From: Norana najaformis
Lineage: Eukaryota; Annelida; Clitellata; Crassiclitellata; Hormogastridae
Assembly (NCBI GenBank): GCA_964023275.1
Contig: OZ029919.1
Location: 35,007,865 to 35,071,864, forward strand
Reading direction: 5' to 3'
Length of the DNA stretch: 64,000 nt
Shown here: in pieces, positions 1 to 64,000 of the stretch
Layout: each line of letters opens with the position of its first letter
How positions within the stretch are numbered: position 1 is the first letter of the stretch
The notes under the pieces: generated by a model
Database searches by the model: none
What the model was told of the DNA's origin: nothing
Seen by the model: only the letters and a program-made list of their open reading frames with translations
Made by a program: the position numbers and the translations under genes

Positions 1-257
1 AGGCCACTCCAGCCAACCACAGACAAATCCTCCATCTGCTCCGATTTAAATGCAGCATAAACTAATTGATATAGCGCCCTTGTAGGGTCTTGAAAGGCAC
101 TGTATATAGTCTACACAGAGAGAGGGAGATACAAACATACATTGACACATAAACAGTGATACACAGACACAAGAATAAACAGGCAACTTGGGATCCAAAT
201 CAAGAACCATTTCATAATGAGATCTTGTTATCGTGAGGTCATTTTCTAAAGCTGAAC

Positions 258-330
<73 letters not shown>
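258..330. repeat. (TA)n microsatellite
   Basis: Nearly pure TA run, 36 units. Confidence 0.95.
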
Positions 331-332
<2 letters not shown>

Positions 333-417
333 GAAAATATCGTAATTCATGTTTTTATAATGAGTCTTCGGTGTACACATGTAACTACTCAAGCAAATGA
401 ATATGTATGTGTTTTTC

Positions 418-525
418 CATAGCAACTGTACGGCCTCGACCCTGCTCATTTTTCAATGAATTTATCGGGTGAGATCCTTCACAACCGCTGCCCTTTGAAT
501 GGGTGCCATCCCATTTAAAGTCCAC
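418..525 (-). mobile_element. SINE family B, 3' half
   Basis: ATAGCAACTGTACGGCCTCG, GGGTGAGATCCTTCACAACC and TTTGAATGGGTGCC are reverse matches to the SINE B body. Confidence 0.65.
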
Positions 526-784
526 ACAGTCATATACGGTTGATACACAGAGACAGACTTTGTTCTAGTAAGCAATGTTTATCTGATGGGATAGAATTAA
601 GGAGATAAAAATTTATCAAGAGCAGAAGTAGATGACGCAGAGCAAAGATCAGCAAAACACTGCACTTTAATCGCAAACAGCAACAGTCCTTTGACTCCCT
701 TTAACTCCCTTTAACTCCGGTCCATTCAACAACATCAGCCAACAGGAAAAACGAAACCCTTTCACCGAAACAACCTAAACTCAC

Positions 785-10270
<9,486 letters not shown>

Positions 10271-10667
10271 GGTTGGCACAGTCAGCCGTCTATCGACGCC
10301 AGGACGGCACGATCTGAAATCGCACGAAAACACGCCGATTAATATCCGAAAAGAACTGTTCACGCTTCACTTAACCGATTTTCAAACGCGACTGACTCCG
10401 CCTACAGGAGAGAACGCTTTCAGGCCATAAACGAAAACACAACCGTAGACTACACATCTTCAACAAGATTCCAGTGAAACTATTTATAGCGTCACCAACG
10501 CCACCACTAGATTTACTTAAACTATTTCGTTAATATTTCCTATTTACAAAACTAAACTTCTATATATTTTAAGGGCTTCAACTATACTATACATATTGAA
10601 ATCTATACTACAATCTATGACTTTATTATCGTTACAAAATTGTTGATATTTATGGCTCGTCAAGCAA

Positions 10668-10797
10668 TGGATCTTGACCTGGAACCGAACCCCTTTTACC
10701 TATTGATTTGGTTTTGACTGAGTCCCTGTGAATAAGCTGGTCCCTGCGACGTGGTTTTCGTTGGGCGTGGTAGAACTCTCGAGATTAGAATTATGAC
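10668..10797 (-). mobile_element. SINE family A fragment
   Basis: Reverse complement of the family A 5' half: GGATCTTGACCTGGAACCG at the left and CTCGAGATTAG at the right. Confidence 0.65.
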
Positions 10798-11477
10798 TAC
10801 GAGTCAATTGGGTAGAATGCAGCAGCTGGAAAGTGTGTGTATATATATCGTCTGTGGTAGCAACCAACCAATCAAAAAAGCTAAACAAGGACCCACCGTC
10901 TGCGAAAAAATTATTGGTAAACCACACAGAGTTTAGTAAGAGTCAGAGCTAAGTTACGGCACTTGTAGTTACTAATAATTTTACGTTCTTCCCACACGGG
11001 GTACTTTTCAGTCCTTTATCATCTAAGCCTTTCGCGGTCAAGGTTTCGCTACTCTGACATCAACAAGACAGTATTGGCAACGTTTGTTAACGCGTGCAAT
11101 CAGCCCTCTGCCGACAAAAATATACCAAGCTGTGAGTAGGCAAACCATGTTATTAAACTCCTGAAAATAATCCAGTACTAACACAAACTTTGCTAAATAT
11201 AAATTATTTCCGAGAAAAGGTATAACTATAACATTGGAATAAATTGTACGCATGACATATTCTAACGGTTCGCCAACGACAGCATACCATGATATCCAAC
11301 AAGTCAGATTTTGTCACCTGCTAACCATACTTAATATAAACTTGTCCTTTTCACTCAATCTCTGTCGGATGGGTCCTAGTTCACCCATTTTCGCCTGACA
11401 GTGCCTTTCAAAGATCGAGAACATTCCCTCGACCGTCCTATACAGCTCTAAATCTCGGAATACGGTCATTACACGGG

Positions 11478-11595
11478 AATCTTAAATATGGCGTGACATC
11501 CATTCAAACGGGGTGCTGAAGGATCTCACCCGTTAAATTCATTGAAAATGAACAGGGTAAAAGTCACACGATTGCTAGAGAAAATGTATACATTT
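11478..11595 (+). mobile_element. SINE family B 3' part, interrupted by the hAT-like element
   Basis: GGCGTGACATCCATTCAAAC, GAAGGATCTCACCCGTTAAA, then GAGAAAATGTATACATTT at the transposon boundary. The SINE's ACATTTACATTTATT tail resumes at 12213. Confidence 0.65.
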
Positions 11596-12212
11596 TAGAG
11601 CTGTACCAAATATTCGTATTCCATTCGTTCTGGACCGAGCAGTGTTCCGAATAGTTTATTCATATCCGGGCGAATAATTTTTAAAAAACCAAATACGATT
11701 ACGCTCAGCGTTACATAACTTTTAAGGTTATATTTAATCAATGCGCTATATAAAATTAGCGCTTCGCTGTGGTTTCCGATTCTTAACTTCCGGTTTGATG
11801 CCTGTGAGGTAAATAGATTTCAAGTTCTTCAATTTTCGTTAAACATTTGCAGCGTATAAAGTGCTCTAAAAATTATAATGGACGGATAGCGAAGTGGGGT
11901 GTAGAAAGATTTTTCAGTAAGGGTGATCCAAGACGGTTTGCAGTATGTGCGAGGTAATGATTTCACATGGCACTGGGGACTTTATCCCTCCGACGGAGAC
12001 TGAGTAAAAAGTTTCACGATAACAGCATGAAATAATCATGTAAAATACAACCATGCTGATGAATATTTGTAAAATACGTGTAATTGTGACCAGTTGTTGC
12101 TTATGCTTCGCTTTGCTGTCGTCCTGTCACCTGCTATTCGTATTCTTTCGAATAGTGTGGTCAGTTATTTGTATTCGTCCGAATAGTAAAAATGCTATTC
12201 GGTACAGCTCTA
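11596..12212. mobile_element. Non-autonomous hAT-like DNA transposon, 617 bp
   Basis: Ends are inverted repeats starting TAGAGCTGTACC on both sides (17 of the first 18 bases match), and several ATTCG/CGAAT subterminal motifs occur inside both ends. An exact 8-bp direct repeat ATACATTT flanks it at 11588-11595 and 12213-12220. Eight-bp duplication and TAGAG-type termini are signatures of the hAT superfamily. No transposase frame is present, so it depends on a partner element. It sits inside the 3' tail of a tRNA-headed SINE. Confidence 0.85.
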
Positions 12213-13289
12213 ATACATTTACATTTATTCTCATCCTATCTGTCATCCGTCCTTCTTAACCGTTGACTTTTAAAACTATCATAATCCTAATGATGATAAT
12301 CCTAATGATGATAATCCTAATGATCCTCTCTTTCACCGCGTCGATGAACTTATTGCTCATCTGTTAGTGAACGAAACATTTTACTTTACACTTTCGGCAT
12401 TGCGTGATTTGGATGAGCGTCGGCGAATAAGTAGACGCGTTTTCTTCACGCGTCTTTTTGTTTGGCGCTGAGATATGACGACATTTCACACGGTGTGCAT
12501 CACGAAGAGGCTTGTCTATTAATTATTAGATATCATGAGTATTAATATTATTAGACATCATGAATATTAATATAAATATACATCAGGAATGTTTATGTCA
12601 ATATTCACAACGTCTATAGAGCTATGGGTCTGTGATACGAAGACGTCATCGAACGTGAGCTACATTGGCGTCGATGTATACGAACGCACAAAGGCTAAGC
12701 TGCACCCGTAGGCCCTAAGTATTAGTAAAATTTATAAAAATAAAATAAAAATTTATAAAATAAAACAAAATAAAGTAATTTAAATAAATTTGAAATTTAA
12801 CTTATTCTAATTAATTAAATTAATAATAATAATTCATTACTATTATTAACAAATATGCTGCTTTTATATTAAGAATCAGTTAAAAATTGAGTCATTTAAA
12901 TATCATTTAAGTAAATATTTAATTAAATGAATGTTGTTCCTAAGCTTAATTAATTAATTAGCCTCAGATGGCAGCAGCTGTTGACTGCTCTTAGGCCCAG
13001 AAAAATGACATGGACCGAGCCGAGCCCATCTCCTCCATGCGGTGCCTAAGGGTCGATGGGGCGTTGAATGAGATCGCTGAACCGTGACTAACGATCACGG
13101 GCCATAAGTGGCAGTTGACCTCGAGCAGGGAGGGCCTCTCGGTCGATCTGTCCTCCTTCCTTCTGTCTTTCTGTATGTCTGTCTCTCCTTCGCTCCCTCC
13201 ATCCTCGGTTCCTGCTAGAACTAGAACGAGGCGGCCGTCTGCACTGGTTGAACAAAATCACCATTGCTATATATCACTTAAAATTCTGG

Positions 13290-13294
13290 ATATA

Positions 13295-13339
<45 letters not shown>

Positions 13340-13360
13340 TAGGCCTATATACGCATATTC

Positions 13361-13385
<25 letters not shown>
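13290..13385. repeat. Two (TA)n tracts
   Basis: TA runs at about 13290-13337 and 13359-13385 separated by an AGGCCTATATACGC spacer. Confidence 0.9.
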
Positions 13386-13391
<6 letters not shown>

Positions 13392-13498
13392 AAAAGAAGT
13401 CCTGTCAGTCAGCCATGGGTTTGAAGTGCTTACGACTTTATTTTCTTAGCCTCAGCACATGAGGGCGAGTGGCCAGCCCCATCTCTTTCTGCCTCTAA

Positions 13499-13834
13499 TC
13501 GTAACCGTAATCTCGAGATTTCTACAGCGCCCAACGAAAGCTAAGTCGCGGGAACCAGCTTATTCACAGGCGCTCAGTCAAAACAAAATCGATAGGCAAA
13601 AGGGTTCGGTTCCAGGTCAAGATCCAGGAGTCAGGCAGTCGGACGGCTACGGTGGATGATGTTTGAAATTGAAGCGAGAAGAGAGATAAGGGGAAGAGGA
13701 AGAATCAGGATAAGATTTTTGGAAAAGAAGTGTTTCAGTCTTGAGTGAAAGACCTGCGCAGAAACTGAAAGAGGTGAAGTGTTGGTGAGTTCGTATGATT
13801 GACCAGACAACTGTCGCAATTCTGGCGGGAGTTT
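13499..13834 (+). mobile_element. SINE family A, full-length copy
   Basis: Shares about 330 bp with copies at 36316 and 62567. It starts near CGTAATCTCGAGATTTCTAC, contains AGCGCCCAACGAAAGCTAAG and GCGCTCAGTCAAAACA, and ends near CTGGCGGGAGTTTAT. No long conserved frame is present. Confidence 0.8.
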
Positions 13835-14802
13835 ATGTGTGTGTCTCTCTCTCTGTTTCTTTCCCCGTCATAATCTTCTGTCTGACAGTGTACTGTCAGC
13901 GTACTCATTATAGGTCAGTTGGCTAGAGGGCGCAAATGGAACCGAAACCTCGAAAACAATTTCTGCACTGGCAGTGATGTGTACTCCCGACCTTTTGACT
14001 GACCGCTCAGCAGGCGAACCACTGGACTCGAGCATCCCCACCTATACAAATGGACTTGGAAAATACGTGTTGACCCTGTGTATTTTATTTTTTTAAGTAG
14101 GCAGGGTAGGTTTTGTGGGTGGTTGGATAGGGGGGGGGGGTATCTTCTCCATCCATCATTTATCATTATGATGATGGTTGGTGTGTCGTTGAACTGTGGA
14201 CCAGCTGCAACCAGTTTTTTCCGATCGCAGAGGCCGAGTATTGTGCGTCCGTCGGTCGGCTCGATCTCTTTGTACCTATTTATACGATAGACATCAATCA
14301 CAGCCCTCATCCGCTCACCCACCGCTCACTGCCCCACCCCCGGTCGATGTGTCACAACAAACACGTATTTGCATAAATTATTGATCAATATTACAGATAA
14401 ACAAGCTGCACAATGCAACGAAAACCCGTCGTTCAGCAAAAATTAAAAGAGTTCAGCCAAACAGAATTACACTTTGCCAAGAGAAAGTAATATTTTCAGC
14501 CGACACAGAAAAAGCTGAAGGTGATCGAACATTGAAACTTTAATGAAGAACAAACCGGCTGAAGCGCAGACACGATCGCGACAATCCACAACGAATCACC
14601 TTTTAAAGTCACTAGGCTATTTTACTTAAACGGCCTACTTCGCCGTTCATATTAGTAGCCGACGAGTTGATGCTCCACAAATGTCTTTAAAAACGGGGGA
14701 CAGTACTGTTGTTAGAACGCAGTGATATATCGAAATGTCCCAAGGTAAAGCAAACAAAAGCTCCAGCCTACAGTATAGTCAGACAGTTACTAGAACGGCA
14801 TT

Positions 14803-14878
14803 GACCCTTCCTGGCTATCGATTTTGATTTGACTGAGCGCCTGTGAATAAGCTGGTTCCCGCGACTTAGCTTTCTCGA
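14803..14878 (-). mobile_element. SINE family A fragment
   Basis: Reverse complement of the central block (GACTGAGCGCCTGTGAATAA, GACTTAGCTTTC); abuts a family B copy that starts at 14886. Confidence 0.55.
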
Positions 14879-14885
14879 CTTTATG

Positions 14886-15115
14886 ATGGCCTAGTTAGCT
14901 ACGTCGGTAAATGCATACGCCATGGAGCCTCTGCGTGAGGATCTCAGGTTCGTAACCCGAAGGTGGCTTATTTCAGAGATCGGAATCTCGGGCTATCACG
15001 GTCCGTCCACGGGTACCTTAAATGGTGTGGCAGCGGTGGTGAAGGATCTCACCCAAGCAGGGTCGAGGCCATACGGTCGCTATAGACAACCGTGTACATT
15101 TACAGTTACAAATGA
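14886..15115 (+). mobile_element. tRNA-headed SINE family B, near full-length
   Basis: The head TAGCTACGTCGGTAAATGCA resembles a polymerase III A box and CAGGTTCGTAACCC a B box about 45 bp on. The body contains TTTCAGAGATCGGAATCTCG, GGTCCGTCCACGGGTACCTT, GAAGGATCTCACCC and ATACGGTCGCTATAGA, ending TGTACATTTACA. The head does not fold as a functional tRNA. Confidence 0.75.
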
Positions 15116-15727
15116 CGTGCGGTTGCAGGAGGCCAGATTCCTGGTTTAGTGCGTGCATGGCTGCCAGACAGTACTACTAAGCCTACCATTGTTTGATACC
15201 GCGTGCATTACGACAAAGGCGCTCTAGGTTGAAACCGTTTCATCGGGAGTGTCATAAGTTTTAAAAATTCGCCCAAGTTACTCATCCCTCGTCCGATATC
15301 ACACACAACGTAAACAATTTAGACGGCTACAAAAATAGGGTCTAATTCAGAAGACCGCGTTCGAGACGAACTTTTAATCAGTTTCTGAAAAGTACATGCA
15401 TGGATAAATATCTATGAATAGCATCTTTTATTTCGAGATTTATCTGGAGTCCATTCAAAGGAAAGAGGAAGAAGGAGGCAGAAGTTCACCTGTGACTCAG
15501 TCTTCTGTAGACTGCATCAAAGAACAGATTTTACCGGTCGGGGTATTTACCAGACAACAAACAAAAACTGGACCTTTAAAAGCAACCCAGAGAACTCACG
15601 ACAGATCGCAAGCGTCGTTCACATGTCTATCATAAAAATGCGTCAACATGACTACAAATAATGACTATTCCACGGATATGAAAACTACCTTACGCAAAGA
15701 CCTACCACAGTCAGCTGTATTGTAGTC

Positions 15728-16015
15728 GTAATCTGTGTCCTATTTACAACCCAAAGCCCCACCGGATCAGCCGTAATCTGTATCTTATTTACAGCAAAAG
15801 CCCCGTCATATATGCAGTTTAATAGTGCAAAGCCTCGCCATATTCGGCCGTAATCTGTGTCCTATTTACAACCCAAAGCCCCACCGGATCAGCCGTAATC
15901 TGTGTCTTATTTACAGCAAAAGCCCCGTCATATATGCAGTTTAGTAGTGCAAAGCCTCGCCATATTCGGCCGTAAGCTGTGTCCTATTTACAACGCAAAT
16001 CCCCACCAGATTCAG
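15728..16015. repeat. 122-bp tandem repeat, about 2.4 copies
   Basis: GTAATCTGTGTCCTATTTAC recurs at 15728, 15850 and (as GTAAGC) 15972. Each unit consists of two related halves, ...CCTATTTACAACCCAAAGCC and ...CTTATTTACAGCAAAAGCC. Confidence 0.85.
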
Positions 16016-18652
16016 CTGCAACGAAATCGTAATCTGTGTTGTATTTAAAAGGGGCAACAGCTTTACAGCATAATTTAATATAAGTAAGCTTATCTAATCG
16101 AGGAATTCGATGACAACTGTAAAACAGCTTCGGGGGGTCGTCCATAAAGGCCGTCCGCAAACCATTACCTACTTTGGGTCTCTCTCTCCCCCGTGCCCTT
16201 TTGCGGCAGTCCGCACTCCAGCGGATTGTTACGGCATCGATTTGGCAGCCCTGTTGATTTTGGGTGCTAACGGGGTAGTTAGCCCCTGCCCGCACCTAGC
16301 AAAGGAACTGCTGTAATTAGATCCAACGCTCCATAGACCGTCTGCTGTTTGACTGAAATCGGTGCTTAAGGCACACAAGCTGTACCGAAATATATATCAA
16401 CTTTAGATGCGGAAGTCCTTAATGAACGACGACGCCTGTGACTTAAGCTAAGAAGCAAACCCTGTATTGATTAATGACCACAGCCTTTAAGAACCAACCA
16501 GATCAATAGACGCTCTGACTGATTCGTTGTTTTACCCGGTTCCACAATAGACCAGTTTAACCAGTTTGTGAAAAATGTTCTGAAACAAACAACCTACTTT
16601 GCTTAGTTTCCCTAATCAATCACAGTTTGACTAAACCTATGATTACCGGTATCTTTATCATTTACTGTTGACCATCACTATCACTACCATCATCATCACC
16701 ACCACCATTATCATCATCATAACTAACATACTTCATCTCTAACTTACATCATCATCATCATCTAGCACAGTAGTGATGAAATGCAGTTAGACAGCACTGC
16801 TAAATCTTCCAAGAAAAATGTACATCTCTCTGATTATTCAAACAAAAAACTCAATTAAAATCATAAGAAATAGATTTCTCAGAAACCTCTGACCAATTCC
16901 CCCTCCCCCCAATTCCCCCTCCCCCGATCAGTGATCCGTTCTTTAGACAAACACTCACAATGACCTGCCCATCCAAAGCAACTTTACAAAGCAATGTTAT
17001 GCAAAACAACAACATTATAATAATAATGATGATGATGTGATGATGATGATAATGAATATAACAATAGCCATTCCAGAGCTATTTCTTCTCTCTTCCGTCA
17101 GGCGTGTGCCGATGATGAGGTCTGAACAAGATGTCTTCACTTTGCTCTATCCTTGATTGTGTGTATGGCGGAGCTATACTCCCTATTCCAGAGCTATACT
17201 CCATTGCAGAGAATAAAGTCCTTCCACTCTCAGCGGATTTTGTCTTAACATTAAAAAACAACAATAGTAATACTACAAGAACAAAATATTTGAATATAAT
17301 TTTTCAAAATCTCAAGGGTTCACTGCTACCTTGGGTTAAAAAAAACAACTCTTTTACGTAACTCTTGCATTTTGTTGATTTGGTGCTGAAAAATATTATT
17401 TTAAAAGTAACAATAACAAAACAAATGAAACAATATTTAGTAAACACATTCGGGAACTTAAAAGCATGACAAAAACGTCTAAACTGTTTTCCAGAAAAAA
17501 GTCAAACCATTCCGACTCCAAGGAATCGACGTCAAAGTCCTGCCGAAAAAACTGCTATAGCAACAACAGCTAAATGGAAATAATAAAATAACAGAGAATG
17601 AAGCAAATTCTTTGATAAAATTGTAATATTTACAAACAAAAGACTTTACATTCAGTGGAATCTGAATATTATTAATACAAGTTTTATATCACATTTTCTT
17701 ATCATTATTTTTATTTCTTCTTATCTTCTTTTTATTCGGTATCATTTGCCCTAGGTGAGCAATGTTAAGGTAAGATTAACGTCAACAGCCCTGGCAGCCA
17801 TAGGATGTCGTCAAATGCCGAATACTCGCCTACTATTCAGGGTCATAGGGCAACTTTAAAAACAGTGCCTGAACATACTATAAAACTGTCTCCTGGAGCG
17901 CTAAATCTCAAGAAGACTCATAGTAATAATAATAATAACATTTCAGGCAATAGTGAAACAACTGGGATGACAAGGCCTGATGTCTCGGAGATCAATTTCT
18001 ACCTTGGGTAAATCACGATAACAATAATAATACAGTAACAAGCAGCTCAATATTAATATACTATTATTCGGTAATAATCTTAACAACTGAAGCACTAGGT
18101 AACTCAACAATGTGCCACTTGTCAAGTTGTTCAACATCACATGATTTGAGATTTCAACAGAAATCATAAGCAACTTTAACACCAAAACACAGACAAAATG
18201 TAACACACAGACACAACAACAGAAGATGCATCCAACGTTTCCTAAAGAATTAAAATTAAAATGCTTACAGTGGCAGAAATATGAATAACACTTGGATAGA
18301 ATCGCTCTGAAACACCTAGGAGACCAAATAGGGCCAACACTGGACCACGTAAATGCTCACATGAGGCGATGTTACGCAACAGTTCATCATCACTTCACTT
18401 ACAACTGGCACATGGCAGCTTTGGAAGTTCCTGAAAAACCAGAAGCACACATGCATGCATAGAGAGCAGCCGTGTATCCGTAGGGACCAGAAGCATCAAA
18501 TAAAACTCAGTGTACTTTTCCACTTAAAAGTTGCTTCTGCTGACAAGGAATAAAGTGAAGAAGTAGTCATTGTCCCGCAGCTCCTCCATTAAACTGAAAC
18601 GCAAACCCTGGCTGGACTCATGCGTTTGGTGCAGTTTGTCTTTGCCTCACGA

Positions 18653-21600
18653 TTACGTCATGATGTGTGGTGCTAGGTAGTTCTCCTTGAATTTTGCAAA
18701 CCTTGCGTTGAGCCGTTCAAAGTTGACTGGATCCGAGGCGTGGCTGATGCTCCGGTCGGCACCCGAGATGCTGTTGGCCACCGAAAGCAGTGGACAGCGT
18801 GGAATGCTGCAATGGAAACAGTAGCAAACAATTCAACCAGAGTGAAAAATTGGCTCTATATAAATGTCCACAGACATTTATGTACATGTGTATGCATGAT
18901 CAGAACTTCAGCAAATGCTTACAGACTAATAACAGTGAAAGACTGCAGAGGATGAGGCATATCCATCAAAGAAAACTTTAGCAGCAGAGCAGAGAAACTG
19001 AGAAAGTTCTTTTAAAGAAAAGAACCTAACTGAACGCCACCTGACATCTTGCTGACTTCTTGCCCTCAGGACAAGCAACTTGAGTGTCTTGTTTGTCGTG
19101 AGATCTTCGGGTAAAGCGCCGTCCAAGGCTCGACAGTTCAGATCAACGTACGGCAGTTGCTGCAAACAACAAAGCAAATACAACACATCTGTCCTACACA
19201 TTTATCTGCCGTTATCCTGAAAATCAAAAGGCGAAATCACCTGCAAATAGAAAAGATGGTAATTAAATGGTAAAAGCACGCAAGAAACTTGGTCAATTAT
19301 CCTATGCCAGATCAATGATGTCATCCTTCCAGCAAACATGTACACACATATAACATAGGAATTTGAGGGAACACTTGTTTAATAGTCTCTGCGTAACAGT
19401 TGACAGAAAGTCTTTCACCTGCGTAACATACTGGAAAAAGAAAGTATTTTTAGAGCCTTTTCAGAACTTCTCAAACACCTAAACCCATCCAGTGACTCCT
19501 ATAGGGCTGCTATCGGACGTAATGGTAGCCATTAGTAGAAAATCCTTTTTTCCATCTCCTTCCATTGACGGTCAGGAAAGGCAAAGCATCCAACTAGATG
19601 TGCAGAATGGAGGTCTGTTCAGTTCATACCTGTTGAGCCATCTCCATGTAACAACCCTCAACACATTGCACACACAAACACACACACCTGTCTCGTTTCC
19701 ATCCGAATGAAAATGCTTTAACGCAACTGGACCAAACGGTGGCGCCACTTACCGTGAGTCGCTGAACAACCTTCTTGCGATTCAGTCGGACAGCAAGATG
19801 CAGTGGACTGAAGCCTCTTGCGTCCTGCACGTTCACAGCTGACTGGTCGGCGCCCTGTATCAGGCATTCGAGCATGACCGGCGAATCCCCGCAATCAATG
19901 GCGCGGTGGTAAACAGTGCACTTGTCAAATGCGTTGACTGCACACGTCTGCGAGATTCTGTTGCCTGCAGTCAAAGAATTTTAAATAGAATTTCATTTAC
20001 TGGAACTGAAACCTTCTTGCCTATCGATTTTGTTTTGACTGACTGCCTGTGAATAAGCAGGTTCCCTTGACTTAGCTTTTATGGGGCACTGTAGAAATCT
20101 TGAGTTTACGATTACAATTACAACAATAATACAATTCAACGTTACCAAAGCAAAGCCGTTTCAGTTCAACCTTGGTAAGTGTTGAGGAAAGTCTTTTATG
20201 GGGTCAAGCAAAAGGGCATCTGCAAGTAATGACCTACTTTGGACCAATCCCTCCCCTTGCCCACATCTAGGTGACTCTTCACTCCATTCTGTGCATGTCC
20301 TTTATGGAAAGGGGGTAAACTGTCTGGAAGACTATGTTTAGGATTTCAAAAGATAAATAGATTTCATGAACAGTTGCAAGAAACATCCAATAACAGAATT
20401 CTTTAGATAAGATTAGATTCAGATTAGACTAATTCAGATTAGATTAATTTAAGTTCAAATTAGAGTATTTTAAACGAGATTAGATTAGAATTAGATTAAG
20501 TAGCACAATCTATGCGTCTCTCAGGCTTGACCCTCAAATTGTGACTCATCACTGAAAACGACCCTGCAATGTGACTCTTGTGGACTTGATACGATGTAGC
20601 GCTAGTGAAAAGCTGGTCTCCCTGACGTGGATTTTTGTGTGGCATTAAGAAATTTTGGGGATTTATATTTACAGAACAGAGACAAGAGCAAAACGTTTTA
20701 CCGCTGAGCACAGGGTTGATCTGGCAAACGCTGTTCATGCCTTCGAGCAAAGCGGCCAAATTCTCATCGACAGATGCACTTTCTTCCTCTCCTCTTACGA
20801 ACCCACTGAAACACGTCAGTCATAAAGAAAACAACATTTTACAAAACCCAATTCAACAATGATAAACTCAAACAAGTTCCTGCAAAGAGGCTTAAAAACA
20901 TATGGGCGTACCCATAAATAATTGACAGGACCCATATGGGCCTCATGCTGGCAGGGTGTATGTATAACAGCACCAGTTTTGTGCAGTGTTGTACTGTAGT
21001 GTCTTCTACTGTAGTGTATTCTACTGTAGTGTATTGTATTGTAGTGTAGGTTAATTTTGAACTGCTGAAGTTGTTCATATGTCCCTACCACAGCTGAAAC
21101 CTCAAACAGCAGACAATCATACTAATTAGCAAATAAATAATTCAATCTGGAGCACCTGTCAGTTGGAAGTATGGCATCTGTGCTGTTTAAACGACTCTCA
21201 GCAGCAGGAGCAGGAGCATCAGTCTGGCCGACTTCTCGTTCATCCCAAGCATCGACGACGTCATCGTCACTGATGATCACAAATCCGTCAGCAGACGTTT
21301 CGTTGTGTGATTCTCTGTCAATCGAGGAAAACAAAGGTCTTGATTGGATAACTTTTATTGCACCTCAGCAGACAATCTTCGACTTTCATGCAAGAAACTA
21401 ACAAATCTCCATACTCTGAAAATGGGAAGCTCTCAATTCCAGTGCTCAGCTAATTCCCTCCATTCTTTCTAGAAACTCTCCTTACCTTCTCACTTCTTAC
21501 TTACTCACTTCACCTGCTTTGAAAACACACATCCATGACAACATAACTTATCATCATCCTCATCGTCCCCACCACCACCACCACAGTTTGTTTGGCACCA

Positions 21601-24600
21601 GTCTTCTATGTCATCTGCCCATTCTGTGTAGTCTTCCCCTTTTTGTTGTGTGCTTCATACTTCCCGGCTTCATGTAAAACTTGAAAACAGGTAATTACGG
21701 AGAGCGTATCAACATCACACATAATTCAGGGCACCTTTCTGCTACATAGCTCACAGCTTCATTCATACATTCGTAAATATAACTCCGTCATAAGAGTAAG
21801 TAAGCAATAAAGTGTTGCTGGTCACCTTGGTTCCAGCTGTTGGAACAACGAGTAAGACGAAGACCTGAGAAGAAATCTCAAGATGTCAATTCGACCGAGA
21901 CGTGCGGCCATCATAAGCGGTGAGTCTCCAGTCCATGGGTCTCGCAAGTTGTGATCGTGATTTGGCTGAAAGGAAAATGATTCCAGATCATTTAGACATC
22001 AACATCTAAATCCTGAAGCTTTACAAAATCGTTAAGATCATTTCCCTGACCAATCGGATTTTGATGGGTCTTTTCCAGTCGATCACAATTTTTGACAACG
22101 GTTTCACTTGAAGCGACCATCGGCTGATGCTTTGGCCATTTGACAATGGCGCCGTAGAAGTCCTTAGACCAGAACCATCCAAGAGTTGGTGCTGTTGTTG
22201 TGTTTCAAGCTTCAACCAAGATTCTTCAAGTCCAAGAAGTGTGTTTTTAACACCTGAACAAATTTTCTGCCTTTTACCTTTAATTAACTGACAACATTCT
22301 CTCATCTACTGCAGGCAAAGTAATGCTCCCATGTTGCACAGTGAAACTAAGGGCAGGCATTCATTTCCTGCTCTTGGGCCTCTGAGCTGGCAATGGCCAA
22401 TTCCCAAGGCCCTGGACACAGGGCCAGTGTTTCTTACCACTTACTCCAGTTTATGCTGTACCAGTCTACTGCTTGGCGATGTAGAAAAGAGTACAAAAAC
22501 AATCTGTTAAGCATCATAACCCTCACTCTTTCGATTCCAGGCCCAGCACAATAACCGAACCAGATCATCCACTGAGCCGCTATTAGCTAACAATTCCTGT
22601 CTTGCATTAGAAAGACTGTTGGGAATAGTCCGGTCCAGTCACTTGTCATGCAATGTAATGCAATAAAATGCAGTAAGGACTTGTAAGTAAAAATACAGTA
22701 TCTGAAATCAAACTGAGGAAATTCTTGTAAGCTAACCCGAATTGAGGCTTTACACGAAAGATATTTACGAAAATACGACAAACTGGCGCTACAGAAGTCT
22801 TTAGATTAGACCTGATTAGAATGGGGATTAAACACTAACAAGAAAAAGAGCCATAAGTTGTTGGAAGCCTTTCTTAGCAGCGATCGCTTCAAAAACCTCC
22901 AAGCAGTGTCGTTTGTGGTGTTGTTCGAGAAGGTACTGAACACCGGCAAACTGGTCACAGCGAAACAACCGGCCACCAGGTGTCAGTACTGAAGTGGACG
23001 CTCCGTGGTCAAGCAACAGCCGCACGAGATCAATGTTTCCTAAAACACAGAACAACGACATTTCACACATGTATGTATCACAAGTGTACGTTCTTATGTA
23101 TGTAATGTGTACATATGTATGTATGCAAGTAAATGGACGTAAATACATACATGCATATTACTCCACATTGTCTGTCATCGTTCCACATCCACCCTTTGCC
23201 ATGCGGTCTAGGAACTCTGAACATGGCCGCATCTAGCGACTAAGGATTGGAATCCGTTGGTTGGCTCTGCGTGTCCGCGGAAACTCACCACTGGCGACTT
23301 TTCCAGTTATCTCAGCATTGTTTTGCTTATTAATGAATATTTTGCTGCTAATCACTTTAATATCATTTGGACAGAGAGTGCATCTGAGTAGTTTCACTTG
23401 AAGTGGTGCTATACAAATTTCTCACTGCAGTTACTACAACTGTACAGACGTACACACATATATGCATGTACATACACTCAGAAGTGTATGTTTTGTATGT
23501 AGTTGTGCAATACATACAAAAAGACACACAAAGTCACACATACATACATACACACATATATGTATTCTTGTGTATAAAAAGAGCTAAGTAAGCATACGAA
23601 TGTGTACATATGCCAGTGTACACATACTCCTGTATGTATGGATAGCTATGATCAGTAGCACATGTGTATATGAATCAATGTGCATTGTGAATGTAGAGGA
23701 AGCACCTGTATCAGCAGCCAGCATCAGCGGAGTCTGGCCTTTGAAGTTGAGCAGATTGAGATGCTCGATGAGCAGATTGGAGTGCTGAGCACTCATTTCT
23801 CTGTACCTCGTGAGCAAATATTCAATGATCTCTTCGTGATTGTTTGCGCAGGAGACGTGAAGAACAGTGTTACCATCGGATGAATTCACGCTCCAGAAAT
23901 CACCGCCACTCTTCACCAAACAAAACGAAAAATAAGCATTTTAAAAAAGAGTTTTTACTGGCCATTTAACTTTGAGCAGAGCTACTGTTGAACAATTTAC
24001 TTTCACTGCTGAAGGGCATTGAGCTTTGCCCCCCAGGTCCTTGGTTAGCATTCAGGTCTCAGCCCCATACAGGAGGACAGACAGTAGGTATCCTTCGAAT
24101 AAGAGGAGTTTGGTGTAGAGCGGGAAGTCAGAATTCCAGCATGGGCCTCTCTTAAAGTGGTCACTCAATCCCACTGACTGGACAGAGTAAATATATCAGG
24201 AAAGAGTCAAACTTGTTGTCAATAAGCCTTCCAAAACAATCAGATCAGCTGCAAACAGAATAGAAATTGCGTTGCAAGCTTGCATTAACTCACTCCTCAT
24301 TCATTCAGACCATTTATATAGCGCCCATTCAAGACATCTACTGCGAGACACCTCCAGCCCAGTGCTGGCAAAGTCAAACAGATTTCAAGTGTTTTTTAAG
24401 GTCAGAAGTGCATTTAGTGTCCCAGATCAATTAGTCAATTATTTTGAGTAAGTAAGATGCTACTGACAACAGAAGACCAGACAGAAACTGGTGCCGTGAG
24501 CAAAAGATAGAACTCTAAGCATAAGTAAACTTTTTAAAGAAACTAATACCTGGATCAGCAATTTCATTACATCAAGATGTCCATTCACTGCAGCTAAATA

Positions 24601-27600
24601 TAGCGGCCAATCACCAACACCCATCTAAAAGAGAAAACTTTCACAGATTTTTAAAAATTCCATGTTTCAAAATACATCAGATCCTCCCTAATACCAAAGA
24701 GGTTAAAGATTTTAAACCGTTCATACGACTCACATGCGACTATCAGTATTTTCTCTTGAAACTCCAAGTTTTTTACAGTCGTCTTAAATTCAAATGAAAA
24801 TTAAGAGTGACATCAACTGAAAGTCACTCACGGTTGCCCAAGTCATTTTGTTTTGACCCAGCAACCCACAACATGGGCTTCATGGTCTTTTTTGCTCCTT
24901 TTCTGTAAGCGTTGGTAAACGATTATGCCCAATCGTGGTTTTCACTTTCAGGTCGGGAATTTTTCTCGACAAGGAGCTTTATTAAAGAAATCTCTGATTA
25001 CAATTACAGTTACATTGTAAACTTGTGGATCTGATGATCAATCGGATTAGATTCCAATCGAAGGATCAATACGTACAACTGGATTGACGTTGTCTCCATC
25101 TTCGAGGATGCAGTAGAGTCGGTTGGTGCTGCCACTGACAGAATGCTCAAACAATTCCGGATTGACAATCAAATTCTGTCTCCTACAGATGAAATTACAA
25201 TTTGCATGTCACTCACAAGAAACAACTTCTGAGTATGCAGTGAATCAGTATGCACACTAGTAAGCAAAGATGTTAGTATGCAAAACAGCACACAGCAGCG
25301 TGAGAGATACAAAAGTATGCAGCGACATCAAAGGTTGCAAATAGGTCAGTATGCACAGCCAGCCAGCCAGCCAGCCAGCAAATCAATCAATCAATTAATC
25401 AATCAAATGAAAATGAGCAAAGATCACTTGGATTGATACCGGTTGGAAGCAGACTTAAGAAGAATGGTGATTTCATCGTTTCTGGACAGATCCAGTGCAT
25501 TCTTTAGACCCTTCACATACAAACAACAAAACATCTCACGTAAAAGAAATAAAACACAAGATCAAGGAAAGAAACTCAGAGAAGGACGTCCTTCAAATCT
25601 GAACCAATTTAAAATCATATTAATTGAATTCACAGGCAAATCAAAAACATAAATTAAACTCACTGATCTAATCTAATTTAATGACTTCTATGGCACTGTT
25701 ATCATAATACATAACCATCAATCAAAGGATGCTTCCAGAGAAACTACAGTCAGACTCATAATTTCTTGGTCAGGAAAAACAGAAGTACGGTGGGGTAAGC
25801 AAGCAGAAACAGACGAGTCTTAAGTTTAGCTCTGAATGACATAAAGAACTGGACAGCGACTTCCAATCTAATCTAATCTAATCTGGCGATTTCTGTGGCC
25901 CTGTAAAATGATCGGTCATCTCAGCTGACCGTAAGTGCCGAGCTGAACTGCAGCAGAGCGTCCACCATTTCCACGTCCTGATTCATGACGGCATGATGCA
26001 GAGGCAGCAGGTGCTGGATGTCAGGAATTGATGGATTTGCACCATATCTTCACCAGAAGAAACAACAAAGTATTCAGAAATTAACAAACGTTGACCAGCC
26101 GTCTGAAAAGACCTTAAGTCGACCAGATTTCCTTAGGTAAGAATAGTAAGATAGGGTATGCTAAAGTAATGCATGGTAAGGTAAGGCAAGGTAATGCTGG
26201 GCATAGCAGAACAGGGTACATTGTTGGGATCAGTGTGTGTGTGCTATTACATGTAGCAACATTTCTAGTTAAATCAGATTTGCTTTCTAAAGGATGAATA
26301 TTCTGTTCTTAAGGGCATTTATAATTTCAGTTGGCATTGAGAGCACATCTGATTATTTCTTTAGAAGTGGCGCTATATAAATGTCAACTGACAGAAAAAA
26401 GTTACGATCACAGTAGGGTTGGTATGGTAAGGTATGGTAAGGCAGGGTAGAGTAGGGTAGAATAAGACAGAGCAGAGTAAGTCATAGTAGGGTAGGTTAG
26501 GTTAGGGTAGGGCAAGGCAGACTGCGGTAGGATAGAGCAGGAAGAACAGTGGTAGCAGCATGACCTTCTGACCTCATAAGCAGTTGCATGGCGTTTCTGT
26601 TTCGGTGAATGACGGCCATTGCGAGCGCCGTGCGCAGCGTCTATGCGAAAAAAGAAGACGTATGTATGTGAGCATTTGCATCTATGTTGTATGTATCAAT
26701 AGAGCGCCTTTTAAATGCCTTATACAAGGGCTGCACACGTTACTCTGTAACTCATCTAAACAAGTGCATCTTAAGACAAAATTACCTATTCATCATTTGA
26801 AGCGACCATCAACCGATGGCTCGTGCATCATGATAAAGGCGCTACAGAAGCCAATAGACTGGATTTGATTAGATTAGAAAGAGATCACGTTATAAACATG
26901 GAATCGTTCAGTAAATGTCCATATTTAATAGAATAAACTTTAACAAAGTGGATCCTGGATAAGAAACAACAAAAGATCAGGTGGCAAAGGTAGGTTAGCT
27001 CAGGAAAACACTCCAAAAACAGAAGAACTGACCAAATGTAGGCAGAGACCACCTAAAACTAACTGACCACAACAGACTGACCTTCTGAGCCTGTGCGTTG
27101 ATGAGAGTGGGTCGCTCTCGCTTCAGTTTCTCACGGTCCGGAGCTTGTAATCTGGTCTGCATGAGCAAGTATTCAAGAACGCTGAGGCTGTCATGCTTCG
27201 CGGCCCACATGATCAAAGTATGACCCGTGTTGTTGACCATAAACAGATCACCGCTTTTTAGTCTCTTCAGATCATCAAGTTTGTTCTGTAAACAACGGTT
27301 ACCATTCATCCGTAATGTAAACTAAGACATCATAATGAATCACATCATCATGGCTCCATGTGAATACGTTAATAATAATCATGATAATTATAATAACAAA
27401 GTTTTGTTTTGTAATAAATTAATGTATTTTGGACAAATTTAAACCTGTTGGAAAATTAGGAAAAATTTAAACAGATCAGGACAATGACATACACAAATTG
27501 GGACAACAAAGTAAAAAATTTAGGACAAATTGCGTAGAGATTAGGACAAAACTGAGGACCACTGGGGAGATAAACGGACCCCATTAACGATCGCTTTCAG

Positions 27601-30600
27601 CCCCAGTATGTGTTCCTGTCTCTTCTTTTCAATCACATCGCGACAGTCGTTTGCGCCACACTTGAGCGCAACGTCATCCGCCCGGGCGCCATTCTCGTCC
27701 TCCAGGTTAAAGTCAGCTCCTCGCTTCAACAAGACTCTGGAAAAACAGAAAAGTTTTGCAAATTTATCAGACCACATCCACCATCAAAAAGTCTGTTTGG
27801 TTATATCATGATAACTTTCAAACTCAAAATTTAGCTAACATTTTCTGTCCATAAAAGCAAAAAGGATTAAGGTAACATATTTGTTTAAAAGCCATTACAG
27901 AAACTCCTCAGCACCAAAAAAGTATATTATGGTTAAAAAAATGGTTGCTTAGCGACCACTTACTCGACTGTTTCCAGATGGTGTTCATAGCAGGCATAGT
28001 GAAGGGCGGTCCACTGTTTCTCATGACAACCAAAGTTTGGATAAGCGCCAAGAACACACAACAACACCTGGAGGAAAGAAAACAAGAAAAATAAACTTAC
28101 CTTAATGCCTTACCAGTTTTGTTTTGACTGTGCGCCTGTGAATAAGCTGGTTCCCATGACTTAGCTTTCATTGGGCACTGAAGAAATCTAGAGATTACGA
28201 TTATGGCCACATGTCTTTAGACTGTCACATTTCAGCACCTTTAAAAGGTTCTTAAGAGGCGCTATATAAATGCTGAGACATGAGTAAATGACCAGCACAA
28301 AGTGTCTGGTAGATGTGCAGATGTTCACCACATGATGTGTGAATGGCCTTTCATCAAAATATCAACTCAAGAGTAAAATGCAAACACAACACTACAGGAA
28401 GCACCTGTCACATATCAAGGCCCAGTGAACTTTACACTAACTTACATTACATCCTACTGATTATACGAAGCAAGCGTCACGTAATATTGGCTATAATGAA
28501 CCTTACATTACACAGAATGTAAGTCATGAAATGAACGAACATCAACGAGGACAGTGGCTCCCATGCTGGACGCCAGCATGAGACACGTCAACCCGCTCTT
28601 GTTACGACTGTTGATGTCAGCGTTGAAAAACCGGACGAGCAACAGGAGCAATGGAACCTGAGTAATACCTGACAACCAACAACAATAGCAACATGCTTCA
28701 AATTAATGGAACGAGATGTAGATAAAACAACGGATTCAGGGCAACATGTAACGTCATTTGGCTCAGTTTTTTAAAATAAATATGAAATAAATATGATCGG
28801 AAAACTTACAAGTCATCATGAGAATTAGAATGCTCAAAAACATGAACTCACTAAATCTGGGCATCAGTTTCCATCAGTGGATGCCAACTGTGGTTGGGCC
28901 TTGAACCAGGAAAGTGTTGGGCTCCTGGGCTTTCTCAGTAGCTCGTCCAAAGCTTTGGAATTAAATGCCCAGAACTCTGCATTCTCTCAGTTCTCTTTCT
29001 TCATTCATAGCTAAACTTCAATTCATATGTTTCAGTCTGCTTACCCACTGCAGCCTGACTTCTGCTTTTCCTGCCCTCTCGGATTTTGACCGATCTTCTG
29101 CTATGGATTACAATATTTGAGTACGGCTTCTTTACATGGCATCTCCAACGGATTATAATTTTTGATTACAATTTCACTTGATGCGACCATCAAGTGATGC
29201 CTTGTGCAGTACTAAAACGGCGCTACAGAAGTCATCAGATTAGGTAAGATTAGTTCTAACCTTCTTTGACGACGACATGGATGATTAAGTCTCCCGTGTT
29301 ATCCATTTCCTTGTTTACATCAAACTCCAAGACCTAATTTTAAAAACAAATTCCCCAACGCTTGAGCCAATCACAAAATCAAGACCTCACGACTACTTAA
29401 CATCATCGTTCTGGTCACATCCTCATGCCAAATGTTCTGTTTCTTGCTCTTCGACCATTGCCGTCCTCTGGGGAGCTTGAGATCCCCGCAATTCATTCGA
29501 TGGGTAGACTTAGAGATGCTGCTGTCGTACATGGCTCATCATAGCAGAGACCTTAGCATACACTAGCATATACTATGAGACCTGATTGCACACTATAAGA
29601 CCTTTGATTACAGCTTAGCGTTGAACAGAACATCTGACAACAGATGCAATAGTAACAGGGCAGACAGATCAGAATGCAGCAGACAAGACTCAAACAGACC
29701 AGAAGAAGACGGCCTACACGTGATCCAAATATACCAGACCAGACAAGATTCATGCAAAACTCACCTGAACAAACCAGAAAACACCAGACCCACCAGAAAA
29801 GATCATGTTGTACCCACACACAGAACAGACCATGTTGTACCCACACACAGAAAAGATCATGTTGTACCCACACACAGAAAAGGCCATGTTGTACCCACAC
29901 ACAGAAAAGACCATGTTGTACCCACAAACAGAAAAGATCATGTTGTACCCACACACAGAAAAGGCCATGTTGTACCCACACACAGAAAAGACCATGTTGT
30001 ACCCACACACAGAAAAGATCATGTTGTACCCACACACAGAAAAGGCCATGTTGTACCCACACACAGAAAAGACCATGTTGTACCCACACACAGAAAAGAC
30101 CATGTTGTACCCACACACAGAAAAGGCCATGTTGTACCCACACACAGAAAAGACCATGTTGTACCCACACACAGAAAAGACCATGTTGTACCCACACACA
30201 GAAAAGACCATGTTGTACCCACACACAGAACAGACCATGTTGTACCCACACACAGAAAAGACCATGTAGTACCCACAAACAGAACAGACCATGCTGTACC
30301 CACACACAGAAAAGACCATGTTGTACCCACACACAGAAAAGACCATGTTGTACCCACACACAGAACAGACCATGCTGTACCCACACACAGAAAAGACCAT
30401 GTTGTACCCACACACAGAAAAGGCCATGTTGTACCCACACACAGAAAAGACCATGTTGTACCCACACACAGAAAAGGCCATGTTGTACCCACACACAGAA
30501 AAGACCATGTTGTACCCACACACAGAAAAGACCATGTTGTACCCACACACAGAAAAGACCATGTTGTACCCACACACAGAACAGACCATGCTGTACCCAC

Positions 30601-33141
30601 ACACAGAAAAGACCATGTAGTACCCACAAACAGAACAGACCATGCTGTACCCACACACAGAAAAGACCATGTTGTACCCACACACAGAAAAGACCATGTT
30701 GTACCCACACACAGAACAGACCATGCTGTACCCACACACAGAAAAGACCATGTTGTACCCACACACAGAAAAGACCATGTTGTACCCACACACAGAAAAG
30801 ACCATGTTGTACCCACACACAGAACAGACCATGCTGTACCCACACACAGAAAAGACCATGTAGTACTCACAAACAGAACAGACCATGCTGTACCCACAAA
30901 CAGAACAGACCAGACCCTGATACACAAGAAGCGCTGATTCCCTCGAAACGAGCATCTGACCTGAAGCTTCATGAGAAGTTTCTCGGTGTCAGTGGTGTTT
31001 CTCGCCATCTCAAACATCTTCTGCTTCTCGAGCAGAGTTGGCGCTGACCTTTTGACCTTTGGGGCAACGGAAGACACCAGGTAGGCGCTTGTTAAGAGAC
31101 TGTAGACCTGTGGTGAACAACACAGCTGGGCAGCCGTGCACCCTACAGAAACATCCAATCACTCAGACACCAACTCCACTCTGCATGTGCATATGTGGCT
31201 GCATGACATAACGGAGTTCAGGGTTCAAACCTTCATCATTGCTGCCCATTTTGCACGGGCCCCCACGCCATTCTAGCCCTCCACAGATGAACCATGACAA
31301 TCCCCGTAACATAAAACTGAAACACAGCAGCAGTTGGCATGTGATCCAGCAACCTCTTGTAAACAGGTATGACGTGCTAGCAATCTAGCTATCCAGGTTA
31401 CATCATGTTTGGCCATTATTAAGTGTCACCTGCATTCTAATCAGCCCTTAGTGTTTACTCAGCTCCACAATATGTGACCGAGTGCGCCATCGGATGATGA
31501 CCTTCGTTGACTCTGACTGTTATCATCAACCCTTGGCCGAGATATCGCTGTCTCGAAAAGCAAGACTGGAGTTCCTGGTCAGACGTTGAGTGGCCTATGA
31601 GCCTAAAACTCTGTTCAATACATGAAAGACTGAACAAGAGAGTCTTGAAGTCGTTACGAAGCACTTCAAATGCATTCGTCCGTCCAATCCTTTAACCGCT
31701 TGCAGTAACCATGTAAAGCTACCTGTGATGATGACGATGATGATGAAGATGATGATGATCATAGCAGAAGGAGGAAAAGAAGGATGGTGACGATGATGCC
31801 ACTGCTGATGATTAAGATGTAATTCACGGATAACAATAAGAAAACAAAGAATGGCAATGATGATGCTGGTTAAGTTGATGAGGATCATAAAAGGTGCCAT
31901 ATAAATACCAAATTACATTACATACGTGTGTGTGATAAGGTGATAATGATGACTTTATGATGACAACGTGATTGGTCTTGCCTTGTTTGTCACGGATCAT
32001 TGGCTCGACGCCGGCCTTCATCAGAAAAGTCACAGCCTCTGAATTCTGAGCAATGCAGGCGACATGCAAAAGACTGAAGCCATTGTCAAACGTCTGATTA
32101 ACACCTGACACAGACAGACCAGATGAGCTCTTTAGTGGCACCAAATAAATGACATAATCACAAAACATACACATTGTCACCACTTGCTCCAGATGCTCCC
32201 GAATTAAGTTACTCTTAATGTTCTTGCCATCATTTCTCTTCTCTCACTTCATTCTTTTGGAACATCTAACAGGACAAGAGGTAAGAGAACTCACTGATTA
32301 TATTGAGACTGAGAAGAGCTTTGAGAACGCGCAGTGGACCACACAGAGTAACATCTCGACTGAGCGTCTGAATCAGACTTGAGGAGATGGAACATGTCTC
32401 CAAGAGCAGGGAGTTGAGGCACTGTTCGCTCGGCCATAGCATCCCAAAGTCCACCATTTCATCTCCACAGACAAATGGATTCATCGTCAGCAGCAGTTTC
32501 CAGAACACGTTACAGATTTTTGTCGGAACATCGAGTTCTCCGTATGGAATGCCGACGGCCGTTGAAGAGTCTTCGTAGAAGGTGTTGCATGACTGACACA
32601 GCCGAATGGAACTGTCGTAATCTGACAGTATCACTGACGATCCTGCCACTGAAAGATTCGTCAGCGTGCTGGTTCGGCTTCTGCCATTGTGGCGGTTGAA
32701 AGCACGACTTCTGGGAAGGCGCTCGCTGCTGTAAAACTCAGAGCCGTTACGCTCAAATGCATCTCTTGGGCCCATCATGTGGAAATTGCTCTCCAGACAG
32801 GCTTGAATCGAACCACTCCGGCTCAATCCACTATCTGGACTTTTGTTTGAGAGGGAACCTGGCGGCTCATGAACCGCAATGACAGATCGGTAATTGCGTC
32901 TCGCGTCACGCAACACACTACACGAGGTGCCATAAAATTTAGTCTGGTCTGATTTATTGCCCCGGTAGACACCAGAGTAGGAGATGGCAGCCGAAGTAGT
33001 CAAACCGATGATACAGTATTTTGCTCTTGGGAATTGACCGTGGAGACTCGGCTCCTCTCTCTGCGTCTCAGACGTGTCACGATCCATGGCCAATGAATTC
33101 TGAGATCTTGTGAAGAAGCTATGAGCAGTAGCTGGGATCAT
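18653..33141 (-). CDS. Large ankyrin-repeat protein, about 1175 aa, 21 exons
   Basis: Minus-strand exons: 33141-32295, 32104-31968, 31107-30961, 29333-29261, 28668-28541, 28067-27964, 27736-27580, 27285-27082, 26640-26573, 26047-25930, 25510-25440, 25182-25077, 24624-24550, 23910-23706, 23039-22840, 21965-21826, 21314-21156, 20805-20702, 19964-19753, 19159-19041, 18806-18653 (TAA). They sum to 3528 nt in one frame. Residues 1-282 form one exon without a domain I recognise. Ankyrin repeats begin near residue 290 (GFSLLHVACIAQNSEAV) and recur through residue 930 (for example QWTALHYACYEHH, GQTPLMLAADTG, GDSPLMMAARLG). An acidic Ser/Asp-rich linker follows, then one more repeat pair near 1035-1085 (GFSPLHLAVRLNRKKV). 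No membrane segment, kinase or enzyme motif is visible, so a scaffold role is only inferred. Donors of exons 2 and 5 are weak (GTTGTC, GTTCGT) and uncertain. Confidence 0.82.
20019..20115 (-). mobile_element. SINE family A fragment in an ankyrin-gene intron
   Basis: Reverse complement of family A 5' third, about 50 bp upstream (in gene direction) of exon 19's acceptor. Confidence 0.6.
22055..22180 (+). mobile_element. Family C tail fragment in an ankyrin-gene intron
   Basis: TTTCACTTGAAGCGACCATC, GGCTGATGCTTTGG, GGCGCCGTAGAAGTCCTTAG. Confidence 0.55.
24015..24175 (-). pseudogene. Non-LTR reverse transcriptase remnant
   Basis: On the minus strand a frame reads LYTKLLLFEGYLLSVLLYG followed by AET and then a stop codon. 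SVLLYGAET(W) is the typical C-terminal motif of LINE reverse transcriptases. The tract lies in the intron between ankyrin-gene exons 13 and 14 and is disrupted by stops. Confidence 0.6.
25352..25406. repeat. (CAGC)n and (AATC)n microsatellites
   Basis: Five CAGC units followed directly by imperfect AATC units, in an ankyrin-gene intron. Confidence 0.85.
26140..26540. repeat. Degenerate GGTAA/GGTAG repeats
   Basis: Variants of GGTAAGGTA, GGGTAGGTT and GGCAGGGTA at 26140-26220 and 26410-26540, in an ankyrin-gene intron. A reverse-oriented counterpart (TACCTTACCTTA) occurs at 45040-45180 in a DUOX intron. Confidence 0.6.
26785..26880 (+). mobile_element. Family C tail fragment in an ankyrin-gene intron
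   Basis: TTTGAAGCGACCATCAACCG, GGCGCTACAGAAGCC, then a GATTAGATTAG run. Confidence 0.55.
28107..28198 (-). mobile_element. SINE family A fragment in an ankyrin-gene intron
   Basis: Contains GTTTTGTTTTGACTG, GCGCCTGTGAATAAGCTGGT and the GAAATCTAGAGATTACGAT end. Confidence 0.6.
28860..29247 (+). mobile_element. LINE-like 3' end (family C) in an ankyrin-gene intron
   Basis: Contains a decayed reading frame of the CCAAAGCTTTGG type seen at the C-terminus of non-LTR reverse transcriptases (Pro-Lys-Leu-Trp-like), then an untranslated tail with TTTCACTTGATGCGACCATC, GATGCCTTGTGCA, and the terminal GGCGCTACAGAAGTCATC plus an ATTAG run. The same tail occurs at many sites in the window. Confidence 0.55.
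29804..30912. repeat. 27-bp minisatellite, about 41 copies
   Basis: The unit is CATGTTGTACCCACACACAG plus AAAAGAC, with point variants (GATC, GGCC, GAACAG, TAGTACCCACAAAC). The rare TAGTAC variant recurs at 30263, 30614 and 30857, spaced 351 bp (13 units) and 243 bp (9 units), so blocks of units were duplicated. Because 27 is a multiple of three, five frames stay open for several hundred codons; these are not genes. It lies in the intron after ankyrin-gene exon 3, ending about 50 bp from the donor. Confidence 0.95.
32295..33141 (-). CDS. 5' exon of the ankyrin gene: 282-residue non-repeat N-terminus
   Basis: An in-frame stop lies directly before the ATG at 33141, so translation starts at this Met or at the internal Met 19 (33087). 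Residues 1-180 are rich in Ser, Arg and Gly and look disordered. Residues about 195-282 are ordered in character (CNVFWKLLLTMNPF, then a Leu-rich run ending LRVLKALLSLN) and lead directly into the first ankyrin repeat in the next exon. The exon closes at ATCA|GTGAGT in phase 1. I see no known domain. This single long exon contrasts with the 68-212 nt exons that encode the repeats. Confidence 0.8.
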
Positions 33142-33737
33142 TTAAGCAACACAATAACAGAACTGTTTGCATTAACAAACTGCAACTCATCACTTTTCTT
33201 CACTCTTCTTCTTCTTGGATTAAGCATCTTGCCAAGTTTCTACAACACAATTAAAACTAAACTTACTCTAATTCCATGATAGATTATTTCCTTTAATGAT
33301 TTATGACAAAATCTCCTAGAAGTCTACATTTATTCTGAAATGCCCCAATAATTGCAGCAGTTATCATGTTCTTCTGCTGTAACCTTGGGTTTCTGATTCA
33401 CTTTGTTTTAGTAATTGTAATTAGTAACTTCGTTCATGCCAGCATCTTGTGCACAAGGCATCAAGCCCATGATGCAACAAAGCCCAGCCACAATATCCAG
33501 GGTCAGTCCATTAAGACAGAGAGGCAGCCTACAGTGGATAAGCCAAATGAAAAAGGTAAGTCTTAAGTTGAGAATGAATGAGCTTTTGTTTTTTCTCTTG
33601 TCTTTTGTGACACCAATATATAAATGATCAGCTTATTTGCAACTCGCTTTGATTCTTGGAATCATAACAAGAGTTTGAGCATGTGCCTAAGTAATTCAAA
33701 ATCATATGTTGCATGGTAAGTTGATCTGTGGTGATAT

Positions 33738-34072
33738 GATTGCAGCTGAAGCAAAATATCACCCAACTTGTCTGCTAGATCTATGTAGCAAGCATCACAT
33801 GTGGCAACATCATGTGAGGTTGTTGACAGGAAAACTGCCTCCAGTGTGCAAGTTGAACCCAGTGCATTTGCAGAAGTAATTTCTCATCATGAAGAGCTAG
33901 AGAGGCAAGTGCTCCAGTATTTAATGTTTATATTTCTCAACTCGACTGTATTTCACCCGCACATCCTACGTGACAAACCACATGTAACTAGACTTACAGA
34001 GATAATATGGCACAATTTACCAGGTCTGACTCTGTTAATTGTGGGAATGAAGTTTTGCAAAAAATGCTGAAG
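33738..34072 (+). pseudogene. Decayed transposon-associated protein (KYHxxC / AFAExxSxxEE type)
   Basis: Two frames carry AAEAKYHPTCLLDL (about 33745-33790) and then PSAFAEVISHHEELERQ (about 33855-33905), ending at a stop near 34070. This order of motifs is common in repetitive uncharacterised proteins of marine invertebrate genomes that accompany transposons. A frame change between the two motifs shows decay. Assignment is from recalled pattern only. Confidence 0.4.
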
Positions 34073-36315
34073 CAGAAGTGGTTTGTTTACTGCTAAACAA
34101 ATTGGTGGATAATTATTTCAGAGTAACTTTAGCTCTTCCTCCTGTAACTGTCAATGAGAAAATGGCCCACAGTCACTGCTGTCAGTGGAAAATACGTTTT
34201 CACCAGGACACATCATGCTTCATGTGACAATAAAAGCCAGCAGCATTCATATATCAATTACTCTACTTAATGCAGTCAACAAACGCGTAAAAGCGGACAA
34301 CAAAAGACTATTTCTGTTAGCCGCTTCTGTTAGCTGCAAACCAGAAAACACTCCTCTGCGTATTTATCAAGGCCTGAAATTACATTCTGTAATTCTTAAG
34401 TGTAAACCTATTGATAAATGTTTTGATCTTGGTTTGTGCATTTACCATTTAAGCGAGTGCTTCAATTTTCTTGCAATGACAAATTGTGTTTGTGATAACT
34501 ACAATATCGAACAATAACATTGACTGAAATAATTACTGAACAAAGAACCCATAAGAAATGTCATACGCAGGGCATACGAAGCCCATATGGGAATGTTGTC
34601 TTACAGGCTTCATATGTCCTATGTATGACGATGTTGGGGGAACATAACCGATTCCTCATGAATACTCAAGTACTAAAAACTACTCAATAATTTTCGGAAT
34701 CAAGTATCTGAGTAATTGTGTCAGCCCTACTGCCCACCCATCTGTCCATCCACCCACCTATCCACTCATCAGTCCATCCACCCATCCACCCACCCACTCA
34801 TCAGTCCATCCATTCATCCACCAATTCCACAATGTCCCAGCTATCGCTGCTCTGCTCAAGTAACATAACACCTTTGCTTAATGCAACATTATAACCGAAA
34901 TCAGAAATTGACAACTGCGGTGATCTTCAACTGAAGCTCATCAGACGGTGTTATCAATGAAAATGAACTTTATCGTTCCTGTTAATCTCTTGAAAATGTT
35001 AAACTGCGTTTTATTTACATTCAGAACTTGTTCGAAGGAGGCCTTCGACCGAGAGTGTGAAAGCAATCGGACTTACGTTTATTAGCCATTGAAAATTCAT
35101 AGTCGCTGCAGCCAATGAAATGTAAATTTCGCGTCCTACTCCGTCGTTGTCGCCTCATTTGTCTGCTCGTTAAGCCTGCTCTTTGTGTCACGGCTGTCAA
35201 GCCGATGGTTGCCTCAAGTCTAACGGTCGTTTCAAGCTGGACCGTGAGCCATAAACTGGCACGGCTTTTGCACACACTCAAAACAGCTGGACAAAAGTTA
35301 TTATTCAAAACTATCATCGCACTGCCAAGAACGCAGAAGAGCTCGTTTTCTCATAATCACGGCTCGGTAATAACATTCACACGTTTAAATAAGTCGTAAT
35401 TATTACTATATTGTTAGCGATTACTCCTGGTATTATTATGATATAAATATTGCACTAAACACTATACCATATGACAAAATAACTAATACAACTCCACAGA
35501 TGACAAATCATAGATTCAACGGTCCTTGCAAAAACAATGCTACGATGATGTTTTCTGCCATCTAGTAATTGGTGTGTATAGAAATTTAAATGCCGAAGCT
35601 TTAACATTTTCTCGAAACCATGAATTGTCACGCGTTAGGCTACGTACTGATCCGGGGGAAACATCGACAGAAGGCTTATAAGTTGTAACCCGAAAAGTCA
35701 CAGCTAGAAGGCTCATGCACGCACAAACGTAGTCCCATCAAGAGTCAACAGCTTACACCATGTTCAAAAGTTTAATAAGTCCTGTACTGCACTGAGTTTG
35801 AGGAATGACGATAACGAATAAAATACGCAGCAAGCGTCGCGCCATCTTGGCCTTAGGACATTATGTTAATTAATAGCAATCATTAGAAAAGTTCAGCAAC
35901 CTCACTGTACATAATACAACTTAACTGTCATCGTTATCCACTTGCAAAAATAATTGTGCAATTAGTCTAATTAATGATTTTAATGCAGCCGTATACAGGC
36001 CTATTTAATCCAGATAGACTGTTAGGAATGAATTCTGAAACACCGCCATGATTAAGGGTGGTTTGCAACGTTTGCTCGTATACTGCTATGCCTATAGAAT
36101 GCCAATGGTCCAGTAGTAGGCCTACATATATTGTAAATGTAATGTAGCTGCAAAATATCTCGGCGCCACTCAAAAGCCGTGTCGGAGAGACCAGCTTCTT
36201 ACCGGCGCTATATCAAATCAAGTCCGCAAGAGCCAGGCTGATTGGTCAGTTTCGTTGCCAGGTCAGAATCCGAGGGGTCAAGCAATGGAGACCGTTTGGT
36301 GTTACAGTTCGTGGT

Positions 36316-36600
36316 AATCGTAATCGTAATCTCGAGATTTCTACAGCGCCCAACGAAAGCTAAGTGGCGCGAATCAGCTTATTCACAGGCGCTCAGTCAA
36401 AACAGAATCGATAGGCAAAAGGGTTCGGTTCCAGGTCAAGATCCAGGAGTCAGACAGTCGGACGGCTACGGTGGATGGTGTTTGAAATTGAAGCGAGAAG
36501 AGAGATGGGGGAAGAGGAAGAATCAGGATAAGATTTTTGGAAAAGAAGTGTTTTCAGTCTTGAGTGAAAGACTTGCGCAGAAACTGAAATAGGTGAAGTA
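36316..36600 (+). mobile_element. SINE family A copy
   Basis: Near-identical to the 13.5-kb and 62.6-kb copies over its length; diverges at the 3' end into a short GTGAGTGGTAGTTG tandem repeat. Confidence 0.8.
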
Positions 36601-36840
36601 TTGGTGAGTGGTAGTTGGTGAGTGGTAGTTGGTGAGTGATATTGGTGATAAGATGGTGCAGGAGAAGAAACAGGACTCGACAGCTTGAAAAGTTTGGATT
36701 TCGATCTTGAGTGAAGAGCTGGAGAAGAGAGGACAAGCGAAGGAGGAGGTTGGAGTAATATTGCTCATATTGGACTAGTTTCTTGGGAAAAGTATTGTAT
36801 TCGGTAATATGCAAATCGGGTCACAGTCTGCTCAGCTTCA

Positions 36841-36862
36841 TACTAACCCTAACCCTAACCTC
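36841..36862 (+). repeat. Short telomere-like repeat
   Basis: Three CTAACC-type units, ACTAACCCTAACCCTAACC, close to the end of a SINE A copy. Too short to imply a former telomere. Confidence 0.6.
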
Positions 36863-37137
36863 AACATCATTGTGTGAACATAAAACGAAGAAAGATTAGG
36901 CTACTATCACTTTGAATATATGGCGCAGTTTGAAAGTGGGTCTACAGTTTTGCTTTGGATAGTCTGCTTACCGGTAGTCCCGAACACCAAAAATAGTTTA
37001 CTATCTGCGTAATAATTTACCTCTGTTTACTTACCACAATGCAGACCGGAAGTCGTATGCACTACATTTGCCACCTAGCGGACTAATTTACAATGTTGTC
37101 AGAGTGAAAAAGGATTTATTGTTAAACGTTAGCTACT

Positions 37138-37390
37138 CGCTCTTATTAGCTGCATCGGTTAAAGCGTACGTCAAGGCTCCTCTATGCGTGAGGATACCGG
37201 TTCGCATAACGACCATGGCTTTATTTCAGAGATTTAAATCTCGGGCTAGCACGGTCCGTACATGAGGACCTTAAATGGCTTGGCACTCATTCAAACTGGC
37301 AGAGGTGGTGAAGTATCTCACCCGATAAATTCACTGAAAAACGAGCAAAGTCGAAGCCATACGGTCGCTACAGAAAAACGTGCAATCTAG
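37138..37390 (+). mobile_element. tRNA-headed SINE family B, near full-length
   Basis: Head TAGCTGCATCGGTTAAAGCG, B-box-like CCGGTTCGCATAACG, then the common body (GGTCCGTACATGAGGACCTT, GTATCTCACCCGATAAATTC, ATACGGTCGCTACAG). Confidence 0.75.
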
Positions 37391-37984
37391 GCCCCCTGCA
37401 GTTAGGCCTACTTATTTAACTGAGTTCTCGGGTCTAGATTAGGGTCTAGTTCTAGGGTCTGTGCTGTTGATCTTGCGCGGCAAATGGTGCGGGTGGGGTA
37501 TTTTTATTTAGATCCAGCGGAGTAGTCCTCAGACTGTCTGCCGTCTGAATTAAGTGTTTACGGCTAACCTGTGATGACATGACTGCGTGTACTAAAATTA
37601 GATGTGGAGGGTCATCGGGCAAACCCCCTCTCCACATTTTTCCGCATCTTGGTGACCCATAACAACCCCTCTTTGCGGGCATTTTTTATGGGCGACCCCT
37701 TACTCTGACTCCAGTGGCCCGGAAAGTGTTTGAAAGTTGTGTAAGCCAACCTCAGCCAAGAACTGATCTACGGTGGATAAAATTATACATTATATCCTAT
37801 ATAATCTATAACAGTAGATAGATATCTCCGTTGCCCAAAAATGTTGTGTGAGCATGCTCCTGCCTCGGCGTCACAGAGCCAAAACTTGTGTGAGCATCGG
37901 TGCCTTTGGCGCCACGGCTCCTGTCTGACACAGCTCTTCGACATTGTTTTGTCGTCTTTGAACCCGAATGAAAACCTGCCACGA

Positions 37985-38131
37985 TGTCAGTCCGACTGAT
38001 TTCTGGATCTTGACCTGGCACCGCTCTTTTGCCTATCGATTTTGTTTTGACTGAGCGCCTGTGAATAAGGTAGTTCCTGCGACTTAGCTTTCGTTGGGCG
38101 CTGTAGAAATCTCGGAATTACGATTACGATG
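37985..38131 (-). mobile_element. SINE family A fragment
   Basis: Reverse complement of the first about 145 bp of family A (GGATCTTGACCTGGCACCG ... GCTGTAGAAATCTCGG). Confidence 0.65.
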
Positions 38132-38169
38132 TACACTAAATCATAGATAAGAGTTATTCTATTTATGCA

Positions 38170-38481
38170 TTGAACAGATCATTGGAACACCAACTTCCGG
38201 TTGGCCCTTCCATCGGACACGTTGCGGCGCCACTTCTTGCACGGGGATTTCCCGGTCAACATTCATTCCTTGGGAAATACCCGCAAAATTTACGTCCTTT
38301 GAAAGTAGATGATGGTTCGAAACCTGGTCGTTGGAATTACGAACCTCACAGAAAGCGCCTTCATTGCACATTATGTGCAGTCAGACATACAACGGTCAAA
38401 GTGACTCAATTCATTTCCTCCCCACGTCGTAAACATCTGCAGTCACGCTTCACATGCCCTACTAAATTCAGTTACGCTTGA
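38170..38481 (+). other. 103-codon open frame with a Cys pair, unassigned
   Basis: The frame ends PHRKRLHCTLCAVRH ... RFTCPTKFSYA. A basic run before CxxC followed by FTCP recalls the C-terminal zinc ribbon of piggyBac-type transposases, but the second cysteine of the last pair is missing. It starts directly after a SINE A fragment. Probably a transposon remnant. Confidence 0.25.
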
Positions 38482-38789
38482 ATGACCGCGACTTCCTTTG
38501 TCTGCATTATATCAGGCAGTCTGCCAAGGTGGCTGAGAGCATGTGGTTATGTAAGTGATTTCTCCGACTGAGAAACGGGGGGTGGGCATATTAGACTAGG
38601 CCTACTTAAAAACGGTTACAGTCATGGGTAAATAGGCCTAATGATCTCCTGCTATGCCAGGTTCTTGAAATTTCTTGACCCGGTGAAAGATTACAGTAGA
38701 TTAGCCCAATCCTAATCGATCTGATATGCTGGAATTTAATGCGGGAATTTACAGTTTTAATTGTCTAGACCTCACATGCCAGGGTAAAT

Positions 38790-38925
38790 ATAAATGTAGG
38801 CCTACACGGTTTTGTATAGCGATCGGGTGGCTTCGATCCATTTCATTTTGCAATGAATTGATCGGCTGAGATCCTTCACCACAGCTGCTCGTTTGAATGG
38901 ATGCCACGACATTTAGGAGCAAACT
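38790..38925 (-). mobile_element. SINE family B, 3' half
   Basis: TATAGCGATCGGGTGGCTTC, GCTGAGATCCTTCACCACAG, TTTGAATGGATGCC match the family B 3' half in reverse. Confidence 0.65.
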
Positions 38926-39581
38926 TGACACCCGATGCTGACGTTAAAGGGCATCAGAAGCAGCTTGATGAGTAGCTACGTGTAGTCATGGTGGGCCACA
39001 GGGGCGTAGCAATAGATTGTGCAGGTTATGCAAAGTACAAGGGCCAACGAGGTCAGGGGCCATCCGGGCCCCCAAGAAGATAAGGCCCGGTTGCTCAATT
39101 ACTTAAAGCAAAATAATGATAGAGTTCAGTTTGCACAAGGGCCCTCGGAAGACTGGCTACACCACTGCCTAGTGCCTACACAGGCTTTCATCGATCTTGC
39201 TCATGCTAACTGAATGTGATTGATTTGCAGCTGACCGAGTCGTCTGTTCGTGACTAAGTGTTTATTTTAGACCTAGGTTTTTCTGTCATAGCACTCGTCT
39301 GATAATCTTCTGGCACTTGAATAGGACTGTTGACTCGTTCTCATGCCCTGTCTAATTGGAGCCATTTAATGATACTTAAAGACTTATAATTGCATAATTA
39401 TGAAGTCATTAATCTATCAATATAAAAGTAGAACACACAAAAGGAATAAGATTAAATGTTGCACGTGCATAGGCCTACATTTGGATCTGAAGGTTCACTT
39501 GGTACTATCGAAGACCATACAAGCTAATTACTTGTCATTAATTGTGATTCTAGGGGCCTACATGTTGATTTGAAGCGACAT

Positions 39582-39895
39582 AGCTTGAGCCCGGTCCGTT
39601 CACGAGGACCTTAATCGTAATCGTAATTCCGCGATTTCTACAGCGCCCAACGAAAGCCGCGCCGCGGGGACCAGCTTATTCACAGACGCTCAGTCAAAAC
39701 AAAATCGATAGGCAAAAGGGTTCGGTTCCAGGTCAAGATCCAAAAGTCAGACGGAGAGGCAGCGCGCCCATTCAAACGAGCAGCGGTGGTTAAGGATCTC
39801 ACCCTATAAACTCTTTTTTAAATGAGCAGGGTGTTGTAGGTCATACGGTCGCTGTATAAAATTGTGTACACTATATTTACATATACATTTGATGC
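39582..39895 (+). mobile_element. SINE family B, interrupted by SINE A
   Basis: The two halves (about 39582-39612 and 39758-39895) join into one family B sequence once the family A insertion between them is set aside. Confidence 0.65.
39613..39757 (+). mobile_element. SINE family A, truncated copy nested in SINE B
   Basis: Carries the first about 145 bp of family A. Family B sequence continues on both sides (GGTCCGTTCACGAGGACC before, CGCCCATTCAAACG after), so it inserted into an older SINE B. Confidence 0.75.
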
Positions 39896-40749
39896 CTTGT
39901 ACATTGACGCGTTAGCTCTATAGAAGTTAATAAGAACATTGTTAATCTTTGTTGCAATGGCTGACCATGTAGAGTGTGCTGTTGTCTGCATGTAGTATAC
40001 GCTTTTGTTATGCATTTTGGTATTATTTTATGAATCTAAGATGTTTTTAGTATTAATTTCTTAAATTTTAAGTTCGCAATTTAAATAAAATCATATGTAG
40101 TAAATCAGAGGCAAACGATTATCGTCTACAGGACCATGGCGTGTCGCATCGTTTGCAATCGGTTTTGATGCGCTATATTATAGCTCGAGGAAATGGACAG
40201 ACCATTTATCAACGCCAGTTAACCGGTTTTTGTCGTTTGCATCAGAGATTGAACACAGGACAAAATATCTGCATAATTTCTTGGTCTGGGCTGGCGTCCG
40301 AATGACCGCGAATAATGAAGCGAAGTGGCCAAAAGCCCCGAAGGCCGGTTAGACGGACGGAGTTCGTGATGGCATTTGGTCGAATACACGCGACCAGCCA
40401 CAAAGACCTTGGCATGTTTTTGGTGGTATATGCCTTGAAACATCGTAATTTCATGCTTGACGATTCAGTCTATGTCTGCGAGACATTCAGAAGATTCTGA
40501 CCATCCGACTGCAAAAGATCGCCATTTCTACAGAGGATATGTCGCTGGTGTGAGCAGATTGGAATTGTGAAATTGCAGTTTCTTTTAAATTGAAAAATTG
40601 AATTGAAATCAAATTTTACTAGAATGCAGATCAGTATGACTTATTTTCACAAAACTTTGCTAATTGTGTGGTATATCTGTTTGCACATGTGCATTTATCA
40701 ATAAATGGTGTGAATTTAGGTCATTCCGAGGGCATAGATGGCATGAAAG

Positions 40750-43700
40750 ATGACAACATTCAAGGCTGTTATTTTTCTTCTCTTATCGCTGTTTGTCAGG
40801 TCATGTGAGTATGAATACATTTCTTCACATGAATTCATTGTTTGTATGAGTCTCTAGTTGTTTTCCAGATTGCTCATAATTTAAAATCTGAAAGAGAATC
40901 ATGAAACAAAAGCACCCTTTGTTGCCTTGTGCTTTATGACAGCGGCGCTATAGAAGTCATAGATTAGACGATGGTAACTTTGGTTTTGCTTGTAGCTGTG
41001 TTGCTGATCAGTTGTGACTAACTGTCTTTTACCGATTAGCATCTGTTGTGTGGTGTCTGAATAACATCGTGACCGGTTTTTCTGTTGTCTCGTCTTTTGG
41101 TTGTTCGTTGTTAAACTGTTGTTGTTTTGTTGTTGTTGTGTTTGTGCTTCAGCCAAAAAGTCCTTTAACCCTCTGTGGCTTGTAATAAATAGGCGAATAC
41201 GCTGACTTACGTTGAGGTATGGAAAGTATGTGGTGGCAAGGTGACTTAACATAAGTTAATCGAAACTAACATAACATGAACTCAGGTAACAAAACGTAAC
41301 CTGGGTTTTAAGATGTTCAGAGGACTTTTTATTTGCGTTAGATTGACTGCAACTGTTTTGCTTCAGCAGACGCCACTGAGCATCAGAGATACGATGGCTG
41401 GTACAACAACCGAGCAAATCCATCTTGGGGATCAGCAGGTAGGGCCAGGGCTAACTGCTGAGCAGGAGGATGAGAGGGAGGAAGAGGAGGAGAGGCAGGA
41501 GGAGAGGCAGGAGGAGGAGGACAGGGAGGACAGGGAGGAGGAGGACAGGGAGGAAGAGGAGGAGGAAGAGGAGGAGAAGAAGGAGGAGGAGGAGAGGAAG
41601 AGGGAGGAGGAAGAAGGTGCAAAGGAGGACTGAGGAAGAATACCATGATTAGCGGCAGACTGAGTGAGAGGAGGAAGAAAAGTATTGGAAGGGGATAGGG
41701 AGGAGATTGACCAACTGCTATGATGATGAAAATGAAGACTATGATTTCAACAGTGGTTTCAAAGATGAAAATGTTTACATAACAAATTCTTCAAGACCCC
41801 CATTAGATGTTCTGTTAGAGTTTTTTTCGGCATAACTCTTAGTTCTTGGGCTGACTTTTGACTTTGTAAAGCACCCTAGAAGTAGCATGCTACTAACAAT
41901 GCTATATAAATTGTCGTAATTGCAATTACAATTACAATTTCTGTAAATTGACCGATACAATACGTTGATGATGATGTAGTAGTAGTGATAAGGCCGTAGG
42001 GATGATGAGAACCAAAAAAAGTGCAACAGTGTTGTTGACAATGATAATAATGATAACAATGAAAGTGTTTGTGATGTTGGCAATGGAGTTTGCTTGGCTT
42101 CAGTGAATCACAATAGATTGTTCATCTTCTTTGCAGATGGTTAAAGTTGTGTAGTTACAGTTGAAGTAAATGTTTTTTTGCCATTGAGCTAGAATGAAAT
42201 TCTGTTGATTTTTGGCAGGAGAGAGTGTTGTTCAGCAGAGTCCTACAGCGTTCAGCGACTTCGTGTATCAACCTTCTGGGCAGGAACGGCCAAACCCTCG
42301 CCTCATCAGCAACCGGGTTCTGCAAGGCCCAAGCGGTCTTCCCTCCTACCTCAACAGAACCACTCTCTTTGCCTTCTTTGGTATGAGTCTTTCATCTCTG
42401 TTCAGCAACCAAAAATTAGCAATAAATGAACGTAAGGTCGTCAGAGCACTGCGTCTCGAGTTGGCCTGATCACAACAACACAAGAATGTCAACAACAATG
42501 AAGACAACAACAACAGTGATGATGATAATTGTAATGATAACAACAACAACAACAATAATAATAATAAGAAGAAGAACAACAACAACAATAGGAATTCATA
42601 GTAAAAGCAGAGACTAGCCATTATCAATTTGAAAAAATCTCAGTTTGAATTTAAAAAAACTAATTAATTATAATGACAGGATTGATAAAATTTTAATAAT
42701 AAATATTCGATAGTTTGTAATTGCTGTGTAAAAATGGTTATAATTAAATGAATGGTCTTCAGTTATCAGCTTAGCTGTGATCTTAGAATGCTGACTTTGG
42801 TTGGTGAGTAGTTGCTTAGGAAACTGGGTCATGTCAAGAGGTCTTATTCATCTCTGTGGGTTAAGTGGTCACCTAGGAAACTGGGTCATGTCAAGAGGTC
42901 TTACTCATCTCTGTAGATTAGGTGGTCATCTAAGAAACTGGGTTCTTATTCAACTTTCTAGGTCAGATGGTCGCCTATGAATTGGTTCATGCAGCGGATT
43001 CTTCGTGTCCAGTGGAGTTGATAAGAGTTCCTGTTCCGGCCGATGACCTGGATTTTGCGACTAACTCGACAACACAACAGTATCTTCCGTTTGTCCGTTC
43101 TCTCTACGACCGCAAGACGGGCCTCTCCCCAAATCGACCTCGACAGCCAGTAAGCTTTTGTTTTTATGATTTCTATCATATAATAAGTGTATTAATAGTA
43201 AAATATTATTATAATATTGTTGTAAAAGAATTATTGTTTTTAGCTAATAAGTACTTTTATTGTTAAGAAAAGTGTGACTTAATTTCTATGTTGATAACAT
43301 TTTTACATGTCAGTGTAAATATACATGTTTTCTATAGCGACCATGTGGCCTTGACCTTGCTAGTTTTTCGATGAATTAATCGGATGAGATCCTTCACCAC
43401 CGCTGCCTGTTTGAATGGGCGCCAAAGCCACTGAAGCAACCAGATCCCAATGATAAAATAAGTTTTAGCGTTAGTTATTTGGAATAACTGATGAAATTGT
43501 TATTTAGATAAACAAGGCCAGCAGTTGGATAGATGGGAACTTTGTCTATGGTGAGGGAGAGGTGTGGTCGAATTCTCTGCGCTTGTTCAGTGGTGGTCTG
43601 CTCGCCTCACAGGGCGCGACCTCTGACTTTCCGGCCAACAACACGATTCGCTTGCCACTGGACAACTACCCAAGTCCCATGACACAGAAGATCAGGAAGC

Positions 43701-46700
43701 CAGAGGAACTCTGGAGTAAGAAGACTCACTCGATCTTATCTTGATTTGATCAGTTAATCGTTATGATGACTGATCATTTGATACCTCTGTTGATCAACCC
43801 ACTGAATGGATGACTGATTAATTCAATACCTTTGTAGGCATGAGTACTGATTTGTCATTAGATAATGGTGCTTAATAATGCAGAAATAATGCAGATAATC
43901 TGACTTTGCTATAGATGTATTTCATTTTTCCTTCACTTGTGTCAGTGTTTTGTAAATATCTGGACAATGGTGCGGATAGGCATGTAGATAGATAGATGTC
44001 AGTCTGATGGATGGATTGTTTGATGGATCACGCTAAATATGGACCTGCTCTTGAAGCAAAGTGAGAATCTGTTATCACGCAATATGTCCACTTTCTGAAC
44101 AGCATAGACGTTCACTACCCTCACAAGGTTTTGAACCTCCTCACTGAGTCATAAGGTGAGTGATGGACCAATCAGCGGCCGTTTCACTTGTAATGGTTGT
44201 GACAGCGATGGATCGGTTGATGTTTGATGCAGTGGTCGGTGATCCGCATTCTCACCAGAATCCTGGTCTGCTGTTGATGTCAGTCGTTTGGTTCCGATAT
44301 CACAACACGGTTGCCAAGCGACTGGCAGAGCAACATCCAGACTGGAAAGATGAACGTCTCTTCCAAGCCACCAGACGACACGTCATTGCCACTCTACAGG
44401 TATTCAGTTTGGGGTTTCTGGGTCGGGTTAAGCTGCATCTGGGTCATGATAGGTGCTTTCTGATTCAATTCAAGCAGCTTCTGGGTCAGGTTATGTGGTT
44501 TCTGGGTTGTTATACAGTTTCTGGGTTGGGTCAAATGGTTTCACTGTTTCTAGGTCAAGAAAAGTGGTTTTGAATCAAGCAAAATGGTTTCTGTGTCAGG
44601 TTAAGGAGAGGTTCGGTATCCTGTTGTATGTGCTAATTTCATGCTTTGAGCTTCTGTAAAGCAGTGCTGTATGTATTGATGCCATGCGACGCAATACAGA
44701 ACTTGCATAAGACAGTAAGTCATTTTCTGTTCGTGCAGAATGTCATCATGTACGAGTGGCTGCCTGCGCTTCTCAACCAAGACATTCCGCCCTACACAGG
44801 TTACTTGATTAGAAGCCCTTTTTCTTACAAATAACGGACAGCATAGAGGTTTTGCCCATCAGATTCATTCATTCATTCGTTTCATTTTCCATACGACGTG
44901 TGATTTACTAATCCAAGTTGGATGAAGTCAATATTTCATTGCCTTCAGTAGACACCAACCCCTTGCCATTCAGATTTATTTCAATTGCCCCATGTAAGAA
45001 CTGTTGTCAAAAGAATAGAAAAGGTGTTACTAGACCTATCTTACCATAACTAACCTTTATACCTTACCTTATCTTGCCACACCTTGCCTTACCTAACCTT
45101 TCCTTAAACTACCATAGTTCACCATGCCCAAGCATCCCTTACCATAACCGAACCTCATTTTACCTGCCTACCAGTTTTATGTTGACTGAGCGCCTATGAA
45201 CAAGCTTTCTTTGGGTGCTGTAATCCCAACTGAAATCTTGAGATTATGATACCTTATGTTACCATCATTTGATGCTTTGTACATAATGGTGACACTGGCT
45301 GTAACAGAAGCCATTGGATTAGATTACAGTAACTGCGTAATTGTAATGAGGGTCTTACAGGTTACAAGAGCAGCGTGCATCCAAGCGTGACGGGGATGTT
45401 TGAGGCAGTGGCTATGAGATTTGGCCATTCGCTCGTTCCTCCAGGGCTCTACCTACGGTCAGGAGGATGCTTCTTCTTTCTCATTTATCATTAATAACAT
45501 TAGTAAATAATAAATCATAAGAATAAAATCATAATCTATTTTTGGTATTTATGTCAAAAATCTAACTTGTTTAATTCTAATTCCAAAACCAGAGAGATTG
45601 CGGATATTTGAGAGACATTTCTGTGGACAGAAGATGCATGGTATTAAATGAGTCTCAGTGGATTTGAAGAAGGTGAGGGGTCAGAGGTTAATGAGGTCAC
45701 TGCTCTGGGTTGAGAATTCTCAGTTATGTTGAAGTCTTCTTCTTTTCAGAGGTAAATCTTGTGCATTTGGAAAAAGTGACGATGGACCTGCAATCAGACT
45801 TTGCAATTCCTACTGGAACTCACAGGTATGCCTCATACCATTCCCTCATTCTTCCCTTCATCTGTCGCTCCTGCTTTTCCACCTCATCTCTTTTCCTGCC
45901 TGCCATCCTGCCTGTCCTGCCTGTCTGCCTCCCTTTGTCACCGCTGGCAGTTGCAACATTGTGGCACAGTCTGTCTTCAGACCATTCAACAACTGAATAT
46001 GTCTGCTTGATCTCGTTGTTTACAAGTGGTCTTCTTTACAATACGCTACATTTTATGCCTTTGCACTGACGTGGTTACGTTGCTGATGATGATGTGGAGG
46101 AGGAGGAGGAGGAGGAGGAGGAGAAGGGAGTAGAAGAGGAGGAGGATGCAGTTTAAATGTGTTTGAATGTATCTGTAGAGAATAATCCTGAAGTACGGAG
46201 TGGAAGACTTGATGCGTGGAATGCTGTCACAGCTGTGTGAAAGAGAGGACCACATCATGGTCGACGATCTCCGAGGTAAGTGCCTCGCAACGTCGCAAGG
46301 ATCACACGTTCGTCATGTTGGACAGATTGTTGGTCAAGAAACGGTAATGTCATATAATAGGCCACATTTTATTACTTCATATGTTTTGTCAGCAGTACGC
46401 CAGAGACTCAGTATAACCCACTTCATTATCACACGCATTCTGATATAAGATGGTCAGGAACATGGATGTCAAAGTTAGTTCAGTTATAGAAAATTTGTTA
46501 TAAGATGACCTTGTTGAAAGGTGATTCTTGATACGGTTCCCTAAAGACAGAGTGGTATTGGGTTTCCGGTGTTTTAGTTTCATGGTTGTCCTTTGGAAAT
46601 ACTAGAAGCATTGTTCTTATTTTGGATTTCGTTCCATGATAGGGAAAGTGTTTGGTCCGTTGCACTATACGAGACATGACTTGGCCGTCTTGACCATCAT

Positions 46701-49700
46701 GAGAGGCAGAGACCACATCCTTCCGGACTACAACAGCGGTCGCGTCGCCTACGGACTGCCTGCAATCGAGAACTGGTCTGACATCAATCCATGGCTGCAC
46801 AAAGTTAATCCACAGGTAGAGTGGGTGAAGTTTTTGGAGGTAAGGTGTTGCAGTCGGAGTTAGCGAATTAACAGAGATTGTGTTTATAAATATCAGTCAA
46901 CAACAGATTGCGTTGACACAGCATATCATCACCTTTGCCTATCTGTACAGCATATTCAAAACTTTATCAGCTCACCATCCACAGGGACCTTACATGGCGT
47001 GGCGCCCATTCAAACGGGTGAAGGTACTCACCCAATCAGTTCATTGCAAAATGAGCAGGGTCAAGGCCATACGACGGCTGTAGAAAACCATTTACATTTA
47101 CATGTCTCTGACTGAGAAGGAAAGCAAACGTTTGGCTGAGTTCTGCAGTTTTCACTTAAGATCTTGTTTCACTGACCTATTAGACTTTGACTGGATTTTT
47201 TTGTTGAATCATGATTTGGACAACGGTTTCGCTCGAAGCAACCATCAGTTGATGCCTTGTGGGTTGTTATGACGGCACTGTGGTAGACATTGAATTAGAT
47301 TTCCATGTCATATTTAGGAGGCACATGCAGGTTTACAGCTTGACCACTCCATGAGAATGTGTAGTGCTTTTGTTGAGTTTATTTTCTGAGCATTGGCCGG
47401 CTGTATTCACTCTTAAAGTGATGACCTCTACTTTGACGTGCTGTTTGCTCTAAAAATTTACTTATCCTATGGTTTTAATTAGATCTGTATTTGTGTTAGG
47501 CCATTGAGAGACTGAGGGATGTTTACAACGGGTCGTTGAACCTGGTTGATCCGTACCCTGGCGGACTGATGGAGGCCACTCCACACAGCATAGGACCTCT
47601 TTTTACAGCCGTCATCTTGGATCAGTTCCTCCGAATTCGAGATGGAGATCGGTTCTGGTTTGAAAATCCATCCAACAAGTGAGAAGAAACTTCCTTCAAA
47701 ACTGATTCAGCTGATATTTTCTTATCAGAATCACTTGCTTATAGTTTTAATGAAAAACTCATTAATTTTGATTAACAGAAACTCGGCCAGGTCAGTGTAA
47801 GTACAAGGTCATGTTGGGTTAATGTGATGAAACAGGCCAACGTGTTGTAAGTACGATGTAGATGTTACGCAAATGTTATGTAATGCCAATGTTATTGTGG
47901 ATTATCTCATTGTTATTCATTGGTGCAGTGGCAGACCGGAAAATTCATTTTTCCCTTTTGGGTTCAAATCCTGCTATCTCTTGTGAAATTGACAACTTGT
48001 TGTCAAACCAGGTTACCCTTGAGAAAAGGTTGTCCGGTTGTCATGTTTGGACTTTGGGCTACTGGTCTTTTGAGTCCAGGGCCACGTCTGTCTCTGATCA
48101 CGAATGTTGATATAGGCAGCATTTCAAACTTAAGAGAACACTTTTCCTTATTTGAATGTTTTGTTGAACTGCTCTTCTAATTTTGAGTTGTGCAACATTT
48201 AAATGGCTTGAAATTCTTCTACAAACAACTGTAGATTGTTTTCGAAAGAGGACGTTCTGGCCGTACGAAAACTCCAGTTCCGTGATGTTCTTTTGGCATC
48301 GACTCGGATCAGTTCTGAAGACCTTCAGGAGAATGTTTTCTTCTGGAGACGAGGTGACTCTCGAATCTTCTAATCTGGCAACCGCTATAGCACACAGTGC
48401 TTTGATTGATAGCAGCCTCAGAGTGATACCTTGGGCTGTGCTCGTAATCTCTTAGATGGATTCTGACCAGATCTGGATGAGATCTCGGACGAAGGCTGTG
48501 TTGGAACAGCAAACTGGATAACCTGAGTGACGACAGAGAACCAGTAGACAGAAATTCCTAAACTGAAAATGCACAGAAGCCTGATGCTCACGTTCATATT
48601 ATGTGTGTGAATCTCAGCATTTATAAAGCCCCTTTTAAGGACCACTCAAAAACGCTGCCAAAATAGCTGTTTAATTAAAAGACTTTTCTTAAGATAGGAT
48701 GAGAATTTTTAAGGATCTGTTGATTTCCTTGTGGTCTCGGACTGATTTCAGTTGCACTCAGAGTTGTATTCTGTTATGGATTAGATTATATTAGACGAAT
48801 TTGTGGGATTTCTTGTAAGAAACTAATTGCAGGCGATCCGTGTCCTCAGCCAAAGCAGTTGGAGCAGGGTGACCTGGAACCGTGCTCTCCACATCAAGGA
48901 TTCGACTATTTTGTCGGAAGCGAGATTTCCTACATCACTGCATTCACCTGCCTCGGTCTACTGCCATTCGGTGAGTATGCACGCATACACGAATCGGTCA
49001 TCAGATGACTGATGTTATCACCCAGAACCTGATTTCTCATTTAAAAAATAGATGACAAGTGATTGGATTACCTTCTCAGGATCCTACTTGCTTACTGTTT
49101 ATGAAAACTTCCGTATTTGGTGTTTGGCCAGAATTTCACATGAACGAGTTTACCAAACTTAAAAAGATGGTTTGCTGTAAGAAACACTATGTCTTTTACT
49201 TACAGTTAATGGCAGCATTGATGAGCAACGATAACAACAAGATGGCAACAAGCAGCAACAATAACAACATAAGGCAAGAATGAGCAACCATGCGATTGAC
49301 ATGTGTTATCTTTTCAGTCTGCATTCTGATTGCCTACCTGATTGCCAAACTGAAGCAGTTCTTAAACGAACGAAGAATCCAGATGGTACACCTGAAAGCG
49401 TTTGGCAAGTCGTCAAATGGCACACCTGGAATGTATCAAGGTAAGAAAGAGGATCACCTGTGTCAAGTGCACAAAAGTACAAGAAACATCTCCTCAAGAG
49501 AGAGAACTACAGATTTTCCCCTTCATCGAGTATTTGACCGAAAAATATCCATTTAACTATGGATTATTTACCTGGATTATTTTCAGATAATTTTCAGATA
49601 ATGATGAAATCTGTTTACCTTGAGTAAGTAATGCTTACCTTTGGTAATTAGTTTTTACCTTGAGCAGTTGATTTTGTACCTTGAGATTGACAAAAGACCA

Positions 49701-52700
49701 AAACGATAATTTGAGATGTTATTTCATGTGTCTAGCTCTGGAATGGCTGGGAAACCGAGATGCTGTACGTCACGTGGAGCTGCACCTGTCACGTGATCAG
49801 TGCACATTGTGTGTCGTTTCACATCAGAAAGTGGTTCTGCGAGCGGTTGACCTTTCGCGCCATTCCAAACTCATGATCTGGTTGTCATCCGATAAAAATC
49901 GCAACCATCTCTCTGTACACGTTCCTCATGAATACGATCTCGTAAGAATATCTTGCTTGTGCACCTTATTATAAGTATGGTACTGCAATGTAAATGTACA
50001 CGTTTCTATATAGCGACCGTAAGGCCTCGACCCTGCTCCGTTGGCACTGAATTAATCGGGTGAGATCCTTCACACCGCTGCCATTTTAATGGGTGCAATG
50101 CCACTTAAGGTCCCCGTGTACAGACCATGGTAACCCGAGATTCAAATCTCTGAAGTAAGCTACAATTGGGTTGCAAACCGGCATCCTCGCGCACAGAGGC
50201 GCTTTAATGTACAAGTTAACCAATGTAGCTGACCAGGCCTGTACACAGTTCCTGAGAGATTTATATTGCACAAGTTCTAGGAAAAATCGTCACTAGTGCT
50301 CAGCATAAAGAGTTGCTGCAGCTGATTATGTTGATGTGAGCATTCCTAAATCACAAGACATTTGAATCACTTTTCAGTATGCAATCGACTTCTGTTGTCT
50401 GCGTCAGGTGTTGCGCTTTCGATCGGAAAGAGATCGGACACAGTTTGTTTCTGGACTTCGAGATTTGCTAAAACACAGCGAGAAGAGTCTTCTTGTTCAT
50501 GAGAATCAGACGAAGGACTTGTTCGCACGTTCAATGACGAGACAGAAGAGACAGGAGCTGCTCACAGCTTTCTTCCGCAGCATCTTTGCCGAGGTTTAAT
50601 CAATCTGCCTTCAGGGTTTTTTCTATTCAAGGATCGTGCCATTAAGCACTGTTGTTGAATGATGGAGGGGTAACCTTCACTTACCTTAGGCACTTACTTT
50701 ATGAACCGTAAGCATTTGTCTCAATGTACTTTAGGCATTTAGTTTATTTTACTTTGAATCACCGTAGGCAGTTAACGTACTTTTTGGTATATAATTTATC
50801 TTACTTTCACTTACCAAAGGCATTTAGCTTATCTTACCTCAGGAAGTTAACTTATCTTAAGCTGCTATTGTGTTACTGTTACGGACGAAGCTCTTATTCA
50901 GTGAAGCGCTTTTACTGATCCAACTGAATATTTCTGGCCGTCTGAGTTCTGCCTGATGTTGATAGTTTTTCCTGTGGCCTGGTTTCACTGAGGCCTCAGT
51001 AGCAGATGTCCAGTTAAACCTCTTAAAACTGGGTGTGATTTCAGTCCTTACTGACCTTTGGACTAAGTCTTACCTGGAGATTTCTGATCTTTTTAACGTT
51101 GTTCTTTGTTAATTCAAAGATGTCTTATACTCGTTGTGGAATGCAAACTTGTGGTGAAGGCAGAATCTTGAGATATTAGCGGCAATTAGTGTTTTGAATA
51201 TTGTTTTGTGTTTTCTTTTGTACAGTTGATGTTGCTAGGTCTGTTGGAGGATTTGAGGGGCGAGTGTTGTAGCGTATAATATATAGGTGATGACCTTATG
51301 TTGTAGGCTCATAATGCTATGACCTTTATAATGTCATGACCTTCTGTTGTAGGCGCATAATACTATGACCTTTATAATGTCATGACCTTCTGTTGTAGGC
51401 GCATAATGCTATGACCTTTATAATGTCATGACCTTCTGTTGTAGGCACATAATGCCAAGGAAATCAAGCATCCAGATGAGCTGGAGTTACACCAGTGCAA
51501 GGAAATCGTGGACTGTGAACTCACACGAGTAAATAACTAAACTGAAGACACTTCTATAGCGCCATTAACATAATATGCTTAAGGCGTCAGTCGATGGTCG
51601 CTTCAAGTGAAATCGTAATCAAAAATCATAATCTGTTGGAGAAGCCCCATAGAATTCAGATGGGTCAGAGAAATCGGAAGTCAGGCTACAGTGGATAAAC
51701 AATTTGAAAGAGATGAGTGTCAGTGTAAGAAAGAGGATCACATGAAACAATGTGAAGGACGTCAAAGAATTGACAAAACGAACTGAACTGGGACATGAAT
51801 TCCTCCAAAGCTTTGGACCTTCTAGTCATTTAAATGGCGCCTTTAGAGTGCTTCATTTTTATTTTCTTCCATCTGTAGACCGAATTTGCAGAGGCACTTG
51901 CGATGAAGACAGACTCGATGTTTGTGAATCAGATGTTTGCTTTGATTGATCGTGATGGAAACGGTTACATCTCCTTCCGAGAACTCCTCTATGCTGTCCT
52001 GCTCTTTGCCAAGGGTATGCTTACTTACTTACTTGTTCTGTTTCCTTAAACACAGCAGCTCTTGTGCTTCTAATATATTATCATCATTAATTAATATATC
52101 CTCCTCCTCTGCTTCTAGCTTCCTTTCCTCATTCTCCTCTTCCTCTGTCTCTTTCTCTGTCTCCTCCATTTCATCCTCTTCTTTCATCTATTCCTCCTGA
52201 TTCTCCTCGTCATTGTCTTTTCTTCTTCATCGCCATTTCTTGATTTGTCTTTCTTGAGGACCTTGTTCTGTATCTGTCAATCATTCTTGGTTGTAATTTT
52301 CGGCTGTATTTGGACAAATCTGCACAGGAAGTTGTGAAGACAAACTGCACATCCTGTTTCTCATGTACGATCGAGATCAGAGTGGATCGCTGAGTCGTCA
52401 GGAAGTCACCGAAATGATCAGGTCACGTCTTTGATCTTCACAGTCCTTGCCAATGTTGCTCTTTTATGGAATTTTTGACTAAGCAATTTTAAAAACTGGA
52501 AAAATGAGCGCTTGTAATCATAATCGTAAGCTCGAGACTTCTACAGCGCTAATGAAACCTAAGTCACGGGAACCAGCCTATTCGCAGAAGTCACAGACGA
52601 TAGGCAGGAAGGATTGGATTCCAGGTCAAAATCCAAGAGTCAGGCAGGCAGACAGTCAGACGGCTACACTGGGTGGTGTTTGGATTTGAGCCGGAAAGTG

Positions 52701-55700
52701 AAACAAAGGGAAGAGGATGGTAGAGTGTGCTGTTGATATAAAGTCTCACTTCTACAATAACCATCAGTTGATTCCTTGAGTGTTCAGAGGATAGTGGCAC
52801 TATAGCAAATCTCTAGATTTGATTAGAGTAGAGATTGAGGTATCTAGATTAGATTTGATGAGAGTTGGTGCTCTTGTGATTATGATTTTGTTGGTAAATC
52901 AATGTTATTTGCATATGTGGGTCATGAAGGTCTCTGATGGAGATGGCCAATTCAAGCCTCAGTTCCGACGAGATAGAGCAACTCGTTGACAAGATGTTCG
53001 TCTCTTCCGGTCTGGAGCGGACGAATTCTCTCCGGTTTAAGGACTTTGCTCGTGTCCTTGGTGACAAGATGGAAATGCTGTGGGACGTCTGTCTTGACTG
53101 GAAGGGTAGGTCACCTGCGTAGGTCACCACCAGAGCAGGAAACTCAGAGGAAACAGGACTCTGTAAATATCAGTTTTAGATTTCTTCAGTTGCTGCTGGT
53201 TGGTTGTTTTGCTGGCCGTGTTTCTGGTGCCTGTGAGAGACTCTTAAACGATGCTCCCTAAAATTGCTTTGATGCCCAGTCTGAATGTGCATAGTCTGTG
53301 TTGTTATTCTGAGAAGAAACATGCCATCATTGTGAGAATCTAGGGTGCATTATAAATAGCAATACTTACTGACTTACTGGCTTACTTTCCTAAACTGATG
53401 CAAAAGTAAGTAAGTAACTTGTGGGAACCAGGAAACAAACACAGCTGAACTTTGTTATCAGTACTTCTGTGATACGTATGGCCTTTCATATTAATTGTTA
53501 GCCCCGTCATCTAAATCATCGTACAGTTGGTTAACTGAGGTTTATTTGAAGAAGTTAAATTGTTTGAGCCTTCGTTGTTCAGACTTTGTTGCTGGTGTAA
53601 GATCTGTCTACTTTCAGGAACAAAGATTTGTCTACCAAAACAAAAGTCTGGCAGCAAACGGTAGGAGACTGATTTATTATTTTTTATTATTATTATTATT
53701 GTTATTTTTATATTATTATTATTTATGCATTCATTAAGTAACACTATGTGTGAGCACTTTACTTTCATAATGCTACTATTGTACTCCTTCTGACCCTGAA
53801 AGGATGGAGGGACGAGTTGTTCCACAAGTGGTCATCCATCCAAGTCCTAACTCAGCTTCATCTGTCGTAACTCCATCCTGCCTGCCATTGTTTAGCTGGT
53901 GCTGTTGGCAGTGTTCATTGGAAGATGCTGATGTTGATACATGATGTGTGCAACTAGGAAGGACAGAGAGTCAGAGAGCAGAACGAAGGCACCGCACACG
54001 TTTGGAGCAGCAACTGAGCCAAGCGCCTCATCGTTCACTAGACGAGCGCTCTTTCTTCAGAATCTCCATCACTATGTCGAAAACCATCGGCAGCAAATCG
54101 TCTACCTCTTCATCTTCTTCAGCGTCTGCATTCTGCTCTTTGCCGAGCGATTCTACAGTGCGTCTGCTGTTAACTGTTTGTTCTTCTTGTTGGTTTTAAG
54201 TGAGAATGTTCAACTTAGGAAATTGTTCTAGCAGTTCTGTTGAAATCTGAAGTCTGTCTACCTATTAATTCTGGCAGAACATTTCATACAACGCCTCTTA
54301 AGAGCGCCTCAGCAGCACTATTACTATTGAACAGATGGAGAAAATGTACCAGCTTATACACGAGCGCTGCGTCAAGTCAGAAGGGTTGTCCAGAGAAAAC
54401 ATGTGAAGAACAAGATCCAGTTGCAGGGAGACCAGAGAGGGAAGGAGACCAAGGAGCTGATATGGTGGGTGGTATTTAGGCTGAGATAAATGGAAAGACA
54501 GCAGCTGGATCGATCAGAGGTGGGACTTCAGTATAAGGTACATTTCATACATGATAAATATACGTGTGGTGCAAAAATAAGAACATGTAGTATTTGTTTA
54601 AGGTTTGTACTCTGAATTGCTTCCAACAACGGGGATCCAGGTAAGGCATACCCATCCCCCCTTAAACTTAGCTGGCAGATGTGCCCCATAGATCTGCTCT
54701 TGGCTTCATGTATCGGATGGCATTGGTCGTCTTCTGTGACTAGGGTATGCAGTGGAACAGGAACATCGTGGCTGGCGTAGCATTGCCGGTTATGGCGTCA
54801 GTCTAACGAGAGGCGCAGCGGCTGGAATGTCGTTCACGTTTTCCCTTCTGCTGCTGACGATGTGTCACAACATCATCACGAAACTACGTGAAACTGTTCT
54901 CAACCTCTACATTCCGTTCGACTACAATGTCGAGTTTCACAAAGTAATCGCCTACACTGCACTCTTCTTCTCAGGTGAGGTCCTAAAGGCCAATCAGTCA
55001 CAAATGGTCTTTGGTCTTGAGACTAATCCGTCTAATCTAATCTACTGACTTCTTCAGCGCTGTTGTGATAATGCACAAGGCGTCAATTGATGTAGTCAGA
55101 AATCGTAATTGGATTGACAATGTCATGGCATGGACTGGCCTGTCGGGCACGATGATGGTGAACGCTACGTGCGACAGATGGCGTTGGGAGAGGATAGTCC
55201 ATACATGTAGTCAACCGTCGCGAAGCGACGATGGCGTTGTGACATGACATGACATGATAGAAATCGTAATCTGTGTAACATGAAATAACAAATGGTCTTT
55301 TGGGGCCTAGAGACCGGTTGATAACACTGGGTGATAACATGTGGTCTCTTTGATCTTTGAGACCTTTAAATGTTAAACAACAAAAAATCTCTGTAATCTC
55401 AAAGACCGATAGATCTGTATGGCAAGAAAGAGCCGAAGGTTTATGAGAACAATGATAATGACTAAAATGATGATGATGACGACGACGACGATGATGATGA
55501 CATTTTTAGTGTGTTGACTGGTTTCAGTACTGCACATCATTGGCTACTGCTTCAACTTCTACCATGTTGCCACTCAACCAGTGGAATTCCTGTGCATCTT
55601 CGATGAGATCTACTTCAGGTGATTTGCCATCTGACCACTTGTCGCAGAGAATTTTAGACTCTTATTCAAGTGACTCAGTTGGTGACTTTGAATTAGTTTT

Positions 55701-58700
55701 CTTCTGCTTCATGAATTTTAAATGATTTCAGAGTGCTGCTTCCCAGCGCTTTTCCAGGTAAGACGTCTTACCTCTTAAAAATTGGTCATTACTTGTCTCA
55801 CTTGGACTTCTTACTAATAATAATAACAGTAAACAGTAAATATTCTGCACCGTTGTCTAATGCTGATTATTAAGCGAGATTCTGAAATGCGAGGTTCATT
55901 TTAAACATGAAATGACAAAGCGTAGGAAATGTTTTGTATTTTCAGGTCGGATTTCCTGCCCAAAATCCACTATTGGTTGTTTCAGACCATACCAGGTATG
56001 ATCACAGACCGTGTTGGTTCGTTTGTTTGTTTCTCACCTGCAAGATGTAGTAATAATGCAATAAAGATAGTAAAGTAATAAAAAATAAACATTTTCTACA
56101 CTTCTTCAGAGATCTGGTAGATGGCCATGTTTCAGCAAAAGTCTGAGTAATTTTACAATCAAATGTAATATTTGTGTACCTGGGTATGTGTGCATCTATG
56201 TATATGTGTGTTTGTATTTATGTATGTATGTATGTATGCATGTTAGCTTGCATGTTTGTATCTGGACCTTTTTATAGCACCAGTTATTTACCTCACAAAA
56301 GCACTTTCTGCTAGTCTGCCTGATGTTAGAGCTGTGGAGGAACAAGAAGGTCATTTGTAGATGAAAGATAACAAAGTCTGATTTCTGTGGACAGGTTTCA
56401 CTGGGATCCTCCTGGTTGTAATCATCTGCGTAATGTACATCTTTGCGACTGCCACGGCCCGGGTGTACATCTTTAACGCATTCTGGGTGACCCACAAGCT
56501 CTTCTACGCGCTCTACGTAATCACGGTCCTGCACGGGTCGGTCCGGGTCGTCCAGGAACCATACTTTGCTTACTACTTGGTCGGACCCGCTCTTCTCTTC
56601 ACCTTCGACAAACTCGTCTCTCTTAGTCGCAAGAAACGCGAACTCACTGTCGTCCATGCTGAACTACTGCCATCAGGTCGATATTATTTTATTAATAGTT
56701 AAAGTAGAGTAAAGTGAGTTTAATAACAGAAGATCCGTAGCTTTAAGGTCAGCGCAAGAGGCAGCCACGAGTTTGAAGCATTAGCAACTTCTGCAGGTAG
56801 GCAGTCCTCTCCCTCGCTGTCCGATCTTCTCACCATCAATGTGTGGTCAGTGTACTCTAATTTTACAGCTGATTTCACCAGAGGGAATAGAAATCTTTAA
56901 GTGTCTTTCTCACATGTTGGCAGTTTTAACCTCTGACCTCTAAGTTGACAGTTCGCTGAAACATTGACCACTAGACTATGCACATGCCAACAATACTGGG
57001 GAGAATAATATTACTATCATTATATTTACTATTATAATTGTTATTATCATGTTCATGAGGCCACTAGTCATAAATACCTTATTATGAGCCAATCCCAGGC
57101 AGACCATCTGCATGCTAGTTTGCACAGAATTGTCCCTTCTGGGTAAAATGCCTGGTTGCTTCCCATTTCTCTCTTCACCCCTTACCCTTTCCAATCGCCC
57201 ATTCCCTCTTTTTTCCCTGTCCTACTCCATCTTCCTGTTTTGTCCCTTTGCTGTCCCTCTCCAGCTCCCTTTCCTTGGCCAAGCGAAAAGAAATTACTTT
57301 GTTCTCTTAGTTTTCACATGATGCCACCAAATGTTGTATGTGGCATCAGGGACCACATGCAGACACATCTAAGTATATGGCATGGATATTATAATATATA
57401 GTAATATGGTTATGGATATTACCCTATATAGTAATAATAATAATAATAAGATGGTGTTTGATTGCATCTTCTTTGCACTGACAGATGTGACGCTGTTGGA
57501 GTTCAAGCGACCTACGAACTTTGACTTTCGTTCGGGTCAGTGGATACGTCTGGCTTGTGCTCCGCTTGGAAAAGACGAATACCACTCGCTGACGCTCACC
57601 TCAGCTCCTCACGAGCAGACTCTGTCGGTTCACGTGCGAGCCGTCGGGCCGTGGACGACCAACCTACGCAAAGTCTTTGATCCAGATTCGTTTCGTGGAA
57701 CCTCCTACCCAAAGGTCTGGCTCTATTATATTATATTCCTCTTTTTCCCCTTAAAATTCCAAACACCATCCACCACAGCCGTCCGACTGCCTGTCTGCCT
57801 GCCCGACTCTTGGATCTTAACCTGGAACCGAAGTGCTGAACCCTTCTTGCCTATCAATTTTGCTTTGACTAAGCGCCTGTGAACAAGCTGGTTGCTGTGA
57901 CTTGGCTTTTGTTAGGCATTGTAGAAATCTTGAGTTTATAATTGTGATTACAAACAAAACCGGTCAGTATTACAGAAGATTGGGACGTATTTTAGAGTCT
58001 GTGAGAGGATTGTAAGAGGTGCTCTGTCAATGATTCATACATATACAAACATACATACACACATACATGTGTGTATGTATGAATGCGGTTCTGTATAAAA
58101 CATGATGATGGTTTGTAGGTGTACGTTGATGGTCCATTTGGCGCTGGCCAACAGGACTGGATAGACTATGAGGTGTCGGTGTTGGTTGGCGGTGGAATCG
58201 GAGTGACGCCATACGCTTCCATTCTCAAGGACTTCGTCTTCCTGACATCCGTCAAGAACGCGTTCCGGATGAAGTGTCGCAAAGTGAGTCACTGAGTCCT
58301 TGTGGTCTGAAATTTGGCCAACGTTTCATCTGGGCGAATTGCATGGCTCACTGCAAAATGACTTTTCTGCTGCATTTAGAGTTTCAGTTGTACCCTATAT
58401 ATGTAAAGCCAGCTGACCATGAACAGTTCTAGTCTGACGGTCTGACCAGAGAAAGGCAGTAGTTCTGTCCAGAGGACTGTTGTCGTTTTGGAATGCGGTT
58501 TTTACTTACAAGTGACCATCAGTTGATGCCTTTGCCTTTGTATGATAATGGCGCAACAGAAGTTTCCAGATTAGATTAGATTAGATTCCAAGCTACACAT
58601 CACATCTTAGTTGTGTCGATATCTAGGTAATTACGTGCAATTTCTAACTGCACTACGAATCGCGTGTGTTGCTGATTGTTGGAAAGTTTCTAGATGAGTT

Positions 58701-59948
58701 GTTTGATGCTGTTGCTAAATTGATTTCTTAAGGTCTACTTCATCTGGGTGACAGCCAGCCAGAAGCATTACGAGTGGCTCATCGACATCTTGCATAACCT
58801 GGAACAAGTCGACAAGAAGGAAGTCGTAGAAACTCACATCTTCATCACGCAACTCTTCAGTCAGTTTGATCTGCGCTCTACAATGTTGGTCAGTCTTCCA
58901 TCTGTCGTTTACATTACATCACTCCTAATCAAATCTAATCATACGACTTTTTTAGTGCGATTATCAAAATGCAGGCAGTGGTCGCTCGACATGAAACCTT
59001 CATCAGACTTGTGATCCAATGGAGAACTCCATTTAAAATCAAATCTACAACTCATCTTTTGAATCAGACTCACTAGGTCAGCAATTTTAAACAAAACTTC
59101 TTCAGGACTTCTCTTCAGAAGCACTTGACTTGAAATTGAGTTAAAAACAAAAGTTAGTGTAAAGGTATTTGCTCAATTTTAAGTCATTTCTCAGCTAAAG
59201 AAATGTCAAATGCTGTCGTAGAACTGCACCAAGTCCACGTAGAATGCATCTCATAAATTCCAGTTACAAAACACCAGACTGGATCTCATCTGATGCTGTG
59301 GTTGTTCGTTTTGTTTTAGTACATCTGCGAGGAACATTTCCAACGAATGGCCGGTCGAAGCATCTTCACCGGACTCAAAGCCAAGACGCATTTTGGACGA
59401 CCAAACTTTGAGAAAGTCCTTGATGCAGTCAACGCCAAACACCCAAGAGTAAGCAACAACACATACACACACAACAACATACAAGGACAATCCATTCTAC
59501 TCAGTCCTGATTTTGGGAATTGAATCTGGTGCCTCAGTAAGAAAAGCAAGCATGCAACAAGACTTGCAGCTTCTGAGTTTAATGCAGTGCTTTCAAAGAA
59601 GTAAGACACTATTGCTTGTGGTTCGCTTGTCCTCAGTAAACAAGATTCTCTTTATGCATAAAGTATGCACCCTACCATTTGTTCGACTCCATTGCAAACA
59701 AGTGGAAAAGCAGGCATACTGTATTTAGACTAATTTCTGCTTCACCAACATTTAAGGACTCCAGAATAGTCTGTTGAATCTTGCATGATTGTTTACGATA
59801 ACAAAATCTGGATGAATTTCAGGTGAGAAAGGTCGGTGTGTTCAGCTGTGGACCTCCTGGTTTGACGAAGGGAGTTCAAAACGCTTGCTTCGAAGCAACC
59901 AGTAGAAACACCAAAACCACGTTTGAACACCACTTTGAAAACTTCTAG
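40750..59948 (+). CDS. DUOX: Dual oxidase (DUOX), complete, 33 exons, about 1507 aa
   Basis: Exons: 40750-40804, 41367-41438, 42219-42380, 42962-43149, 43508-43715, 44233-44399, 44739-44799, 45361-45457, 45750-45825, 46179-46275, 46643-46815, 47500-47678, 48235-48353, 48833-48970, 49318-49440, 49736-49941, 50408-50593, 51445-51528, 51879-52014, 52328-52421, 52930-53105, 53618-53660, 53958-54157, 54744-54974, 55528-55618, 55734-55757, 55946-55995, 56395-56676, 57485-57714, 58119-58283, 58733-58888, 59320-59448, 59823-59948 (TAG). All phases agree (4524 nt). Order: signal peptide [18 protein letters not shown]; peroxidase-homology ectodomain opening with RYDGWYNN; first membrane helix; intracellular PH-like region; two EF-hands; haem-binding membrane domain; FAD/NADPH domain ending FENF. 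DUOX passes electrons from NADPH to oxygen and releases hydrogen peroxide outside the cell under calcium control. Length and order are normal for the family. No DUOXA gene is visible nearby. Confidence 0.97.
41367..48353 (+). CDS. DUOX: DUOX exons 2-13: extracellular peroxidase-homology domain
   Basis: These exons encode residues about 19-551. Family landmarks in order: RYDGWYNN (exon 2); NPRLISNRV and the [10 protein letters not shown] block (exons 3-4); [13 protein letters not shown] (exon 5); [20 protein letters not shown] (exon 6), the proximal-His region; NVIMYEWLP (exon 7); VPPGLYLR (exon 8); IRLCNSYW (exon 9); VVDDLRG-type segment and [12 protein letters not shown] (exons 10-11); [10 protein letters not shown] (exon 12). 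In [10 protein letters not shown] the positions of the distal Asp and His of true animal peroxidases (GQxxDHD) are Ala and Tyr, as expected for DUOX domains that lack a normal peroxidase active site. Exon 11 has two usable donors: 46816 (chosen, ungapped with relatives by eye) and 46840 (adds eight residues). Confidence 0.93.
41458..41632 (+). repeat. Purine-only (GAGGA)n tract in DUOX intron 2
   Basis: About 175 bp almost entirely G and A, starting 20 bp after the exon 2 donor. A second GGA run lies at 46098-46142 before exon 10. Confidence 0.9.
42800..42945 (+). repeat. 57-bp tandem repeat before DUOX exon 4
   Basis: AAACTGGGTCATGTCAAGAG and the neighbouring GGTCTTA(T/C)TCATCTCTGT recur at 42821, 42878 and 42935. 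About 2.5 copies, ending within 20 bp of the exon 4 acceptor. Confidence 0.85.
43312..43440 (-). mobile_element. SINE family B, 3' half, in DUOX intron 4
   Basis: Reverse complement of the 3' half: TCTATAGCGACCATGTGGCC, GATGAGATCCTTCACCACCG, TTTGAATGGGCGCC. Confidence 0.7.
44400..44610 (+). repeat. Degenerate short tandem repeat in DUOX intron 6
   Basis: Imperfect units of about 28-32 bp built on TGGTTTCTGGGTCAGGTTA start right at the exon 6 donor. Confidence 0.6.
45173..45245 (-). mobile_element. SINE family A remnant in DUOX intron 7
   Basis: Short diverged match: TTGACTGAGCGCCTATGAAC, GCTTTCTTTGGGTGCTG and AAATCTTGAGATTATGAT. Confidence 0.45.
46971..47105 (+). mobile_element. SINE family B, 3' half, in DUOX intron 11
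   Basis: Starts at GGGACCTTACATGGCGTGG and runs to the CATTTACATTTACATG tail. Lies just downstream of exon 11. Confidence 0.65.
47205..47305 (+). mobile_element. Family C tail fragment in DUOX intron 11
   Basis: TTTCGCTCGAAGCAACCATC, GTTGATGCCTTGTG, then a diverged GGCACTGTGGTAGACATTG terminus. Confidence 0.5.
49988..50230 (-). mobile_element. tRNA-headed SINE family B in DUOX intron 16
   Basis: Reverse complement of the whole element, ending at the tRNA-like head (GTTAACCAATGTAGCT on the plus strand) with B-box-like GGGTTGCAAACCGG. It fills half of the 466-bp intron. Confidence 0.75.
50680..50872 (+). repeat. Degenerate tandem repeat in DUOX intron 17
   Basis: Units built on TAGGCATTTAGCTTATCTTAC recur imperfectly. 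Confidence 0.55.
51284..51456 (+). repeat. 46-bp tandem repeat spanning a DUOX 3' splice site
   Basis: TTGTAGGC(T/G/A)CATAATG occurs at 51301, 51347, 51393 and 51439, exactly 46 bp apart. The last copy is the true acceptor and first codons of DUOX exon 18 (51445). The repeat unit therefore contains both the acceptor and the exon's first dozen bases. Confidence 0.95.
51545..51860 (-). mobile_element. LINE-like 3' end (family C) in DUOX intron 18
   Basis: Reverse complement of the 28.9-kb unit: TCCAAAGCTTTGGAGGAATT, GTTTATCCACTGTAGCCTGA, CTTGAAGCGACCATCGACTG, GGCGCTATAGAAGTG. It fills almost the whole intron. Confidence 0.55.
51879..53105 (+). CDS. DUOX: DUOX exons 19-21: calcium-binding EF-hand module
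   Basis: Exon 19 carries a canonical EF-hand loop [12 protein letters not shown] (residues about 821-832). Exon 20 carries a second canonical loop [12 protein letters not shown] (857-868). Both keep acidic or oxygen-bearing residues at loop positions 1, 3, 5, 9 and a Glu at 12, so both should bind calcium. Exon 21 encodes the following helical segment ([13 protein letters not shown], then [10 protein letters not shown]). This is the cytosolic switch by which calcium activates electron transfer in DUOX enzymes. Confidence 0.95.
52517..52688 (+). mobile_element. SINE family A, diverged copy in DUOX intron 20
   Basis: Retains CTCGAGACTTCTACAGCGC, a GGGAACCAGC block and a shortened centre. Older than the 13.5-kb copy by divergence. 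Confidence 0.6.
53958..56676 (+). CDS. DUOX: DUOX exons 23-28: haem-binding transmembrane domain
   Basis: Six hydrophobic segments are encoded here, beginning with [19 protein letters not shown]. Histidines sit at the positions expected for the two stacked haems of ferric-reductase-like NOX/DUOX domains: [11 protein letters not shown] (exon 24) with VLHIIGYCF (exons 24-25), and [20 protein letters not shown] (exon 28). Exon 26 is a 24-nt microexon (55734-55757) between TATCTTC-type frames that close correctly only with acceptor CAGAG|TGCTGC. The block ends with [20 protein letters not shown], the start of the FAD-binding region. Confidence 0.95.
57485..59948 (+). CDS. DUOX: DUOX exons 29-33: FAD- and NADPH-binding domain
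   Basis: [11 protein letters not shown] and [13 protein letters not shown] (exon 29) form the FAD site; the usual HPFT is HSLT here, a change confined to second and third positions. [13 protein letters not shown] follows. Exon 30 has DGPFGAG and the pyridine-nucleotide motif [13 protein letters not shown]. Exons 31-33 contain [24 protein letters not shown] and the C-terminal FSCGPPGL motif, ending in the family's conserved aromatic tail FENF. All catalytic motifs are intact, so the gene looks functional. Confidence 0.96.
57770..57952 (-). mobile_element. SINE family A fragment in DUOX intron 29
   Basis: Begins about 55 bp past the exon 29 donor. Carries GGATCTTAACCTGGAACCG, GCGCCTGTGAACAAGCTGGT and GTAGAAATCTTGAG; diverged. 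Confidence 0.6.
58490..58592 (+). mobile_element. Family C tail fragment in DUOX intron 30
   Basis: GTGACCATCAGTTGATGCC, GGCGCAACAGAAGTTTCC, then a GATTAGATTAGATT run. Confidence 0.5.
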
Positions 59949-60612
59949 GAAACCGCCTATTAACACTGCTTTCACATATGTTAAACAAACTTGGTGAAAA
60001 TATATCATGCCGTGCCAAGTGACAAGCCAAAACAATTCATGTACCATGCATAAAGATTTTGCTTGTTCGAAAATGCTGCCATATTATAGCAGGTGTTTAT
60101 ATAACCAGTTGATAGAAACTTCCGGAGAACAGTAAATTTGTACACAAATATCAAAAGATGAATTCGTATACAGAGCGCAAATCAGTTGCATGATGAAAGT
60201 TTTGTAATCTGAAGCAATTTCATTGCAATTTTAATTCTGCAGTCAACTAATTTGAATTTATTTAAATAGGCGATTGCAACTGGGACAAAATGGGAAAATA
60301 GAAATAACCAATTTCTTAAAAGGCATTGTTATGTAAAACTGTTGTTTACAGCATCAAGGTGGTGAACAACCTAACCTGATAAATTCATTGAAAAAATGAG
60401 CAGGGTTGAGGCCATACAGTTGCTATAGAAAAACGTGTACATTTACATTTAACATTTTCTCATTTTACAAACTGTTGATTTTGATGGTCTAAAAGGCATT
60501 TCATATCGGTCCAGATTCGTGTAGATAATCTACGTAGTCATTCATTGCTGTCTTCTTTCCCAGAAACCCTCACTTTCAATCTTGTTAACACGTAACACAA
60601 CACGTCTCCTGA
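59949..60612. other. Convergent 3' region of DUOX and RHNO1
   Basis: Both 3' UTRs must end in or overlap within 664 bp. No plus-strand AATAAA is evident. A minus-strand AATAAA-type signal (TTTATT on plus, near 60256) could serve RHNO1. A SINE B fragment lies at 60356-60450. Confidence 0.5.
60356..60450 (+). mobile_element. SINE family B 3' fragment between DUOX and RHNO1
   Basis: GATAAATTCATTG, GAGCAGGGTTGAGGCCATAC and the GTGTACATTTACATTTAAC tail identify it. Confidence 0.6.
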
Positions 60613-62155
60613 TCAAAGACATCCCTTCAGTTGCTTCTGGCGGTATGTCAATCCATGATAAGAAAGTGGAGTTTCTTTAACCAGAATGTTCGACTCCTTC
60701 ATTGGAGGTGGTGGCGTTTCGATGGTTACTGTAGACAGAATTTGGCGTGGTAACCACAGCAATGGCTGACAACCGGGAACTGTTATTTTGGTACCTGCAT
60801 TTGGCGATTCGTGGCATTTTTTTGCCCGAACAGTCTCATTCTTTGAAATATCCAGAGTGTCGTCTAGTAAGAGAGACCCATCCTGCTGTAAGAGCATACT
60901 TCCGTCGAGTAGATTAATGTGTGGCAAACAGCCAACAAAGACTGAGTCTTCTTTTGACTCAAATGACAAATGCCTAAGAGACACGTCATTGGAAATAGGT
61001 GGCGCTACTGGCGTATTTACTTCTAACACAGCTCTCTCGGCAACTGTTTCAGACAAAGGCAAGTGCTCAGCACTTTTCAAACTATTGCTGCAGCCCATTT
61101 TATCTGTTGTCATCTGAAAAAGGCGTCTGGATAAGTTCTGCTTAAATGTGCTGTCTTTTGCTGATGGCGGAGTGGTTTTGTGTTCTACATTGTTTGGTGG
61201 AAGGTCGTTCTTCGCTTGACTGTCGTCTGGTGTTCGCACATGCAAATGTTTCCCAATCAGCATAATATCTGCAAAAAAAATCTCTGTGGATTGGTTGTCA
61301 TCTGCTCCATCATCCTCTCTTCGACTCGTTTGCAGTGGTGCTGATCTTCTCTGGTGATCTTCCCGAGCATCGGCCAAGCGATCGCATTCACCATTAGATG
61401 TTGACTCCTCGTCTGAACTTTTTCTCACAACTTCAGATAATCCAGTAAGAACAAACTTGAGCGGTCTGAACGTCAGCCGGTGCCTGCATCGTGACTTGGG
61501 GCCTTGCTCTGCATTGGTGAATCTGCCAACAATAGAGGAGGAGTTGAGGGATGGTGCTCTGCCATGGCCCTCTGGTGCCTGGCGACGAACTCTGCGTCTA
61601 ATGGTTTCTCCCCTCAGTAACTTTCCTTCGAACTGAGGCGAAACCTAAAACGCAGACAGTAAGTGCTTCCGTCAAATCCATTACTGGTGAAAAAACAACT
61701 GAGTCATACATTCTGAATGTTCACATCAACCGGACACATTTCGCCTTGACACTCATTCAAAACAAGCAACATCAGGAAAGGCTCTTGCCCAGGAAATCTA
61801 TTCTAGTGTAATTACTTTTATAGTGCCGTTATCATAATTCACAAACATCAACTGAAAACCATTCTAGAGAAACCTGTACAGACTCTTTCCAAAAAGTTCG
61901 TAAGTGTATGACGTTAAAAATTAAAAAAAAACAGGTTCGACATCTTGACTAATTATTCTAGTCGGTCTCAGTCGAGTTTCAAGAAGCCGTACGAACCCAT
62001 GAAGAGGCAATCTGCTCAACTGGGACAGTGTCTGCGGTGATTGGATAGATGCTGCCGTGGACAGGCGTCGGTAGGTCGCGCGGAGCATTCAGTGGGCTTT
62101 CGGCGAAGACCAGCGGTCGCTTCTTGGCCGACCGCTTCGCCCGTCTTCTTGGCAT
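60613..62155 (-). CDS. RHNO1: RHNO1 (RHINO), 9-1-1 clamp-interacting nuclear protein, about 396 aa, 2 exons
   Basis: Exon 1 is 62155-61997 and exon 2 is 61644-60613 (TAG-side stop at 60613). The phase-0 junction creates SSWVSPQFE at residues about 52-59; human RHNO1 has a near-identical SWVSPDF at the same distance from the start, the segment that binds the RAD9-HUS1-RAD1 clamp. The N-terminus MPRRRAKRSAKKRPLVF matches the basic start plus LLF motif of the family. The C-terminus NILVKETPLSYHGLTYRQ matches the conserved VKDTP...YG end. RHNO1 supports ATR-CHK1 signalling with TOPBP1 and polymerase-theta-mediated end joining. At about 396 residues it is far longer than the roughly 240-residue vertebrate protein; the extra length is low-complexity middle sequence. 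It is convergent with DUOX, 664 bp between stops. Family recalled from memory, not searched. Confidence 0.8.
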
Positions 62156-64000
62156 ACCCTTAACAATGCCCAATTCATCGTCATCATATGTAATCGCATA
62201 AATGTGTAAATATATTTTTCGAAATGACTATCGTAAATATTAGCAGCACTATTTATTTAAAACGCCGTCGTTTTAAACATTTTCATCTCAAATGGAATTT
62301 TGAACTCGCGGGTTTGTTCTCACGAAATAGCCTCGCTTCTAAACAAACTAAAAGCTAAACTAATCATTAACACCATATTGTAAGATATAACGACGCTATA
62401 TATAAACTAATTATTTTTTAATATGTGAACAAGTGTTGTTTAGAATATAATTATTTAAATTGAATTAATTATACGTATTACTGACTGCATTCAGGAAAGT
62501 ATTGATAATCTAAGGTCATTGCGACTACGGTAGCAAGTTAGTAAGTATGCAGGTTTCAATTGCTTATTTAATCGTAATCTCGAGATTTCTACAGCGCCTA
62601 ACGAAAGCTAAGTTGCGGGAACCAGCTTATTCACAGGCGCTCAGTCAAAACAAAATCGCTAGGCAAAAGGGTTCGGTTCCAGGTCAAGATCCAGGAGTCA
62701 GACAGTCGGACGGCTACGGTGGATGATGTTTGAAATTGAAGGGAGAAGAGCGATAAGGGGAAGAATCAGGATAAGATTTTTGGAAAAGAAGTGTTTTCAG
62801 TCTTGAGTGAAAGACCTGCGCAGAAACTGAAAGAGGTGAAGTGTTGGTGGGTTCGTACGATTGACCAGAGAACTGTCGCAATTCTGGCGGGAGTTTATTC
62901 CAAAGGGGTGGTGCAGCTATGGCTATGGAGCGATTTCCAAATTTTAAAACTTGTATGGTTTAATGTTATAAATTAGCCATTCTCTGCTTACGGATTGAAT
63001 AGACGATGAAGTGCATTTCAAATAACATCTTGTAATAATAATAGCCTCTGTATTACCCTAATCTTAAAAGTTTATAAAAAGATAAGATGTAAATACAAAT
63101 CTCCCAAATTCAGCGCCACAAGTAGCGTCAGAGAGACCAGCTTACTTATCGACGCTATAGCAAAATTAAGTCCGCAAGAGCCAGTTTATTTGGTCAATTT
63201 CGGTGTCAGGTCAGAATCAAATGGGGTCAAGCCGGCGAGACAGCATGGGATATGTTGGAAATCGTCCTGGGCGGTTGGATAGTGAACAGCTGGCGAATGC
63301 AAGAGGATTGCAGTTTGAATGGCGCTGAAAGTAACAGCTAAATTTTATAGTGGATGCGCCGAAGGGATATTAAGCCAGTGAAATGATTTGAGCTCTAGGG
63401 TTACGCGGTGATGTTTAGGAGTTTTGGTAACTGCATTCATGAGCTTTCATGCCCTATTTTCATGTAGTCCGAGTGAAAAGAACGGGTTTTCTTTTCTTCT
63501 GCACTGCATTCAGTTTCACAAAACAAACCAGGACTTGAACTTGGGCCACGACAGTGAAAGGAATTGTATGCACACATGTACGTACGTATGTATAATTATA
63601 CTATATGTATATACCTGTTTATATAGCGCCTTTCGTGAAACTATAAAGCGCGACTTCTGCTCTTTTAACTACAAGCTTTGTTTTTTTTTAAATTAACATG
63701 AAAGAAAAAATGAATGAACAAACAAATGATCCATTCATTCATTAATTCATTCACTGAGTGAACAAATCAATTTTCTTTTACATTACACGAATTGCTGTTA
63801 CAACCTGCAAGTGATATTCAAGGAAAAGACCAGATTTTCGGAAAACCAAAATGAAGTCATTTATTTTTAGATGGTGATGAAAGCAGTTACTGCAGAAACA
63901 AGTTTCAACTCTTCAACAATAAAACAGTCGTAAAAACACCAACTGAACGCCTTAATAACAACATATCCTTGACAAGAATGCAACTGAATAAAACAATAGA
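62156..64000. other. RHNO1 upstream region and right-edge spacer
   Basis: 62160-62560 is AT-rich and probably holds the RHNO1 promoter. A full SINE A copy follows, then the 63105-63235 unit shared with 36160-36290 (GTCCGCAAGAGCCAG, GAGAGACCAGCTT). No exon of a neighbouring gene is recognised. Confidence 0.5.
62567..62898 (+). mobile_element. SINE family A, full-length copy
   Basis: Matches the 13.5-kb copy with only scattered substitutions and one short deletion near 62760. High identity implies recent spread. Confidence 0.8.

Follow-up and report, generated by a model that had tools for sequence, protein, structure and literature searches.

RHNO1 (RHINO) is a DNA-damage adaptor that joins the 9-1-1 checkpoint clamp to TOPBP1. 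The contacts of the human protein are made by short motifs: K13, L16 and F18 are anchors in the RAD9 front pocket (PMC12907562), 56-WVSPDF-61 sits on RAD1 in a crystal structure, with conserved basic residues remarked between the RAD1 and RAD9 sites (PMC10937111), and the peptide PVLVKDpTPEDKYGI, phosphorylated at Thr202, binds TOPBP1 BRCT1 (PMC6175577). A role in Pol theta-dependent end joining (MMEJ) has been reviewed (PMC12426944). Outside vertebrates, ZTF-8 of C. elegans, a zinc-finger protein of 687 aa that shares 8% identity with human RHINO, is described as a functional homologue acting through the RAD1 homologue MRT-2; the same paper lists a predicted Nematostella relative and reports a rescue in C. 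elegans by human RHINO (PMC4199516). A literature search covering mainly open-access papers found no paper joining RHNO1, invertebrates and 9-1-1.

Here we analyze a two-exon gene on the minus strand of a 64,000-nt stretch of DNA (hereafter, the window), which, judging by its predicted product, we assign with high confidence to animal RHNO1; the encoded RHNO1-like protein is very probably an ortholog, and the animal is probably an invertebrate. The features of the gene, in the direction of transcription, are as follows.

61997-62155, minus strand: coding exon 1, residues 1-53, from the ATG to ...SSW
62105-62125, minus strand: first KYxxL+ (RAD9 front-pocket) motif KKRPLVF, residues 11-17, a consensus match
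61630-62002, minus strand: RAD1-binding motif SWVSPQF, residues 52-58, with the intron falling inside it (coded by 62002-61997 and 61644-61630)
61645-61996, minus strand: phase-0 GT-AG intron of 352 nt, GTTCGT...GTTTTAG
60613-61644, minus strand: coding exon 2, residues 54-396 and the stop codon
60864-61391, minus strand: possible exitron-like segment, an in-frame 528-nt GT-AG pair whose removal leaves 220 aa
60952-60987, minus strand: weak candidate for a second RAD9-binding motif, DVSLRHLSFESK, residues 273-284
60649-60690, minus strand: putative TOPBP1-BRCT1 phospho-ligand motif NILVKETPLSYHGL, residues 372-385, in which Thr378 takes the position of human Thr202
60257-60262, minus strand: AATAAA, a poly(A) signal some 350 nt past the stop codon

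The exon coordinates proposed in an earlier, sequence-only reading of this DNA were confirmed. Translation starts at the ATG at 62155, the last base of exon 1 is 61997 (...TCATGG), and the stop codon ends at 60613; the joined coding sequence of 1191 nt (159 + 1032) is a multiple of three and encodes 396 aa with no internal stops. W53 closes exon 1 and V54 opens exon 2, so that splicing is needed to produce SWVSPQF, and the motif SWVSPQFE is formed exactly at the exon junction, as had been claimed. Directly upstream of exon 2, its frame is shut by the acceptor's own TAG, and the open frame of exon 1 begins at 62227, with no ATG ahead of M1. The length of exon 2 was stop-free in 0 of 20,000 dinucleotide-model sequences, both with its own content and with local non-coding content. 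Four out-of-frame ATGs at 62178-62199, immediately upstream of the start, count against the gene model. By a simple score, the donor GTTCGT is weak (5/9 consensus positions), and the acceptor tract contains 10 pyrimidines of 14. The weak donor, together with a repeat, possibly transposon-like, located about 560 nt upstream, could be taken as a sign that this RHNO1 copy is decayed or non-functional; however, the intron is kept, 396 codons are open and a poly(A) signal is present, which makes decay very improbable.

Comparison of the spliced protein with Pfam-A (hmmscan) yielded a match to PF15319, RHINO (E = 3e-9; the score of 37.7 bits exceeds the curated cut-off, which is 25), the single family matched up to E = 10. 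This is the profile search that the sequence-only reading had proposed as a check and, along with the intact RAD1 motif and the matching C-terminal motif described below, it bears out the assignment of the gene to the RHNO1 family made there. Residues 1-214 align to positions 1-185 of the 239-position profile, and the C-terminal tail lies outside the alignment. Exon 1 with the intron retained scored 21.5 bits, under the cut-off, and exon 2 alone had no match in Pfam, whereas the spliced residues 1-130 reached 36.4 bits; the rise from the intron-retaining form to this fragment and to the full protein supports the exon junction. Residues 1-80 alone scored 35.7 bits, with an aligned stretch of 1-62, so that nearly all of the profile signal is N-terminal. 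Residues 61-396, 81-261, 262-396 and 331-396, searched separately, matched nothing in Pfam, and thus the profile places neither the second RAD9 motif nor the tail. The reversed protein and one shuffle likewise gave no Pfam match. A phmmer search of the PDB, with E allowed up to 10, was empty, and there was no match in NCBIfam at E up to 1, where little was expected because the models name prokaryote proteins. A scan of viral and prokaryote contigs with exon 2 produced pattern matches in 1 viral and 65 genome stretches, of which tblastn confirmed 0.

The N-terminus carries KKRPLVF, which fits the group 1 consensus of the KYxxL+ motifs that bind in the RAD9 front pocket (K/R-Y/F/K-x-x-L-x-hydrophobic); among 200,000 shuffles, a fraction of 0.0064 show this pattern in their first 25 residues. 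The basic N-terminus with RPLVF (residues 13-17) had been pointed out from the sequence and is indeed there, and WVSPQF (residues 53-58) corresponds to the 9-1-1-binding motif named in that reading; the reading is to be corrected for the basic N-terminus, which corresponds to a mapped RAD9-pocket site (PMC12907562). None of 2000 shuffles scored as high as WVSPQF against the human RAD1-binding peptide, and WVSP.F appeared in a fraction of 2.5e-5 of 200,000 composition shuffles. The 49 residues that follow (59-107) include 12 K/R and 4 D/E.

At the other end of the protein, NILVKETPLSYHGL matches the human peptide around Thr202, PVLVKDTPEDKYGI, better than any of 2000 shuffles did. Positions -5 to -3 relative to Thr378 retain the hydrophobic triplet, as ILV (ILVKETP, 373-379), and the bare TOPBP1 pattern is found in the last 40 residues in a fraction of 0.0068 of shuffles. 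The VKETP noted earlier is present (residues 375-379), and what had been called a conserved tail does match, but can be named more specifically as the counterpart of a phospho-ligand for TOPBP1-BRCT1 that has been mapped in human RHNO1 (PMC6175577). The RAD9-pocket pattern, the RAD1 motif and the TOPBP1 motif follow each other in the human order. Separately, LVFAESP (residues 15-21; 62093-62113, minus strand) contains a hydrophobic triplet, fits the TOPBP1 pattern in its loose form and overlaps the first RAD9 motif; the overlap is possibly a phospho-switch, possibly chance.

These matches rest on about 62 + 14 residues, and the other stretches, searched alone, have no detectable homology, which leaves room for an unrelated disordered protein in which short 9-1-1 and TOPBP1 motifs arose by convergence. 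Such convergence is nevertheless hard to credit, given that the score exceeds the curated family threshold, with the alignment starting at the very first residue, and that both end motifs were placed with 0 of 2000 shuffles equal. The further proposal that only the two ends are constrained is in keeping with the detectable homology, which lies in residues 1-80 and 372-385.

Between these ends lies a long middle section. Codons 81-261 are stop-free in 3 of 20,000 models with their own dinucleotide content and in 0 of 20,000 models with local non-coding content, and not every segment has a clearly coding-like base composition across the three codon positions, so that the coding case for the middle rests on the open frame. 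The main transcript might also drop 61391-60864 as an intron or exitron, to encode about 220 residues, near the 239 positions of the Pfam model. This is the sole GT-AG pair in exon 2 above the site thresholds, the search having required donors of at least 7/9 and weaker pairs being unlisted, although the accepted intron itself has a 5/9 donor; the pair spans a multiple of three, its donor (7/9) is better than the accepted one, and an exitron-like construct, one residue short, scores 40.9 bits against RHINO, above the full protein. A shorter gap may be all that lies behind this gain, because another deletion (1-80 + 262-396) gains as much, with 41.4 bits. These constructs, and two more that scored 38.6 bits (1-80 with two C-terminal pieces) and 36.1 bits (1-130 + 292-396), served to place the second RAD9 motif discussed below. 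The acceptor tract of the pair is modest (10/14), and an intron need not stay open, as codons 81-261 do. On balance, removal of this segment from the main transcript is unlikely.

The second RAD9-binding site of human RHINO (88-99, TSKFPHLTFESP) finds its best place at residues 273-284, yet 151 of 2000 shuffles equal it; next in rank is 10-21, where the first motif lies, with 349 of 2000 shuffles as good. Residues 277-283 (RHLSFES) within this stretch had been picked by eye beforehand, and a match of at least 5/6 to HLTFES occurs in 37 of 20,000 shuffles, but the whole-peptide comparison is less favourable. RHRLTF at residues 107-112 had been favoured first and was given up; LTF occurs at 86-125 in a fraction of 0.0077 of shuffles. 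The stretch 273-284 is kept as a weak candidate and not claimed as a second RAD9 site, because against the RHINO profile a form without these residues scores about the same as a form that has them. In human RHINO, the spacing from the RAD1 site to the second RAD9 site, from the residue numbers, is 26 residues (PMC10937111), and a clamp-bridging (9-1-1 polymer) model has been proposed (PMC12907562). As the long middle places 273-284 well beyond the RAD1 motif, one RHNO1 molecule could conceivably bridge two 9-1-1 clamps over about 214 residues, an arrangement that we regard as distinctly unlikely; if true, this animal would have a natural long-linker version of the human model.

If the motifs work as in human cells, RHNO1 would clip onto the loaded 9-1-1 ring via RAD9 (residues 11-17) and RAD1 (residues 53-58), Thr378 would be phosphorylated by a proline-directed kinase, and the phosphorylated protein would recruit TOPBP1 through BRCT1, aiding ATR signalling. 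Most simply, the additional residues between the modules, some 160 in number, would be a longer, freely diverging linker.

Ten window ORFs were searched against Pfam, of which four matched families of the DUOX type, three on the minus strand matched ankyrin repeats and three had no match. The DUOX-type matches are the following.

44160-44570, plus strand: animal haem peroxidase (Pfam)
56382-56699, plus strand: ferric reductase-like domain (Pfam, below its cut-off)
57373-57879, plus strand: FAD-binding domain (Pfam)
58119-58295, plus strand: NAD-binding domain (Pfam)

For both DUOX-type ORFs tested, the best PDB match is Dual oxidase 1, with 45 identities in 82 aligned columns for 6wxr and 28 in 54 for 7d3e; together with the plus-strand Pfam matches, this identifies exons, at 44160-58295, of a DUOX-type gene arranged tail-to-tail with RHNO1. 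The two chains are mammalian, and the identity values are consistent with a non-mammal source of the DNA, probably an invertebrate. In vertebrates, RHNO1 is in head-to-head synteny with FOXM1; here, only about 1.8 kb of the window remain upstream of the RHNO1 start. Ankyrin-repeat exons of a separate gene occupy 19627-23940 (minus strand), perhaps to 27321, with the match at 26998-27321 below curated cut-offs. At 29794-30912, a 27-bp minisatellite (about 41 copies, 94% matches) is open in several frames on both strands and therefore gives rise to long spurious ORFs. The peptide SVSAQVFHSRLKTLLFQKSYPDSS is common to 62714-62959 and 36453-36764 (both minus strand), which marks these as a dispersed repeat, one that may resemble a LINE reverse-transcriptase tail. 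Scans of the window for Rfam families (gathering thresholds) and tRNAs gave no match.

The predicted protein thus resembles human and other vertebrate RHNO1 (RHINO, C12orf32) in its basic N-terminus with the RAD9-pocket pattern, in WVSPxF, in the C-terminal hydrophobic triplet followed by the xx-TP TOPBP1-BRCT1 motif, and in the order of these elements. It differs in the long middle, in the weakly placed second RAD9 motif and in length: 396 aa compared to the 239-position model, a yardstick by which the excess of about 160 residues given in the sequence-only reading stands. Past Thr378, 18 residues remain, fewer than the profile leaves and fewer than in human RHNO1. With ZTF-8 the protein shares a probably non-vertebrate origin and a length greater than that of human RHINO; the site mutated in ZTF-8 reads SSLCPNA (PMC4199516), and this protein keeps SWVSPQF. 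The view that RHNO1 is usually discussed as a vertebrate factor fits some papers (PMC10937111), but others report animal homologues outside vertebrates (PMC4199516, PMC6175577), so finding the gene in an invertebrate is no novelty as such. Retention of the RAD9, RAD1 and TOPBP1 contact motifs amid unrecognizable intervening sequence points to the short motifs as the working parts, and agrees with the 9-1-1/TOPBP1 adaptor having arisen early in animals; the gene alone gives no date for the Pol theta end-joining link. Compared with the RHNO1 proteins already described, this gene adds one more case from which to judge which parts of RHNO1 matter, rather than a new kind.
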